A DNA stretch of 64,000 bases, taken from assembly GCA_017417055.1 (NCBI GenBank), contig JAFPZX010000200.1, forward strand, positions 1 to 64,000. The letters are read 5' to 3'. Made by a program: the position numbers and the translations under genes. Every line of letters begins with the position of its first letter. Within the stretch, counting starts at the first letter, position 1. Positions 1 to 64,000 of this stretch are shown here, one piece after another. The notes under the pieces were generated by a model, which searched no databases, was not told the origin of the DNA, and saw only the letters and a program-made list of their open reading frames with translations. The DNA comes from Anaerolineaceae bacterium. Lineage in GTDB: Bacteria; Chloroflexota; Anaerolineae; Anaerolineales; Anaerolineaceae.

Positions 1-171
1 ACCTGACTTGGGTTCTGAAAAAGGCACCATATCTCAATATGTCTACACCATCTGACGTTGATACCCTTCTTCCCGCCAATGCTTCGGCAGATTGCCGTTC
101 TGGAAATGTCCCTGCATAGCGTCCGCTATTTGACGCTTACTCAGATGTCTGTACCGGAAGAATATAGATCT
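1..171. other. window edge, no gene assigned
   Basis: This is the non-coding stretch downstream of the C69 peptidase gene. After the peptidase TAA, the same minus-strand frame stays open for about 40 more codons and ends at a TAG. No start codon with a ribosome site is visible and I recognise no family. I see no terminator hairpin with a T-run here. Confidence 0.4.
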
Positions 172-1989
172 TTATATAAAGTGCAGAATTACCTGCCCTG
201 CGAAAGTTCTTCCTTCTCTATTGATTCCTCCGAGATAAAAGTCAAAATCTCCTTCACAGTAGGCATGATTCAGGATTTCTTTCCCGTCAAAATCCGCCTG
301 CCAGGTCCCATCATCATTTTTCTGAAGACTGCCGGCGATTACCGGGGAAGACTCTGAGTCCAGCAGTACCATTCCCTCCGCAAAGATCAGTCCTTCTTCC
401 CGGGGGATCTGTCCTTCCGGCATGCGGAAACGAACTGTTAACGATTCACATGGTGTATCACGCCGGATTGGTTCAACAGGGAATACTTCAGCTAAATTGA
501 AATATTCATCTGCGAACGCTTTCCATTCATTTGCCGCAATTTCGATCCTTGCTTTGTCAAACGCCACAAGATCTCCGTTCGTTTCCAGAATTGCCTCATT
601 GGCGGCTTTTTCCCTTTCGAGATGTGCATGTCGGAGATCATGAAGCGGCTTTTCAATGTCACAGAATTGCATATCTGCCAGCTCCTGAAAAGCGCGAAAG
701 CCTTGCCACCAGAGGTTGTTTTTCCAGCATGTCCGTTCCGGGCGGATTACAAAATGTTCCTGAATGGCTTTGGTCGGGTTTTTTGCTGGTTCCAGGATGT
801 CCGGTATTCCGTTCAGCGGATGCAGAGGAATAAAGGGTTGATGGCAGCTGCGACCAAAGGCTGTCCAAAGTGTTGTTTGTTTGTTTCGTTCTGCAAATTG
901 TGTGATGGTCGTTTCAGCTGAATTCCCATAACAAAGGATCCTCCCCCGGCGTAAATGCGGGGATTTACCCGGACCCAAAGCAGCTTCCGCGTCAGGTGTA
1001 AGCGCTGTATGAGAGCAAAGTACCTCTGCCAGTGTTTCAATTGTTATCGGATTTTTTGTGTGGAAACAGAATGGATAATACTTCTTATCCGGATCATGAT
1101 GTATTTCGGCATATGGATCCGGCGGACATTGCAGCGTCGGGTCATGCAATATGATGCGCATACCCTGCAAATGGCGGTTGATGTTATAGGTCTGTTTCCA
1201 ACTGGTTTCTTTTTGATAGACAAAAGCGAAATCGAAGTCATCGAACTTGCCGGATGTTGATGGTGTATACCAATGGTTGTTAATCGCGTTTTGTATCAAG
1301 TCCGCAGGATAAAGAATGGCGCCTTCGGAAAAATCCATGCCCATCGGAACTTGTGGCTTTTTTGGATCCAGTGGAAGCGAGACTGGAAATTCTTTCAGAC
1401 TGTGTATGGTCAGGTGATTGGGCATCACCATTACCGCATCATCCGGAACACGGGCTGCTGCATAATAAAAGCCTCGGATTGTCTGAATATTCCAAGCCTC
1501 ATCTTTATCAGCTATCGTGTAATTACGTGCTGTCGGTGCATAACCCCATTCCGCCAGCAGACTGAGTGCAATCTGGACGCCATGCCGGGCACTGAGAGCC
1601 CGTTCACCGACAGCGCGGCGGACATTATATGCAAGTCCTCCGTCTTTGACAAGGTTTGGGTCATTTGGATCCGGTTTTGTTTCCTGGCCTGCGTTGCTGG
1701 TAAACAGAACTCCATGTTCATTGTAAAACATATCAGAGTTTGATTCACCGCCTTTAGGGTGAACATGTTCTACCCAGTAAGAGCGTAATGTATGATCTAC
1801 CTGAGGAATTGAAGCTAAACCTTCTTCTTTTGGGAGAAAAGTTTGAGAAGAAGCATTTAAATCCCAATCCTTTTCAGGAAGAATTCCACGGTAAACCACA
1901 TACCTGCCTCTTTCATCTTCGTTGTGAGCGGCTATAACCCAACCGGTTTCAGTCGTTTTTTTACCTGCAAGAATTGTAGTACAGCTCAT
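172..1989 (-). CDS. C69-family dipeptidase
   Basis: A dipeptidase of peptidase family C69 (PepD/U34), an N-terminal-nucleophile hydrolase that cleaves dipeptides in the cytoplasm. The protein opens MSCTTILAGKK and continues to AAHNED. In this family the Cys at the start becomes the nucleophile after the leading residues are removed, and the following NED is characteristic. A typical middle region (FTSNAGQE, then RRAVGERALSARHGV) follows. There is no signal peptide. At 605 residues it is rather longer than most family members. The ATG has GAGG 5 nt upstream. It lies about 180 nt downstream of trpA on the same strand and probably has its own promoter, since the upstream gap is AT-rich with TATAAT-like hexamers. 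Confidence 0.85.
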   Translation of the reverse strand: MSCTTILAGKKTTETGWVIAAHNEDERGRYVVYRGILPEKDWDLNASSQTFLPKEEGLASIPQVDHTLRSYWVEHVHPKGGESNSDMFYNEHGVLFTSNAGQETKPDPNDPNLVKDGGLAYNVRRAVGERALSARHGVQIALSLLAEWGYAPTARNYTIADKDEAWNIQTIRGFYYAAARVPDDAVMVMPNHLTIHSLKEFPVSLPLDPKKPQVPMGMDFSEGAILYPADLIQNAINNHWYTPSTSGKFDDFDFAFVYQKETSWKQTYNINRHLQGMRIILHDPTLQCPPDPYAEIHHDPDKKYYPFCFHTKNPITIETLAEVLCSHTALTPDAEAALGPGKSPHLRRGRILCYGNSAETTITQFAERNKQTTLWTAFGRSCHQPFIPLHPLNGIPDILEPAKNPTKAIQEHFVIRPERTCWKNNLWWQGFRAFQELADMQFCDIEKPLHDLRHAHLEREKAANEAILETNGDLVAFDKARIEIAANEWKAFADEYFNLAEVFPVEPIRRDTPCESLTVRFRMPEGQIPREEGLIFAEGMVLLDSESSPVIAGSLQKNDDGTWQADFDGKEILNHAYCEGDFDFYLGGINREGRTFAGQVILHFI

Positions 1990-2173
1990 ATATACCTCGT
2001 GACGGTTGTATTGACAATTATATTATATTACTGATAATAATTTTATAAAAAAACAACCGGTAATAAATGTCATGCGCTTTGAAAAATAGTATACAAAGAA
2101 GTTCGAAATTATGGATAGTTACTGACCAATAAATCCTTTTTTAGTTTTGTTTTGAATTGATAAATGTTTTTGA

Positions 2174-2953
2174 TCATCCATTGGAAAGAATGGCATCTTT
2201 CATGGATTTGACAAAAGAGCCAACATAAAGAGGGGCATTTTTTCCATATTTAGCCAGTAGTTTAATAATTGCTGAACCTACTATTGCGCCATCAGATAAC
2301 TGTGCCATTTTTCGGGCCTGTTCCGGTGTTGATATGCCGAAACCAATAGCGCAGGGAACTGAGGTATTTTTTCGTATAACACTAATTATTGATTCAAGGT
2401 CAGTTGTGATTTCACTGCGGGTTCCGGTGACACCGAGGCTTGAAACGACATAAATAAAACCTTCCGCTTCTTTCGCGATCATGGAGATTCTTCCGGAAGA
2501 TGTAGGCGCAATCAGGGAAATCAAATCAATTCCTGATTGAATGCACTGGGGGTGAAATTCTTTTTTTTCTTCGAAAGGCAGATCAGGTAAAATAAGTCCA
2601 TCAATGTGAATATCTTTGCATTTCTCAAGAAAACTATCTGTACCATATGAGAATACGACATTGGCGTAGGTCATAAAAACCATCGGAATTGAGATTTCCT
2701 TTCGCAGTTCACGGACCATTTCAAAGATCTTATCAGTTGTAACACCGCCCGCCAATGCGCGGGTATTTGCGCTTTGGATAACAGGACCTTCAGCCGTCGG
2801 GTCAGAAAATGGAATTCCCAACTCAATCAGATCTGCGCCGTTTTTTACCATTTCCCGTATACAATCGGCGGTAGTTCCCAGATCCGGGTCTCCGCAAGTG
2901 ATAAAAGGAATAAATGCTTTTCCGTTTTGAAATGCTGAAGATATGTTACTCAT
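2174..2953 (-). CDS. trpA: tryptophan synthase alpha subunit
   Basis: Cleaves indole-3-glycerol phosphate to indole and glyceraldehyde-3-phosphate; the indole is channelled to TrpB. The catalytic acids sit in [11 protein letters not shown], with SLGVTGTR and the phosphate-binding GFGIST further on, which is standard for a TIM-barrel TrpA of about 259 residues. I chose the ATG at 2953 rather than the longer frame because GGGGAGG sits 6 nt upstream and the start overlaps the trpB stop by 8 nt, which suggests translational coupling. It is the last gene of the trpDCFBA operon. No strong terminator is visible after it. Confidence 0.95.
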
Positions 2954-4136
2954 GAATTTCCTCCCCTCTGTAACGGGCAATTGCGGCGCAGTCTTTGTCT
3001 CCTCTGCCGGAGATGGTTACAACAATGATTTGGCTGCTGTCCATGGTTGGTGCGATTTTTTGTGTGTAAGCCACTGCATGTGCAGACTCGATAGCAGGGA
3101 TAATACCTTCGGTTTTTGACAGATATTCAAAAGCGCATACGGCTTCTTCATCGGTAATCGGGACGTATTCCGCCCGTCCGATATCATGCAGCCAGGCATG
3201 TTCGGGACCTATACCCGGATAATCCAGACCCGCGGAGATGGAATAAACCGGTGCGATTTGTCCGTATTTATCCTGACAGAAGTAGCTTTTCATGCCATGG
3301 AATATGCCGATTCTTCCCGTATTGATCGTTGCGGCAGTCTCATATGTGTCGATGCCGCGTCCGGCTGCTTCACATCCTATGAGACGTACCTCGGAATTTG
3401 AAAGAAAATGATAAAAACTCCCGATTGCGTTTGATCCTCCGCCGACACAGGCAATTACAGCATCCGGAAGTCTACCCTCTTTTTCAAGAATCTGTGCTTT
3501 TATTTCACGCGAGATTACGGCCTGAAAGTCCCTTACGATTGTCGGAAAAGGATGTGGACCCATCACCGAACCGAGGCAGTAGTGGGTGTCGTCGATCCGG
3601 CTTGTCCATTCCCGCATTGCTTCTGATACTGCGTCTTTCAGTGTAGCGGTACCTGTTTTTACCGGAATCACGTCCGCACCGAGCAGTTTCATCCTGTAAA
3701 CATTCAATGCCTGACGTTTGGTGTCCTCTTCGCCCATAAATATGACACATTGCATCCCCATCAATGCCGCAGCGGTAGCTGTTGCTACGCCATGCTGTCC
3801 GGCACCGGTTTCAGCGATCAGACGGCTTTTTCCCATTTTTTTTGCCAAAAGTGCCTGTCCCAGGACATTGTTGATTTTGTGTGCTCCGGTGTGATTCAGG
3901 TCTTCTCTTTTGAGATAGATTTTTGCTCCGGCAAGATCATTTGTCATTTTCTCCGCAAAATACAGTCTGGACGGGCGGCCTGCGTATTCATTGAAAAGCG
4001 TCGTCAATTCATTTTGGAATGCGGCATCATTTTTATAGTGCTGATAGGCTTCATCTAATTCAATAACGGCATTCATCAGGGTTTCCGGAATATACTGTCC
4101 TCCGTGAACACCAAAACGGCCTTTAGAATTTGTCAT
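2946..4136 (-). CDS. trpB: tryptophan synthase beta subunit
   Basis: PLP-dependent condensation of indole with serine to give tryptophan. The Schiff-base lysine is in [23 protein letters not shown] follows, and the phosphate-binding loop is GGGSNAIG. At 396 residues and with this motif set it is the TrpB1 type that partners TrpA. The start has AAAGGA a few nt upstream, 12 nt after the trpF stop. It is the fourth gene of the operon and is controlled by the upstream T-box. Confidence 0.97.
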
Positions 4137-4148
4137 ATATGTCCTTTC

Positions 4149-4781
4149 TCACGCATTCAGCGGTTTTTTGTTTGGTGCTGCGTTCGTAATGTTTACCGCA
4201 TCAACAAATGATTTCATTTTGGCGGCATCTTTGAATCCTGCGGTTTCAATACCGGAGCTTACGTCAACAGCATATGGACTGAGTTTTTTGATCGCTTCAT
4301 CTACATTTGATGGATTCAGTCCTCCGGCAAGGAAATAAGGTCTTGTGAAGGATTTGAGTATGTCCCAATCAAAGGTCTGGCCGTCACCGGCTCCTGCATC
4401 AAGCAAAATGTGATCTGCAGAACTGTTTTGTGCTGTTTCAAGATCGGCTTTGTTTTTGATTTTGAACGCTTTGATCAGAGGTTTTATTGTGAGTAGTCTC
4501 AATTGTTGAATATATAACTCATCCTCTGTTCCGTGCAGCTGTGCAAGATCAATAATGTTTTGATTCAGCAGCGCTGCTATTACTTCCGGTTTTTCGTTTA
4601 CAAAAACACCGACCGCTGCGATATCCGGATCAAGAATAGTCTTTAATTCGGCTGCACATTCCGGTTTGATGTATCGTTTGCTCTTTGGCGCGAACACAAA
4701 ACCGATATAATCAGGCTTTAGTTGATTCGCGGTTTGGATATCAGTTATCCGAGTCAGTCCGCATAGCTTTATTTTTGTCAT
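4149..4781 (-). CDS. trpF: phosphoribosylanthranilate isomerase
   Basis: Amadori isomerisation of phosphoribosylanthranilate to CdRP, a TIM barrel of 210 residues. The N-terminal KLCGLTR carries the catalytic Cys, VGVFVNE is in the middle and DVSSGIE is the C-terminal phosphate site. The start codon overlaps the trpC stop (ATGA), so the two are probably translationally coupled. It is encoded separately from trpC, unlike the fused enterobacterial form. Confidence 0.95.
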   Translation of the reverse strand: MTKIKLCGLTRITDIQTANQLKPDYIGFVFAPKSKRYIKPECAAELKTILDPDIAAVGVFVNEKPEVIAALLNQNIIDLAQLHGTEDELYIQQLRLLTIKPLIKAFKIKNKADLETAQNSSADHILLDAGAGDGQTFDWDILKSFTRPYFLAGGLNPSNVDEAIKKLSPYAVDVSSGIETAGFKDAAKMKSFVDAVNITNAAPNKKPLNA

Positions 4782-5566
4782 CTCGCTGCCTCCCGAAGCT
4801 GTTGAAACATCTCAATTCTGTTCTCTGAACGCATCAGTGTTTCACCGATCAGCACAGCATCTGCCCCGATTTTTCGAAGCTGGGCAGCATCTTCCGGAGT
4901 TTTTACGCCGCTTTCTGCAACATAAAGGCAGTCGGAAGGAATACGGTCACGAAGCCTTGAAGCGTTGGAAAAATCTACCGTGAAATCTTTCAGATTTCTG
5001 TTGTTGACCCCGATGATCGTTGCACCTGCACTGACGGCGGTGCTGATTTCATTTTCAGTATGAGCTTCTGTAAGTGCAGCAAGATCAAGATCGGCACAAA
5101 TTTTCAGATAATTCTCAAGCGTATCCGGTTCTAATATTGAACAAATCAGCAGCACTGCATTCGCTCCCATGGCTTTTGCCTGATAGATCTGATATTCACT
5201 GACGGTGAAATCTTTTCTGAGCATCGGAATTGAAACTGTGGAACGAATCTCCTTGAAAATTTGATCTGATCCGAGAAACCATTTCGGTTCTGTCAAGCAT
5301 GAAATACAGTCTGCTCCCGCAATTTCATAATCCCGTGCAATTTCAATGTACGGAAAGTCTTTGGCGATCAATCCTTTGGACGGACTGGACCGTTTCACCT
5401 CGCAGATGAAAGACAGACCGGGACGACGGAGAGCGGCGGTAAAAGCACTTCCGCTCTCCTGCTTTGTATTTTTTGCGAGCTGCTTCATTTCTTCAAGCGG
5501 AATCCGCTTCATATCCGCCTCAGCGCGTTCACGAGCATTCGCTGCAAGCTGGTCCAGAATATTCAT
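4778..5566 (-). CDS. trpC: indole-3-glycerol phosphate synthase
   Basis: Ring closure of CdRP to indole-3-glycerol phosphate. Family motifs [23 protein letters not shown] and YVAESGV are all present, and 262 residues is normal. The start overlaps the trpD stop (ATGA) and the gene end overlaps the trpF start (ATGA), giving a tightly coupled trpD-trpC-trpF run. Confidence 0.96.
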
Positions 5567-6582
5567 CGATTGCTGACCTCAATAAATTTTTCAAGTGTCT
5601 GTGCTGCCTTGCCATAGTCAATCAAATCAGCAGCTTTTTGGATTCCTTCACTGATGGAATCTGCTTTGTCTGCGATGTAAAGTGCGGAGCCAGCGTTCAT
5701 CAAAACGGCGTTTCGCTTCGGCCCCCGATCGCTGCCATTCAGGATAGCACGGGTAATGTCTGCGTTTTCTTTGGGTGTCCCACCGGTCAAATCGGTTTTC
5801 TTGCAGCGGTCAAATCCGAAATCTTCAGGCTTGATCGTATATTTTTTGTACCAGCCGTCTTTGAATTCGCAAACGGTTGTTGGTGCGCTCAAAGAGATTT
5901 CATCGAGCTTATCCTGACCATAAACAACCATTCCCCGTTTTACGCCAAGATCGATCAATACCTGAGCCAATGGCTCGACGAGATATTCATCATAAACGCC
6001 CAGCAGCTGCATTTTGGGACTGGCTGGATTCGTGAGTGGTCCAAGAATATTGAATACAGTCCTGAAACCGAGCTCTTTGCGTATCGCTCCGACATATTTC
6101 ATTGAGGTGTGATATTTCTGTGCAAAGAAAAAGCACATGCCGACTTCATTCAGAAGTTCAATACATTTTTCCGGATCCTGGTTGATATTCACGCCGAGCG
6201 CTTCCAGACAATCCGCTGTACCGCTGTTCGATGAGGCTGCGCGGTTCCCGTGTTTTGCGACCTTGACGCCGCCTGATGTGGCAATCAATGCGGATGTGGT
6301 GGAGATATTAAAACTGTGTGCGTTATCTCCGCCTGTCCCCACGATTTCCAGTATCGGCAGGTCGGTTTCCACTTTGGTTGCGTGATCACGCATTGCCGCA
6401 GCACATCCCGCGATTTCGTCCTTTGTTTCCGCTCTTGCGCTTTTGGTTGAGAGCGCGGCAAGGAAGGCGGCATTTTGGGTAGCCGTTGTCTCTCCGCTCA
6501 TGATTTCATTCATAACAGTGTAGGCTTCATCATAAGTGAGGTCACCCTTGTTGACAATCTTTACGATAGCTTCTTTGATCAT
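5563..6582 (-). CDS. trpD: anthranilate phosphoribosyltransferase
   Basis: Transfers the phosphoribosyl group from PRPP to anthranilate. [20 protein letters not shown] is the PRPP and anthranilate signature, followed by [15 protein letters not shown]; 339 residues is the usual length. It is the first structural gene of the operon and lies directly behind the T-box terminator/antiterminator. Anthranilate synthase (trpE and trpG) is not upstream of it in this window, so the committed first step is encoded elsewhere or anthranilate is obtained another way. Confidence 0.96.
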
Positions 6583-6610
6583 AATAATAAATCCTTTGCT
6601 TTGATTGTCA

Positions 6611-6895
6611 GGGAATAAAAAACCCTGACAGAATAATTCCTGTCAGGGACGAATTCTTTATTCGCGGTGCCACCCTGATTCACGACGCTGTGGTCATGCA
6701 CTTAGCGGGATACCAACATATCCCCGGCAATTAACGTATGCCTCACGTCGCAGAATACTCAGCTGTACCGGCTTTTGACTGCGCCCTCCGCGGCCCATTT
6801 GACGACCTGTATTCCTGCCCGACTCTCAGCATCGCGGGTTCTCTGTAAGGGCTTTGATCGCCTTTATTTCCACATCAACGGTTTGAAATGAATGT
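6611..6895 (-). promoter_or_regulatory. tryptophan T-box leader of the trp operon
   Basis: On the minus strand the conserved T-box core AGGGTGGCACCGCG lies at 6676-6663. It is followed by an intrinsic terminator, stem CCCTGACAG (6648-6640) against CTGTCAGGG (6631-6623), with six T at 6622-6617. Upstream in the Stem I region, GCTGAGAG and a specifier-like context read TCAAATGGGCCGCGGAG. The TGG at 6797-6795 is a tryptophan codon, which matches the trp genes below. Known T-boxes bind uncharged tRNA at the specifier and at the T-box bulge and then antiterminate. The Stem I folding was judged by eye only. Confidence 0.9.
6617..6648 (-). terminator. T-box attenuator terminator
   Basis: A nine-pair stem CCCTGACAG/CTGTCAGGG with an 8-nt loop and a run of six T. 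It lies between the T-box core and the trpD start and would be disrupted when the T-box pairs with uncharged tRNA-Trp. Confidence 0.88.
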
Positions 6896-6902
6896 AATTG
6901 TT

Positions 6903-6931
6903 ATTTTACGATTCAGTTGACTCATTGTCAA
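6903..6931 (-). promoter_or_regulatory. trp operon promoter
   Basis: A -35 box TTGACA at 6931-6926, a 17-bp spacer, then a -10 box TAAAAT at 6908-6903, reading toward the T-box. Near-consensus boxes with ideal spacing make this one of the best sigma-70-type promoters in the window. Confidence 0.8.
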
Positions 6932-6938
6932 GAAAAAT

Positions 6939-6974
6939 AAAAAAAAGTGCCGGTGATTTTGATTCGTCCGGCAC
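6939..6974 (-). terminator. terminator after gdhA
   Basis: GTGCCGG (6974-6968) pairs with CCGGCAC (6953-6947), followed on the minus strand by an uninterrupted T-run. It begins 11 nt beyond the gdhA stop and separates cbiK-gdhA from the trp promoter. Confidence 0.9.
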
Positions 6975-6984
6975 AACAACCTTT

Positions 6985-9113
<2,129 letters not shown>

Positions 9114-9349
9114 ATGTTTTCACTCTTTCTTTGAAGTTTTGCGCTTTTTGCAGGTTAATATCAAACAATTTCCATATTTGGAATAAGAAAAACTCATAGA
9201 AACCGGTCATGTTTGCCTGCTGCCAAAAGCTAAATCCATATTGAAAATTTTATGTTGTGTATTATAACTATTTTTTTATGACTTACCATTAATTTGTGGA
9301 TATTCAAGATGACATTTATTACATTATGGTTATGACGATGTCATATCAC
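9114..9349 (-). promoter_or_regulatory. cbiK-gdhA promoter and long leader
   Basis: A gap of about 325 nt separates cbiK from the upstream gene. A TATAAT on the minus strand at 9266-9261 would leave a leader of roughly 140 nt before the cbiK ATG. Further upstream is a perfect palindrome TATGACGATGTCATA at 9331-9345, a possible operator. CCATATTTGG and a second AATATGG copy lie in the leader. I see no cobalamin-riboswitch core. The -35 is weak. Confidence 0.4.
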
Positions 9350-9397
9350 AAAAAATTCCGGATAATCTGAATCGTTACAATCTATCAGAATATCCGG
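9350..9397 (-). terminator. terminator of the thrC operon
   Basis: CCGGATA and TCTGA halves (9397-9384) pair with TCAGA and TATCCGG (9370-9357), and a minus-strand TTTTTT follows. It lies 44 nt beyond the PLP-enzyme stop. Confidence 0.8.
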
Positions 9398-9440
9398 ACT
9401 GAAAAAGAGGTTACTTATGCTTTTGCGTAAAAAAACAGTG

Positions 9441-10907
9441 TTATGCGATACCGACTTCGTCGTTGAAGGCTTTGATCAGCTTGTCGATATCATCCTTCTG
9501 GGACTGGAAGCCAAGCCAGTATTCGCGGTCATACCACTGGGCGTTGAGCTCGTCGGATGTGCGGCCCTGCTGTTCCACCCAGGTGTAATACTTCAGGTTA
9601 TGGATGCGCTTGCGGTCAGCGAGCGTCAGTTCCGCCATGTTGGCGGTGTTTTCACCGTGCAGATAGCGGCCGAAGGAATAGGCTGCATCGTCGCGGGTGA
9701 ACGGACCGAATTCCTGATTGTATTCGTCAATACGGGAGCTGTAAAGCTGCATGGAGTCGGTGAAGACAGTCATGACAACATCATCGGAGGTCAGTTCACT
9801 GTATTTGGCAAACTTGATTGCGGCGAGCATATTGGCGATACCGGAGAGGCCCAGCAGGTTCAGATTGTCAATCGTTTCCTGCGGTACGCCCTTGTCGGCC
9901 AGATATTTCTTCCCTTCTGGCTCATTAAACAGGCGGCAGATGTTGACACAGGAATTGTCATCGATGGATGTTACGAAGTCGGTGTTGCGGACATTGTGGA
10001 CAAATGGAACATGCTTGTCGCCGATGCCTTCGATGCGGTGGGCGCCGAAGCCGTTTTCCAACAGGGTCGGGCACTGCAGCGCTTCGGATGCGATGATCTT
10101 TGCGTCCGGATACTGCTGTTTGACATAATCACCACAGGCAATTGTACCGCCGGAACCGGTGTTGGATGCAATACCGGCAAAGCGGCTGTTCGGGCCTTTG
10201 ACCTTTTCAAAGACTTCCTGCATAGCATGCCCGGTGAGGGTGTAGTGCCACAGGTAGTTGCCGAATTCTTCAAACTGGTTGAAGATCATCAATTCCTGAC
10301 CGGACTTGCGCAGTTCCCAGCACTTGTCGAAGATTTCCTTGACGTTGGATTCGGTTCCCGGAGTTGCGATAACTTCATCCGCGACACCTTTCAGCCAGTT
10401 GAAGCGTTCCTGGCTCATGCCTTCCGGCAGGATAGCGATGGATTTGCAGGCGAGCAGCGCAGAGTCATAGGCACCGCCGCGGCAGTAGTTGCCGGTTGAA
10501 GGCCATACCGCTTTTTCAGTTGTTGGGTCAAACTGTCCGGTTACCAGACGGGGAACGAGGCAGGCAAATGCTGCGCCGACTTTGTGAGCTCCTGTCGGGA
10601 ACCATTTCCCTACCAGAGCGATGATGCGGGCATCGACACCGGTGAGGCTGGAAGGAAGTTCAATAAAATTGACGCCGCCATAGGCACCGCCCTTTTCAAC
10701 AGGTTCATTATGCCAGGTGATGCGGAACAGGTTGCGCGGATGAATGTCCCACAGTCCGATGGATTTCAGCTCCTTTTTGAATTTGTCGGGAATGGTTTCC
10801 GGATGAAGCTGCTGTTCCAGCGTCGGAATTACAATATTGCGTTCCTTTGCGCGCTGTACGGCGTGCTGAAGTCGCTCTTCATGAATGGATAAATCGATTT
10901 TTGCCAT
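9441..10907 (-). CDS. PLP-dependent enzyme, fold type II, function unassigned
   Basis: A 488-residue fold type II (tryptophan-synthase-beta family) PLP enzyme. The probable Schiff-base lysine is Lys109 in PTGAHKVGAAFA. NTGSGGT is the phosphate/substrate loop, and VWPSTGNYCRGGAYDSALLA the Asn/Ser loop over the cofactor. Substrate cannot be read from the sequence. Its position directly behind threonine synthase (89-nt gap, same strand) suggests amino-acid metabolism, for example a lyase, dehydratase or synthase acting on a hydroxy- or diamino-acid. RBS GAGG lies 4 nt upstream. Confidence 0.75.
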   Translation of the reverse strand: MAKIDLSIHEERLQHAVQRAKERNIVIPTLEQQLHPETIPDKFKKELKSIGLWDIHPRNLFRITWHNEPVEKGGAYGGVNFIELPSSLTGVDARIIALVGKWFPTGAHKVGAAFACLVPRLVTGQFDPTTEKAVWPSTGNYCRGGAYDSALLACKSIAILPEGMSQERFNWLKGVADEVIATPGTESNVKEIFDKCWELRKSGQELMIFNQFEEFGNYLWHYTLTGHAMQEVFEKVKGPNSRFAGIASNTGSGGTIACGDYVKQQYPDAKIIASEALQCPTLLENGFGAHRIEGIGDKHVPFVHNVRNTDFVTSIDDNSCVNICRLFNEPEGKKYLADKGVPQETIDNLNLLGLSGIANMLAAIKFAKYSELTSDDVVMTVFTDSMQLYSSRIDEYNQEFGPFTRDDAAYSFGRYLHGENTANMAELTLADRKRIHNLKYYTWVEQQGRTSDELNAQWYDREYWLGFQSQKDDIDKLIKAFNDEVGIA

Positions 10908-10969
10908 GGTACCTCAATTTATTTTCTTGGTAGTATCAGTTTTCTATGACTGATTTTTAAAATTCCACG

Positions 10970-10987
10970 GGGAGAATGATTTCCCCG
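10970..10987 (-). terminator. hairpin between thrC and the PLP enzyme
   Basis: Minus-strand GGGGA and TCCCC arms flank an 8-nt loop just after the thrC stop, followed by GTGGAATTTT. The T-tract is short, so it may only reduce read-through or protect the thrC 3' end. Confidence 0.45.
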
Positions 10988-10996
10988 ATGATCCCT

Positions 10997-12241
10997 TTAT
11001 TTTTTCAGATATTTTTCCAATGCCTGCATTGTTGGGGCGATAACAGGAGCTTCCCCGGCGGCTGTCATTGCGGAACGGATATCTTTCAACCCGCTGCCTG
11101 TGTTCATAACCAGAACATCATCCTGGTCATCGATGAGCCCCATCGCGATGGCTTTTTTCATTCCCGCGAAAGCGGTTGCTCCGGCAGGTTCAGCAAAGAC
11201 GCCGATTTTTCCAAGTTCCGAGATTCCTTCGTAGATGGTTTCGTCCGGAACAGCGATATAGGCGCCATTGGTTTCCGTGGCGGCTCGTACAGCCCTGACG
11301 CCATCCCGCGGCAGATCAACAGAGATACTGTCCGCGATGGTTGTGGCATGAACCGGTGTAATTGTTTCCGTATGTGCTGCCCAGGCATTGAAAATGGCAG
11401 CTGATTTTTCCGATTGAACACCGAAGATGCGCGGCATAACCGGAAGCCATCCGAGCTCGTTGAGGTCTTTGAACCCTTTATGAATACCGGAAATGATGTT
11501 GCCATCCCCGACTGAGACAAATATATTAAGCGGTTTGTCAGAATTTTGTTTGCGCAGAACCTGTTCCCAGATTTCAAAGGCGGCAGTCTTTTTTCCTTCT
11601 GCTGTGAACGCGTTGTAACCGGTGTTGCGGCAATACCAGCCGTATTTCTCACAGGCTTCAACAGAAAGGTCAAATGCGGAATCATAATTCCCATCAACAA
11701 GGATCACGTGTGCTCCGAAAATCAGCAGCTGAGCAATCTTTGCCTGCGGAGCGGTTTTGGGAGCGAAGATAATGGCTTTCCATTGGCTTGCAGCCGCCAT
11801 TCCGGCCAAAGCTGCACCGGCGTTTCCGGTGGATGCGGTGGCGATGGTTTCCGCGCCGATTTGTTTTGCCCGCGCGATGAGAATGGAACTGGCCCGGTCT
11901 TTAAACGATGCTGTCGGGTTGCGTCCTTCGTCTTTGATCCAGAGCTGGTTCACTCCCATTTTTTGAGCCAGTGTTTCTGATTTGTAAACAGGTGTGTAAC
12001 CGACGGAGTGCAGCGCGGTTCCCTCAAATCCAGGGTCTTCTACCGGCAGCAGGGGCAGATAACGCCAAAGAGATTTTTCAGCAGAGGTAAAAATATCTTC
12101 AGGTTTGACATTTTTTTTGATATGGTCATAGTCGAGAATGACATTCAGGTTCCCGCTGCACGAATCACAGACATATCCTTTATAATCAGCGGGATATGTT
12201 TTTCCGCAGACTGAACATTGATATCCGATATAGCTCCCCAT
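10997..12241 (-). CDS. thrC: threonine synthase
   Basis: Converts O-phosphohomoserine to threonine with PLP. The N-terminus carries a zinc-ribbon-like pair (CSVCG, then CDSC), as in many bacterial ThrC. The PLP lysine is in NPTASFKDRA, and SVGDGN is the phosphate loop. At 414 residues it is full length. I chose the ATG at 12241 because AGAGAGGTG ends just upstream; a longer frame lacks a ribosome site. A TATAAT at 12335-12330 with a CTGACA-like box 19 nt further upstream is the likely promoter. Confidence 0.93.
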   Translation of the reverse strand: MGSYIGYQCSVCGKTYPADYKGYVCDSCSGNLNVILDYDHIKKNVKPEDIFTSAEKSLWRYLPLLPVEDPGFEGTALHSVGYTPVYKSETLAQKMGVNQLWIKDEGRNPTASFKDRASSILIARAKQIGAETIATASTGNAGAALAGMAAASQWKAIIFAPKTAPQAKIAQLLIFGAHVILVDGNYDSAFDLSVEACEKYGWYCRNTGYNAFTAEGKKTAAFEIWEQVLRKQNSDKPLNIFVSVGDGNIISGIHKGFKDLNELGWLPVMPRIFGVQSEKSAAIFNAWAAHTETITPVHATTIADSISVDLPRDGVRAVRAATETNGAYIAVPDETIYEGISELGKIGVFAEPAGATAFAGMKKAIAMGLIDDQDDVLVMNTGSGLKDIRSAMTAAGEAPVIAPTMQALEKYLKK

Positions 12242-12329
12242 TTTCACCTCTCTGTCGTATGAGTTTATCAAAAATCACCCATGGCGGGCCATTTTCAAAA
12301 ATAACAAATTCCTTTATTCTCTACTACTA

Positions 12330-12335
12330 ATTATA
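12330..12335 (-). promoter_or_regulatory. thrC -10 box
   Basis: TATAAT on the minus strand, with CTGACA about 19 nt upstream as a suboptimally spaced -35. It lies about 90 nt before the thrC start. ATGGCGGGCCAT, a short palindrome, lies between promoter and gene. Confidence 0.5.
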
Positions 12336-12379
12336 CATAAAAAACAGGTTTAATTGTCAGACAAATGAATGGTATTAAG

Positions 12380-14428
12380 TCACATACATCCATGACTTTT
12401 GTAAAACAAATTCAAGTCTTCGTTGTCATCAATGGCCGGAACGGCAGTTTTCCAATAGGTGCACAGGTAATCCATGTCTTCATTGCTGATTGATGTGGAC
12501 GCAATCAGTGACTCGGCATTCTGAATATCCCCGGCCTGCAGAAACGCCGATACAACCGGCGCCAGATCCGGAGCATAAACAGGCCGCAGATCTGAAGAAA
12601 GCACCTCCTTTGCGTATGAATATGCTTTTTCCTGATCGTTCATTTGTTGGGCGAGTGCTGTTTTTTGGAAATAATAACAATACCCATGTTCGGGTTCTTT
12701 TCCGATTGCGGCGGGGGGCTGTGCAGAAACTGTCATGTCGGTTTGAATCAAATCCAGATCAGAAACCGAACTGATGCGAATCAATGACTCCAGCATACCG
12801 GGATAGCCTGCTGCTGCCTCATCGACAATCTGAAGACAGCCGTTCTTTTTGTAAAACAAACCAAGCGTTTTACTTGTATCGGAATGAAACTGATGTGATC
12901 TGTAAGTATGGTCAACAGGGATAATTTTACCGGGGTCTGTATAGTAAAACCCTTCTCTCAGATGAAGGTCAAAATATTTGTAAATGTAATGCAGTCCTTT
13001 GTGCTCCGGAGCATACTGCCAGTTTACGATCGGCGAAAGGTCGTTGTCACTCGTGCGGTCAAGCGGAATATCTTCTGAAGCGAGGATGGTCCCCGGTTCA
13101 AGCGCCGGTGCACGCCAGGCAAGCTGCCAGAAATAATCATTCATCTTTTCCGATTCGTAGATATAAACCTGTGTGTTTTGGACATGGAAAAGGACAGAAA
13201 GTGCTGTGAGAGAGGCAGCTGCTGCGCAGTAAAAAACCGGTGTGAAAGCCATATCCAATAGAGCCGCAAGAATAACGGCTGCACCCGGTGAAAATGACAG
13301 CGTAGAGCGATCCCATGGAAAATCCGTTGAGACATCCAGAAATGTTCCCCAATAAGGGATTCCCGAAAACAGCAGCAGTGCGATCCCAAGGATCAGCATA
13401 TGGAAATGTTCACATTTTTCGGGATTTGCCTCATTTGCAAGCATAGACCGGTAGAAAAAAACAAAAGCAGTGAGACCGGTGACTGCCAGTATCATGATGC
13501 AGACGGGCAGCGAAATGTTTGCCGGACGGGAAAAAATCATCCTGTAAGCACGAGGCAGTACAGTGATGATGTCCTGTGCGGCTTTTGTAAACAAAAGCTT
13601 TATTCCTGTCAACAGGTTTTCCTTTACAGCGTTGATCAATTTCGGTTCATATGTCGTAAAGGAAAAGATGAAAATGCGCCAGAAGAAATAAAAACATGTC
13701 GTCAGGAAATATGGAATAAGAACGCCCACAATTCTTTTCCATGGAATTTCTGTTTTTTCAATATTTCGTTTTCGGACCGTAAAATAAAGGAAGAAAGGCC
13801 TTGCCAATTCCATCCCCAGGAAATATTCACAGGTAAAAATTCCCAATACTGCTGAAATCAGACTGAAAATAAACAGCAGGATTTTTCTTTGGGATGTTTG
13901 AAATACGACCTTCTGCATCAACCATACCGAAAGTTCCACTAAAACCAGGCTTGTAAAATGCATGACAAATTCAATGGCAATCGGCTGCTGCTGGAATCCC
14001 GGATAGGTCGCGAACAAAAGGGCTGCTATTTGGGAAAACCTTTGATTTGGAAAAGAATCGGATAATATTCTCCAGAAAAGCAGTGCGGAAAGCCAGCGGA
14101 ATACCAAAACATATATATGATAAGCAATTACCGATTCACCAAACAGTGCGCTGGTCAGCACATAGATCCATGCGGAAAACGGCCGGTCGGTCTGAACGAA
14201 TTGTCCAAAACTGCCGGGGCCAGCGATGTGATAATTGTAAATATAAATCCAGTCATCCCCATAAAAACTCAGCCGGGAGATCCCGATTCCATAGGAAATA
14301 CATACAACAATTGTGAGCAACCCAATATAAAACAGATTATGATTCAGACCGGACTTTTTCTTCAAATCAGTAGACCTTTGATTTATGAATCGGATGTAGG
14401 TTTTAATTACCGATTTTCCTGATAACAT
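12380..14428 (-). CDS. GT-C-like polytopic membrane glycosyltransferase
   Basis: About 682 residues with roughly ten membrane segments followed by a soluble C-terminal domain of about 250 residues. After the first membrane helix, the sequence FYGDDWIYIYNY places an Asp pair in the first outer loop, where GT-C/PMT-type enzymes carry their catalytic acid. A role in transferring a sugar from a polyprenyl-phosphate donor on the outer face is therefore likely, but the substrate is unknown. The ATG at 14428 overlaps the end of the regulator gene by 26 nt and has only a weak GGGG upstream; a TTG further in, behind AAAGG, is an alternative start. It is the last gene of the ftsB-folD-gntR unit. Confidence 0.6.
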   Translation of the reverse strand: MLSGKSVIKTYIRFINQRSTDLKKKSGLNHNLFYIGLLTIVVCISYGIGISRLSFYGDDWIYIYNYHIAGPGSFGQFVQTDRPFSAWIYVLTSALFGESVIAYHIYVLVFRWLSALLFWRILSDSFPNQRFSQIAALLFATYPGFQQQPIAIEFVMHFTSLVLVELSVWLMQKVVFQTSQRKILLFIFSLISAVLGIFTCEYFLGMELARPFFLYFTVRKRNIEKTEIPWKRIVGVLIPYFLTTCFYFFWRIFIFSFTTYEPKLINAVKENLLTGIKLLFTKAAQDIITVLPRAYRMIFSRPANISLPVCIMILAVTGLTAFVFFYRSMLANEANPEKCEHFHMLILGIALLLFSGIPYWGTFLDVSTDFPWDRSTLSFSPGAAVILAALLDMAFTPVFYCAAAASLTALSVLFHVQNTQVYIYESEKMNDYFWQLAWRAPALEPGTILASEDIPLDRTSDNDLSPIVNWQYAPEHKGLHYIYKYFDLHLREGFYYTDPGKIIPVDHTYRSHQFHSDTSKTLGLFYKKNGCLQIVDEAAAGYPGMLESLIRISSVSDLDLIQTDMTVSAQPPAAIGKEPEHGYCYYFQKTALAQQMNDQEKAYSYAKEVLSSDLRPVYAPDLAPVVSAFLQAGDIQNAESLIASTSISNEDMDYLCTYWKTAVPAIDDNEDLNLFYKSHGCM

Positions 14429-15143
14429 GGAATTTGAAGAACCCCGGAGCGAAATAGCTTTCGGAATAATCCAGAATTCTCCCTGTTTTTTCAATCAGGT
14501 AAGCTTCAAATTTTTGAATAACATCTCCGCGCTGCATCTGGATCTTTTTCGCGATGTCACTGGTTGCCGGACATGCACTGATATACGTTTTAGAGTGAGA
14601 CAGTTCATATGTGCCTCGTTTGATAATAAGGTCAAGCACGGATCCGGTAAATCCGTTGACGAGGTCTTCTTCCGGCAACACGTGTTCCGGCAAAATGTCA
14701 ATCAGATAAGCGACCGGATGATCGGTAACCCAGATCACACGTGATATTTTTACAATCTGAGCCTGTGGATTGATCCTGAGTTTTTTTCCGAAATTCTCAC
14801 CTGCGTTTGTTTTATTGATTCCCAGATAACCCATTTTGACATCCATCCCCAATCGGTTAGCCAGCGTTTCAATACTTTCCAATATTTCCAGCCCGGTTTC
14901 AATATTCTGTTTTTGATCGAGCACAAAGGTTCCGACTCCCTGACGGCGTCGGATCAGACCCTGACCTTCGAAAGTTCGCATAGCCTCTCTGAGCGTTGCT
15001 CTTGATACGCCGAGGGATGCAGCCAGTTCCGGTTCTGATTTCAATTTTTGACCAGCCGGTGTCGCTTCGATAATTTCCGCCAGCTGCATATTCAATTTTT
15101 GAAATAACGTCAAATTATCATTCGAATTCGAATATTCAGACAT
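14403..15143 (-). CDS. GntR-family regulator with UTRA domain
   Basis: A transcription factor of about 246 residues. The N-terminal winged helix-turn-helix reads KLKSEPELAASLGVSRATLR and EGQGLIRRRQGVGTFV, typical of the GntR/HutC class. The C-terminal half (VWVTDHPVAYLIDILP, then SHSKTYISACPATSDIA) is a UTRA-like ligand domain. I chose the ATG at 15143 because GGAGG lies 5 nt upstream; a longer in-frame extension lacks an RBS and would overlap folD. It may control the adjacent genes; the effector is unknown. Confidence 0.85.
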   Translation of the reverse strand: MSEYSNSNDNLTLFQKLNMQLAEIIEATPAGQKLKSEPELAASLGVSRATLREAMRTFEGQGLIRRRQGVGTFVLDQKQNIETGLEILESIETLANRLGMDVKMGYLGINKTNAGENFGKKLRINPQAQIVKISRVIWVTDHPVAYLIDILPEHVLPEEDLVNGFTGSVLDLIIKRGTYELSHSKTYISACPATSDIAKKIQMQRGDVIQKFEAYLIEKTGRILDYSESYFAPGFFKFHVIRKIGN

Positions 15144-15225
15144 TTTTCCTCCGAATTGGCTGCTTTTATTGATTCGAACCGTATCCATTCCCGAAAGCAG
15201 TAAAGTGGAACTATCCGGTGTGAAT

Positions 15226-16104
15226 TCAAGATTCCCGATATTCAATAGCCTTCAAAGTGTTTGACATCAGCATTGCGATCGTCATTGGCCCTACGCCTCC
15301 CGGAACCGGAGAAATGGCTCCTGCACGTTTTACAGCCTCATCAAAATCAACATCTCCAACGATCCGGTAACCGCGCGGTTTGGTGCTGTCCGGAATATGA
15401 TTGATCCCTACGTCGATTACAATTGCGCCGGGTTTGACCCAATCTCCTTGGATCAGTTTGGGAGTACCGGCAGCTGCGACAATAATGTCAGATTGCCTGC
15501 AAATCTCGTCTAAATGTTTTGTATAACTGTGACAGATTGTTGGCGTTGCGTTGCATCGGCTCAGCATCATCGCTGTCGGCATTCCCACAATAGATGATCT
15601 GCCAATCACCGCTGCATTCATCCCGCTGATATCCGGGCAGACGCTTTGGATCATCCGGATAATTCCGGAGGGGGTGCATGGATAAAACAGCGGTTCACTG
15701 TATTTCCTCGAAAGCAGCCCCGCGTTATAGGGATGGAGACCGTCAACATCTTTTTTGGGAGAAATATTGTGCATCACTTTATCTTCTGAGAGATGTTCCG
15801 GCAGCGGCAGCTGAACCAATACTCCCTGTACATCCGGGTTGTCGTTTAATTCCTTTATCAGGCTTTCCAGTTCTTCCAGAGAAACATTTTCATCCAATTC
15901 GTACGAAAAAGAACGGATGCCCAGCGCGTCAGAAGTTTTTATCTTGTTTGCCACATATGTTTTTGACGCGGGATTATTACCCACTAAAACGGTTGCCAGC
16001 CCGGGAATGGGCAGCATTTGACGTTCGCGCTCAGCAATGGCGTTTTTTATCTCTTCTTTTATCGATTCAGCCAGTTTTTTTCCATCAATAATTTGTGCAG
16101 TCAT
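15226..16104 (-). CDS. folD: methylenetetrahydrofolate dehydrogenase/cyclohydrolase
   Basis: A bifunctional enzyme of one-carbon metabolism interconverting methylene-, methenyl- and formyl-THF. The catalytic lysine is in TYVANKIKTS, GRSSIVGMPTA is the NADP-binding segment and PVPGGVGPMT the C-terminal signature. It has 292 residues. The ATG at 16104 is preferred over an in-frame TTG four codons upstream. It follows the ftsB-like gene by 15 nt. Confidence 0.96.
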   Translation of the reverse strand: MTAQIIDGKKLAESIKEEIKNAIAERERQMLPIPGLATVLVGNNPASKTYVANKIKTSDALGIRSFSYELDENVSLEELESLIKELNDNPDVQGVLVQLPLPEHLSEDKVMHNISPKKDVDGLHPYNAGLLSRKYSEPLFYPCTPSGIIRMIQSVCPDISGMNAAVIGRSSIVGMPTAMMLSRCNATPTICHSYTKHLDEICRQSDIIVAAAGTPKLIQGDWVKPGAIVIDVGINHIPDSTKPRGYRIVGDVDFDEAVKRAGAISPVPGGVGPMTIAMLMSNTLKAIEYRES

Positions 16105-16119
16105 TTGCTTTTCCAATTT

Positions 16120-16494
16120 TCAATCAAAAATAAGTGATTTCCATATTGCCCAATTGGGGGCAGGTGTTACAGCGATTTCCGGATAGGGGGTTGGTGTGGG
16201 AGTGTCATAATGTCCCGGAAGCGGAATGATGACGTGATCATCCTCTTTTCTCATCAATCCCTGCTGCCTTGCCCATTCCTCAACGGCTGTGTCCGATTCT
16301 GCATAACTGATACGATCATTGACCGTATCCAGGGTGGATTGCAGATTTACAACATCTGCCTGAAGTGTTGCTTCCTGATTTTCCAGAAAAGTCAGTGTGC
16401 TCAGACGCGTGTTCAGATCAATTACCAGATAAACACTGACCAATATCAGTATCAGAATCAGAAAATGTCGTTTAATCGCCTTCAATATATCCAT
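16120..16494 (-). CDS. FtsB/DivIC-like septum protein
   Basis: A small bitopic membrane protein of about 124 residues: a short cytoplasmic N-terminus, one membrane helix (HFLILILILVSVYLVIDL), a coiled coil (about residues 35-70), then ARQQGLMRKEDD. This matches the FtsB/DivIC family of divisome proteins. The C-terminal tail is Pro/Thr-rich (TPTPTPYPEIAVTPAPN), a style common in Anaerolineae exported proteins. No Shine-Dalgarno precedes the ATG at 16494. Instead TATAGT and TATAAT lie immediately upstream, so the mRNA may be leaderless. Confidence 0.75.
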   Translation of the reverse strand: MDILKAIKRHFLILILILVSVYLVIDLNTRLSTLTFLENQEATLQADVVNLQSTLDTVNDRISYAESDTAVEEWARQQGLMRKEDDHVIIPLPGHYDTPTPTPYPEIAVTPAPNWAIWKSLIFD

Positions 16495-16506
16495 ATTATA
16501 ACTATA
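16495..16506 (-). promoter_or_regulatory. -10 hexamers adjoining the ftsB-like start
   Basis: On the minus strand TATAGT, TATAAT and ATG run together. The first hexamer ends 6 nt before the ATG, the geometry expected for transcription starting at the start codon itself. No ribosome site is present. Confidence 0.4.
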
Positions 16507-16530
16507 CCAGAAAATGCCAAAATTGGGAAT

Positions 16531-16561
16531 AAAAAAAAGACCCAAAATAAGGTCTTTTTTT
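16531..16561 (-). terminator. terminator after tRNA-Leu
   Basis: AAAAAAGACC pairs with GGTCTTTTTT around a short loop. The T-run on the minus strand ends transcription just after the tRNA. Confidence 0.88.
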
Positions 16562-16562
16562 G

Positions 16563-16646
<84 letters not shown>

Positions 16647-16714
16647 GTGTCAACAATAATGATTATACGCCATTCCCTATATGTGTCAAGGAAATTGGAA
16701 AAATTGGTTACAGA

Positions 16715-16847
16715 TTTTTGGTGTCAGGTTTTTAGGGGCAGGTTTTAAGTTTTAGGTTACAGGTTTTAGGTGTTAGGTTACAGGTGTCAGGTATCGGGTG
16801 TCTGATGTCTGGTGTTTGGTTTCAAGTGTTAGGTATTAGGTGTCTCG
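16715..16847. repeat. degenerate heptanucleotide array A (TNNNAGG units)
   Basis: From 16750 the plus strand reads in clean 7-nt steps: TTTTAGG TTACAGG, TTTTAGG TGTTAGG, TTACAGG TGTCAGG and on to about 16847. About 14 consecutive units keep the AGG corner while the other four bases vary. Less regular units extend it back to about 16715. Confidence 0.85.
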
Positions 16848-16871
16848 TATAAGATATTTACAATTGGCAAT

Positions 16872-16895
16872 AGCCGAAACCAACCGATTTCGGCT
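16872..16895. other. hairpin between two opposed heptad arrays
   Basis: AGCCGAAA and TTTCGGCT, perfect 8-bp arms around 8 nt, lie midway between array A and its reverse-complement array B. The whole stretch 16715-16964 could therefore fold as one large cruciform or RNA hairpin. Confidence 0.6.
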
Positions 16896-16908
16896 CATTA
16901 TCTCTTAT

Positions 16909-16964
16909 AACCTGTAACCTGATACCTAAAACCTAAAACCTGACACCTGACACCTGAAGCCTAT
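16909..16964. repeat. degenerate heptanucleotide array B (NNCCTNN units), inverse of array A
   Basis: Eight exact 7-nt steps with CCT at a fixed position, such as AACCTGT AACCTGA and CACCTGA CACCTGA. The last unit contains the TAG stop (16963-16961) of the adjacent minus-strand gene. The units are the reverse complement of array A units. Confidence 0.85.
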
Positions 16965-18142
16965 TTCCTCTTCTTTCTCTTTTCCCGCAGTGCCCGGCGT
17001 TTCTCATTCGAGGGACCGCTGCGGGGAGAATTGCTTCTTTCGTGTAGATTCTCATTCCATCGCAGCCAGCGTTGAAAGAACGCTGCCGAGTCCTCCAGCG
17101 GGATTTCCATCAGCGCCTGCTGATCGCCCCGCTTCATCGCGTCATCCATCAGGATTTTCCGCGCCTCGGCTTCACTGATCTCACCCGGAGCAAGCTCTCT
17201 CGGTTCCGGAGCAGGTGTTTTCACTTCGGGCTCTTTCGCTTCCATCTCCGCGATTTCTTTGCGTAAGTATTCCGCATTGCTCTCGTTGATCTGCCGTTTT
17301 TGTTCTCCGGTCAGCTCAATCATCGATGGTTTGAAGGTTCCCGGCGTGCGGTCCAGCTTTCGTTCCAGTTTTTCCAGTTCCCTGATTTTTCGGAGCTTTT
17401 CTTTGCGGACTGCTTCCGACTGTTTTTGCGCAGCCTTCTCATGAGAAAGCATTTTCCGAGCCATGGCGCCATCGATAGGCAATGCGGAGGGATTGACCTG
17501 TACCCGCTGCGTTATGCCGCTCTCTCCGGTTTCATTCGTCCGCGGAGCATTGCGGAAATTTTCATCCTGTTTCAGCAGATCATCGGCATTTAGCTTGCCG
17601 TCTTTGATTTTTTGAATCTTGGATTCGGTAGAGAGCAGACGGTTGATGAGCGCGTCCCAGCGGAATTCCTGCTTCAGATAGCTGAGCCCCAACAGGCTGT
17701 TGTCTTTATAAATACCTTCCAGTGCCGCATTAGCTTTGCGTAAGTGATAAGAAGACATGCGGACCAGTTCTTCAACGGACAATTCTGCAATGCTCGGAAA
17801 TTCCAGACCTTTTTGTTCCAGTGCCGCTTTGGTGATGCAGACGCTGCCCATTTGACGGATACTTTTTTCCAGTTCTTCCGAATATTTCAGATAGTTCTCG
17901 GAAAAACGGTTAGCTTTGCAGGCGTGATAATACAGTTTTTGAGTTCCGTTCCACAATATGCGGGAACGTTCTTCAAATTCGAGAGGAGCGTTGCTGAACA
18001 CGTTGACCGGCTCGTCAGGCAGATCCGCCGCTTTGACAGGCGTCAGTATCCCGCGGTTTTCATTTCCGCCGCCCGCGCCTTGAATGTCATTCTGCCGCAT
18101 CTGATCCACGATATCCAACATTTCTGAAGCCATCATGTCCAT
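16961..18142 (-). CDS. orphan coiled-coil protein, function unknown
   Basis: 393 residues, highly charged, no signal peptide or membrane segment. Residues about 55-200 are predicted helical (KLYYHACKANRFSENYLKY, VEELVRMSSYHLRKANAALE). A Lys/Glu-rich coiled coil covers about 225-310, then comes a Pro-rich linker (PEVKTPAPEPRELAPGE) and a very basic end (EKRRALREKRKKRK). I recognise no family. The start is firm: AAAGGAGGAG ends 5 nt before the ATG. Its stop codon lies inside heptad array B. The basic tail suggests nucleic-acid or membrane-surface contact, but that is only a guess. Confidence 0.7.
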   Translation of the reverse strand: MDMMASEMLDIVDQMRQNDIQGAGGGNENRGILTPVKAADLPDEPVNVFSNAPLEFEERSRILWNGTQKLYYHACKANRFSENYLKYSEELEKSIRQMGSVCITKAALEQKGLEFPSIAELSVEELVRMSSYHLRKANAALEGIYKDNSLLGLSYLKQEFRWDALINRLLSTESKIQKIKDGKLNADDLLKQDENFRNAPRTNETGESGITQRVQVNPSALPIDGAMARKMLSHEKAAQKQSEAVRKEKLRKIRELEKLERKLDRTPGTFKPSMIELTGEQKRQINESNAEYLRKEIAEMEAKEPEVKTPAPEPRELAPGEISEAEARKILMDDAMKRGDQQALMEIPLEDSAAFFQRWLRWNENLHERSNSPRSGPSNEKRRALREKRKKRK

Positions 18143-18275
18143 TTTCGCTCCTCCTTTCTGCGAATATAATAAAAATAATATTCTATAGATATTTATTATA
18201 TATAGTAAATGAAAAAAGTCAAGGAAATTACAAAATTAGTTATAAAATTCTAAAATATAAGAATTTTAATATTTA

Positions 18276-18320
18276 TAAAACAACCGGAGACTTTTCTTCA
18301 GAGAGAAAATCCCCGGTTGT
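18276..18320 (-). terminator. terminator after the GGDEF-EAL gene
   Basis: ACAACCGG (18320-18313 on the minus strand) pairs with CCGGTTGT (18287-18280) enclosing a secondary GATTTTCTC/GAAAAGTC pairing, and TTTT follows. Confidence 0.7.
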
Positions 18321-18345
18321 TCTGTGAAATTTTTTATCAGCAGCC

Positions 18346-18438
18346 AAATAGTCAGCAGCCAGTTGTCAGATGTCAGCATCCAACAATTTAAAGTAAGTAA
18401 TCAGGATTTCTTACTTCTTACTTCTTACTTCTTACTTT
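18346..18438. repeat. heptanucleotide array C with TTACTTC units
   Basis: Degenerate CAG-type units (TCAGCAG, TCAGATG) run from about 18350 to 18380. At 18411-18438 four exact TTACTTC-type heptamers follow in tandem. The stop codon of the minus-strand GGDEF-EAL gene (18420-18418) lies inside these heptamers, so the array encodes the last residues of that protein. Confidence 0.8.
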
Positions 18439-20391
18439 TAAACTCCCGTCACTTATTTTTGCGAGCAATTCCGGATACGGCATCGGTTTGCCATAAAAAT
18501 AGCCCTGCAGTCTACCGCATCCTGCTTCTTTCAGAAAGTCGATGGCTTCCCTGGTTTCCACACCTTCGGCAAGCGTTTTCATATGCAGTTTGTTTGCCAG
18601 TTCAATAACCGTTGAGATGATCTTGCGGGAATTCAGACTGTCTTTATTGAAATCCCGCAGGAATTCCATATCAATTTTCAGCAGATCAAAATTATAATCC
18701 TTCAGCACGTTCATAGAAGAATAGCCGGAACCGAAATCATCCAGCCAGACTTCATAGCCTTTTTCATGAAACTGACTGATCGCGTTTTTCAACAGGGAAA
18801 CATCTTTTGTTATGGCGCTTTCCGTGATTTCAATATGCAGCAAATTTCTGGGAATCCGGTACTTTTCTACCAGCTTTTCCATTTCTCCAACCGCGTTCAT
18901 CAGCTCAAAATCAAGACGGGAAAAATTCAGAGAAGTGGGCAGAACCGGCAATCCGTTATCCATGCAGTGACGGATCTGTTTGCAAACAGATTCATAGATG
19001 CACAAATCAAGCTTATGGATTTGACGGCCTTCTTCCAATGTGCTGATAAAAACGCCGGGAGAAAGAAAACCCATTTCGGGATCGATCCAGCGCGCCAAAG
19101 CTTCGCATCCGGCAAGTTTTTCGTCTTCTGACCAGATGACGGGCTGATAATAGACCTGAACATATCCTTCCCTGACCGCTTTTTCAACGTTGTTCAAAAC
19201 ATATTGTTTCAAACTGTATTCACGGTCCATTTTCTGATCATATTCGATAAAGAATTCATCCTCTTTGTTATGGAGGCTCTTCAGTGCATAGCGCGCCCTG
19301 TCGATTGCATGTCTGGGGTTCTTTATGGAATCCGTAGCTCGATATGCACCCACTTTTACATCAAGATAGGTTTCAGTCGGATAAGCCTCTTTTATCTGCT
19401 GACGCACATGTTCAGCTCTTTCATAAAAATCTTCCGCCTTTGTCAGAACAGAGAAAATATCGCCGGATTCTCTGGCAACCGGTTCATTGGGAAATTCCGC
19501 GGTTATGATCTTCCCTGTTTTGACCAGCAGCGTATCACCGCCGGAATAGTTAAACCGGTCATTGAAAGTCTGGAAGTTGGATATATTAAACACAAGATAA
19601 ATAAGGCTTTTCCCTTCTGCCAGGCCGGTTTCGATATACTCCCTGGATGCTGAATCAAGCTTTCTCATGTTGGGCATGCCGGTCAGGTCATCCGTGACCG
19701 AAGACAATTCAAGCCGGTAGGATTTTTTTGCGTCACTATATCGTTGGAAGTAAACTGCTACTTCCAAAATAAAAAGGATCATCATAAAAGTAATAAAATT
19801 AATCTGATCCCCTTCGGACAATTGCACTTGTGTTCCGGCTTTATCGAAAGTCCGGTTGTTCAGCAGCCATAAAAAGCCGCCGCCGAAAACACAGACTAAC
19901 AGGATCGAAGAAAAAGGACGCCAGACGCAAATTACCGTGACCCACATCAACACGGTGAGAAAGTAAATGATCATCCTTCCCCTTGAAAAATCATGCTGAG
20001 AGGTTGTGATGCTGAAGTACATTCCAAGAAGAAAATAAAGAAAGATAATGACGCTGCTGAATTTATAGAGAATTTTCAGTTTTCTTTTCAGATAAAGACC
20101 GGAATAAATACACAGCAAAACAGACGCCGCGAGCAGGACCCAATAGCTGTATGTATAATGAAAGAACTCTCCTATCGTTTCAACCTGTCCGGTAAGGACC
20201 CATGATTGTATGTAACGCACGATCATCAAGACTTCAACCAGACCTACAATGGCAGAAAGGTATAAAGCGCTTCTGACGTCCGCTTCCTGCAGCTGATTTT
20301 CAATATAGGGAGGATTGCGGTAAAAACCAAGAGCCCGGCTGATCAAGTGAAGGGGGCCTTCTTTTTTTTGAGGGTTATTGTCTTTTTCCAT
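18418..20391 (-). CDS. membrane GGDEF-EAL protein, probable c-di-GMP phosphodiesterase
   Basis: 657 residues. The first 220 hold about six membrane segments, followed by GGDEF and EAL domains. The diguanylate cyclase signature is degenerate: where RxGGDEF is expected the protein reads VARESGDIF, so synthesis of c-di-GMP is unlikely. The EAL domain keeps CEALARW, ITESAI, WLDDFGSGYSS, LLKIDM, AEGVET and LQGY, the full catalytic set for c-di-GMP hydrolysis. The degenerate GGDEF may sense GTP, as in other hybrid proteins. It lies 72 nt downstream of rpoC. Its C-terminal codons are formed by a heptanucleotide repeat. Confidence 0.88.
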   Translation of the reverse strand: MEKDNNPQKKEGPLHLISRALGFYRNPPYIENQLQEADVRSALYLSAIVGLVEVLMIVRYIQSWVLTGQVETIGEFFHYTYSYWVLLAASVLLCIYSGLYLKRKLKILYKFSSVIIFLYFLLGMYFSITTSQHDFSRGRMIIYFLTVLMWVTVICVWRPFSSILLVCVFGGGFLWLLNNRTFDKAGTQVQLSEGDQINFITFMMILFILEVAVYFQRYSDAKKSYRLELSSVTDDLTGMPNMRKLDSASREYIETGLAEGKSLIYLVFNISNFQTFNDRFNYSGGDTLLVKTGKIITAEFPNEPVARESGDIFSVLTKAEDFYERAEHVRQQIKEAYPTETYLDVKVGAYRATDSIKNPRHAIDRARYALKSLHNKEDEFFIEYDQKMDREYSLKQYVLNNVEKAVREGYVQVYYQPVIWSEDEKLAGCEALARWIDPEMGFLSPGVFISTLEEGRQIHKLDLCIYESVCKQIRHCMDNGLPVLPTSLNFSRLDFELMNAVGEMEKLVEKYRIPRNLLHIEITESAITKDVSLLKNAISQFHEKGYEVWLDDFGSGYSSMNVLKDYNFDLLKIDMEFLRDFNKDSLNSRKIISTVIELANKLHMKTLAEGVETREAIDFLKEAGCGRLQGYFYGKPMPYPELLAKISDGSLKVRSKK

Positions 20392-20409
20392 AATTTGTTT
20401 TTTTAGAAC

Positions 20410-20435
20410 AACAGCCGGGATTTTTCCCGGCTGTT
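20410..20435 (-). terminator. hairpin after rpoC
   Basis: A perfect 11-bp stem AACAGCCGGGA/TCCCGGCTGTT with a 4-nt loop, 28 nt beyond the rpoC stop. The minus strand continues GTTGTTC without a proper T-run, so termination may be partial and the downstream GGDEF-EAL gene may be reached by read-through. Confidence 0.55.
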
Positions 20436-20463
20436 ATAGTTATTTTGTTGCCCTTTCGGATAA

Positions 20464-23400
20464 TTATTCGGTAGGCAGGTTGGAAATGACCGCCTGCTGG
20501 CCGTCAACGATTTCATCACCCTGGATAAAACGTCCGGGGACAAAACCGGTACCGGCAGGAATCAGTTTACCGATAATGACGTTTTCTTTCAGACCGTAGA
20601 GCGGGTCTTTCAGACCGCCAATGGCGGCGCTGGCCAGCACTTTGATGGTGTGCTGGAAGGAAGATGCGGACAACCAGGAATCAGTGGAAAGAGAAGCCTT
20701 TGTGACGCCAAGCAGAATTTCGACATATTTGGCCGGAGTCTTGCCTTCTTCTTCCAGACGGCGGTTGATATCCTTCAAAGTCAGGTAATCGACCACATCC
20801 ATCGGCAGATAAGGTGAATCGCCGGAGCTGGTGATTTGAACTTTGCCGAGCATCTTGCGGATGATCACTTCAAAGTGTTTATCGTTGATGTTCTGACCCT
20901 GTGTGCGGTAAACATCCTGGATTTCCTTCAGCATGTACATCTGGCAGGCATCCCGGCCATTGAGCTTCAGAATCATATGCGGGTTCAAGGAACCTTCTGT
21001 CAGCGGTGTGCCGGCAGAGACGATTTCACCATCCTTGACAAGCAGACGGGCGTTGGTCGGAATGTTGTATTCCTCGGTCATGTGGTTTTCATAAGTCACA
21101 ATGACCTTGTTGTCTTCAACACGGACCTGCCCGGCATGAGCGGCACCGATCATGGTTTCACCCTGTGTGGCGATGGTGTCGCCAAGTTCCACACGCATTT
21201 CATCTTCGACAGCAATGCTCCAGCCATCTTCAATGGTGTAAGTGTCAGAAATCAGTTCGCTGTTTTCAATGCGGACAATGCGGACATCGTCATATTTGTC
21301 ATTCTGCATGATGAACGCCTTACCGGAAATCTGGGCGATAATAGCTTCACCTTTCGGCGTGCGGCGCGCTTCAAACAATTCTTCAACACGAGGCAGACCG
21401 GAGGTAATGTCACCACCCTGGGCAACACCACCGGAGTGGAACGTACGCAGTGTCAGCTGGGTACCCGGTTCACCGATGGATTGGGCTGCGACGGTACCGA
21501 CAGCAGCACCAAGTTCAGCCAGTTTCCCACGTCCGAGATCCATACCGTAGCATTTCGCGCAGATACCATGTTTGAGCTGGCAGGTCATCGGGGAGCGTAC
21601 TTTCATTTCCTGAACGTTCGCAGCCTGGATCTTTCGGGCAGCTTCATGGTCGATCATCTCACCCTTTTCCAGGAGAATTTCACCGGTTTCCAAGTCGACA
21701 ACACGTTCTGCAGTCACACGGCCGTAAATACGTTCCGCGTAAGACTGTTTCGCGACATCATCGGAACGGCGGATGTAGATACCTTCATCAGTACCGCAAT
21801 CCTCATCATTGATGATAAGATCCTGAGCAATATCCACCAGACGGCGGGTCAGATAACCGGCATCTGCGGTTCGCAGCGCGGTATCAGCCAGACCTTTACG
21901 GGCACCATGCGTGGAGATGAAATATTCCAGCGCGTCCAGACCTTCACGGAAGTTGGATTTAATCGGCAGTGTGATGATACGGCCGGATGGGTCAGCCATC
22001 AAACCGCGCATACCGGCCAGCTGACCGATAGGACCGAAACCACCCTTGGTCGCGCCGGAGTTCGCCATGATAGCCATGTCTCCTTCCGGATCCATAAAGT
22101 TGCGGACAGCCTTTGACACTTTGTTGGTGGTGTCCTGCCAAACGGCCACGATGCGGTCATCACGTTCAGCTGCGGTGAGCAGACCCTTGCGATACTGTTT
22201 GTTGATTTTTTCAACTTCTTCATCAGCCTGGTGCTGCAGCTGATTCCGTTCCGGCGGAACAGTGATATCGGAAACTGCCATGGTCAGACCGGAGCGCATG
22301 GAGTATTCAAAACCGATATCCTTAATGGAGTCAGCAACAATAGTTGTTTCATCCTGACCGCAGACGTCATAAACTTCAGAGATCAGGTCTTTGATTTCAC
22401 CCTTGCCGAAAGTCATGTTCTTGAAGAGCATCTTATCAGGCAGAATGTTATTGAAGATCACACGGCCGACAGTGGTATCGATGATCTTTGTCACCGGTTC
22501 CGCCATGCGTTTGCCGTCTTCATCATAGTAAGTTGTGGCCTTGAACTTGATCTTCGTGTGCAGGTTGACCTGGTTGATGTCGTAGCAGTATTTTACTTCG
22601 TCGAAGTCATAAAAAGCACGGCCATCACCCGGATGTTCCTGTCCCAGTTCCATGGTCAGGTAATAAATACCGAGAACCATATCTTTGGAGGGACTGATGA
22701 TCGGTTCGCCGTCAGCAGGTTTCAGCAGGTTCTTGGAAGCCAGCATCAGTGTGCGGGCTTCATTGACTGCCTTGTCGGAAAGCGGTACGTGGACAGCCAT
22801 CTGGTCACCGTCGAAGTCCGCGTTAAAAGCGGTACAAACCAACGGATGCAGCTGGATGGCGGAACCTTCGATCAGGATCGGTTCAAAAGCCTGAATACCC
22901 AGTCGGTGCAGGGTTGGCGCACGGTTCAGCATAACCGGACGTTCACCGATAACCTCTTCCAGAACTTCCCATACTTCCGTGCGGTTGCGTTCGATCAGAC
23001 GGCGGGCACCCTTCACGTTAGTGGCGTAGCCATGCTTGCACAGGCGGGAAATGACGAAGGGCATATAAAGCTCCAATGCCATGGATTTCGGTAAACCGCA
23101 CTGGTACAGTTTGAGTTTCGGACCGACAACAATAACGGAACGGCCGGAGTAGTCAACACGTTTACCGAGCAAATTGCGGCGGAAGCGGCCTTTCTTACCC
23201 TTCAGCATATCGCTCAGGGACTTCAGTTCACGGCGGCCGCGGCGGGAAAGCGCTTTACCGCGCTGGGAGTTGTCAATCAGAGAGTCAACGGCTTCCTGCA
23301 GCATACGTTTTTCATTGCGGACGATCACATCCGGGGCACCCAGCTCCAGCAGTCTCTTCAGACGGTTGTTGCGGTTGATGACACGGCGGTACAGATCGTT

Positions 23401-24696
23401 CAAATCGGATGTGGCAAAACGACCGCCATCCAAGTGAACCATCGGGCGCAGATCCGGAGGAATGACCGGCAGAACGGACATGATCATCCATTCCGGATGA
23501 TTATGGGACGCACGGAACGATTCAACGACCTTCAGGCGTGAAGTAGCCTTCTTGCGCTTCTGTTTGGATTTTGTTGTGCGGACTTCATTCCACAGATCTT
23601 TGGAAAGCTGGTCAAGATCCAGGCGCTTGAGAATATCATAAAAAGCTTCAGCACCCATATCGGCACGGAAAACCTGACCCCAGCGGGAACGCAGTTCACG
23701 GTAGGTTGTTTCACTCAGGAAAGTGAAAGGCTGCAGATCTTCCAGCTCTTCGCGGAGTTTGGAATTCTGGCTCTGTGTTTCACTGGACTGGTCAGCGTGC
23801 TGGCTGCGCAGTGCTTCCATCTGTTCTTCCGCTTCAGCACGAACTTTCATCTTTTCCATGTCGAGTTTTTCAATATCAGCCTGCTGCTGCAGTTTGATAT
23901 CCTTCTCGAGAGATTCGAGCTTTTCACGAACAGCATCCTGAACGGTGGAAATGTGCTGGAAGGAAATGGTTTCTCCTGCTTTGACAACGGTCATGTCTGC
24001 TGCATTAAAATGCAGGTCAACAGCCGCAGTCTGTCCCACAGAATCCTGCAGGGTCTGTTCCAGACGCTGGCCTTCGCGCATTACCGGATCCAGACGCTTG
24101 CTGATTTCTTCTTCTCCTCTGGATTGGAGCTGGTCTCGTTTTTCCTGCAGTGCCTTCAGTTTTGCATCACGTTCACGTTTTACGCTCAGGATCTTTGCGT
24201 TTACTTCCTGCGCTCGTTCGCGTTCTGTTCCGGTGATATCATCTTCCAATTTGCTGAGCGCTTTTTGTCTTGCTTCTTCATCGACATAGGTGACGATATA
24301 TTGTGCAAAATAGAGCACACGGTCTAAGTTCCTGCGGGAAATATCCAAAAGCAAACCGAGATATGACGGGATACGGCGTGTATACCAAATATGAGCAATC
24401 GGGGTTGCAAGTTCAATATGACCGAGACGTTCGCGGCGGACAGACGCTTTTGTTACTTCAACTCCGCACTTGTCGCAGATGATCCCTTTGTAACGCGGGT
24501 TCTTATACTTTCCGCAATAGCACTGCCAGTCACGGGTCGGCCCGAAGATAGCTTCACAAAAGAGGCCATCTTTTTCCGGGCGGAGACGTCGGTAGTTAAT
24601 GGTTTCCGGTTTCAAAACTTCGCCGTGTGACCAACTGCGGATGGTTTCCGGTGATGCGAGACTGATTCCTAATGCAACCAAACCTTTCGTTTCCAC
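20464..24696 (-). CDS. rpoC: RNA polymerase beta' subunit
   Basis: A catalytic subunit of RNA polymerase, 1410 residues. The N-terminal zinc site is [19 protein letters not shown], the Mg-binding loop [10 protein letters not shown] is intact, and the second zinc cluster includes [13 protein letters not shown]. Between the first zinc site and the clamp (about residues 145-345) lies a long charged coiled-coil insertion ([19 protein letters not shown], then [18 protein letters not shown]). The start is GTG with AAGGAG 7 nt upstream. rpoB is not adjacent: the upstream neighbour is a TPR membrane protein. The gene has its own promoter about 120 nt upstream. Confidence 0.98.
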
Positions 24697-24810
24697 GTTT
24701 TTTCTCCTTCGTTATATGATGTTTTGCATCATTTGGTTTATGTGATAAAAACAGACTGTATGAATACAGCGGTTTAAGGCACAATCTGCCCATAAAATAT
24801 TTTATAAGCG

Positions 24811-24845
24811 ACTAATCATTATATCATAAGCCGCTCAAATCTTAA
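24811..24845 (-). promoter_or_regulatory. rpoC promoter with overlapping imperfect palindrome
   Basis: TTAAGA (24845-24840), a 16-bp spacer, then TATAAT (24823-24818), giving a leader of about 120 nt. An imperfect inverted repeat, AGCGGCTTATGAT against ATGATTAGTCGCT (10 of 13 pairs by eye), straddles the -10 box and could be an operator. Confidence 0.55.
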
Positions 24846-24907
24846 AAAAAGATGACAAAGAAAATCAGCAGCATTTAATGAGATGGCAGTGTTCTGTTCT
24901 CAATTGA

Positions 24908-26152
24908 TTACTGACCGTCTGCAATGTAAAAGTCCTGGTTTACATATAAATTTTCGTCAGGATACTCGAACTGATTCGGATCTTGATAAAATTCGTTCCC
25001 TGGTTCTGCCGGAACAGCTGTCGGCTCCGGCGGATAACACTCAAGATAAACAGCAGTTGCAGTCATTTGAACAGATTCCGGCGCAGAAATTTGCAGACCC
25101 TGTTGATAAAACTGAATGGCGCCGCAGTAGTCTTCTCTTGCCGCATATTCTCCAGCAACCGCAAAAGAAGCTTCTGCATAACGCTGGTTGGCGGTTAAGC
25201 CGGTGGCGCGATCCATCAGATTGGGCATGACCTGCGCCGCATTGGAATAATACTCCAGAGCTTTGTTCCAGTTGATTTCCCAAAAACCTGCACCTGCCAG
25301 GTAAGCACGGGCTGCGCTGCGAAGGCTGTCTGCCTGGTTATCAATCGGACCGAATGATTCAGCCAGCGCGATATTGTAAACACCATTTTCGAGGTATCCG
25401 GCTTGGATTTGCTGAATTCCATGATTACGGAGGGCTATATAATACAAGCCATCGACTTCAATACCTCGGTAGCTGATGTTCCGGTCTCTAAGTTCGTTGA
25501 TCATGTTAATGGCATATTCCCAGTTTTGACTGTAAATAGCCTGTTGAATGGCCTGGAACATTTCTTCTTCTCCGCGTGTGTCTGCTGTTGCTGTCGGGGC
25601 AGGAGTGGCTGTCATCATCGGAGTTGGGGAGGCGGTTGGGTAAAGCGCCAGCATGACAGTCTGATATGTTTCCATTGCGCCGGGATATGCGGAGTCAACT
25701 TCAATCACATAGTCCAAACGTGTTTTGGCATTTTGAAATTTTCCCTGTTCAATATCTGCTAATGCCATCTGATACTGTTCAGCAGCTGCCATCATGGACC
25801 TGCGCGTATATTCTGCCTGACGTGCACTGATGGCTGCGTTGTAACCCAAAACACCGCCGATAATACCAAGTGCGATCATTAAAACAATACCGAGTAAAAT
25901 CCAACCGACGATAGAGCCATTCCCCTTTTTCTTTTTGCTGTCTTTTTTGTTTTTCCCTTGTTTTTTATTCGAATTTGACTGCTGCGGCCCCGGCTGGTTT
26001 GGCATTGGCTGTCCGCTGAAATTCGGTGCTGCATTCCATTGCTGTCCGTTTGGATGCGGCTGCTGCGGCGGGTATCCCTGCGGATTCCCAGGTTGAGCCG
26101 TATTCATGGGCGGATAAGGTGTCTGTTGATTTTGATTTGGCATTTGGTTCAT
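24908..26152 (-). CDS. single-pass membrane protein with TPR-like ectodomain
   Basis: 414 residues. Residues 1-60 are Pro/Gln/Asn-rich (YPPQQPHPNGQQW), followed by a Lys-rich stretch and one membrane helix (about 80-102). The outer part has helical repeats: MALADIEQGKFQNAKTRLDY, a Thr/Pro linker (PTASPTPMMTATPAPT), then WNKALEYYSNAAQVMPN and YCGAIQFYQQGLQIS, which are TPR-like. The low-complexity end is cytoplasmic by the positive-inside rule. Function is unknown. GAGGG precedes the ATG by 5 nt. It sits between murJ and rpoC on the same strand. Confidence 0.65.
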   Translation of the reverse strand: MNQMPNQNQQTPYPPMNTAQPGNPQGYPPQQPHPNGQQWNAAPNFSGQPMPNQPGPQQSNSNKKQGKNKKDSKKKKGNGSIVGWILLGIVLMIALGIIGGVLGYNAAISARQAEYTRRSMMAAAEQYQMALADIEQGKFQNAKTRLDYVIEVDSAYPGAMETYQTVMLALYPTASPTPMMTATPAPTATADTRGEEEMFQAIQQAIYSQNWEYAINMINELRDRNISYRGIEVDGLYYIALRNHGIQQIQAGYLENGVYNIALAESFGPIDNQADSLRSAARAYLAGAGFWEINWNKALEYYSNAAQVMPNLMDRATGLTANQRYAEASFAVAGEYAAREDYCGAIQFYQQGLQISAPESVQMTATAVYLECYPPEPTAVPAEPGNEFYQDPNQFEYPDENLYVNQDFYIADGQ

Positions 26153-26244
26153 GTTTTCCCTCGTTATCGGTTGTTCTCAGATCATGTTTCTTTTAGAAAA
26201 GCTCTGAACTTCCTCCAATTTCACGAGAATAAATCAGGATTTCC

Positions 26245-27837
26245 TTAGAAACGTCTTAGTAGTTTAATTTCGGGCAGGATGATGAAACCGTAAAAAAACA
26301 GGGCTGCTGTCATCCCTAATATAGATTTTACCAGATTATTTATATTTGGGATGGACATAACTGCAAAACAGATACCCCCGGCTGCAGCGGCTCCCGGAAT
26401 GGAACGGAGCAGCGTTTTTCGCAAGTCCGTGACAGCGCTGAGAAATGTTTTTCCCTTAAGTAACTGAAGAAATCTTTCCGGTTTCGCGAGCACAAGCAGC
26501 AACAAAATTGCCTGGACGGTGAATGCTATGGAATCGGTCAGGCTGAGTCCGGGTGCCCCAAGTTTTTGGAACAACAGGAACCCGGAAATGATATAAATTA
26601 TGACATTGAGTATCGTTCCCAACAGGGGAACAAGAGCCTGTTCCTGTGCATAAAAAGCACGGTTGGCAATCTCTAACAGGCAATGTCCCGCAAGTCCGAC
26701 TAAAAATCCCTGCAATGTGCGCATCATCAGCAGGTTTTGTGTCTCGTCAAAAGCGAAGAAGGCACCGATAAGAGGACCGAGTCCGACGGCCATGATGGCG
26801 GCGGCGCCGAGAGAAAGCGCAAGAGCGATGCGGCAGGCTTTTTCAATAACTTCCCTGTAAGATTTTGCGTCCTCATTGGAAATATATAATGAAAGGGAAG
26901 GCAGAATCGCGGTCCCTATGGCTGTGCCGATCAGTGTTTCCGGAAGCTGCTGGAACATATACCCATAACTTAGCGCGGTGACTGCTCCGGAAGCGAGACG
27001 GGATGCGTAATTGTCCCGAATGATGAAGATGAGTTGGATAAAAAATACAGAAAGAATGCGGGGACCTAAAACCCGCAGCACCCGCAGCACACTCGGGTCA
27101 TGCAGCGCAATCATTGGAAACCAGCGGAAATTGTGACGAAACAAAGCCGGCACCTGGATCAGCAGATGGGCGGCAGCTCCGATGATAACGCCCCAGACCA
27201 GTCCGTCGATCCCCATTCCAAAGCAGGGCAGGGACAGCGGACCGATTCGATATGGTTCCGAGGGGGAAAGGACAACCGCTCCGAAAATTTGACCGATGTT
27301 GTAAAAAATCGGAGCCAGCGCCGGCATCAGAAAATGCCGGTTCGCCTGCAATCCGCCGACCACATAGCCGCTCAGTGCAAAAATCAGCATGGCAATCAGG
27401 TTCATGCGCATCAGGTGAATCACTGAGGACTGCTGTTCCGGCGTGAAACCCGGTGCGATCCCGATTTCGGAAACAACCAGCGGTTTGGCAAAAATAGCTG
27501 TCAATATGGCAAGCCCGGCCGCACAGAGGAAGGACAGGTTGGCGACGGAAGAAAACAGTTTCCATCCGGCTTTCTTTCCGTCTTTATTGATAATGTCGGA
27601 CATTACCGGAATCAATGCCATGGAAAGCGCTCCGCCGCTGATGAGGGTGAAGAGCATGTCGGGCAGATTGTTCGCGATGTTGAAGACGTCCAGTTCGACG
27701 GAAAGGCCGAATTGCCGTCCGATGATCATTTGCCGCAATACGGCAACACATTTGTCAATGCCGAAGCAGATAAAAAGCAGCAGAGACGTTTTTGACAGAT
27801 TTGAAAGGTTTAATGTTCGTTTTGTTTTTCTCTCCAT
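26245..27837 (-). CDS. murJ: lipid II flippase MurJ
   Basis: A MOP-superfamily membrane protein of 530 residues with about 14 predicted helices, needed to flip the peptidoglycan precursor. The N-terminal region, RQMIIGRQFGLSVELDVF then LPDMLFTLISGGALSMALIP, is the MurJ/MviN signature. It is not part of the surface-glycan cluster. No Shine-Dalgarno precedes the ATG. TATAAT ends exactly 6 nt upstream, suggesting a leaderless transcript. Confidence 0.92.
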   Translation of the reverse strand: MERKTKRTLNLSNLSKTSLLLFICFGIDKCVAVLRQMIIGRQFGLSVELDVFNIANNLPDMLFTLISGGALSMALIPVMSDIINKDGKKAGWKLFSSVANLSFLCAAGLAILTAIFAKPLVVSEIGIAPGFTPEQQSSVIHLMRMNLIAMLIFALSGYVVGGLQANRHFLMPALAPIFYNIGQIFGAVVLSPSEPYRIGPLSLPCFGMGIDGLVWGVIIGAAAHLLIQVPALFRHNFRWFPMIALHDPSVLRVLRVLGPRILSVFFIQLIFIIRDNYASRLASGAVTALSYGYMFQQLPETLIGTAIGTAILPSLSLYISNEDAKSYREVIEKACRIALALSLGAAAIMAVGLGPLIGAFFAFDETQNLLMMRTLQGFLVGLAGHCLLEIANRAFYAQEQALVPLLGTILNVIIYIISGFLLFQKLGAPGLSLTDSIAFTVQAILLLLVLAKPERFLQLLKGKTFLSAVTDLRKTLLRSIPGAAAAGGICFAVMSIPNINNLVKSILGMTAALFFYGFIILPEIKLLRRF

Positions 27838-27843
27838 ACGGTT

Positions 27844-27849
27844 ATTATA
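27844..27849 (-). promoter_or_regulatory. -10 box 6 nt from the murJ ATG
   Basis: TATAAT on the minus strand followed by AACCGT and the ATG. Transcription starting 6-7 nt after the -10 would begin at the start codon. There is no ribosome site and no convincing -35. Confidence 0.4.
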
Positions 27850-27926
27850 ACTTTAAATCAGGATGTGATTTATCCGGACAGGTGATTTATGTTTATAATT
27901 AACAGTCGCGAAGCTTATTGTTCAGC

Positions 27927-27968
27927 ACGAAGCACATGCGGGACTGGACGAAGCACATGAGGGATTGG
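27927..27968. repeat. two 21-bp direct repeats
   Basis: ACGAAGCACATG followed by CGGGACTGG or AGGGATTGG, repeated head to tail with period 21 and three differences. It leads directly into the palindromic element at 27961. Confidence 0.75.
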
Positions 27969-28008
27969 CACCTTGTGCCGCGAAGCCGACATAAGTGTGC
28001 CTGTCCCC
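27961..28008. repeat. palindromic interspersed element, family 1 (copy 1)
   Basis: GGCACCTTGTGCCG and CGACATAAGTGTGCC arms form an imperfect hairpin flanked by GGGATT and CTGTCCCC. Its reverse complement matches 44621-44668 at 41 of 48 positions by eye, so it is a dispersed repeat. The GGGGACAGGCAC style resembles REP-type palindromes mobilised by TnpA-REP (RAYT) transposases in other genomes; none is encoded here. Confidence 0.75.
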
Positions 28009-28124
28009 CTGTGCAGCACTGAGCGGAGGAATATAACTTTTTTTTCTCCTTCCTTCTCGCTCCTTGCTTTCCTCATGTGTTTAACCTCAAAATCGTTATT
28101 TTATATAAATGAAAGGATTTATCC

Positions 28125-28652
28125 ATGAACGAAATCATCAACGCAATGAAAGAACGAAGAAGCATCCGGAAATTCAAACCGGATATGCCGGAAAAGGCAG
28201 ACCTGGATCAGATCGTCGAAGCCGGTCTTTACGCAGCCAACGGCATGGGAAAACAGGCCGGATTGATCATCGCTGTCACAAACAAAGAGATCCGTGACAG
28301 ACTTGCTGACCTAAACCGGAAAATTGCTGGATGGAAAGAAGGCGTCGATCCTTTTTACGGGGCTCCGGTGGTTTTTATTGTCCTTGCTGATAAAAGTGCA
28401 TTCACCTATGTCTATGACGGCAGCCTTGTGATCGGGAACATGATGCTGGCAGCGCATTCTCTTGGCCTTGGCAGCATATGGATTCATCGGGCAAAGGAAG
28501 AGTTTGAAACCGAAGAATGGCAGAAATTGCTCAAAGATCTCGGCGTTGAAGGTGACTATGAAGGGATCGGTCACTGTGCAGTTGGTTACATCGAAGGGGA
28601 AACACCCGCTGCCGCACCCCGCAAGCCCGGCCGTGTTTATTGGGTGGAATAA
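28125..28652 (+). CDS. nitroreductase-family flavoprotein
   Basis: 175 residues with the nitroreductase fold: IINAMKERRSIRKFKPD at the N-terminus (FMN-binding Arg/Ser cluster), AGLYAANGMGKQAG, and the hydrophobic SLVIGNMMLAAHSLGLGS helix. An FMN-dependent NAD(P)H oxidoreductase; the natural substrate cannot be told. AAAGGA lies 7 nt upstream of the ATG. The TAA is immediately followed by the thiN ATG, so the two genes form an operon. Confidence 0.9.
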   Translation: MNEIINAMKERRSIRKFKPDMPEKADLDQIVEAGLYAANGMGKQAGLIIAVTNKEIRDRLADLNRKIAGWKEGVDPFYGAPVVFIVLADKSAFTYVYDGSLVIGNMMLAAHSLGLGSIWIHRAKEEFETEEWQKLLKDLGVEGDYEGIGHCAVGYIEGETPAAAPRKPGRVYWVE

Positions 28653-29288
28653 ATGACCCGCTGTGTGATTATCGGCGGCGCCGCAATTCACAATTATGAG
28701 GTGATCCGGACGTATCTGCGTCCGGATGACTTTATCGTGTGCTGCGACAGCGGACTGAAACATCGTTCAGGTCTTGGGGTGGAAGCGGATTTGATCATCG
28801 CGGATTTAGACTCGGCTGAAAATCCTCATCTACCAGTCGAAACCATTGTGCTGCCGCATGAAAAGGACGATACGGACTCCATGGCAGCTGTCCGTGAGAT
28901 GACCGCCCGTGGGTATGATGAATTTCTGCTGCTGGGTGTGTTTGGAGACCGTTTGGATCATACGCTCGGCAATATTTATGTATTGCTGTGGCTCACCAAC
29001 CGCGGAAAAAAAGCTCTTGCCGTGGATGATTATTCCGAAATGGAAATCATCAGCCCCGGAGTTGTCGGAAAAATTGATTGCGCATATCCGTATTTTTCTC
29101 TGGTTTCCATTGCCGGCGCTGCAGGAGGAGTTACGATCAAAAATGCTAAATATACACTGAATAATGCAATAATTGATTCGGAGTATCAATACGCGGTCAG
29201 CAACGAGCCCATACCCGGTAAAACCGCCGAGGTCTCCCTCAAAAAAGGCGCTCTTCTCCTTATCCGCGACCGTAGTGATAAGAACTGA
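28653..29288 (+). CDS. thiN: thiamine pyrophosphokinase
   Basis: Transfers pyrophosphate from ATP to thiamine to give TPP. Motifs: VCCDSGLKH, ADLIIADLDS (usually GDFDS), EKDDTDSMAA (the catalytic acidic cluster), and GVFGDRLDHTLGN. At 211 residues it is of normal length and cytoplasmic. It is translated directly after the nitroreductase with no gap. No TPP riboswitch precedes the pair. Confidence 0.92.
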   Translation: MTRCVIIGGAAIHNYEVIRTYLRPDDFIVCCDSGLKHRSGLGVEADLIIADLDSAENPHLPVETIVLPHEKDDTDSMAAVREMTARGYDEFLLLGVFGDRLDHTLGNIYVLLWLTNRGKKALAVDDYSEMEIISPGVVGKIDCAYPYFSLVSIAGAAGGVTIKNAKYTLNNAIIDSEYQYAVSNEPIPGKTAEVSLKKGALLLIRDRSDKN

Positions 29289-29322
29289 CGGAAAAAAAGA
29301 AGAGTCTCATAACAATGTAAGG

Positions 29323-29370
29323 TAAAAAAGCAGATTAGAAAAGCCACTGATTGGCTCATCTAATCTGCTT
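29323..29370 (-). terminator. terminator of the galE operon
   Basis: AAGCAGATTAGA and TCTAATCTGCTT, perfect 12-bp arms with a secondary GAGCCA/TGGCTT pairing inside the loop, followed on the minus strand by TTTTTT. It is placed between the convergent thiN and galE, and its T-run serves galE. Confidence 0.9.
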
Positions 29371-29414
29371 ACTGCTTACGTCAGTCCGGTTTTCTCCGCC
29401 AGAATTGCTATAAC

Positions 29415-29441
29415 TTCTTATTTCTTATTTCTTATTTATTA
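29415..29441. repeat. heptanucleotide array D at the galE stop
   Basis: Three TTCTTAT-type heptamers and a TTATTAA unit that contains the galE stop codon (29441-29439 on the minus strand). Confidence 0.7.
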
Positions 29442-30452
29442 ATGGTATCCGTTCGGGTTATGGCTCTGCCAGTTCCAGGAATCGGCGCACATGTCGTCAA
29501 GGGTTTTTGTGGCAGTCCAGCCGAGGACTTCCTTAGCCTTTGTGGCATCGGCATAAACGGTGGCGAGGTCGCCGGCGCGGCGCGGTGCGATGACGTATGT
29601 CAGAATGCGGCCGCAGGCTTTGGAATAGGATTTGATCATATCCAGAACGGAGACACCTTTGCCGGTTCCCAGGTTGAAGATTTCCGTTCCCTCGTGATTC
29701 ATCACATAATTCAGTGCGGCAACATGCCCGGAAGCCAGGTCGACCACATGCAGGTAATCGCGTACGCCGGTGCCATCGGGTGTGTCATAATCATTGCCGA
29801 AGACGTTGATGTGATCCCGTTTGCCGACAGCGACCTGGGCGATGAAAGGCATCAGATTATTGGGAATCCCCTGCGGATCCTCACCGATCAAACCTGACGG
29901 ATGAGCTCCGACCGGGTTGAAGTAGCGCAGCAGCACAACGGAAAATCCCGGGGTAGCTTTGGCGATATCCTGCAGAATTTGTTCGTTCATCAGTTTTGTC
30001 CAGCCATAGGGATTGGAGCAGCCAAGGTGGGATTTTTCCGTGAAAGGCACTTTGTTGTCCGCGCTGTAGACAGTGGCGGAGGAGGAAAAGATGATGTTCA
30101 TCACGCCGTGCTGGATCATGCTTTCGCATAATGCAAGGGTGGCGTTCAGGTTGATGCGGTAATATTCCAGCGGGATCTGTACCGATTCACCCACTGCTTT
30201 TTTCCCGGCAAAATGGATCACGGCATCGATTTGGTTTTCTTCAAAGATTCTGTCCAGTGCCGATTTGTGGCAGACATCTGCCTGATAGAAAGGGAAATCC
30301 TTGCCGGTGATCTTTTTTACCCGTTCCAGTGATTCTTTACTGGAATTCGAAAGGTCATCAACGACCACAATATCATAACCATTTTCCAGCAGCTCAACTG
30401 CTGTATGAGAGCCAATATATCCGGCTCCTCCGCAGAGTAATACTCTCGTCAT
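29439..30452 (-). CDS. galE: UDP-glucose 4-epimerase
   Basis: An extended-SDR enzyme interconverting UDP-glucose and UDP-galactose, 337 residues. It has GGAGYIGSHTAVELL (NAD-binding GxxGxxG), SSSATVYS, the catalytic Tyr and Lys in NPYGWTKLM, and the standard DGTGVRDYLHVVDLA region. GGAGG lies 6 nt upstream of the ATG. It follows the nucleotidyltransferase on the same strand across a 266-nt gap of heptad repeats, and may supply UDP-Gal to the surface polymer genes. Confidence 0.95.
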   Translation of the reverse strand: MTRVLLCGGAGYIGSHTAVELLENGYDIVVVDDLSNSSKESLERVKKITGKDFPFYQADVCHKSALDRIFEENQIDAVIHFAGKKAVGESVQIPLEYYRINLNATLALCESMIQHGVMNIIFSSSATVYSADNKVPFTEKSHLGCSNPYGWTKLMNEQILQDIAKATPGFSVVLLRYFNPVGAHPSGLIGEDPQGIPNNLMPFIAQVAVGKRDHINVFGNDYDTPDGTGVRDYLHVVDLASGHVAALNYVMNHEGTEIFNLGTGKGVSVLDMIKSYSKACGRILTYVIAPRRAGDLATVYADATKAKEVLGWTATKTLDDMCADSWNWQSHNPNGYH

Positions 30453-30463
30453 AAATCCTCCAT

Positions 30464-30555
30464 TTTCAGGTCTTTCAGGTTTTAGGTTTTAGGGTTTAGG
30501 TGTCAGGTTTCAGGTGTTAGGTTTTAGGTGTTAGGTTTTAGGCATAAGGTGTCAC
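30464..30555. repeat. heptanucleotide array E in the galE leader
   Basis: TTTTAGG TTTTAGG, GTTTAGG TGTCAGG, TTTCAGG TGTTAGG and so on: about eleven 7-nt units with a fixed AGG corner, ending 11 nt upstream of the galE ATG. The units are the same as in array A. Confidence 0.85.
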
Positions 30556-30616
30556 ATCTTTGTACATAAATTTTCAGAATTGTAGAATTTCTCATGCCTA
30601 AAAAAATAAATTTAAT

Positions 30617-30718
30617 TTACAGCTCCAACTACCAACTACTAACTGCTAACGTTCAGCCACTAACCATCAACTACCAACTACTAACTACCAACCACAAACT
30701 CCTCACTCCTAACTAATT
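30617..30718. repeat. heptanucleotide array F (CAACTAC-type units)
   Basis: CAACTAC CAACTAC, TAACTGC, then CATCAAC TACCAAC and TACTAAC TACCAAC. About 13 units with an AAC corner, in the orientation opposite to array E. It ends immediately before the stop of the nucleotidyltransferase gene. Confidence 0.8.
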
Positions 30719-31627
30719 CTATTCCCACAGTGTCAGCGGGTATTTCCCGCTTTCACGCATAGATTTGAGCGCGGCGACAACAGAATCCTTGTCTTCATGA
30801 TAGGTAACGCCGTACCAGCGTTCATCCGTCGGGAGAACGGTAATACTGGCTTTGCCCTCGCTGATCAGCGCATTTGGGATCAGCGGGAGAAAATATTCAC
30901 ATTTCAGCGGATTGACCGGCAGATTTTCCTGTAAATATCCGCTGAATCGGTCTTCGATCTCCTGCATCATGGAATACTGGAATCCCCAGAAATTCATCGA
31001 AACAATCGTGCCTTTCGGCAGGAACTGCTCTGTTTCACCTTCAGTGTAAAGCGCCCCGCCTTCCGCAGGAACGATATGCAGACATTCCTTGACTCCGGTC
31101 AGATGGTCGTTTTCATCTGTTGAGCAGACGCCGCGGGAAACATATCCATTTTCGGTCAGGGTGTTTTCGATGCGGAATCCGGACATCACATGATGGGAAG
31201 GGTCGGTATCCTTTGTGAGAAATTCATAGATACTGCGATAAGGATGTTCCCCGTAATAATCATCCGCGTTGATGACGCAGAACGGACCATGGACAAGATC
31301 TTTTGCGGAAAGCACAGCATGGGCGGTGCCCCAGGGTTTTGTCCGTCCTTCCGGGACATTGAACCCCGCTGGCAGATTTTCAAGAACCTGATGCGCATAG
31401 TCTACCTTGATGTATTTGCGCAGGCGGCTGCCGATTTTTTCTTCGAATAACGCTTCATTTTCAGGTTTGACAACGATGATCACTCTGTCGAATCCGGCAC
31501 GTTTCGCATCAAATACAGAATAATCCATCAACAGATGTCCGTATTCATCGATGCTGTCCATCTGCTTCAATCCGCCGTAACGGCTGCCCATCCCGGCAGC
31601 CATAATAATCAATACTGGTTTATCCAT
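30719..31627 (-). CDS. sugar-1-phosphate nucleotidyltransferase-like protein
   Basis: 302 residues. The N-terminus has the nucleotidyltransferase signature IIMAAGMGSRYGGLKQM, and the metal-binding Asp pair appears in CVINADDYYGEHPY. The rest (KPWGTAHAVL, NFWGFQYSMM) fits an NDP-sugar pyrophosphorylase-like family, but the nucleotide and sugar cannot be read off. The ATG at 31627 is chosen because GGAG lies 8 nt upstream. The position upstream of galE on the same strand suggests nucleotide-sugar supply. Confidence 0.8.
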   Translation of the reverse strand: MDKPVLIIMAAGMGSRYGGLKQMDSIDEYGHLLMDYSVFDAKRAGFDRVIIVVKPENEALFEEKIGSRLRKYIKVDYAHQVLENLPAGFNVPEGRTKPWGTAHAVLSAKDLVHGPFCVINADDYYGEHPYRSIYEFLTKDTDPSHHVMSGFRIENTLTENGYVSRGVCSTDENDHLTGVKECLHIVPAEGGALYTEGETEQFLPKGTIVSMNFWGFQYSMMQEIEDRFSGYLQENLPVNPLKCEYFLPLIPNALISEGKASITVLPTDERWYGVTYHEDKDSVVAALKSMRESGKYPLTLWE

Positions 31628-31734
31628 TCGTTTCTCCAAAGCGCTGCGAGCCGGTTCAGACCCGCAAACAAAATTATTTTATCATGTATCTGTTCAGATA
31701 AAGACATCGGAACGATAATTTTAATTAATCTGTT

Positions 31735-33114
31735 TCAAATAAAAGTATCATCCATGTAAGTAACATTTTTCCGTTTGTAACGAATCTCATTCTGGATTGC
31801 CCAATCCTCAGCCAATGTACCGGGAGTAAGGATGGCGGTCAGGTCTTCGATACCGTAAAAAGCCCCGCGTCCGATGGAATATAACTGATCGGGAAATTCA
31901 ACGGAGGTAAGCCCGCTACATTCCATAAAGGCAAAGTCTCCGATAAAATGTAAGTTCTCCGGGAATTTTAATTCTGAAAGTGAAGTGCATTGATAAAAGG
32001 CGCCTTCCCCGATGGAGTCAAGCCCCTTTGGGTAGCTGATCGATTTCAGAGCGGTACATTCAGAAAAAACGTATCTGCCGAGCCAGGTCAGACCGGAGGG
32101 AAGCGTGACGTTTTTCAAATCCGGGCAGCCGCTGAAGGTATTGTTTCCGAGTGAAATAACACTGTCAGGAATGTTGATCGATGTCAAGCCGCTTTCTGCA
32201 AAAGCAGCATCCTTGATCGTGACAACCGTTTGCGGCAGGTTGATTTTTTTCAATTCAGCGTGTTTGTAAAATGATTCCTGCCCGATCGATCTGGTCCCCC
32301 TTTGAACCGTATAACTGTCTGCATCCGAACCCCACAGGTAAGCAATCAGTTCCAGTTCATGCGTGTTATATAAAGCACCGGAGTGCATTTCAAACATCCG
32401 ATTGAATAGCGAAATGTTGATTTTTGTCAGGCTCAGGCACCCGCAGAACGGATTCCCATTCATTACTGCAACGGCGTCCTGTATGGTGATTTCTTTCAGA
32501 TAATTGTTTTCGGAAAAAGCGGCCAATGCGATTTCGGTGACCCATTCCGGGATGACATATTCCGTATCGGTTTTCCCGGCAGGATATGCGGTCAGTGTTG
32601 TGTTCCTGCGGTCAAACAAAACTCCCTCTTCGGTAAAATAATAAGGATTATCACCGGAAAATACAATTTCTGTAAGTGAATCACAGCGGTCGAAAGGATT
32701 GATGCCGATGTGAACGATCCCATCCGGAAGGATTATATTTTGCAGCTTCACATCTCCCTGGAAAACCAAATCCCCAAGTGAGCCCAGACCCTCCGGAAGA
32801 GAAACGCTCTGAATGTTGGTACATTCGGCAAAGGCATAATTCCCGATGGCGGTTACAGCTTCCGGTATCACAACTTCTTTCAGTGTTTCATTGCGGGAAA
32901 AAGCGTTTGTTCCGATAGAAATAACGTCATATCCATCCATTGTTTTGGGTATGATCAGTGATTCTGCTTCTCCGGTATACCGCACAATTTCGATTTTGTC
33001 ATTCTCAAGAACAGTGTATAGATAGTCTTCAAAAGTGAGATTATCCGCAAGGCCGATTTGATACATTAATAAGAATGTCAAAAGTAAAAGAACGAATACG
33101 TGCAGTCTTTTCAT
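31735..33114 (-). CDS. secreted BspA-like leucine-rich repeat protein
   Basis: 459 residues with an N-terminal signal peptide (KRLHVFVLLLLTFLLMYQIG, cut after GLA). The remainder consists of LRR_5/BspA-type repeats of about 23 residues, such as IGNYAFAECTNIQSVSLPEG and IGEGAFYQCTSLSELKFPEN. These form a surface solenoid often used in adhesion. There is no cell-wall sorting motif. The ATG at 33114 has AAAGGAG 6 nt upstream. A region near residues 165-275 is less regular (YFTEEGVLFDRRNTTLTAYP), as is usual in this family. Confidence 0.88.
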   Translation of the reverse strand: MKRLHVFVLLLLTFLLMYQIGLADNLTFEDYLYTVLENDKIEIVRYTGEAESLIIPKTMDGYDVISIGTNAFSRNETLKEVVIPEAVTAIGNYAFAECTNIQSVSLPEGLGSLGDLVFQGDVKLQNIILPDGIVHIGINPFDRCDSLTEIVFSGDNPYYFTEEGVLFDRRNTTLTAYPAGKTDTEYVIPEWVTEIALAAFSENNYLKEITIQDAVAVMNGNPFCGCLSLTKINISLFNRMFEMHSGALYNTHELELIAYLWGSDADSYTVQRGTRSIGQESFYKHAELKKINLPQTVVTIKDAAFAESGLTSINIPDSVISLGNNTFSGCPDLKNVTLPSGLTWLGRYVFSECTALKSISYPKGLDSIGEGAFYQCTSLSELKFPENLHFIGDFAFMECSGLTSVEFPDQLYSIGRGAFYGIEDLTAILTPGTLAEDWAIQNEIRYKRKNVTYMDDTFI

Positions 33115-33268
33115 GTTTTTCTCCTTTATCATTTGCTAATCGAACGCAGCGCATGGATAGTGGCCTGATGCTGCAGGAATACCATAACTTATCCCATACT
33201 GCTTTCTCATATACCGGATCATTTCAATAAATATTATACATGAAAAGCGTAATTATTTAATAAAATCA

Positions 33269-33309
33269 ATCAGTCACACATATCCGGGAGATCCTCTTGT
33301 GTGACTGAT
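33269..33309 (-). terminator. terminator of the repeat-protein gene
   Basis: ATCAGTCACACA and TGTGTGACTGAT, perfect 12-bp arms with a 17-nt loop, followed on the minus strand by TGATTTTATT. Confidence 0.65.
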
Positions 33310-33357
33310 TTAAAACCTCTTGCTGAAGTCGGGAGAATAGGGACAAGATTTAGGAAA

Positions 33358-33402
33358 TATTGAATATTGTATATTGAGTAATAAGAATTATTCTTACTTC
33401 TG
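33358..33402. repeat. short AT-rich heptad run
   Basis: ATTGAAT ATTGTAT ATTGAGT followed by AATAAGA ATTATTC TTACTTC. A weaker example of the 7-nt arrays, close to the stop of the minus-strand gene at 33417. Confidence 0.5.
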
Positions 33403-33416
33403 CCTATCCCCTAAAA

Positions 33417-34166
33417 TTAATTCGGATTCACGCTGAACTGATAAAGTGTTTTGGATCCGGCTATGATTGCGAAAGACATCGTTTCGCTGTACATCGGCGG
33501 CCAAATGTTGACAGTAAAGCTCAGCTGTCCGCCCCGGTTGACAGAGTAGGGAAGATCCCACAGTGTCCTTTCCGGTTTGGTGAGCAGATGACATCCGGAT
33601 GTGCATTTGATGTCGATGTTCTTTTTGTCCCAATATTCATTTGTGGTGTTGGTGATTGTCCAGGTAAGGTTGATGGATCCGTTATAACACCACTGCTTGT
33701 TGACCTGTACATTGGAATAGCCATTTCCAGGATAATACGGTTGGTACGGTTCATAAGGCTGGTTGGGATATTGGTTTTGATACGGATATGGACTCTGATA
33801 AGGATTCTGATATGGATCGTCTTCGTTGATCGGATAAAAATACAGACCGGACCAGGGATCATAAATCGGACCTTGATTGGGGTAAGGTTTATATTCGGGT
33901 TGCTGTGGTTCCGGATAGACTGGGTAGGACGGTCTCGGCTGCGGCTGTTGGGGTTCCGGATAGACCGGGTAGGACGGTCTCGGCTGGGACTGTTGGGGCT
34001 GCGTATTCTGCTGCGGGATCTGACCGATCGGATACAGCTGAGGGATCGGGTAGGTCTGCTGCGGCTGAGTGTACCAGTAAGGTGTGTTCCCGTCGGCGTG
34101 AACCGCGGCGGTGATTGTGAAAAGACTGATCAGGATAAAGAATAAAAAGATATTTCTGGTTTTCAT
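33417..34166 (-). CDS. secreted Pro/Gln/Tyr-repeat protein with NBR1-like Ig domain
   Basis: 249 residues: a signal peptide (FLFFILISLFTITAAVHADG), then a Pro/Gln/Tyr-rich region (about 30-150) with a 15-residue tandem repeat (PRPSYPVYPEPQQPQ, two near-identical copies in 45-bp DNA repeats at 33907-33996) and PYQNPYQSPYPYQNQYPNQP. The last 95 residues (NGSINLTWTITNTTNEYW, then LPYSVNRGGQLSFTVNI) resemble the NBR1-type Ig domain found on exported proteins. It is probably a cell-surface protein with a flexible stalk. Function unknown. Confidence 0.7.
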   Translation of the reverse strand: MKTRNIFLFFILISLFTITAAVHADGNTPYWYTQPQQTYPIPQLYPIGQIPQQNTQPQQSQPRPSYPVYPEPQQPQPRPSYPVYPEPQQPEYKPYPNQGPIYDPWSGLYFYPINEDDPYQNPYQSPYPYQNQYPNQPYEPYQPYYPGNGYSNVQVNKQWCYNGSINLTWTITNTTNEYWDKKNIDIKCTSGCHLLTKPERTLWDLPYSVNRGGQLSFTVNIWPPMYSETMSFAIIAGSKTLYQFSVNPN

Positions 34167-34326
34167 GAGAATTTACCCCCAAATTTTTTTGTCTGATCCA
34201 TAAACGATATAGAAATAAAAAAGTTCCATATAACTTTTTCTGCTGGGCATTGGGAATGGTCCTTTAAAACACAAAACAAATATATCCGAAAAAAAGATAG
34301 AAATTACATTATATCTATGCAAGGAA

Positions 34327-34902
34327 TCAGCAGAGTTGAATATTCAGGTAGACATCATCAAGTTCATCCTGTTCAATCCCAAGATATCGTTTGGTGACCT
34401 CGACGGAGGAGTGATTAAAGATTACCACCAATAGTGTCAGCGGTGTATGCATATATTTCCAGGCATGGTATCCGAATGTTTTCCGCAGGGAATGGCAGGC
34501 GATTTTTCCCTTTACATCAATTTTTTTCGCGGCATTGGAAATGATGCGCCACGCCTGTACGCGGGAGATGGCTTTTTCTTCTTTTCTGCCATTGCTGAAG
34601 ATGAATTTCCCTTTCCGATGAGGAAAATATTTCTTCAGCGCTTCCAGAATGCGTTTGTTGAGTGCAATTCTCTTCGATTTTCCGGTTTTTCTTTCGGTCA
34701 GATCAATGTGTTTGAGAAATTGTTTTTTCTCGAAGTCATAAACGTCTGCCCACTTAAGGGAAAGCAGGTCGCTGATTCGCAGTGCTGTGTACGCACCGAA
34801 TATGACAAGCACATAGTTCCGCATCTGTTTTTTATTCAAAAAATAGTCGGTCAGCGCATATAATTGTTTTTTGTCGCGAATGGGGTCAGTTGTATTACAC
34901 AT
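34327..34902 (-). CDS. minimal tyrosine recombinase, candidate DNA invertase
   Basis: 191 residues consisting almost only of the catalytic domain. Arg in AYTALRISDLL, Lys in RKTGKSKRI, HxxR in HSLRKTFGYH, His in NHSSVEV and the nucleophile Tyr in KRYLGIE are all present, so it should be active. The N-terminal core-binding domain of XerC/D-type integrases is missing. It is transcribed away from the inverted-repeat segment at 34993-35296, which begins about 90 bp upstream of its start. AAGGAAGG lies 6 nt upstream of the ATG. The layout suggests that it flips that segment. Confidence 0.88.
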   Translation of the reverse strand: MCNTTDPIRDKKQLYALTDYFLNKKQMRNYVLVIFGAYTALRISDLLSLKWADVYDFEKKQFLKHIDLTERKTGKSKRIALNKRILEALKKYFPHRKGKFIFSNGRKEEKAISRVQAWRIISNAAKKIDVKGKIACHSLRKTFGYHAWKYMHTPLTLLVVIFNHSSVEVTKRYLGIEQDELDDVYLNIQLC

Positions 34903-34992
34903 GATATACCTTCCTTAATTTAGATATATATTTATATATAGAAGATTATTATGCGTGTAATTGTCTTAAACTCAATGGAAATGTTTTGCATG

Positions 34993-35018
34993 TAACTAAT
35001 TTGAAATCCTGTTACTTT
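34993..35018. repeat. left inverted repeat of the candidate invertible segment
   Basis: A 26-bp sequence starting TAACTAATTTGAAATCC and ending TGTTACTTT. It matches the reverse complement of 35271-35296 at 25 of 26 positions, and the match stops sharply at both ends. Confidence 0.92.
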
Positions 35019-35248
35019 TTTGTAGGAATATATTTGGAATATATATTGATAAAAGAATAAACTTGTAAGTATTCACCTGAAAGATTATGCGTTAAGAAAC
35101 AGATGTTTTGTCCGGACTATCCCCGGCAAACGTTCCTATACTCATTGCTTATTTCTTATTGCTGAATTGATTGATTCTTGATTCATATTTTTGTGAAAAG
35201 ATTTTTGTTATTTTCGCAGATTGATTTGTTTTTTGAATACTAAAGTTG

Positions 35249-35257
35249 TGGTATGAT
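35249..35257 (+). promoter_or_regulatory. extended -10 promoter inside the invertible segment
   Basis: TGGTATGAT, i.e. an extended TGn plus a TATGAT -10, with a T-rich stretch about 17 bp upstream and no good -35. The predicted start near 35264 lies just before the right inverted repeat, so transcripts would run through the repeat into the glycan genes. Confidence 0.55.
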
Positions 35258-35270
35258 TTGTAAATAGCGG

Positions 35271-35296
35271 AAAGTAACAGGATTTCAATTTAGTTA
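35271..35296. repeat. right inverted repeat of the candidate invertible segment
   Basis: Begins AAAGTAACAGGATTTC and ends TTTAGTTA, the reverse complement of the left repeat with a single mismatch. Confidence 0.92.
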
Positions 35297-35508
35297 TATT
35301 ATGAGTATGGATCACTTTGAGATACGGATATTCGTTTATTTTTAAAGGTTGTGTAACAATCCGTGAACCATAACCGTGAAATCCGATGCGATGCGCACCA
35401 TGAAACCGAACGCGGACTGCTTTTGAAACTACTCTATTGCACATGCTGAAGGTTGAGATAAGAAGCGAGACTCTCACACTCGAATTCCGGATGAAAGAGG
35501 ATATTCTG

Positions 35509-35685
35509 ATGTGGAAAGTTCGTAAAAGCAAGCGGAATGAAAGCTCCGTGGATGGCATCGCCTTGTCTGCTGAAGCCACAGAGACCTTAGTTATTTTTGA
35601 AAAACTGAAAGTTTTCAGCCCAAAAACATTGAATCATATACCGAAATCTTTTAACCTAATCGAAAGCAATAAAAGAAAAAAATGA
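35509..35685 (+). CDS. possible small leader protein of the glycan operon
   Basis: A 58-codon frame starting MWKVRKSKRNESS and ending ESNKRKK. GAGG lies 7 nt upstream of this ATG, and the stop overlaps the next start (ATGA). The following large gene has no Shine-Dalgarno of its own, so coupling through this frame would make sense. No family is recognised and the composition is basic, so it could also be a chance frame. The 212 nt between the right inverted repeat and this start show nothing else. Confidence 0.35.
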   Translation: MWKVRKSKRNESSVDGIALSAEATETLVIFEKLKVFSPKTLNHIPKSFNLIESNKRKK

Positions 35686-36845
35686 AAGATGAAATATATT
35701 ATGGGCGTATAAAATATCTGAGCTTTGTTCTATTAGATTTTTTATTACTCTTAACTTCCAATTATCTTGCTTTTCAGGTTTATATCTTTCAATATAAACC
35801 TGAAAATGAATATACGCTAAATAAGCATATTTTTGTTGTAATTATTATGGCCGTGATTGATTTTTTCATTACGGCTGTGTTCAATACACTTGAGAGAGTG
35901 TTGAGACGAAGGAAAAAAAAGGAATTATACGAGGGAATAAAACATGTCGGATACAGTTATATTACACTGGCTGTAATTCTGTTTTTATTCAGGAAAAGTA
36001 CGGATTATTCCAGGCTAACGATAACTCTGGCTTACCTTATCTATTTCGTTCTTTTTATTGGCGTACATATAATCTGGAAGTATATATTGAAAAAATTCAT
36101 ACAAAAGCCTGCACGTAAGACAGTACTTTTGATGACAATGGATGGCTTCCTTAATGAGGGTATTCAAAGATTGCAGGAACAGGATTTTGATGTTCGTTAT
36201 ATTTATCTGCTGAAAAATAGCAAAGCAGATATTGTTGAAGGAATCCCGGTCATCAAAAAATGGGAAAGAGCAGCTTCTGCGATTTGTTGGGACCTGATTG
36301 ATCGTGTATATATCTATGGCCTTGATCATAAAATGGTTCCTCAGTATATGATCAACGCCTGTAGGGAAATGGGATTGAAATTTAATTTGGTTGATTTCAC
36401 GTACCGTATCATCAATATTAAAACAATTGGTCATGATGATCCGGGCTTCGGGATATTGTCAACACTTGAGGAAAAGCGCGATATTCCATTTTCGATCCGC
36501 CGTGTCTATTGGATCACAGAAACTGAAGCCGAATTTCATCGCGGATATCATGCCCATAAATTGAATTGTCAGTTGTTATTTTGTCCGTATGGTGTTATCG
36601 ATCTGATTCTGGATGATGGGACAACAAGAAATACTGTTACTCTGGACAGACCTGATAAAGGTTTGCTGTTGATGCCGGGAATTTGGCGCGAGATGGTATG
36701 GAAAAAAAGCGGATCGGTTTTGTGTGTGCTCGCATCAGGGTATTATGATCCAAAAGAATACATCCGGAATTATGATGAATTTCTTGAATACAGCCGCAAA
36801 TACAGAGCAGGATCTGATAAGGTGAATCTCAATAAATCCTCTTAA
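35682..36845 (+). CDS. fusion: sugar-phosphotransferase N-terminal half plus FdtA-type ketoisomerase
   Basis: 387 residues in two parts. Residues 1-245 have the hydrophobic segments (about four, to residue 135) and the nucleotide-binding-like domain ([37 protein letters not shown]) that form the front half of polyprenyl-phosphate hexose-1-phosphate transferases. The catalytic half is absent. Residues 255-375 are a cupin of the FdtA/QdtA (WxcM-like) family: [53 protein letters not shown]. Such enzymes convert dTDP-4-keto-6-deoxyglucose to a 3-keto isomer. The missing catalytic half is a separate gene two positions downstream. No Shine-Dalgarno; the start overlaps a small upstream frame. Confidence 0.85.
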
Positions 36846-36855
36846 GTATAAAAGA

Positions 36856-37956
36856 ATGAATATTCCTTTTGTTTCTTTTCGCTCGATGGAACGTGAACTT
36901 GATGCAGAATTACGCGGTGCTTTTGACCGAGTTTTTGCTCGTTCCTGGTATATAAAGGGAGAAGAGAATAAATCCTTTGAAGAAGCCTTTGCCGCTTATC
37001 ATGGCGTAGAACACTGTGTTGGTGTCGGCAACGGACTTGATGCGCTGATGCTCGCTCTCAAATCCCTCGGTATCGGTGAAGGAGATGAAGTGATCGTTCC
37101 TTCCAACACCTATATTGCCACAGCTTTGGCGGTCACCTATGTAGGTGCAAAACCGGTGTTTGTTGAACCGAATATCCGCACCTTCAATATTGATCCTTCC
37201 CGGATCGAGGCGGCTGTTACGGAGAAAACGAAAGCAATCATACCGGTTCATCTTTATGGTCAGCCATGTGATATGGATCCGATCATGGAAATCGCCAGAA
37301 AGAGGGAATTGCGTGTAGTAGAAGACTGCGCTCAGGCGCATGGCGCCCGCTATAAGGGACAGCTTGTCGGAACCTTCGGTGATGCAGCGGGGTTTTCCTT
37401 CTATCCGGGGAAGAATCTCGGTGCGCTGGGCGATGCGGGTGCGGTGCTGACCAACGATAAAGAATTGGCGAAAAAGATCCGTGCCCTGGGTAATTATGGG
37501 TCGGATTACAAGTATCATCATATCTATCAGGGGAACAACTCCCGCCTGGATGAAATACAGGCGGCTTTCCTTTCTGCAAAACTCCCACATTTGGACCGCA
37601 TGAACGCGGAACGCCGCCGCATCGCGAAGCGTTATCTTGCGGAGATTCAACACTTGGATGTTATTCTGCCGACAGTCCCGGATTACGCAGAACCGGTCTG
37701 GCACATCTTCGCGGTGCGCTGTTCAAGTCGGGATGCGTTGGAAAAGCACATGAATGATCACGGCATTATGACCAACAAGCACTATCCCATCCCAATGCAC
37801 CTGCAGGAATGTTACCGTGACCTGGCCTTCCAGAAGGGTGATTTCCCCATCGCTGAGGAAATCAGCCAAACCGAACTATCCCTTCCTATGTTCTATGGTA
37901 TGACAGAGGAAGAGATTCAATTTGTTATAGATTCGATAAATGGATTAGTCAAATAA
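36856..37956 (+). CDS. FdtB/DegT-type sugar 3-aminotransferase
   Basis: 366 residues, a PLP-dependent aminotransferase of the DegT/DnrJ/EryC1/StrS family. The Schiff-base lysine is in [32 protein letters not shown] and NTYIATALA are the cofactor-binding parts and YGSDYKYHH is typical. Next to an FdtA-type isomerase it most likely aminates the 3-keto sugar to a dTDP-3-amino-3,6-dideoxyhexose such as Fuc3N or Qui3N. No N-acetyltransferase is seen nearby. Its stop overlaps the next start by one base (TAATG). Confidence 0.92.
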
Positions 37957-38759
37957 TGGATAAATCTGTCGGTAACGATAATCTGATTTCGACAGAAGAA
38001 GGAAAAATTGCAGAGCTTCTGAAAAAAAGAAATTTGCAAAAGGTAAATGAGAATTCCCAAAAAGTTCATCCAAGATGTACTTTTTACACAAAATATGGGA
38101 AACGGTTTTTGGATTTATTGATTTCAATTCCTGTTTTTATAATTCTGCTGCCAATAAATTTTATTTTGGGAATTTGTACATTTTTAGATGTCGGACGGCC
38201 GATTTTATTCAAACAAACCCGGGTAGGGAAAAACGGTCAACATTTTATGATGGTCAAATTCCGCAACATGAATAACAAAACCGATTCGGAAGGAAAACTT
38301 CTTCCGCCTTCGGAGCGTACAACAAAATTTGGAAAAATCATGAGAAAGTATTCCTTTGATGAGCTGCTGAATTTTTGGAGCGTGCTGAAAGGAGATATGT
38401 CTATCATTGGACCGCGCCCGCAGCCGGTTTTCATTTATGATCGTATGTCAGACCGACATAAAATGCGCACAGCTTTGCGTCCGGGTCTGGAATGTCCTCG
38501 GATAATACATAACGAATGGAATAACGGCAGTTTATACCAGTGGTCGTATGAAAATGATATCTGGTATGTAGAAAATGTGAGTTTTCTTCTTGATATGCGA
38601 ATGGTTATTCTTCTGATAAAAATGGTATTTTCTTTACGACATCGCAGTGATCAGGCGGTTGGACGGGGTATCAGTTATTTTGTTGGTTACGATGACGATG
38701 GAATTGCTACAAGCTATAAAAACCAGTTAGCGAGAATGGAAAAAGAAGGTTCTTTATGA
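37956..38759 (+). CDS. catalytic half of a polyprenyl-phosphate sugar phosphotransferase
   Basis: 267 residues: a short N-terminal tail, one membrane helix (FLDLLISIPVFIILLPINFI), then the bacterial sugar transferase domain with KFRNM, SFDELLNFWSVLKGDMS (Asp-Glu dyad) and IIGPRPQP. It should start glycan assembly by moving a sugar-1-phosphate from a nucleotide sugar to undecaprenyl phosphate on the inner membrane face. The usual large N-terminal domain is not here but is fused to the ketoisomerase two genes upstream. It overlaps the next gene by ATGA. Confidence 0.9.
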   Translation: MDKSVGNDNLISTEEGKIAELLKKRNLQKVNENSQKVHPRCTFYTKYGKRFLDLLISIPVFIILLPINFILGICTFLDVGRPILFKQTRVGKNGQHFMMVKFRNMNNKTDSEGKLLPPSERTTKFGKIMRKYSFDELLNFWSVLKGDMSIIGPRPQPVFIYDRMSDRHKMRTALRPGLECPRIIHNEWNNGSLYQWSYENDIWYVENVSFLLDMRMVILLIKMVFSLRHRSDQAVGRGISYFVGYDDDGIATSYKNQLARMEKEGSL

Positions 38760-39715
38760 AACATAAAGTTCTTGTAACTGCAATCGGGACTGTAACAGCA
38801 GCTTCTATTGTCAGTGAACTGAAAAAAAACGGAAGGTATTACATTCTCGGAGCGGACATCAATAATCGATATGAAATTGCCACTTCGCTGGATGTGGATG
38901 AATATTACAAGTTTCCGCTTGCTGTCAATGATGAATATCTGCCATTTGTAATTGATTTTTGCCGGGATCATCAGGTGGAATATTATTTTGCCGTTATCGA
39001 TAAAGAGGTTGTAAAGCTTGCGGAGAACAGAGAAAAATTTTCGGAAATCGGTACAAAGCTTTGTGTCGTAAACCGGGAGTTCGCAGAAATCTGCCATTAC
39101 AAAGATGTTTTCAACAGTTGGATTTCTGAAAACATACCTTTCATAGGAATTAAATCATATAAGAATTACACAGATGCTGAACGAGCGTCTTTTCCGTTAT
39201 TCATCAAACCGGTGGAAGGCGTCGGAAGTGCGGGATGTGTAAAAATCAATAATTCAGCGGAATTGAAGTCATTGGTTTATCCGGATGATTTTGGAAAAAA
39301 GATACTGGTTCAGGAATTTATCACCGGTCAAAACATCACAGTGGATTGTGTCAGAAACCGCAAAACCGGTCAAAAAAATCAAATTCAGCGCCGTGAGCTG
39401 CTTCGTAATTCGCATGGCTGCGGAATTGCGGTTGAAATTATTCACGATGATAAGCTTTCAGAAATCTGCGATGAAATAATGGAAAAGCTTGATCTGAACG
39501 GTGTCTGCAATATGGAATTTTTTGAGACAGATTCCGGATACAAAATCATGGAGATTAATCCGCGGTTTTCTGCCGGGACGACTTATTCCTGCATGGCCGG
39601 CGTCAATACGGTACAAGCTGCTATCGATATCGCTGATGGCCGTGAATGTACTTTCGGTGAGATCGCTGTAGGAGCGCACTTCGCGGAACGCTATGAAGCT
39701 TATCGTATGGACTAA
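38756..39715 (+). CDS. ATP-grasp protein 1
   Basis: 319 residues, an ATP-grasp enzyme related to the carbamoyl-phosphate-synthase large-subunit domain. Features: VTAIGTVTAASIVSEL at the start, FPLFIKPVEGVGSAGC (ATP-binding lysine loop), ILVQEFITGQNITVD, and KIMEINPRFSAGTTY (metal-binding Glu/Asn). Such proteins form C-N or C-S bonds through acyl-phosphates. In a glycan operon it may attach an amino acid or other acyl group to an amino sugar, but the substrate is unknown. Translationally coupled to the phosphotransferase gene. Confidence 0.8.
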   Translation: MKHKVLVTAIGTVTAASIVSELKKNGRYYILGADINNRYEIATSLDVDEYYKFPLAVNDEYLPFVIDFCRDHQVEYYFAVIDKEVVKLAENREKFSEIGTKLCVVNREFAEICHYKDVFNSWISENIPFIGIKSYKNYTDAERASFPLFIKPVEGVGSAGCVKINNSAELKSLVYPDDFGKKILVQEFITGQNITVDCVRNRKTGQKNQIQRRELLRNSHGCGIAVEIIHDDKLSEICDEIMEKLDLNGVCNMEFFETDSGYKIMEINPRFSAGTTYSCMAGVNTVQAAIDIADGRECTFGEIAVGAHFAERYEAYRMD

Positions 39716-39724
39716 TACAGAAAA

Positions 39725-41020
39725 ATGCTGATCAGAGGACTGAAGGGAAAAAAGATATTACTTGTCGGTGGGCTGAACAATACCGTCGATTTGATTGATC
39801 TGGCTCACCGCAACGGCGTAACAGTTGGTGTGGCTGATTATAACAAGGGGACACTTGCGAAAAGTCTTGCGGACTACGCTCACGATGTAAGCGCCTATGA
39901 TGAAGATGACATGGCAGAACTGTGCCTTTCAGAGCATTATGACGGCGTGATCACCGCATTCAATGAACGTCTCGGACCAATTGTCCGTAAATTAGCGGAT
40001 CGTTTGGGTATGTATGCGCCTTTTACGGTGGAGCAGCTCCAAATGAGCACGAACAAGAAGTATTTCAAGCATACCTGTCAGAAATACGGTGTACCGGTCC
40101 CGAAAGAATACATCATTCAATCAATTGAAGATATCTTTAAGCAGGATATTGCTTATCCGGTTATTATCAAACCGGTTGACGCGGCAAGCGCGGTCGGTGT
40201 TATTCCCTGTCGCGATTCAAAGGAATTGGAAGCCGGATATGAAATTGCAATGTCAAAATCGAAAGTCGGTGACGTGATCGTTGAGCAGTATCTGCCTTAT
40301 GATGAGATCAACCTGACTTATATCGCCCAGGATGGTGACATTCAGCTGGCGGCGATCCATGACCGCTATTTCAACACCGAACAAAAAAGCGCGTCAAAAG
40401 CGCCTGATCTTTATATCTATCCCAGCCGCTATACGGATCTGATCCTTGAGAAATATAACGACAAGATCATAGCCATGCTGCAGGGGATTGGAATCAAAAA
40501 CGGTTCGCTTTTCATTCAGGCAATCGTGAAGGGTGAGGAGCTGTACTGTTATGAGGCCGGTATGCGGCTGAATGGCTGTAAGACGTACCAGATCCTCGAA
40601 GTGGAAAATGGCTACAACACCTTTGAACATCTGATGGAACTGGCGCTGACCGGTTCCATGGGAGAAAAGGTGACCTTTGACCCACATTTCAAACACTGGT
40701 ACGCCACGCTGAATGTTCTCGGCAAACCGGGTGCCACGATCGCGGAAGTCCGCGGGGAAAAGGCTTTGAATTCCTACCCCTGGATGGTTCACATTGCCCG
40801 CCGGGATGGGGTAGGTCACACCATCCCCGCTGATTCTGCCGGTACCCTGGTGCAGGATACCACCCGCATCCATATTGCCGCTGATACAAAAGAACAACTT
40901 ATGGAACGCATCGACCGCACTAATGAGCTCTTTCAGCTTCTGGATGCAGATGGGAACAGCATTATTCTCCCGCCCCATGACACAAAAGAGGTTCTTGCGG
41001 GGTTGAATTACGAATTGTAA
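39725..41020 (+). CDS. ATP-grasp protein 2
   Basis: 431 residues, an ATP-grasp ligase of a different subfamily: Rossmann-like start (KKILLVGGLNNTVDLIDLA), ATP loop YPVIIKPVDAASAVGV, VIVEQYLPYDEINLTYI and YEAGMRLNGCKTYQIL, with a C-terminal domain of about 120 residues as in PurK/PurT-like enzymes. It follows ATP-grasp 1 by 9 nt. The pair may act in sequence or as partners on the polymer or its precursor. Substrate unknown. Confidence 0.8.
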   Translation: MLIRGLKGKKILLVGGLNNTVDLIDLAHRNGVTVGVADYNKGTLAKSLADYAHDVSAYDEDDMAELCLSEHYDGVITAFNERLGPIVRKLADRLGMYAPFTVEQLQMSTNKKYFKHTCQKYGVPVPKEYIIQSIEDIFKQDIAYPVIIKPVDAASAVGVIPCRDSKELEAGYEIAMSKSKVGDVIVEQYLPYDEINLTYIAQDGDIQLAAIHDRYFNTEQKSASKAPDLYIYPSRYTDLILEKYNDKIIAMLQGIGIKNGSLFIQAIVKGEELYCYEAGMRLNGCKTYQILEVENGYNTFEHLMELALTGSMGEKVTFDPHFKHWYATLNVLGKPGATIAEVRGEKALNSYPWMVHIARRDGVGHTIPADSAGTLVQDTTRIHIAADTKEQLMERIDRTNELFQLLDADGNSIILPPHDTKEVLAGLNYEL

Positions 41021-41029
41021 AGAGTTTCA

Positions 41030-41920
41030 ATGAATATTTTGATTACCGGTTCGGATGGATTTCTTGGTTCAAAGATAACCCTCGCAATTCAAGAGAATAC
41101 TTCCTGGAATGTACTTGGCCTGACAAGGTCAAAGGATCTTGTGCAAAGTATGCAGAATCAAGATACAGGTATTGATCTTAGCCGCGTTCAGTATCTAACC
41201 AATGAAGAATTCTTACATTCACGTCAAGTTGATTGGGATTTATACGGGGCGGTTCATTTGGCCTTTTCTCGCCGTATGCAGCCGGCAGCAGATATTGCTT
41301 CCTCTATTAATTTTGCTGCTGCTGTTTTCCATAAGCTTGCGGATCTTCATACTGACCGTGTGATCAATATGTCTTCTCAGGGAATATATGGAAATACACC
41401 GGAAATCAGAACAGAAGAAACGCTGCCGGCTCCGGAAACACATTATTCGATGGCAAAGTATGCCTCAGAAATTTTATTCAATGATATTCTGCGGGATTGT
41501 CCGCATCACACAAATTTACGCCTTGATCCTGTTGCTCAAAGTCAAAATGTATTAAAAGGATTGATAAAATCTGCGAAAGAAGGTGTTATCAACCTGAAGG
41601 GTGGAAAACAGGTTTTTTCTTTTATTGATGCGGATGATGTGCCTTCTGCTGTTATTTCAATGCTTAAATCAAAAGGTGATTGGGATCTTGTTTACAATGT
41701 CGGTTGGAACAGAAAACGATATACTTTGATTGAATTAGCAAATCTCATCGCAGATGAAACTGAAAATGTGGGGTATCAACGACCGGTAATCAATATCGAA
41801 AATGCAGAATTTTTTTTATGGTCAGGACTTGATTCTACAAAGTTCCAGAAAAAAACAGGATGGACACCGGTTACACAATTGTTTGATACGGTTAAAAAAA
41901 TGTTATTAGATTGTGGATGA
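41030..41920 (+). CDS. NAD-dependent epimerase/dehydratase (SDR)
   Basis: 296 residues, extended SDR. NILITGSDGFLGSKI is the NAD-binding start, NMSSQGIYG the Ser region and HYSMAKYASE the YxxxK active site. It probably modifies a nucleotide sugar; the exact reaction is not readable. It lies 9 nt behind ATP-grasp 2. Base composition becomes clearly more AT-rich from here onward. Confidence 0.85.
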   Translation: MNILITGSDGFLGSKITLAIQENTSWNVLGLTRSKDLVQSMQNQDTGIDLSRVQYLTNEEFLHSRQVDWDLYGAVHLAFSRRMQPAADIASSINFAAAVFHKLADLHTDRVINMSSQGIYGNTPEIRTEETLPAPETHYSMAKYASEILFNDILRDCPHHTNLRLDPVAQSQNVLKGLIKSAKEGVINLKGGKQVFSFIDADDVPSAVISMLKSKGDWDLVYNVGWNRKRYTLIELANLIADETENVGYQRPVINIENAEFFLWSGLDSTKFQKKTGWTPVTQLFDTVKKMLLDCG

Positions 41921-42038
41921 AAACACCTCCGGTCAATTTGGAATTCAAGCAAGTTCTTTAATTGGAATTAAACCGGAACTAAGCAAAATTATTAAAAAAA
42001 TGGATTTACTTCTTCCATTTTCTTTTGAAAGAAAATAG
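41913..42038 (+). pseudogene. possible gene remnant
   Basis: A 41-codon open stretch in another frame, overlapping the SDR stop: DENTSGQFGIQASSLIGIK, then KKMDLLLPFSFERK and a stop. The amino-acid composition looks protein-like, and it occupies most of a 155-nt gap without a start or RBS of its own. It may be the tail of a deleted gene, but I cannot assign it. Confidence 0.25.
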
Positions 42039-42075
42039 AGCTCGGTAATATGAATCAAATTCAGGTTTTAGTTAA

Positions 42076-43242
42076 ATGGACAGTAGTAAAACAATAAATA
42101 TTTTACATGTGACCATTGGAGATGGAAACTATGGGGGTATCGCGAGTTTTCTGCATACGTTTTACAGTTATGTAGATCATCAACGGTTCCATTTTGATGT
42201 TTTATATTGCGGAGAAAATTCACTGAAAAGCAAAGAATCTGATCCTGTCTGGTCTGATTCAAAGATAGAAGCGTTACACATTTTAAAGAAAAATAATGGG
42301 ATATCAGAATATATAAGGTTACTGCCAAAATTAAAGAAAAAACTGTATGAAAAAGATTATGATATCGTCCATGTTGAAAGCAATAATCCGTTCCTGAATG
42401 CCTGCGTTTCAATTTTAGTAAATAATCAAATAGTTTATATTTCTCATTCACATAATTCTAAGCCGAATATCATTTCTGGATCAAAAGGAAATAGATTATT
42501 CAAAAAGACAATTTCCGGATTAATGAGAGTAATCATAAGAAAAAAGGCGGATGCGTTATTTGCCTGCTCAAAGGAGGCGGGATTATATTTATTTGGAGAA
42601 AAGGGGATAAGATCCAATAAGTTTTGTATTGTTCCCAATGCAATCGAAACCGGTAAATTTAAATTCAATAAAAACATACGACAAAAATTAAGAAATAAAG
42701 AAAACTTCATTATTGGATTCGCAGGACGTTTGGAATTGCAAAAAAATCCGATTTTTGCTGTCAATGTTTTCTATGAAATCTTGAAAAAGAACCAAAATGC
42801 TGTTTTGTGGATCATCGGAGATGGTGACAAAAAGACTGCAATCGAAAAAAGAATAAAAGAATTTAAAATACAAGATAAAGTGTTCATGTTGGGACAGAGA
42901 AATGACGTTTCTGATTTAATGCAGGCAATGGATATTCTTTTATTCCCTTCTTTTTATGAAGGTTTTGGTATTGTTGCTATTGAAGCGCAATGCTCCGGAT
43001 TAAGAGTCGCTGCATCAGACAGTGTTCCCGATTCTGTAAATCTAACCGGTCTTGTTTCATTTTTACCATTATCAGAGTCACCGGAATATTGGGCTGATTA
43101 TATCATCAGCAATCAACTTATGGAAAAAAATCGCGAAGATATGTCAGAAATAATCAAGAACGCAGGCTACGATATCAAAATTGCTGCGGAAAAACTTGAA
43201 GATCAATACATGATGCTGCTGCGGGAAAAGCACAAATCGTAA
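42076..43242 (+). CDS. GT4-family glycosyltransferase
   Basis: 388 residues with the GT-B fold. GDGNYGGIASFLHTFYSYVD is the N-terminal glycine loop. IIGFAGRLELQKNP and LFPSFYEGFGIVAIEAQ (the EX7E motif) mark the GT4 family. A retaining enzyme, probably adding a sugar to the lipid-linked glycan on the cytoplasmic face. Acceptor and donor are unknown. Confidence 0.88.
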   Translation: MDSSKTINILHVTIGDGNYGGIASFLHTFYSYVDHQRFHFDVLYCGENSLKSKESDPVWSDSKIEALHILKKNNGISEYIRLLPKLKKKLYEKDYDIVHVESNNPFLNACVSILVNNQIVYISHSHNSKPNIISGSKGNRLFKKTISGLMRVIIRKKADALFACSKEAGLYLFGEKGIRSNKFCIVPNAIETGKFKFNKNIRQKLRNKENFIIGFAGRLELQKNPIFAVNVFYEILKKNQNAVLWIIGDGDKKTAIEKRIKEFKIQDKVFMLGQRNDVSDLMQAMDILLFPSFYEGFGIVAIEAQCSGLRVAASDSVPDSVNLTGLVSFLPLSESPEYWADYIISNQLMEKNREDMSEIIKNAGYDIKIAAEKLEDQYMMLLREKHKS

Positions 43243-43245
43243 CTG

Positions 43246-43336
43246 TTCAGAACTTGAGTGACGCAACACCAGTACAGTTTTCTTGGGTGGATTTCACCAC
43301 AATAAAAAAGCTGTCCGGTATGTGCTCCGTTCTGAA
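43246..43336. repeat. MITE-like inverted-repeat element, family 2 (copy 1)
   Basis: 91 bp with ends TTCAGAAC and GTTCTGAA and further pairing inside (ACAGTTTT with AAAAGCTGT; GGGTGG with CCACC). The flanks AACTG on the left and TAGATAC on the right resemble those of the second copy at 51061. It lies between the GT4 and the CDP-glycerol-transferase-like gene. Confidence 0.7.
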
Positions 43337-43398
43337 TAGATACATTAATAATATTTTTGATGTTTATTACAATTACGAGAGGGTTTGAGGATAATTCA

Positions 43399-44565
43399 TT
43401 GGAAAAAAAATTTTTTATATTTAAATATTTTTGCATAAAGATCCTGCGGTTGTTTTCAAAATTATCTTTCCTGATTCCTTTACGAAACAATCAGATTTTG
43501 CTGATTGCTTACAACGGGAAGGAGTATTCTGACAGCCCCAGGTATATTTCTGATTACATTCAAAAGCGGGATCAGAAAAACGATTTTATTATGTACTGGG
43601 CTGTAAAAGAACCTGAAAGATATAAAAATATGGAAACAAAAAACCTCAGGTTCATCGAATATAGAAGTTTGCGTTTCGCGTTGGAACATATGCGTTCAAA
43701 ATTTATCATAACAAACATAAGCCCGATGAAAGCAATAGCGGGGCGTAAAGGGCAGGAAATTATCAGTACCTGGCATGGCGGCGGCGCTTATAAAAAGGTA
43801 GGTATGGCGCAATATCATCAATCGAAAGCTCGGCTTTCAATTGTTCGAATGACGATGAAGGATTCAACATTGGTACTAAGCAGCAGTAAGGCGTTTACGG
43901 ACGTTTGTATCCATGACGCGTTTCATTATGAAGGTGCTGTCCTGAATGCAGGGTTACCGAGAAATGATATTCTTTTCAAGTCCGATGTTCATTATGGAAT
44001 CAAAGAAAAAGTAAAAAATTTTTTTTCGCTTCCTTCAGCTATGCATATTGTTTTATATGCTCCTACCTATAGACGATCCGAATTAAATTGGGCTGAAAAA
44101 ATAGATTTTAAAGAATTGCTGAATTCGCTTCAAAATAGATTTTCCGGTGACTGGATCATCCTTTATCGCGCTCATAACATGATGAATCGGGATGACATGG
44201 TTTTGCGGAACAATTCCCTTTTAGATGCAACTGATTACCCGGATATGCAGGAATTACTGATTGCGGCGGATGTTTTGATCACGGATTATTCTTCTTCTAT
44301 CTGGGATTATTCGTTACTGAAAAAACCCGGTTTCCTATTTGTTCCGGACTTAGAATACTACGAGGAAAATAACGGACTTTGTACACCGATCGAAAAGTGG
44401 GGATTTGCGGTTTGCAAAACCAATGAAGAGCTGAAACAAAAAATCCATGATTATGATCAGAAGGAGCAAATCCGGGCTATTAGCGAAAACCATAAATTGT
44501 TTCATAGTTATGAAACCGGAAAAGCCTGTGAGTATGTTTATGATTACATCATAAGCAAAATCTAA
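43399..44565 (+). CDS. CDP-glycerol glycerophosphotransferase-like protein (TagB/TagF family)
   Basis: 388 residues from the TTG at 43399, which has GAGG 8 nt upstream; a longer frame starts at 43360. IISTWHGGGAYKKVGM, VLYAPTYRRSE, LYRAHNMM and VLITDYSSSIWDYSLLKKP are the conserved motifs of the family, which transfers polyol-phosphates from CDP-polyols in teichoic-acid-type polymers. With the TarI-like gene next to it, the polymer probably contains a glycerol- or ribitol-phosphate unit. Confidence 0.85.
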   Translation: MEKKFFIFKYFCIKILRLFSKLSFLIPLRNNQILLIAYNGKEYSDSPRYISDYIQKRDQKNDFIMYWAVKEPERYKNMETKNLRFIEYRSLRFALEHMRSKFIITNISPMKAIAGRKGQEIISTWHGGGAYKKVGMAQYHQSKARLSIVRMTMKDSTLVLSSSKAFTDVCIHDAFHYEGAVLNAGLPRNDILFKSDVHYGIKEKVKNFFSLPSAMHIVLYAPTYRRSELNWAEKIDFKELLNSLQNRFSGDWIILYRAHNMMNRDDMVLRNNSLLDATDYPDMQELLIAADVLITDYSSSIWDYSLLKKPGFLFVPDLEYYEENNGLCTPIEKWGFAVCKTNEELKQKIHDYDQKEQIRAISENHKLFHSYETGKACEYVYDYIISKI

Positions 44566-44620
44566 TCAGTCCATATAGATAATTTAAAAATGTAAGTATT
44601 TAGAATTCAACAACGCCCAT

Positions 44621-44669
44621 GAGGACAGGCACGCTTGTGTCGGCTTTACGACACAAGGTGCCAGTCCCC
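44621..44669. repeat. palindromic interspersed element, family 1 (copy 2)
   Basis: GGACAGGCACGCTTGTGTCG, a short centre, then CGACACAAGGTGCCAGTCC: a hairpin with near-complete arms, in the intergenic space before the cytidylyltransferase gene. It is the inverted counterpart of 27961-28008 (41 of 48 positions). Confidence 0.8.
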
Positions 44670-44692
44670 AAGTGCTCCTTTCTGATAAATAA

Positions 44693-45436
44693 ATGAGAAA
44701 ACAAAAAAATATGAATATCGCCATTATATTCGCAGGTGGGGTTGGACAACGGATGAACGCAAAGGCCTTGCCGAAGCAGTTTCTGGAAGTGCATGGCAAG
44801 CCGGTTATCATTTACACGCTGGAACACTTCGAAAGCCATCCGGATATTGACCACATCATTGTGGTCTGCGTAGAAGGATGGATCGACTACCTGCAATCCC
44901 TGCTGAAAAAATTTTATATCACCAAAGTTTCCGCGATCGTCCCCGGCGGTGATACCGGACAACATTCTATTCGCAATGGAATCTATAAAGCGGCTGAATT
45001 GTATCCGGAAGACAGTATCGTCCTCATCCACGACGGAGTACGTCCGCTCATCACTGCACAGATCATCACTGATTGTATTGACACTGTAAAAAAGCATGGC
45101 AATGCGATCACTGTCTCGCGCGCTATCGAAACGATCGTCATTTCTTCCACGGATCAGCGTGAAGATGTCGCGGATGTTGTTGACCGTTCCCGCTGCATGA
45201 TGGCACGCGCCCCGCAGTGTTTTGTCCTGCGTGATATTTATGCCGCGCACAAAAAGATGGATGAGACCGGGTATACCAATATCATTGATTCAGCCATGCT
45301 GATGCGGGAATTCGGAATGACACTGCATACGGTGGAAGGAGTGCCCGAGAATATAAAAATCACCACACCGGCTGATTTTTATATGTTCCGTGCACTTCTT
45401 GACGCACGGGAAAATTCTCAAATTATCGGTATGTAA
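44693..45436 (+). CDS. IspD/TarI-family cytidylyltransferase
   Basis: 247 residues. AIIFAGGVGQRMN, ALPKQFLEVHGKPVI, PGGDTGQHSIRNG and VLIHDGVRPLI are diagnostic of the IspD/TarI family. In a glycan operon next to a TagF-like enzyme, the TarI role (CTP plus ribitol-5-phosphate or a similar polyol-phosphate giving a CDP-polyol) is more likely than MEP-pathway IspD. A start at 44711 (MNIAIIF) is possible. No clear RBS at either start. Confidence 0.82.
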   Translation: MRKQKNMNIAIIFAGGVGQRMNAKALPKQFLEVHGKPVIIYTLEHFESHPDIDHIIVVCVEGWIDYLQSLLKKFYITKVSAIVPGGDTGQHSIRNGIYKAAELYPEDSIVLIHDGVRPLITAQIITDCIDTVKKHGNAITVSRAIETIVISSTDQREDVADVVDRSRCMMARAPQCFVLRDIYAAHKKMDETGYTNIIDSAMLMREFGMTLHTVEGVPENIKITTPADFYMFRALLDARENSQIIGM

Positions 45437-45476
45437 TAGTAAAAAATTCATAACAGTTATAAGGTTGAAGAGCAAA

Positions 45477-46538
45477 ATGCCAATTAATCAGGTATTGGAA
45501 GAAGATTTAAAACAAACAGTTCACAGCGCTATTCCCTGGGAGAGCTTGAAATCCGGCAGGTTTTTAATTACAGGAGCCACCGGCTTGGTCGGATCGATGC
45601 TGGTAAAAACCCTGCTTTACGGTAATAAAGAAAAAAATCTGGACATAAGTGTTTATGCCGTCGTTCGCAGCCGAGAAAAGGCGAATGATATTTATAAAGA
45701 TTTTCTTCCGGATCCCGCTTTGAGGTTTATTAATGTTGACCTGACAATTGATGATCTGGCAGTCGATGAACCCATTGATTATATCATCCATACAGCCGCT
45801 GTTACCAAATCAAAAACAATGGTTGAAAAACCGGTCGAGACGATTCAAACAGCTGTTTTCGGGACCATCAAAACACTCGAACTGGCAAGGGTAAAAAAGG
45901 TTAAATCGTATGTCTATATCTCCTCCATGGAAATGTATGGCATATTTGCGGATTCAAGCAAGATGACCACGGAAGATGACCTTGGATATATAAATCCATT
46001 GGCAGTAAGAAGCAATTATCCGGAAAGCAAGCGAATGTGTGAAAATATATGTATTTCGTATCTAAGCGAATATCAGGTTCCTGTGAAAATTGCCCGCCTT
46101 GCTCAAACATTCGGAGCAGGGATTCTTCCGGATGAAAACAGAATTTTCGCTCAATTTGCCCGCAGTGTTTTGTCTCAAAAAGATATCGTCCTGCACACAA
46201 AAGGGCTTTCAGAAGGCAATTATTGTTATCTCAGCGAGACCATAGAAGGAATTCTCCTTTTGTTGATAAAAGGGGAAACCGGTGAGGCTTATAATATTGT
46301 CAATGAAAATTGCCACACAACAATAGCGCAAATGGCTGAAATGATTGCCAATGAGATAGCCTGCGGTAAAATCAAGGTGGTCTTCGATATTCCACAAAAA
46401 AATATTTATGGTTATGCATCTGATACGCATATGAAGTTATCTTCGGAACAAATGAAAAACCTGGGATGGCAGCCAAAGATTGATTTGAAAGAATCCTATC
46501 TGCGTTTGATTAAATTTTTAAAAATAGAAGAAAGATAA
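45477..46538 (+). CDS. NAD-dependent epimerase/reductase (SDR)
   Basis: About 353 residues. RFLITGATGLVGSMLVKTLL is the NAD-binding motif; YVYISSMEMYG and NYPESKRMCE supply the Ser and the YxxxK. It lies 40 nt behind the cytidylyltransferase, the position usually taken by a polyol-phosphate reductase in TarIJ pairs, but it is an extended SDR rather than a TarJ-type dehydrogenase. Start chosen at 45477 (MPINQVLEED) behind AGAG; an upstream in-frame extension overlaps the previous gene. Confidence 0.8.
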   Translation: MPINQVLEEDLKQTVHSAIPWESLKSGRFLITGATGLVGSMLVKTLLYGNKEKNLDISVYAVVRSREKANDIYKDFLPDPALRFINVDLTIDDLAVDEPIDYIIHTAAVTKSKTMVEKPVETIQTAVFGTIKTLELARVKKVKSYVYISSMEMYGIFADSSKMTTEDDLGYINPLAVRSNYPESKRMCENICISYLSEYQVPVKIARLAQTFGAGILPDENRIFAQFARSVLSQKDIVLHTKGLSEGNYCYLSETIEGILLLLIKGETGEAYNIVNENCHTTIAQMAEMIANEIACGKIKVVFDIPQKNIYGYASDTHMKLSSEQMKNLGWQPKIDLKESYLRLIKFLKIEER

Positions 46539-46550
46539 TCCGGAATCGAA

Positions 46551-47720
46551 ATGAATATTGGAATTTTCTCATTAGAAACAATCAATAACGCCGGGGATGA
46601 AATCCTTGGTGAAACAACGCAATGGCTTGTGCATCAAAATGCTGATAAAGTAAACGTCAGGAGAATTCAGTTTTCTCCTGATAAACATTTGTTAATTGGA
46701 GAATATCCTGTTCAGCTTTTCTTTTGTAAAATCATCCGTATATTTGCAGATATTTTTCCGCAGGGAAATTTCAAATATAAACTGCTCAATGCCGCCTACA
46801 AAATTAAATTATCACGTTATTATCATGATGAGATGAAACAATTGGATGGCGTCATCACAGCAATCGGAATGTTGAAGTTTACTACACAGAATTTCAGTTA
46901 TCTGTATGATTTGCTGCTAAAGGAAGCCGGTAAGCTCCAGCTTCCGGTCATGATCAGCGCTGCCAGTATCGCAGAGAAAAATGATGAAGATTGGCGTTGT
47001 GAACAATTAAAAGAGGTTGTTAAAAGTCCATCTTTGAAAATCATAACAACAAGAGATGGCCGGCAGGGTCTGGACCGGCTCAAGAAAGAATACCCGGTTC
47101 GTTCAGATGTTTTTTGTGATTATGCCGGAGATCCCGCCTTGTGGATACCAGACGCTTACAATGTAAGAAAAGCTGCAGGGAAACACTGTATCGGAATTAA
47201 TCTCATTCGGAGTGATATTTATTTATCTTATGGCGGCCATACTTCTGAAGATGAGTTGATGGAATTTTATGAAAATTTGATTTCGAATTTGTTACAGAAA
47301 AATGAGCCATTTAAATTATTTTGCAATGGCATAACCTCTGATTACGAGGTAGGAAAGAAATTATTACAAAGGTTGAGCCTTTCGGATGATTATTTATGTC
47401 CAAAACCATAAAATTCGAAACAATTTTTTTCTGAAATTTCCCAATTCGATATTGTTTTTGGTGCACGATTGCATGCATGCCTTACAAGTTATGCTTTGGA
47501 TATACCGGTTGTTGGGTTATTATGGGACGATAAATTACGTTTTTTTTCTGATAATGCCGGTATCAAAAATTATTTTCTGGAAGAAAATCAACTAATTGGC
47601 GAAAAGGCTGCTGAACTGCTCATCAACAGCAGAAAATATGATTATGACCATAACATCAGAGATCATTATAAAAATCGCACAAAAGAAAGTATTGGAAAAT
47701 TTCTCAACGAATATCTGTAA
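46551..47720 (+). pseudogene. polysaccharide pyruvyl transferase interrupted by an in-frame TAA
   Basis: The reading frame codes for a pyruvyl-transferase-family protein of about 390 residues: INNAGDEILGETTQWLV at the start and VFGARLHACLTSYALDIPVV near the end. A single TAA at 47409-47411 cuts it after 286 codons. The frame then continues unbroken for 102 more codons with family-typical sequence, so this is one nonsense change and not a frameshift. The upstream part alone lacks the RLH motif region and should be inactive. A sequencing error is possible. Confidence 0.85.
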
Positions 47721-47821
47721 TTTTACTTCTGGTAAAAATGTATCAGATTAATAAAAAAACGTCAACGGAAGCGAAAGCAGCTGGATTTATATCTGAGCTT
47801 TTTTATCAATGAGGCATATTC

Positions 47822-48856
47822 ATGAACAAGAATCATCCCAGCGTTAGTGTTATTGTTCCGATTTACAGGATCAAACAAGAATATCTTGAACAATGTATTG
47901 AAAGTCTTGTTCTCCAGACTTATCAGGATATCGAAATTATCCTGATAGATGATGGGTCTCCTGATAATTGCGGAAAAATTTGTGATTTATATGCGGAACG
48001 ATATGCCGCGATTCGTGTTATTCATAAAGAAAATGAAGGCGTATCAGTTGCAAGGAATCTTGGCATTGATGTCTCGCAAGGTGAATATATCATGTTTGTA
48101 GATGCTGATGATTGGTTGGAAAGGGACTGCATTGAAACCGTTCTCAAAGAAATTCAGCTCAGAAAAGCAGAAGTATTGTATTTTCAAAGATGTAAAGAGG
48201 GTTTGATTAATCAAAGCTTTCCTCCGACAAAATCGAGATATCTCGATAACGCAGAGATTACTGATTTTCAAATTTGCGCTTTGTCATCAAGACAGAGAGT
48301 AGATTTTGATCCAAAAGCACCTTGGGGTAAGATCATTCGAAGAGACTATTGTATTAAAAATCATATCTCTTTTCCTCCCGGGGTTAAAAAGGCGCAGGAT
48401 GTAATCTTTAATCTGTATCTTCTTGAATATGCGGCGTCATTTTATTGTCTTGATTATGTTGGGTATCATCATCGTCTAAATCCCGGATCGATTAATGTCC
48501 GATACAATCCTGAAATTCCTGATGCAATGGTTCAAGTTCTTAGCGAATGTGATAAATTTATTAACAAATTCCATAGTACAGAACAATTGTTTTTGGAAGG
48601 TATGTGCTTTCGTTCTGTTATTCAATTAGGAACGATAGAGAAACTCTATACCTTACACAGCGAAAGTAATATGACATATGGCGAAATAAAAAAGATTACA
48701 CTCCAATATTGGGACAATGAATTCGTAAGAAAGTATATCAATTATTTTTCTTCTAAATTTTTTGATACATTCAAATATCGTTTTCGTTATTACATCGCAA
48801 AAAACAAACTTTTTCCCGTTTATTATTTTTATCGCATATATCTAAGGAAAAACTGA
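47822..48856 (+). CDS. GT2-family glycosyltransferase
   Basis: 344 residues, GT-A fold. It has VSVIVPIYRIKQEYLEQCIE, DIEIILIDDGSPDNCGKIC, and the metal-binding DXD in YIMFVDADDWLERDC. Inverting sugar transferase of the cluster; donor unknown. The C-terminal half is AT-rich with no membrane helix. It is the last gene of the glycan operon. Confidence 0.9.
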   Translation: MNKNHPSVSVIVPIYRIKQEYLEQCIESLVLQTYQDIEIILIDDGSPDNCGKICDLYAERYAAIRVIHKENEGVSVARNLGIDVSQGEYIMFVDADDWLERDCIETVLKEIQLRKAEVLYFQRCKEGLINQSFPPTKSRYLDNAEITDFQICALSSRQRVDFDPKAPWGKIIRRDYCIKNHISFPPGVKKAQDVIFNLYLLEYAASFYCLDYVGYHHRLNPGSINVRYNPEIPDAMVQVLSECDKFINKFHSTEQLFLEGMCFRSVIQLGTIEKLYTLHSESNMTYGEIKKITLQYWDNEFVRKYINYFSSKFFDTFKYRFRYYIAKNKLFPVYYFYRIYLRKN

Positions 48857-48908
48857 ATAATCCAACATGCCATAACAGTCACCAGGATAATTGAATATAG
48901 GAGTTCGG

Positions 48909-48968
48909 ACACAAAGTGCAGTTTTTTATGTTGGCTGTGCGGCAACAAAAAAGCAGACCTTGGTGTGC
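48909..48968. repeat. imperfect palindrome at the end of the glycan operon
   Basis: CACAAAG and GTTTTTTATGTTG pair with CAACAAAAAAG and CTTGGTGTG across a short loop (GGCTGTGCGGC). No clean T-run follows. It resembles the family 1 hairpins in style but not clearly in sequence. Confidence 0.55.
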
Positions 48969-48981
48969 TTTTAATTCACAG

Positions 48982-49057
48982 TAATTGAGATTCGGGGACG
49001 GTTTTGTGTGAAGCGCAGAACAGACCACTCACTTCCACGGAAAATACCCAGTGTTTC
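48982..49057. repeat. interspersed element, family 3 (copy 1)
   Basis: Starts TAATTGAGATTCGGGGACGG, contains GCGCAGAACAG, and ends near CAGTGTTTCAT. The same order of blocks occurs at 51911-51989 and 60138-60225. Confidence 0.7.
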
Positions 49058-49090
49058 ATTAAATTCAATATAAAGCAGCACAGATTGAAC

Positions 49091-49149
49091 AAAAATGCCT
49101 CCCTGGGCATCACGATAAATACATTTATCGCGGTGCTTCGGGAGGCATT
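49091..49149 (-). terminator. terminator of the metal-efflux operon
   Basis: Minus-strand AATGCCTCCC pairs with GGGAGGCATT, with an inner GCGATAAAT/ATTTATCG pairing, followed by TTTTG. It begins 18 nt beyond the ATPase stop. Confidence 0.85.
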
Positions 49150-49167
49150 GTTTGCTTAATCTGTTTT

Positions 49168-51030
49168 TTATCGCAGGCAGCGCATGGCGTTCAATATTGC
49201 CAGGAAGGCGACGCCGACGTCGGCAAAAACAGCCAGCCACATGGAAGCCTGACCGAAAGCGGCCAACACCAGGACGATCAGCTTTACCCCGATGGCGAAG
49301 ATGATATTTTCACGGACGATCCGCAGGGTTTTGTTGGCAATGGCGAGCGCTTTGACGATATCGGAAGGTTTATCGTTCATCAGGACGATGTCGGCTGCTT
49401 CAATCGCGGCATCTGATCCCATGGCGCCCATAGCGATGCCGACATCTGCACGGGTGAGCACCGGTGCGTCGTTGATGCCGTCGCCGACGAATGCCAGTTT
49501 TTCGCTGCTGCTGCATTCGGAGAGCAGTTTTTCCACGATTTCTACTTTATTTTGCGGGAGCAGTTCCGCATAACATTCGTCTAACCCGAGTTGTGAAGCG
49601 ACATCGGACGCAACGGTTTGTTTGTCTCCCGTCAGCATGACGGTCCTGCGAATACCGTTGTCCTTCAGTCCTCTGATTGCCTCAGCGGAGTCCGGTTTAA
49701 TTGTGTCGGAAATCACGATATGCCCGGCATACAGTCCGTCAATAGCCACATGGATGATCGTCCCTGTCAGGTGGCACTCATGCGGGGTTACAGCATGGCT
49801 TCCCATCAATTTATTGTTTCCTGCAAGCACATGTTTCCCGTCAACGGTGGACGCGATGCCATGTCCGGAAATTTCCTCATTGGCTGTTATGCGGGTTAGA
49901 TCAATGTCTTTCGTATAGGCATTTTTGATGGACTGTGCGATCGGGTGCGTGCTGAACGCTTCCGCATGTGCGGCATATTCCAGTAATTCCGCTTCAGAGA
50001 TCAAATCCGGATGAACGGCGGTGACGGTGAAGGTTCCGTTGGTGAGTGTGCCGGTCTTGTCAAAAACAATGGTTTTGACCTGAGCCAGCGCTTCAAGATA
50101 ATTGCTGCCTTTGACCAAAATCCCTTTCCGGGAAGCTCCGCCGATGCCGCCGAAAAAACTGAGCGGTACGGAAATAACCAGGGCACAAGGGCAGGAAACC
50201 ACCAGGAAAATCAGCGCCCGGTTGATCCAGACGGACCATTGCTGATGGAAAAGCAGCGGTGGGATGATGGCCAAGAGGATTGCTGAAATAACGACAACAG
50301 GCGTATAAACCGCGGCGAATTTGGTGATGAATTTTTCCGAGTGGGATTTTTTGTCGGAGGCATTTTCGACCAGTTCCAGTATGCGGGCGACGGTTGATTC
50401 GCCGTAAGGTTTTGTGACGCGCACTTTCAGCAGCCCGTTCAGGTTGACCGAACCGGAATAGATATCCTGATCAGGACCGATGCTTTGCGGGACAGATTCT
50501 CCGGTAAGCGCAGCTGTATCCAGACGGGATTCCCCTTCGATCACGGTGCCGTCCAGTGGGACGCGTTCACCGGGTTTGATGAGGATGATTTCACCGGGTT
50601 CTACTTCTTCTGGGTCGACCTCTTCAATCTCTTCACCGCGGACTACATTGGCGACGTCCGGCCGCAGGTCCATCATGGCGGAGATTGATTCGCGGGATTT
50701 CCCGACGGCATAATCTTCAAATAACTCGCCGACCTGGTAGAAAAGCATTACCGCGACGGCTTCTTTATAATCCCGTAGCGCAATGGCGCCCAGAGAGGCG
50801 ATTGCCATCAGAAAGTTTTCATCAAAAACCTGACCGTTGCGGATGTTGCGGGCAGCTTTGAGCAGTACATTCCAGGCGATGATCAGATAGGCAGCGAGGT
50901 AAAAAATGACACGGATGATTTCTGCTGCTTTGCTGGGAAATACTTTGTCGAACGGGAAAACCAGTGCGAAGACAAAAAGCCCTGCGCTGATCAAAATCAG
51001 ACGAAGACGACGTTTTTGACTCTTGCTCAT
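49168..51030 (-). CDS. P1B-type heavy-metal-exporting ATPase
   Basis: 620 residues, soft- or divalent-metal efflux pump (Zn/Cd/Pb-type most likely). The metal site motif is VVSCPCALVIS in the sixth membrane helix, the phosphorylation site FDKTGTLT, the actuator ALTGESVP, the nucleotide-binding HP in STHPIA and the hinge VGDGINDAPVL. The N-terminal metal-binding (HMA) domain common in this family is missing; it is encoded as a separate gene 119 nt upstream. GAGG lies 4 nt before the ATG. Confidence 0.93.
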   Translation of the reverse strand: MSKSQKRRLRLILISAGLFVFALVFPFDKVFPSKAAEIIRVIFYLAAYLIIAWNVLLKAARNIRNGQVFDENFLMAIASLGAIALRDYKEAVAVMLFYQVGELFEDYAVGKSRESISAMMDLRPDVANVVRGEEIEEVDPEEVEPGEIILIKPGERVPLDGTVIEGESRLDTAALTGESVPQSIGPDQDIYSGSVNLNGLLKVRVTKPYGESTVARILELVENASDKKSHSEKFITKFAAVYTPVVVISAILLAIIPPLLFHQQWSVWINRALIFLVVSCPCALVISVPLSFFGGIGGASRKGILVKGSNYLEALAQVKTIVFDKTGTLTNGTFTVTAVHPDLISEAELLEYAAHAEAFSTHPIAQSIKNAYTKDIDLTRITANEEISGHGIASTVDGKHVLAGNNKLMGSHAVTPHECHLTGTIIHVAIDGLYAGHIVISDTIKPDSAEAIRGLKDNGIRRTVMLTGDKQTVASDVASQLGLDECYAELLPQNKVEIVEKLLSECSSSEKLAFVGDGINDAPVLTRADVGIAMGAMGSDAAIEAADIVLMNDKPSDIVKALAIANKTLRIVRENIIFAIGVKLIVLVLAAFGQASMWLAVFADVGVAFLAILNAMRCLR

Positions 51031-51060
51031 ACAGCCTCGAATTTTGTTTATTGGTAACTG

Positions 51061-51140
51061 TTCAGTACCGAGTCAAAGTGCCCTGTTTTCGTTGACTCAG
51101 CATTGAGTCATCAGAACAGGTTGCTTTGACTCATTCTGAA
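51061..51140. repeat. MITE-like inverted-repeat element, family 2 (copy 2)
   Basis: 80 bp between the HMA gene and the ATPase. The ends are TTCAG and CTGAA, with long internal pairing: GAGTCAAAG with CTTTGACTC, CCTGTTTTC with GAACAGG, and TGACTC with GAGTCA. The left flank AACTG and the right end TTCTGAATA match copy 1 at 43246-43336, although the interiors differ. Confidence 0.75.
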
Positions 51141-51149
51141 TACTTACAT

Positions 51150-51371
51150 TCATTTGAAGATCACTTCACAATCGGGTTCAACTTTGGAAATCACTTTGAC
51201 GACTTCCTTCATCAGCGCATCAAAATCTTCCACGTCTGATTCGATCGTCATCTTCTGCATCATGAAATTGACGGATGCGTTGGTGACGCCCGGGATTTTT
51301 TTGATGTTGTTTTCCATTTTTGCCGCGCAGTTCGCGCAATCCAGATCTTTGAGTTTAAAAACCTTTTTCAT
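51150..51371 (-). CDS. stand-alone heavy-metal-associated (HMA) protein
   Basis: 73 residues, ferredoxin-like HMA fold with the metal-binding pair in LKDLDCANCAAKMENNIKK. Probably a small metal chaperone, or the detached N-terminal domain of the downstream ATPase. GGAG lies upstream of the ATG and it follows the regulator gene by 9 nt. Confidence 0.9.
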   Translation of the reverse strand: MKKVFKLKDLDCANCAAKMENNIKKIPGVTNASVNFMMQKMTIESDVEDFDALMKEVVKVISKVEPDCEVIFK

Positions 51372-51380
51372 GATGTACTC

Positions 51381-51743
51381 CTATTCTGTAATATGTTCCA
51401 TTCCCATGGCGATGATCGTTTTGACGTGATCGTCGGCCAGAGAGTAATAAACAATTTTCCCGTCGCGGCGTGACTTGACCAGGCGGCTTTGTTTGAGGAT
51501 CCGCAGCTGATGAGATACGGCAGATTGTGTGGCATTCAGCGCTGCGGTGATGTCTGCGACACACATTTCATCGGCAATCAGCAGGGAAAGGATGCGGATG
51601 CGGGTCGTGTCGCTGAAGTTCTTGAAAAGGTCCGCCAGGTCAGCCAGGTATTCTTCTGCCGGCTGCTGTGCAAGCGCCTTTTTTACGACTTCTTCGTGAA
51701 TAACACCTTCGCCTGTGATTTCGATTTCGTTCTCTGATTTCAT
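51381..51743 (-). CDS. ArsR/SmtB-family metal sensor
   Basis: About 120 residues, a winged-helix repressor: TRIRILSLLIADEMCVADIT, then LNATQSAVSHQLRILKQSRL (recognition helix) and the wing RRDGKIVYYSL. One Cys lies at the end of helix 3 (ADEMCVAD), and the C-terminal helix carries DDHVKTIIAMGMEH, whose Asp and His residues resemble the alpha-5 metal site of Zn/Cd sensors. The start at 51743 has GAGG 5 nt upstream. It presumably represses its own operon and releases on metal binding. Confidence 0.92.
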   Translation of the reverse strand: MKSENEIEITGEGVIHEEVVKKALAQQPAEEYLADLADLFKNFSDTTRIRILSLLIADEMCVADITAALNATQSAVSHQLRILKQSRLVKSRRDGKIVYYSLADDHVKTIIAMGMEHITE

Positions 51744-51758
51744 ATCAACCTCGCAACA

Positions 51759-51806
51759 TATGAACAATTATTCATAAGTATAAGCGCATTTATATTTTTG
51801 TCAATA
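51759..51806 (-). promoter_or_regulatory. metal-efflux promoter with ArsR-type operator
   Basis: TTGACA at 51806-51801, 18 bp, then TATACT at 51782-51777. Directly downstream is the inverted repeat TATGAACAATTATTCATA (51759-51776), the ATA-TGAA-N6-TTCA-TAT form typical of SmtB/ArsR operators. Its position over the transcription start is ideal for repression. Confidence 0.8.
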
Positions 51807-51910
51807 AATCCGGATATTTTCTGATTAATCCAAACTTGCCTTTCGCAGCTTTACCATTAATGAATGTTCCTTGTGAAAACAGGGGACAATGTTTTGGATG
51901 CAAGTAATGA

Positions 51911-51989
51911 ATAATTGAAATTCGGGAACAGTTTTGCGCATGGCGCAGGACTGTCCTCTCGCCTTCAACGGAGTTAATCAGCGTTTTCC
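51911..51989. repeat. interspersed element, family 3 (copy 2)
   Basis: Starts TAATTGAAATTCGGGAACAG; a GGACAGT-type hairpin is formed by ACAGTTTTGCGC and GCGCAGGACTGTCC; ends GCGTTTTCC. Shares its block order with 48982-49057 and 60138-60225. Confidence 0.7.
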
Positions 51990-52096
51990 AAGGAGATAAA
52001 TGACAGTAAGGGTATGCTCTATGGCTGGCAGCAGCAATTTGTAATTCACGAAAAGTACTTATTGATAAACACTTATTCTTTTTATGAATTTGGGTG

Positions 52097-52134
52097 TATA
52101 ATATCAAAGTGTGTAATACGAAATTATTTTTCGT
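52097..52134 (+). promoter_or_regulatory. hydrogenase operon promoter region
   Basis: TATAAT at 52097-52102 with a weak TTATTC-like -35 18 bp upstream. Within the leader, ACGAAA and TTTCGT form a 6-bp inverted repeat (52118-52134). No obvious Rex-type TTGTGAA site was found. Confidence 0.45.
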
Positions 52135-52164
52135 TTATTAGAGAAGAAATGGAGAATGGTGTTT

Positions 52165-52656
52165 ATGGCCAAACTAAGCGAAAGTGCTGTACAGACTATC
52201 ACTGAGATTTGTCATCGTTATGACGACGAAAATACGCCACTGATGATGATCCTGAGTGATATTCAGAACGAATACGGTTACATTCCTTTGGAAGTCCAGG
52301 AAATCGTTTCAAAAGAAACAAACATTTCCGTTGCGGAAATCTATGGTGTTGTGACGTTTTATTCGTTCTTCTCATTGACTCCCAAGGGCAAATATGTCAT
52401 TGGGTGCTGCCTCGGTACTGCGTGTTATGTGAAGGGTGCACAGCAGGTTATCGATAAATTTGAAGAACTCCTCAAAATCAAACCGGGTGAAACATCTGAA
52501 GACGGGCTCTTTACGCTTGATGCGCTTCGCTGCATTGGTGCCTGCGGCATCGCTCCGGCAGTGAGCATTAACGGAACAGTCTATCCCAAGATGAGTGTTG
52601 ATAAGGTCCCCGCTGTTATTGCCGAATATAAGGCGAAGGAAGGAATCCCAGCATGA
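52165..52656 (+). CDS. hydC: NuoE-like subunit of NAD-linked [FeFe] hydrogenase
   Basis: About 163 residues, thioredoxin-like [2Fe-2S] protein. The four cluster cysteines are in CCLGTACYVKGA (first and fourth after GKYVIG) and CIGACGIAP. It is the small electron-transfer subunit of the trimeric NAD(P)-reducing hydrogenases (HydC/HndA). The ATG at 52165 is preferred, with GGAG 10 nt upstream; a GTG three codons earlier is possible. Overlaps the next gene by ATGA. Confidence 0.93.
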   Translation: MAKLSESAVQTITEICHRYDDENTPLMMILSDIQNEYGYIPLEVQEIVSKETNISVAEIYGVVTFYSFFSLTPKGKYVIGCCLGTACYVKGAQQVIDKFEELLKIKPGETSEDGLFTLDALRCIGACGIAPAVSINGTVYPKMSVDKVPAVIAEYKAKEGIPA

Positions 52657-54539
52657 AAATCACTTCGGTTGAAAGCCTGAATGAAAAAATCGAAGCCTGT
52701 ACCAAGGCTCTCGATGAAAAAATCAAAGGTCTTGACGGCAAGCGTCATATCGTTCTTTGCGGTGGTACCGGTTGTCTGAGCAGCCATTCCGACAAGATCA
52801 AGGAAAAGTTTGAAGAAATCCTCGAAGCCCGCGGTTTAACAGACAAAGCTACCGTCAATATCGTCGGCTGTTTTGGTTTCTGCTCCCAGGGTCCTTTTGT
52901 AAAAATTTATCCGGAAGATACACTGTATCGTCTGGTAAAAATTGAAGATGTTGAAGAGATCGTCGAGAAAGATATTGTCGGCGGTGAAGTTGTCGAACGT
53001 CTGCTTTATGTTGATCCTGCCACCCATGAAAAGGTCATCAAACAGGACAACATCAACTTCTACAAAAAACAGAAGCGCATTGCCCTCCATGGCTGTGGTG
53101 TCATCAATCCGGAAGACATCAATGAAGCATTGGGCGATGGCGGCTACCAGGGCCTGCGCCGTGCATTGAGCATGGACCCGCAGGAAGTGATCGATGAAGT
53201 TCTGGCATCCGGCCTTCGCGGCCGCGGCGGTGCAGGCTTCCCGACCGGCCGCAAATGGCAGTTCGCGAAAAACGTTGAAAGTGAAGACAAATACATCGTC
53301 TGCAACGGCGATGAAGGCGACCCGGGTGCCTTTATGGATCGTTCCATTCTGGAAGGAAATCCGCTGGCTGTCATTGAAGGTATGGTGATCGCCGGTTACG
53401 CTTTCGGTGCTCACAACGGTTACTTCTATGTCCGTGCTGAATACCCGATTGCAGTCAAACGTCTGCGCATCGCGATCAAAGAAGCGGAAGAAATCGGCTT
53501 GCTTGGTGACAACATCTTCGGTTCCGGTTTCAGCTTCCGCTGCCACCTGCGTCTCGGCGCCGGTGCCTTTGTCTGCGGTGAAGAAACTGCTCTGCTGAAT
53601 TCCATTCAGGGCAAACGCGGTATGCCGCGGCCTCGTCCGCCGTTCCCGGCTGTTAAAGGTCTGTGGGATAAGCCGACCTGCGTGAACAATGTGGAAACAC
53701 TCGCTTGTGTTCCGTACATTCTCCGCAACGGCGCTGCTGAATTCGCTTCCGTAGGTACCGAAAAATCCAAGGGTACAAAAGTGTTCGCGCTCGGCGGTAA
53801 GGTCAACAACGTCGGTTTGGTTGAAGTCCCGATGGGCACCACCCTCCGCGAACTGATCTACGATATCGGCGGCGGAATTCCGAACGACAAAAAATTCAAA
53901 GCCATTCAGACCGGCGGTCCTTCCGGCGGCTGCTTGACCGAAGAATATCTGGATGAACCGATCGACTTCGATAACCTGGTTGCCAAGGGTTCCATGATGG
54001 GTTCCGGCGGCGCCATCGTTATGGATGAAGACAACTGTATGGTTGACGTCGCGAAATTCTATATGGAATTCATCTGCGACGAATCCTGCGGTAAATGTAC
54101 TCCCTGCCGTATCGGTACCAAACGCATGCTTGAGATTCTAACCCGCATTTGCGAAGGCAAGGGTACCATGCATGACCTGGAAGAACTGGAAGAACTCAGC
54201 CAGACGGTGAAAGCCAACTCTCTGTGCGCTCTTGGTCAGACTTCCGCGAACCCGATCAATTCCACGCTGACCCATTTCAAAGATGAATACCTCGCCCACA
54301 TCAATGACAAGACCTGCCCGGCTCATGTCTGCAAGAAACTGATGAAATACGAGATCGATCCTGAAAAGTGTATCGGCTGCGGTATGTGCGCAAAGGGCTG
54401 CCCGGCGAACTGCATCACCAGAACAGACTACATCGCTCCGAAGCATAAGCTTGCTTCTATGCAGATCGATTCGTCTGCCTGTGTCAAGTGCGGTGCCTGT
54501 ATGGCGACCTGTAAGTTCGGTGCGATCAGCAAGAAATAA
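52653..54539 (+). CDS. hydB: NuoF-like NADH/FMN subunit of [FeFe] hydrogenase
   Basis: 628 residues: an N-terminal thioredoxin-like [2Fe-2S] domain (CGGTGCLSSH, VGCFGFC), then the FMN/NADH-binding core (LRGRGGAGFPTGRKW, NGDEGDPGAFMDR), a SLBB domain, the [4Fe-4S] site SCGKCTPCRIG, and two C-terminal ferredoxin clusters (CIGCGMCAKGCP, CVKCGACMATC). This is the HydB/HndC diaphorase that exchanges electrons between NAD(H), ferredoxin and the hydrogenase. In related trimers it is the flavin site for electron bifurcation. Confidence 0.95.
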   Translation: MKITSVESLNEKIEACTKALDEKIKGLDGKRHIVLCGGTGCLSSHSDKIKEKFEEILEARGLTDKATVNIVGCFGFCSQGPFVKIYPEDTLYRLVKIEDVEEIVEKDIVGGEVVERLLYVDPATHEKVIKQDNINFYKKQKRIALHGCGVINPEDINEALGDGGYQGLRRALSMDPQEVIDEVLASGLRGRGGAGFPTGRKWQFAKNVESEDKYIVCNGDEGDPGAFMDRSILEGNPLAVIEGMVIAGYAFGAHNGYFYVRAEYPIAVKRLRIAIKEAEEIGLLGDNIFGSGFSFRCHLRLGAGAFVCGEETALLNSIQGKRGMPRPRPPFPAVKGLWDKPTCVNNVETLACVPYILRNGAAEFASVGTEKSKGTKVFALGGKVNNVGLVEVPMGTTLRELIYDIGGGIPNDKKFKAIQTGGPSGGCLTEEYLDEPIDFDNLVAKGSMMGSGGAIVMDEDNCMVDVAKFYMEFICDESCGKCTPCRIGTKRMLEILTRICEGKGTMHDLEELEELSQTVKANSLCALGQTSANPINSTLTHFKDEYLAHINDKTCPAHVCKKLMKYEIDPEKCIGCGMCAKGCPANCITRTDYIAPKHKLASMQIDSSACVKCGACMATCKFGAISKK

Positions 54540-54553
54540 GAGGGAGGATATTC

Positions 54554-56323
54554 ATGTCATTAGTCAATATTAAGATCGAAGGCCAACCCTATCAGGTGGA
54601 AGCCGGTCTTACCATTCTTGAAGCTGCGAAAAAATGCGGTTATGAAATTCCCTCTTTGTGCGCGTTCAATCATGGCGAATGCAACCAGGGTTCCTGCCGT
54701 GTCTGTCTCGTTGAGGCGACCGGTGCCCGCGGCCTCGTAGCCAGCTGTGTTTATCCTGTGAACGAAGGTATGGAAATCCGCATTTCCACTCCTTCCGCTA
54801 CACAGGCACGAAGACGCAGTGTTGAACTGCTTCTTTCCAACCATAATGTGAACTGCCAGCAGTGCGGCAAAAATGGCCATTGTGAACTGCTGCATGTTGC
54901 CCAGCTTGTCGGTGCCCGCGAAGGTGCTTACAAGGGTGTAAAATCCGAAACCATCATCGATGAACTGGCTCCGGCACTGGTCCGTGATACATCCAAATGT
55001 ATCCTCTGCGGCCGCTGCATTGCCCGCTGTTCCAACGCTCACGGTCTCGGCATTCTCGGTTTTGAAAACCGCGGATTCAAGACTTTCGTCTCCCCTGCAC
55101 AGAATCGCAGCTTCGCCAATTCTCCGTGTATCCAGTGCGGTCAGTGTGTCAACGTCTGCCCGACCGGCGCTCTGATGGAAAAATCCGAAATCGACAAGGT
55201 CGATGCCGCTGTGAAAGCCGGCAAGCACGTTGTCTGCCAGGTCGCTCCGGCAGTCCGCGCCGCGATCGGTGAAGAATTCGGCTACAAGATCGGTACTCCG
55301 ACCACCGGCAAGATGATCGCCGCCCTGCGCCGCCTTGGATTTGAACGCATCTATGATGTCAACTTCGGCGCCGACCTGACCATCATGGAGGAAGGAACCG
55401 AACTGCTGCACCGTCTGACCAACAACGGTGTGCTGCCGATGATCACTTCCTGCTCTCCTGGCTGGATCAATTACGCGGAATATAACTACGGCGATCAGCT
55501 GGATCACCTTTCCAGCTGCAAATCCCCGCATCAGATGCAGGGTGCCATTATCAAGTCCTACTGGGCTGAACAACACGATTACGATCCGAAGGATGTCTTC
55601 GTTGTTTCCGTTATGCCTTGTATCGCCAAGAAGTTTGAAAAAGAACGCGAACAGGAAAAGGTCAACGATATTCCGGATGTGGATGCCGTTATCACCACCC
55701 GCGAACTTGCAAAGATGATCAAGCGCTCCGGTATCATCTACAACCGTCTGCCCGATGAAGACTGGGATCAGGACATCATGGGTGACTACTCCGGCGCCGG
55801 TGTGATCTTTGGTGTGACCGGCGGCGTGATGGAAGCTGCACTGCGTACCGTTTACTTCAAGCTGACCGGCAAAGAATACGACAAGATCGAATTCACCGAA
55901 GTCCGCGGCCACGATGCGGGAATCCGCGAAGCTGCTATCGACATCAACGGAACCGTTGTGAATGTCGCGATTGCTTCCGGCATGAAATCCGCCAAGGTTC
56001 TGCTGGATGAGATCCGCAATGGTACCTCCAAGTATCAGTTCATTGAAATTATGGGCTGCCCGGGCGGTTGTATCAATGGCGGCGGACAGCCGTATGTCCG
56101 TCCGTGCTTCCTGCCCAATGAGGAAGATGACATCCTGGATACCTACAAGGAAAAGCGTGCGAAAGCCCTGTATTCCGAAGATGAACGCCAGGTCGTCCGT
56201 CAGTCTCACAACAATCCGCAGATCGTTGAGCTGTATGAAAAGTTCCTCGGTGAACCGAATTCCCATAAATCACACGAACTGCTGCATACCAGCTATGCTG
56301 CACGTGTAGGTTTCAACGATTAA
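54554..56323 (+). CDS. hydA: [FeFe] hydrogenase catalytic subunit
   Basis: 589 residues. In order: an N-terminal [2Fe-2S] domain (CNQGSCRVC), a His-Cys [4Fe-4S] site (HNVNCQQCGKNGHC), two ferredoxin clusters (CILCGRCIARC, CIQCGQCVNVC), then the H-domain with L1 ITSCSPGW, L2 MPCIAKKFEKE and L3 EIMGCPGGCINGGGQP. This is the modular structure of trimeric HydABC/HndABCD enzymes. L1 reads TSCSP instead of the textbook TSCCP. RBS GGGAGG lies 7 nt upstream. No maturases HydE/F/G are in the window. Confidence 0.95.
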   Translation: MSLVNIKIEGQPYQVEAGLTILEAAKKCGYEIPSLCAFNHGECNQGSCRVCLVEATGARGLVASCVYPVNEGMEIRISTPSATQARRRSVELLLSNHNVNCQQCGKNGHCELLHVAQLVGAREGAYKGVKSETIIDELAPALVRDTSKCILCGRCIARCSNAHGLGILGFENRGFKTFVSPAQNRSFANSPCIQCGQCVNVCPTGALMEKSEIDKVDAAVKAGKHVVCQVAPAVRAAIGEEFGYKIGTPTTGKMIAALRRLGFERIYDVNFGADLTIMEEGTELLHRLTNNGVLPMITSCSPGWINYAEYNYGDQLDHLSSCKSPHQMQGAIIKSYWAEQHDYDPKDVFVVSVMPCIAKKFEKEREQEKVNDIPDVDAVITTRELAKMIKRSGIIYNRLPDEDWDQDIMGDYSGAGVIFGVTGGVMEAALRTVYFKLTGKEYDKIEFTEVRGHDAGIREAAIDINGTVVNVAIASGMKSAKVLLDEIRNGTSKYQFIEIMGCPGGCINGGGQPYVRPCFLPNEEDDILDTYKEKRAKALYSEDERQVVRQSHNNPQIVELYEKFLGEPNSHKSHELLHTSYAARVGFND

Positions 56324-56342
56324 TTCCAATATATTTATTAAT

Positions 56343-56380
56343 AATCCCGTATCTGCTTTTGTTGGATACGGGATTTTTTT
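56343..56380 (+). terminator. hydrogenase operon terminator
   Basis: AATCCCGTATC pairs with GATACGGGATT around an 11-nt loop and a T-run follows. It begins about 20 nt after the hydA stop. Confidence 0.92.
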
Positions 56381-56423
56381 GTCATTTACATCCAATATCA
56401 TTTCAACAAAAAAATAATAGTGT

Positions 56424-56593
56424 TATAATTCCCGCTAACAAAAATGTCAGGTGAAATTAGTGATTTAAGTAATATGGTTCTTTTCAAAAACTTTATTGAA
56501 TTTAATATTTTGCCGGATACCATCTGATTTTCAGAAAGCTTTTGAAAATCAGATGCGGGAAATTTTTTATTATTTTTTAAGGAGTGAAAAATT
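56424..56593 (+). promoter_or_regulatory. promoter and attenuator-like leader of the ABC importer
   Basis: TATAAT at 56424-56429 gives a leader of about 158 nt. Near its end CATCTGATTTTC (56521-56532) pairs perfectly with GAAAATCAGATG (56544-56555), extended by CCG/CGG across a bulge, and TTTTTT follows at 56563. A terminator before the gene suggests conditional read-through. No T-box core is present. The ligand or factor is unknown. The gene RBS AAGGAG lies after the hairpin. Confidence 0.55.
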
Positions 56594-57535
56594 ATGAAAA
56601 AAATGTTAGCAGTTTTGGTTATGGCACTGCTTTGTCTCTGCGGCAGCGCGATGGCACAGGAAACTTACACAGTCGGTGTCAGCCAGTTGGTTCAGCATGT
56701 TGCGCTGGATGCTGCCACACAGGGTTTCCAGGATGCATTAACTGAAAAACTTGGCGATGCAGTCAAATTTGATGTCCAGAATGCTTCCGGTGATTCCAAT
56801 ACCTGTTCCACCATTGTCAACACATTTATTTCCAACGGCGTTGATCTGATCATGGCAAATGCCACTCCGGCACTTCAGGCTGCTGTAGCCGCTACCGGCG
56901 ATATTCCGATCCTCGGTACCAGCGTTACTGATTATGCCACCGCTTTGGACATTGATGACTGGACCGGATCTACCGGAATGAACGTTTCCGGTACTTCTGA
57001 CCTTGCTCCATTGGATGAACAGGCAGCCATGCTTCATGAGCTCTTCCCGGAAGCCAAAAAGGTTGGACTGCTTTACTGCTCTGCTGAACCGAACTCCAAG
57101 TATCAGATTGATGTTATCAAAGTATATCTTGAAGAAATGGGTTATGAATGCACTGAATTTACCTTTGCCGATTCCAACGATGTTGCCTCTGTAACTCAGA
57201 ATGCTGCTGACAATAGTGATGTTATCTACATCCCGACTGATAACACTGCTGCTTCCTGCACAGAAGCGATCCGCAACGTCCTTGAACCTGCCGGTGTTCC
57301 TGCTGTTGCCGGTGAAGAAGGGCTTGCTGCCGGATGCGGTGTCGCTGCCCTGACCATCAGCTATTATGATCTTGGCTACGCTACCGGAGAAATGGCTTAT
57401 GAAATTCTTGCAAATGGTGCAGATATTTCAACCATGGATGTCCGTTTTGCTCCGAAAGTGACCAAAAAATATAATGCTGAACTGTGCGAAATCTTCGGGG
57501 TTCAGGTTCCTGAAGATTACGTTGTGATTGAATAA
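56594..57535 (+). CDS. ABC importer substrate-binding protein (TrpX type)
   Basis: 313 residues with a signal peptide (MLAVLVMALLCLCGSAMA, cut before QET). VGVSQLVQHVALDAATQGF, GVDLIMANATPALQAA and GLLYCSAEPNSKYQ are typical of the ABC_sub_bind family. Homologues called TrpX are predicted tryptophan/tyrosine or related binders in Gram-positive bacteria. The substrate here is open. No lipobox, so anchoring is unclear. Followed by a stable hairpin, which may keep its mRNA level above that of the other two subunits. Confidence 0.88.
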   Translation: MKKMLAVLVMALLCLCGSAMAQETYTVGVSQLVQHVALDAATQGFQDALTEKLGDAVKFDVQNASGDSNTCSTIVNTFISNGVDLIMANATPALQAAVAATGDIPILGTSVTDYATALDIDDWTGSTGMNVSGTSDLAPLDEQAAMLHELFPEAKKVGLLYCSAEPNSKYQIDVIKVYLEEMGYECTEFTFADSNDVASVTQNAADNSDVIYIPTDNTAASCTEAIRNVLEPAGVPAVAGEEGLAAGCGVAALTISYYDLGYATGEMAYEILANGADISTMDVRFAPKVTKKYNAELCEIFGVQVPEDYVVIE

Positions 57536-57554
57536 TAAATCTTTCTAAAGTATA

Positions 57555-57587
57555 AAAGGGAAGGTAATATTTTTTTACCTTCCCTTT
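57555..57587 (+). terminator. 13-bp hairpin between binding protein and permease
   Basis: AAAGGGAAGGTAA and TTACCTTCCCTTT pair perfectly around a T-rich loop. No T-run follows, so it is more likely an mRNA-stabilising or partial-termination element inside the operon. Confidence 0.6.
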
Positions 57588-57593
57588 CGATAT

Positions 57594-57712
57594 TCGTCAG
57601 TAGTCAGTGGTCAGTGGCCAGTGGTCAGTGGTCAGCAGTGATACGTCAAAAATTTTACGGCATACCACTTAACCAATAAACACTAACCACTAATCACTAA
57701 CTTCTAACCAAA
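57594..57712. repeat. paired heptanucleotide arrays G
   Basis: First arm (57595-57637): GTCAGTA GTCAGTG, GTCAGTG GCCAGTG, GTCAGTG. Second arm (57666-57708): AACACTA ACCACTA, ATCACTA ACTTCTA. The second is the approximate inverse of the first, as for arrays A and B. Lies inside the ABC operon between two cotranscribed genes. Confidence 0.8.
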
Positions 57713-57729
57713 ACAAGGAGGAATGACCT

Positions 57730-58644
57730 ATTAATATCAATGCTCTTTTCAACGCAATGCCGGGAGCCATTGCTCAGGGGCTGATCTGGGGAATCATGGC
57801 AATCGGTGTTTTTATCACTTACAAAGTTCTTGATTTTTCAGACTTAACTGTTGACGGTACCATGGCAACCGGCGGCGCGGTTTGTGTAATGCTGATGCTG
57901 AATGGTACAAATGTATGGGTTGCATTGTTGTGCTCGGTTTTTGCGGGCATGATTGCGGGACTCATAACCGGATTGTTCCATACTGCAATGGGGATCCCGC
58001 CAATCCTTTCCGGTATTCTCACCCAGCTTTCCTTGTATTCCATTAACCTTGCAGTTATGGAATTCAAGGCGAATCAGGGGATCAGTGTGACCAAATACCC
58101 TTTGATCGTGAGCCAGAGAAACGTCAGACAGGTGAGCTTTGACAACCCGATTTTCAGAACAATTGTTATCCTGGCGGTTGTTATCGCGTTGTTATACTGG
58201 TTTTTCGGGACAGAAATCGGCTGTTCGCTGCGTGCAACCGGCGCCAATGAAGCCATGTCCCGCGCACAGGGAATCAATACCAATGTAGCCAAGATTATCG
58301 GTTTGATGATCGCCAACGGAATTGTTTCATTGTCTTCTGCCCTTCTTTCACATTACCAGGGCTTTGTTGATGTAAACATGGGACGCGGTGCAATCGTTAT
58401 CGGTCTTGCCGCGGTGATCATCAGCGACGTGTTGTTTGGGAAGATTTTCCGCAATTTTGCTTTGAAACTCGTGGCTGTGGCTATTGGCGCTGTAATTTAT
58501 TATATTGTGATTCAAATTGTGCTGTGGCTCGGCTTAAACACCAACCTGCTGAAGCTGCTTTCCGCTTTGATCGTGGCTGTATTTCTGGCAATTCCTTTCT
58601 GGAAGGCCAAACTGGATGCAGCTAATGCCGGGAAAGGAGCGTAA
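57730..58644 (+). CDS. ABC importer permease, probable AUU start
   Basis: About 304 residues, a BPD_transp_2-type permease of the TrpY/YufQ class with about eight helices (QGLIWGIMAIGVFITYKVLDF, LTVDGTMATGGAV). The first ATG is at 57757, but AAGGAGGA at 57715-57722 lies 34 nt before it and an in-frame TGA at 57724-57726 limits any extension. ATT at 57730 sits 7 nt behind the RBS and adds MNINALFNA, which restores the N-terminus expected for the family. The start is therefore probably AUU. Confidence 0.85.
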   Translation: MNINALFNAMPGAIAQGLIWGIMAIGVFITYKVLDFSDLTVDGTMATGGAVCVMLMLNGTNVWVALLCSVFAGMIAGLITGLFHTAMGIPPILSGILTQLSLYSINLAVMEFKANQGISVTKYPLIVSQRNVRQVSFDNPIFRTIVILAVVIALLYWFFGTEIGCSLRATGANEAMSRAQGINTNVAKIIGLMIANGIVSLSSALLSHYQGFVDVNMGRGAIVIGLAAVIISDVLFGKIFRNFALKLVAVAIGAVIYYIVIQIVLWLGLNTNLLKLLSALIVAVFLAIPFWKAKLDAANAGKGA

Positions 58645-58647
58645 GCA

Positions 58648-59442
58648 ATGCTTGATATAAACAATATCCGCAAAACTTTTAACGCCAAAACGGTTAACCA
58701 GAAAATTGCTCTGAATGGTGTAACGCTTCATATGGATGACGGTGATTTTGTTACCGTTATCGGAGGCAACGGTGCCGGGAAATCGACCATGCTGAACGCA
58801 ATTGCAGGGGTTTTCCCGGTAGACAGTGGTAAGATTCTGATCGATGGAACCGATGTAACCGGTCTGCCGGAACACCGCAGAGCCGCATTGCTTGGCCGCG
58901 TATTTCAGGACCCGATGACCGGTACTGCGGCAACCATGCAAATCGAAGAGAACCTTGCGCTTGCTGCCCGGCGCGGAGAAAAACGTACTTTGAAAATCGG
59001 AATTACCCGTGAGGAACGGAATGAATACCGGGAAAAACTGGCAGCCCTTGGACTGGGACTTGAAAACCGGATGACAACAAAGGTTGGACTGCTTTCCGGT
59101 GGGCAGCGTCAGGCCTTAACACTGTTGATGGCAACGTTAAAAAAACCGAAACTCCTGCTTTTGGATGAGCACACAGCTGCTCTTGATCCGCATACAGCCG
59201 CGAAAGTTCTGACGCTTTCTGAACAGATCGTCACAGAACACAAAATCATGACATTGATGGTAACACACAACATGCGGGACGCTATCCGCTACGGCAACCG
59301 TTTGATCATGATGAATGAAGGACGTATTATCCTTGACATCGCAGGGGAAGAAAAGAAAAACCTCACAATCGAAATACTGATGGATGCTTTTGCTCAGGCA
59401 AGCGGTGAAGCTTTTGCAAATGACCGGATTCTTCTTTCCTGA
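58648..59442 (+). CDS. ABC importer ATP-binding protein (TrpZ type)
   Basis: 264 residues. Walker A VIGGNGAGKSTM, signature LLSGGQRQALTLLM, Walker B PKLLLLDEHTAALDP and the switch His in MVTHNMRDAIRYG are intact. It lies 3 nt after the permease stop, with GGAAAGGAGC upstream. Completes a three-gene importer with the TrpX-type binding protein. Confidence 0.94.
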   Translation: MLDINNIRKTFNAKTVNQKIALNGVTLHMDDGDFVTVIGGNGAGKSTMLNAIAGVFPVDSGKILIDGTDVTGLPEHRRAALLGRVFQDPMTGTAATMQIEENLALAARRGEKRTLKIGITREERNEYREKLAALGLGLENRMTTKVGLLSGGQRQALTLLMATLKKPKLLLLDEHTAALDPHTAAKVLTLSEQIVTEHKIMTLMVTHNMRDAIRYGNRLIMMNEGRIILDIAGEEKKNLTIEILMDAFAQASGEAFANDRILLS

Positions 59443-59472
59443 CGAAGTTAAACAGAATATCTTTAAAAAATG

Positions 59473-59525
59473 AGGACAGTTATTTTGTTATCAAAAGACA
59501 GACACAGATGACTGTCCTTGTTTTA
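59473..59525 (+). terminator. terminator of the ABC importer operon
   Basis: AGGACAGT pairs with ACTGTCCT around a long A/T-rich loop with secondary pairing, followed by TGTTTTAT. The GGACAGT arms resemble those of the dispersed palindromes. Confidence 0.6.
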
Positions 59526-59663
59526 TACCTTTTTGTTACGGTCTGTAATCGTGAATCAGCAAATCTTTTTATTTCTGTGTTAAAATAGACTTAGATCATA
59601 ACAAAGCGAAATAGACTAAAATTATTTCAGGCAGCTGAATGCCTGGTTTGGCGGGAGTAATAT

Positions 59664-60137
59664 ATGGTAAATACAGCTGATAAAGAAGTTGAAAAAAATA
59701 TATCAAATAACACTGATTCCTTCTCTGAGCGTTTTGTGCTAAAAATTCCGGCTGAAATAGAAAAACTTGATGATGTTCTGCTTTTTGTTGACACACAGCT
59801 GGAATCGGTTGACTGTCCATTAAAAACACAGATGCAGCTTGATGTTGTAGTGGAAGAACTTTTTGTAAATATCGCTCATTATGCTTATGAAGGCAAAAGC
59901 GGTGATGCAATAATTTCTATGCTATTTAATAAAGAAACATCTGAGGTTGAAATAGAATTCAAAGACAGCGGTATTGCTTTTGACCCACTTGCAAAAGCGG
60001 ATCCTGATGTAACTCTTTCTGCGGAAGATCGTCAGATAGGCGGACTCGGGATTTTTATGGTCAAAAAGAATGTTGATTTTATAGACTACCGCCGCGAAAA
60101 CGATCAGAATATTCTGGTAATTCGTAAAAAAATGTAA
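59664..60137 (+). CDS. RsbW-like anti-sigma/serine kinase (HATPase)
   Basis: 157 residues, GHKL ATPase of the RsbW/SpoIIAB type: the N-box in VVVEELFVNIAHYAY, the D-box in EIEFKDSGIAFDP and the G-box in IGGLGIFMVKKN. These proteins bind a sigma factor or phosphorylate an STAS anti-sigma antagonist. No partner gene is adjacent, so the target is unknown. Cytoplasmic. Confidence 0.88.
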   Translation: MVNTADKEVEKNISNNTDSFSERFVLKIPAEIEKLDDVLLFVDTQLESVDCPLKTQMQLDVVVEELFVNIAHYAYEGKSGDAIISMLFNKETSEVEIEFKDSGIAFDPLAKADPDVTLSAEDRQIGGLGIFMVKKNVDFIDYRRENDQNILVIRKKM

Positions 60138-60225
60138 GGAAACACCGAATTATGGAAAATCGGGAACGGTTATGCGTGATCGCAGATCTGTCTTCCTGTT
60201 TTCATGAAAAATAATCAGTGTTTCC
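60138..60225. repeat. interspersed element, family 3 (copy 3)
   Basis: Begins directly after the kinase stop with GGAAACACCGAATTAT and ends ATAATCAGTGTTTCC, outer arms of about 15 bp. The core reads ATCGGGAACGGTTATGCG, then TCGCAGATCTGTC, as in the other two copies. It shows best that the family has terminal inverted repeats. Confidence 0.75.
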
Positions 60226-60254
60226 ATATATATTCCGCATTTATATTCAAAAAT

Positions 60255-60303
60255 AAAAAACAGCGTATTTGTTTAAACCTTGTAAACTTATACGCTGTTT
60301 TTT
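60255..60303. terminator. bidirectional terminator
   Basis: AAAAAACAGCGTA and TACGCTGTTTTTT, 13-bp arms with an inner GTTTA/TAAAC pairing. Each strand ends in a T-run, so it serves the kinase gene and the convergent zinc-ribbon gene. Confidence 0.9.
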
Positions 60304-60319
60304 ACTGTCAGCTGTCTGA

Positions 60320-60715
60320 TTATTTCAGCCATCCCAACGCGTTCGCTAATACCCATATAACGATCATGGCAATTGAAATAATGGCGAAATACTTGAAGAA
60401 AATTTTTATCATTGCCTGTGAATTTTCCGCGTCTAATCGTTTGGATTCACGCTTGACCTCCCGGTTTTTGTCGATTTCTCTTTCAACAAAATTGATAACG
60501 GAATCAACGCTGCCTTTCATATCGACATGGACGGAATCGACATGATCAATATGAGCGTGCTGTATATTATAATTATGGATCGCTTTTTCCACGATGAAAG
60601 GCGTGCCGCAATATTTGCAAGTCGCGGCTTCCTGTGTGGGATCAACTTCCAGCTGTCCGCCGCATTTTGGACAGACTGCCGGGACAAATTTTACTGAATT
60701 CTGTGCTTCACTCAT
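60320..60715 (-). CDS. zinc-ribbon protein with C-terminal membrane helix
   Basis: 131 residues. An N-terminal zinc ribbon (CPKCGGQLEV, then CKYCGTPFIV), a His/Asp-rich middle (AIHNYNIQHAHIDHVDSVHV), a short charged coiled coil and one membrane helix at the C-terminus (IIFSIAMIVIWVLANA-like). A tail-anchored membrane protein whose function is unknown. The start at 60715 (MSEAQNS) is preferred, with GGAAA upstream; a GTG four codons earlier is possible. Confidence 0.75.
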   Translation of the reverse strand: MSEAQNSVKFVPAVCPKCGGQLEVDPTQEAATCKYCGTPFIVEKAIHNYNIQHAHIDHVDSVHVDMKGSVDSVINFVEREIDKNREVKRESKRLDAENSQAMIKIFFKYFAIISIAMIVIWVLANALGWLK

Positions 60716-60727
60716 TTTAATTTCCAC

Positions 60728-61048
60728 ACTTTCAAAAATAAAATTTTCATAAACTTTTTAATCATTATATGCTAAATAAGTCGAAAAGAAGGTATTTTGT
60801 TGAATTATTGTAACAAGTGGGATAGGCTCAGGGGCTTGTCCCGTGTATACACTTTGAATGGTAAACTGTACCACGCCATCTGATATTATGATTATACTGT
60901 AGAAAACATTCATTTACAGATTCTGCGAGAGTATAATGGTATATAATGGGATGCTGAGCTGAGAATATTTTGCCGGGGGCTGGGGGAATTCCGCTTAAAC
61001 TTGAGACTATGTCTCCGTTGAAAGTACCCGCACCGAACAGGTTCAATA
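60728..61048. other. intergenic region upstream of dinB
   Basis: 321 nt separating the divergent zinc-ribbon and dinB genes. TATAAT occurs twice near 60932-60950 on the plus strand, either of which could start dinB transcription, but -35 boxes are poor. The stretch from about 60950 to 61045 is GC-richer and contains GAGACTATGTCTC, a small hairpin. I could not assign a riboswitch or a LexA site. Confidence 0.4.
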
Positions 61049-62263
61049 ATGGAACAAATTATAATTCATGTCGATATGGATGCTTTTTATGCGTCAGTGG
61101 AAGTCCGCGATAATCCTGCGCTGCGTGGAAAGCCATTGATCATTGGCGCAAAGCCGCATGAACGCGGTGTTGTCGCTACCTGCAGCTATGAGGCCAGAAA
61201 GTACGGCGTACATTCCGCAATGAATATCAAAGAAGCTTTTCGATTATGTCCGAATGGTATTTTTCTCCATCCGAATTTTGAAAAATACAAAAAGGTTTCA
61301 GCGCAGCTCCATGAAATATGGAATGAGAATGCTTCCGCGGCAGAATACATTGCCTTGGATGAGGCTTATCTTGATGTAACAGAAGCGGCAAAAGATCTTG
61401 AAGGTGCGAGACGGATTGCGTATAGAATAAAATATCGTACATTGAATGAAATTGGGCTGACATGCTCGGTTGGTGTAGCGTATTCCAAAACAGCTGCCAA
61501 GACCGCCAGTGAAGAAAAAAAGCCAAACGGATATTTTGAAATCCCAACGCAGCAGGATTTTGTGAACCTGATTATCGATCGAGAAGTAAAAGTCATTTAT
61601 ACAGTCGGCGCCAAAACAGCAGAAAAATTGAACAAAGCAGGCATCCATACCGTTCGGGATATTCAGCAGCGGCAGCAGGACGTTGTCCGTTTGTTGGGAA
61701 AACAGGGACAGTGGATTACCCAAATTGCATTTGGATTCGATAACCGGAAGGTAGTTCCTTACCGCCCTGAAGATGCGAAATCCATCGGACGTGAGCTGAC
61801 TTTCCAGTCAGATGTAAATGATTTTGAATTTCTGAAAGATGTACTGTTTCTGTTGTCTTTGAGTGTGGAAAACCGGGCCAGACGAGTCGGCTTGCGCGGA
61901 AAGGGAATTACGCTCAAGCTTACTTATGCTGATATGAGAGGCATCACCAGATCACGAACGGTCAAAGCGTCTGATTCCGCGGCTGTAATTTACAGAGAAT
62001 CGGCCAGGATGCTTGAACAAGTCGAAAAGCGCCCGGTAAGATTGATCGGTGTGAGTTTGAATAATCTTACCGGTGAGGAATGGCGGCAGCTTTCTTTTTT
62101 CGATCTGCTTGAATCCGGTTCGGAACATAATATTTCAGAGCTGAAACGCGGCCTAGAGCATCTGCAAAACCGTTATCATCTTGATTTTGCCGGCCATCTG
62201 CAGCAGATTTATCATGGAGAAACACTGCACAAAACGGTCGAATATATGCGGAAACATCGTTGA
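61049..62263 (+). CDS. dinB: DNA polymerase IV (Y family)
   Basis: 404 residues, translesion DNA polymerase. IIIHVDMDAFYASVEVRD holds the first catalytic Asp, YIALDEAYLDVTEAA the Asp-Glu pair (usually SIDE), and TCSVGVAYSKTAAKTASEEKKP the fingers/palm segment, followed by HhH and little-finger domains. SIDEA is replaced by ALDEA, keeping the acids. There is no clear beta-clamp motif at the C-terminus (YMRKHR). Weak RBS (ACAGG). Confidence 0.94.
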   Translation: MEQIIIHVDMDAFYASVEVRDNPALRGKPLIIGAKPHERGVVATCSYEARKYGVHSAMNIKEAFRLCPNGIFLHPNFEKYKKVSAQLHEIWNENASAAEYIALDEAYLDVTEAAKDLEGARRIAYRIKYRTLNEIGLTCSVGVAYSKTAAKTASEEKKPNGYFEIPTQQDFVNLIIDREVKVIYTVGAKTAEKLNKAGIHTVRDIQQRQQDVVRLLGKQGQWITQIAFGFDNRKVVPYRPEDAKSIGRELTFQSDVNDFEFLKDVLFLLSLSVENRARRVGLRGKGITLKLTYADMRGITRSRTVKASDSAAVIYRESARMLEQVEKRPVRLIGVSLNNLTGEEWRQLSFFDLLESGSEHNISELKRGLEHLQNRYHLDFAGHLQQIYHGETLHKTVEYMRKHR

Positions 62264-62286
62264 TATAGTATTTATTTTTACAGCGA

Positions 62287-62919
62287 TCAATCTTTCGGAA
62301 GAATGATTCCGATATCTGCGTTTGTCAGACTGCCAATCAACTCAGCTGCTTTTCCCTGAAAAAAGCCGTTTTTGTAATAACCGATCGAAACTGTCAGGTC
62401 GCTCACGACAGCGTTTTCCGCCTCTCCCGTGTCTCCGTTCATCCCGCTGTTGATATCCACAGAAATCACATAGGTATCAGATAATTCTCTGGCGTTGTTG
62501 ATTTCCCCGATGACAGCCGCAACCGGTCCTCTTGGAGTGCCGCTAAAACCTGTACCAAGCATGCAGTCAACGATGATTTGGTAGGACTCAAAATCGACAG
62601 AATCTGTGCCGTACATCAGTACCGGAACACCTTTTTCCTGACAGCGTTCGTAATAATAAGCTCCATCTTCGGAGAATTTTTCGGAAACACGCAGGATGGT
62701 CACGTCCAGATCTTTGTCTTTCATGATCGAGGCAAGCGCGTACCCGTCGCCTCCGTTATTCCCGCTGCCGCAGACGATTAGTGTTTTCGCATCAACCCAG
62801 CCGGGATAGGCTTCAAATACGCCGTTTGCGGCTCTGCGCATAAGTTCCCGGGAAGGTGTTCCCATTGCGATGGTATACTGATCTGCCTTACGCATTTTTT
62901 CTACTGAAACTGTAATCAT
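62287..62919 (-). CDS. nnrE: NAD(P)H-hydrate epimerase
   Basis: 210 residues, YjeF_N domain only. VCGSGNNGGDGYALA is the nucleotide-binding motif, VDCMLGTGFSG and VISVDINSGMNGDTGE the active-site region. It epimerises damaged NAD(P)HX. The dehydratase half (NnrD), often fused, is not present here and must be separate. AGGAGAG lies 5 nt before the ATG. Third gene of the Nudix-DUF503-nnrE unit. Confidence 0.93.
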   Translation of the reverse strand: MITVSVEKMRKADQYTIAMGTPSRELMRRAANGVFEAYPGWVDAKTLIVCGSGNNGGDGYALASIMKDKDLDVTILRVSEKFSEDGAYYYERCQEKGVPVLMYGTDSVDFESYQIIVDCMLGTGFSGTPRGPVAAVIGEINNARELSDTYVISVDINSGMNGDTGEAENAVVSDLTVSIGYYKNGFFQGKAAELIGSLTNADIGIILPKD

Positions 62920-62952
62920 TTTTCTCTCCTAACCTTAGTGTGGGCGGCCGGT

Positions 62953-63234
62953 TTATCGGATTTCTCTTGTGGCATCAATAATTTCCGCTTCCGTGTTCTG
63001 CTCAATAAATTGTGTAATCTCATTCATCAGTCTGTCCGCCATTGCGTTATGCGGTACGATGGCAGCAGTGCCGATGACGATAAATTGATGTCTGTCCTGT
63101 TCGTCGATCTCCGCAGCTGAAACGTGGAACTGATTCTGCAGCTTTGCGATAAGGCTTTTTACGATCATCCTTTTTTCTTTCAGACTGTGCACCCACGGTG
63201 CGTAAAGGCGGAAGGTGATTGCTAAGATGTTCAT
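62953..63234 (-). CDS. DUF503 (YlxP-like) protein
   Basis: 93 residues matching the DUF503 family: MNILAITFRLYAPWVHSLKEK, then KSLIAKLQNQFHVSAAEIDE. Homologues such as YlxP are small basic proteins near ribosome-factor genes and are thought to interact with translation, though the biochemical role is not settled. It overlaps the Nudix gene by ATGA. Confidence 0.88.
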   Translation of the reverse strand: MNILAITFRLYAPWVHSLKEKRMIVKSLIAKLQNQFHVSAAEIDEQDRHQFIVIGTAAIVPHNAMADRLMNEITQFIEQNTEAEIIDATREIR

Positions 63235-63743
63235 GATTCCAATCCACGGTCTTTCAAAAATTTATGATAAACCTCATATAAGGCTCCGCCGGGTTTGTCC
63301 GGAAAGAATTTTTCATCGGCTTGTTTGGCGGGAACCCATTCCGCAAATGATATTTCACCGGAAAGTGCAAATGGTCTTTTTGTAGAATATCCAATAAAAC
63401 CATGAAGCAGCTGGTCACATTCCTCCAGCCAGAATGTTCCGGCATACGCAACGTTTTCCAATGTAAGGCCAAGCTCTTCGCGGACTTCGCGTTTTGCTGC
63501 CTCTTCGGCACTTTCTCCCGGTACGATATAACCGGTAGTGACGGACATATATTGTTCCGGCAGGTACCATTGTTTTGAGAGTGCTATTTCATTGAACTCA
63601 TTGTAGGTCAAAACAACCACGCAGCTATGGAAGCTGTCGAACCAGCGCTTGCCGCAATGCACACAATAGGGAACCATTCCGTCATCACCGGATTGTATTT
63701 CAGACAATTTTGATCCGCAGTTCGGACAATATTTATATCGCAT
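63231..63743 (-). CDS. Nudix hydrolase with N-terminal zinc ribbon
   Basis: 170 residues. The N-terminal zinc ribbon (YCPNCGSKL, then YCVHCGKRW) is followed by a Nudix fold with the complete box GYIVPGESAEEAAKREVREE LGL. This combination resembles NADH pyrophosphatases (NudC), but it is shorter and lacks the NudC SQPWPFPxS motif, so the substrate is open. The next genes (DUF503 and the NAD(P)HX repair enzyme nnrE) make a nucleotide-cofactor housekeeping role plausible. AGAGGAGAG precedes the ATG, and TATAAT lies only 11 nt upstream of it. Confidence 0.88.
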   Translation of the reverse strand: MRYKYCPNCGSKLSEIQSGDDGMVPYCVHCGKRWFDSFHSCVVVLTYNEFNEIALSKQWYLPEQYMSVTTGYIVPGESAEEAAKREVREELGLTLENVAYAGTFWLEECDQLLHGFIGYSTKRPFALSGEISFAEWVPAKQADEKFFPDKPGGALYEVYHKFLKDRGLES

Positions 63744-64000
63744 CTCTCCTCTTTATTATAGTGTAAGTATAACCTGAATTGCATTGATACTGAATAGAAT
63801 TAGACAAGGACAGTTTCTTATTTTTTTGTGAATTGGTTCAGGTGTCAGACCTCAGTGGGGAGATCATTGCGGTTGGATGTTCGTGATCCGGAATAAATCC
63901 ATTGGAATTCAATGAACTTGACTCTATACATTTATGGTCAAAGAAGATATAATAATCATATAACTATTGCACGGTACCGGGTGAAAAACTTGTATTCTGC
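63744..64000. other. intergenic, right window edge
   Basis: Holds the Nudix promoter (TATAAT on the minus strand near 63759) and then AT-rich sequence with no gene I can support. GGTTCAGGTGTCAGACCTCAG near 63835 recalls the heptad units but is too short to call an array. Confidence 0.4.

Follow-up and report, generated by a model that had tools for sequence, protein, structure and literature searches.

A putative invertible promoter with an adjacent tyrosine recombinase upstream of a surface-glycan operon in a gut Chloroflexota bacterium

We analyzed a stretch of 64,000 nucleotides (hereafter the window) from contig JAFPZX010000200.1 of an Anaerolineaceae assembly (GCA_017417055.1), in which a small recombinase gene, a short interval bounded by inverted repeats and a long run of surface-glycan genes follow one another (Table 1). 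That the contig belongs to the genus is supported by its NADH dehydrogenase-type gene (52653-54539), which is 94-98% identical in four same-genus genomes. Judged by protein domains, the glycan run encodes a CoA-binding/FdtA protein, a DegT aminotransferase, a sugar transferase, ATP-grasp proteins and epimerases, as well as glycosyltransferases, a CDP-glycerol glycerophosphotransferase and a cytidylyltransferase. A leader of 384 bp separates the right-hand recombination site from the first of these genes. A first-pass annotation had proposed that the repeat-bounded interval inverts and thereby turns the glycan operon on or off.

Table 1. Positions in the window of the recombinase gene, the proposed switch and the genes that follow it.
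Feature	Position	Strand	Remark
Minimal tyrosine recombinase of 191 aa, consisting of the catalytic domain; proposed invertase	34327..34902	-	PF00589
Candidate recombinase promoter TTGAGT-16-CATAAT, outside the invertible segment	34948..34975	-	consensus scan, weak
Left recombination site GTAACTAAT-TTGAAA-TCCTGTTAC	34992..35015	+	core 35001-35006
Putative invertible segment between the sites (258 bp)	35016..35273	.	counterpart in L059/L060 found in both orientations
Candidate promoter TTTTTT-17-TATGAT with extended TG, toward the glycan operon	35229..35257	+	weak consensus; placed like its counterparts in related switches
Right recombination site GTAACAGGA-TTTCAA-TTTAGTTAT	35274..35297	+	inverted copy of the left site; core 35283-35288
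Conserved operon leader, probably non-coding	35396..35556	+	copies in five other loci
Surface-glycan gene run	35682..48856	+	presumed operon

The recombinase was described at first pass as a minimal tyrosine recombinase with all catalytic residues, starting about 90 bp to the left of the repeat and reading away from it, and each element of this description was confirmed. PF00589 covers residues 12-174 (E 6.9e-22), and the protein aligns to the C-terminal part only of the XerA (110-263 of 263) and XerD (122-284 of 290) models. Its start codon lies 89 bp from the left 24-bp site (34992), and the gene reads outward. Seven residues of the catalytic type, R42, K72, K75, H137, R140, H164 and Y173, show no variation across the 29 rows of the alignment. 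From the alignment to XerA/XerC-like chains we take R42, K72 (or K75), H137, R140, H164 and Y173 to be the catalytic residues, K72 being aligned with the first lysine of the GKGDK stretch of XerA. The Phage_integrase domain thus contains the R, K, H, R, H/W and Y of a tyrosine recombinase, the lysine being either K72 or K75. With about 28 bits (28.4 and 28.1) against curated cutoffs of 221-222, the protein falls outside the NCBIfam tyrosine-type DNA invertase models PRK09870 and PRK09871, which presumably cover FimB and FimE. The gene may possess a promoter of its own; the consensus scan that listed the candidate found 3 promoters in the region compared to 4.7 expected in shuffles, and a paralog on contig C174 of the same genome carries TTGACT at the matching place, as judged by eye. 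Beside the recombinase, the open reading frame 33417-34166, which has no Pfam family, contains two 45-bp direct repeat units that are 89% alike (33901-33990).

The interval upstream of the recombinase is bounded by an inverted repeat of 29 nt (arms 34990-35018 and 35271-35299, 93% complementary, spacing 252 nt), of which the 26-bp repeat with one mismatch reported previously forms the core part. Its score of 23 (+1/-2 scoring, arms 40-700 nt apart) is the highest in the window, the runner-up with a score of 20 being situated in a repeat-rich stretch at about 16.7-17.0 kb. A score of 17 was reached by none of eight first-order resamplings of the whole window and, in a smaller test restricted to the 1.2-kb region, by one of three. 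The window-best score of 23, set against no window resampling at 17, led us to reject a chance repeat. Both repeats are 24-bp sites with the pattern GTAAC-N4-core-N4-GTTAC, where the core of 6 bp (TTGAAA) is identical at the two sites in 6 of 6 positions and the right site has one arm mismatch. The window thus presents inverted sites with an identical crossover core, as in an invertible switch. According to the list of open reading frames there is no credible protein-coding gene inside the segment; the sole overlapping frame with 80 aa or more (35208-35579, GTG start, minus strand) crosses the right site, which agrees with the gene-free interior of 252 bp noted at first pass.

A search of the 4.4-Mb assembly for other copies of the repeat, which had been advised earlier, found the exact pattern GTAAC-N14-GTTAC in 2 places, the left site of the window and a site on C174, both of which adjoin copies of the window-type recombinase. 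With one mismatch allowed, 33 further places were found, the right site of the window among them. In this relaxed form the pattern shows no genomic enrichment (35 places, compared with 166 when it is read backwards), which places the specificity in the exact sites and their pairing.

To place the window among related systems, we made use of a scan of a species-level genome collection, which yielded 73 loci with related recombinases, mostly from Bacillota and including rumen and gut Chloroflexota contigs such as one of Flexilinea sp. Five remote or very short loci (L121-L125) were omitted from the upstream analyses; the other 68 together with the window and C174, minus four loci with less than 150 bp upstream (L054, L057, L064 and L115), gave 66 upstream regions. 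The loci L053, L054/L055 and L088/L118 lie on contigs that also appear below as G012, G006 and G005, and are thus not independent of the same-genus comparisons. Arm-type sites occurred 67 times within the first 420 bp upstream of the recombinases and not once at 780-1200 bp (windows set post hoc). When sites were paired by their arms alone, pairs were obtained in 30 of the 66 loci, representing 22 distinct pairs with that of the window included. The 6-bp core of the left site was identical to that of the inverted right site in 22 of these 22 pairs, L059 and L060 being counted as two despite representing the two orientations of a single locus, while identity between loci was seen in only 8 of 462 comparisons, and the observed total was reached by none of 20,000 permutations. 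The 22 pairs contain 18 different cores. Strand exchange by tyrosine recombinases depends on homology and predicts cores that are free but matched; the locus-specific identity of the cores is therefore as expected if strand exchange occurs within the core. Judged by sequence, the GTAAC-N4-core-N4-GTTAC arms and the adjacent recombinase appear to define a clade with a site rule of its own, in which the core is free but has to match.

The same pairs bear on the idea that the recombinase serves a mobile element as integrase or resolvase, with the repeats as attachment or resolution sites, in which case there would be no phase variation. More distant relatives are indeed common on plasmids (1834 records, the best among the matches listed having 45% identity) and on phages (161 records, the best among the matches listed having 48%), and several loci of outer clades have a single palindromic site upstream for which a partner was not found. 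However, there is no cargo gene between the sites of the window, and matched-core inverted pairs are confined to one recombinase clade, where they occur in 30 of the 42 loci with upstream sequence, as opposed to none of the 21 loci placed outside this clade and none of the 3 loci unplaced on the tree. Since the flip is, in addition, directly visible in two relatives (L059 and L060, see below), we regard this mobile-element reading as very improbable. The single palindromes of the outer clades have the form GCAAC-N14/15-GTTGC and lie upstream of the recombinases of L102, L104, L105, L107, L109, L111, L114 and L117; no partner site turned up in the stretch searched. Downstream in L104 and L097 there are flagellin-like open reading frames, named by eye.

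The first-pass annotation had placed an extended -10 element at 35249, just inside the right repeat and reading into the operon. The position is as described, since the element (TGGTATGAT, 35249-35257) lies 16 bp from the right site, but a strong promoter consensus was not observed: the -35 element at the correct spacing is merely TTTTTT, the candidate is absent from the list of the consensus scan, and its score of 9.5 is below the shuffled-segment 95% point of 10. We call this promoter on its position and on the comparison with related switches, not on consensus strength, and on these grounds the segment probably carries a promoter. Of the 33 pairs examined, 8 have a promoter-like element directed away from the recombinase and 20 have one directed toward it, with 5 unclear; expressed in distinct segments, of which there are 23, the element was seen away only in 7, toward only in 10, in both directions in 1, and was unclear in 5. 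An extended TG is present in 25 of the 28 called elements, and 25 score above the shuffled 95% point. The element of C174 points toward the recombinase, as does, weakly, that of G005:C27.

Inversion can be read directly from the comparison of L059 with L060. Their collinear flanks, which are 98% and 100% identical (689 and 957 bp), enclose a stretch of 164 bp that is 96% identical and inverted, the two loci thus differing by an inversion between the sites, and the promoter-like element faces outward from the recombinase in L059 and toward it in L060. L060 is from a Lachnospiraceae genome and L059 from a bin labelled Saccharibacteria; with 98-100% identity to Lachnospiraceae A4 around the switch, the L059 contig is probably misbinned. 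The loci L059, L068, L070 and L080, on contigs of bins labelled Saccharibacteria, are all switches of the Lachnospiraceae type. The comparison of related genomes that had been recommended for finding flipped copies was consequently positive for L059/L060 and negative for the window segment, of which no flipped copy was found among 14 same-genus genomes; in the other 13 of these genomes its interior has one marginal 57-bp match and otherwise no homolog. Both orientations are therefore seen in relatives, in L059/L060 as well as in the promoter directions, and the window locus is known in its assembled orientation only. An enrichment of contig ends near the switch, as expected if both orientations coexist, is only mild: contig ends lie at 300 bp or less from the switch in 7 of 68 loci upstream versus 1 of 68 downstream, and at 1000 bp or less in 12 versus 8.

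Matched cores in all distinct pairs, the L059/L060 flip and promoter-like elements in both orientations together lend support to the inversion proposed at the outset, and we consider it very probable that the window contains a site-specific DNA inversion switch in which the adjacent recombinase flips a promoter-bearing segment and sets the glycan operon ON or OFF. Sequence comparison establishes the structure of the sites, the identity of the cores, the adjacent recombinase, the inversion in a related switch and the occurrence of promoter-like elements of either orientation among relatives; that the window segment itself flips, that its promoter is active and that the operon responds is what we would predict from these. 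The recombinase would bind each 24-bp site through its pair of inverted 9-bp arms, and strand exchange within the identical core TTGAAA would then invert the 258-bp segment, which is proposed to bear a single promoter, close to the right end. As assembled, this promoter would read through the conserved leader into the glycan operon (ON), and after inversion it would face the recombinase and leave the operon without this promoter (OFF), presumably with extra expression of the recombinase in the OFF state. Cells of one clone would thus differ in making the surface glycan.

The sites and the recombinase could also work as proposed while control is exerted by a terminator or an altered leader RNA, as in Clostridioides difficile cwpV, and not by movement of a promoter. 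Such control would fit with the window promoter being weak by consensus and with a leader that is conserved and, elsewhere, tied to loaP, and it has the precedent of cwpV, the promoter of which lies outside the inverted region according to the accessible text of that report (PMC2784873). On the other hand, promoter-like elements with an extended -10 are found inside the segment near one site in 25 of the 33 pairs (many of them near-identical copies), they stand at the opposite end in flipped segments, and the scan that searched for promoters found no terminator-like site inside the window segment, the two sites it did find being located in the leader on the minus strand. We therefore judge control by a terminator or leader RNA to be quite unlikely compared to inversion of a promoter.

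The window genome contains two further traces of the module. On C174 there is a recombinase 94% identical to that of the window, and on C99 a recombinase remnant with a stop. At the DNA level the window and C174 share 88% identity over 692 bp, covering the recombinase and its upstream region, and the similarity breaks off exactly with the final base of the left site, which indicates that the recombinase and the neighbouring site act as one module. The C174 contig terminates 226 bp upstream of the recombinase, probably inside the C174 segment. The C99 copy (L013 1208-2484) is a decayed switch that has one site left, with a damaged arm and the core TTGAAA; by eye, its promoter-like element is directed toward a loaP-led glycan operon, as if fixed ON. 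The sites of the window, C174 and the C99 remnant have this core in common. A close copy of the recombinase was found in 4 of the 14 same-genus genomes, that of the window included. Among 400 Chloroflexota genomes drawn, only the window genome gave a match at E <= 1e-40, the other three carriers evidently being missing from the draw.

Decay of this kind raises the question of whether the switch of the window is itself an old one that became fixed in one orientation in this lineage, with the operon constitutively on. The damaged site and interrupted recombinase of C99 in the same genome would be in line with this, as would the arm mismatch in the right site of the window. Nevertheless, the recombinase frame of the window is intact and its product close to that of C174, the cores match completely, and arm mismatches are frequent among the paired sites of relatives. 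We thus find a fixed switch unlikely and favour one that still inverts.

Between the right site and the glycan genes, the conserved leader has copies at C99, C1, G012:C12, G005:C51 and G006:C55 (coordinates L013:1852-2017, L143:3124-3330, L044:10837-11040, L047:11497-11725 and L147:1330-1565). It stands in front of glycan operons and is followed by loaP in 4 of the 6 loci; in one the contig ends, and the window has no loaP. A loaP as the first gene of the window operon was looked for and not found, the own genome having close copies only at C99 and C1 and a remote match (24%) at C33. The leader holds invariant sequence blocks and a second hairpin that is unlike the UNCG type of Bacillus LoaP, which binds a leader hairpin of that type (PMC12691694, accessible text). 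Only the hand-cut second part of the leader folds into hairpins; for the first part the predicted folds were no better than shuffles in 4 of 4 sequences, and RNAalifold gave 0 of 22 pairs with both sides changed, that is, no covariation support. The leader is possibly a new LoaP response element. Rfam at gathering thresholds found one tRNA only in the window. The open reading frame 35437-35685 is unlikely to be the first gene of the operon, because its reading frame is not kept in 4 of the 6 loci: counted from ATG 35443 or its equivalent, 80 codons are open in the window and 68 in G012, whereas a stop follows after 22 codons in C99 and after 12 in G005, and C1 and G006 lack the ATG. On the minus strand at 35465-35548, opposite to the operon, the leader contains the two terminator-like sites mentioned above, where shuffles gave 0.3.

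Three switches in two same-genus genomes (G012, G005:C51 and G005:C27) lead into loaP, as does the C99 remnant. In G012, loaP comes directly after the segment and is succeeded by a second loaP and glycan-like genes, and in G005:C27 glycan-like genes come after loaP (the glycan genes being named by eye in both cases). The cutoff of the LoaP model was passed by 7 of the 7 proteins submitted, one each from C99, C1 and G006:C55 and two each from G012 and G005:C27; the LoaP-like protein of G005:C51 was matched by phmmer only.

The recombinase tree, which comprises 68 rows and is midpoint-rooted, with one very long outgroup branch and some bins labelled Saccharibacteria, was built without L116, L119 and L120 (less than 150 aa), with L054 replaced by the same gene from L045, and with the window, C174 and one distant relative added. 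Within the switch clade, the seven Chloroflexota rows group together as one clade (99/91 support) inside a larger set of Bacillota rows, and this nesting suggests, as the simplest reading of the tree, that the recombinase reached gut Chloroflexota by horizontal transfer from Bacillota. In ten Bacillota loci, for each of which one early downstream open reading frame was inspected, 4 of these frames have surface-type domains (Big_2; BspA-type LRR with Big_2; a Listeria-Bacteroides repeat; a weak SLH), and the other six comprise one helicase, one weak integrase-like match below cutoff and four frames without a family.

The capsule switches of Bacteroides fragilis, with the Mpi invertase and the UpxY antiterminators, have a short invertible promoter before a surface polysaccharide operon, like the switch proposed for the window. 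In same-genus relatives of the window a NusG-paralog antiterminator comes next, as in B. fragilis. The differences are that the window recombinase is adjacent, that the arms are GTAAC/GTTAC and that the antiterminators of the relatives score best as LoaP and not as UpxY. In the fim system of Escherichia coli the adjacent tyrosine recombinases FimB and FimE, of about 200 aa, flip a promoter-bearing segment that is a few hundred bp long. The window likewise has a promoter-like segment of a few hundred bp and an adjacent recombinase of about that size, but it has one recombinase only, which, as indicated by its scores, is outside the fim-type invertase family. For C. difficile cwpV and RecV, the accessible text describes a tyrosine recombinase, 21-bp inverted repeats, a 195-bp segment and a surface product, with recV not near cwpV and terminator formation as the proposed mechanism (PMC2784873). 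Unlike RecV, the window recombinase adjoins the segment; the promoter of cwpV lies outside the inverted region, and the candidate promoter of the window, weak by consensus, is located inside the segment.

Inverton group 139 with invertase group 35 comprises 33 invertons, 32 of them from class Clostridia and nearly all near a tyrosine-type recombinase, and the coordinates given for Clostridium sp. D5 correspond to 26-bp repeats (PMC11892184, accessible part). We liken the window switch to this group by description and not by repeat motif, and Chloroflexota do not appear in the accessible main text (PMC11892184). Both Bacteroides and Akkermansia have invertible promoters in front of capsule genes, and the Akkermansia cps1 inverton, beside a capsule locus of a gut bacterium outside Bacteroidota, was seen in both orientations (PMC13343947, accessible part). 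Its repeat motif CGGATT..AATCCG differs from GTAAC/GTTAC, and the word recombinase is absent from the main text as accessible, whereas the window has an adjacent recombinase (PMC13343947). LoaP is also involved in capsule inversions of Eggerthella, which are megabase-sized and for which no recombinase gene was found beside the breakpoints according to the accessible text (PMC13174815). Our literature search, limited and confined to open-licence sources, found no description of a switch of this kind in Chloroflexota, in agreement with the first-pass annotation, which knew of none. The window switch would accordingly be of a known kind and, as far as this limited search tells, new for the phylum.

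A more speculative reading, which we hold to be possible but doubtful, is that gut Chloroflexota joined a recombinase-site module of Bacillota to LoaP antitermination and so rebuilt from other parts the capsule logic of Bacteroides, namely an invertible promoter, a NusG paralog and a glycan operon. In such an arrangement the OFF orientation would drive the recombinase, so that cells might leave OFF actively and ON slowly, and loci with the core TTGAAA could cross-recombine. If the inversion switch is true, recombinase-driven phase variation of surface glycans extends to gut Chloroflexota, and the site rule could serve to locate such switches in gut Bacillota and Chloroflexota from raw genomes or reads, in many cases together with the orientation they currently have.
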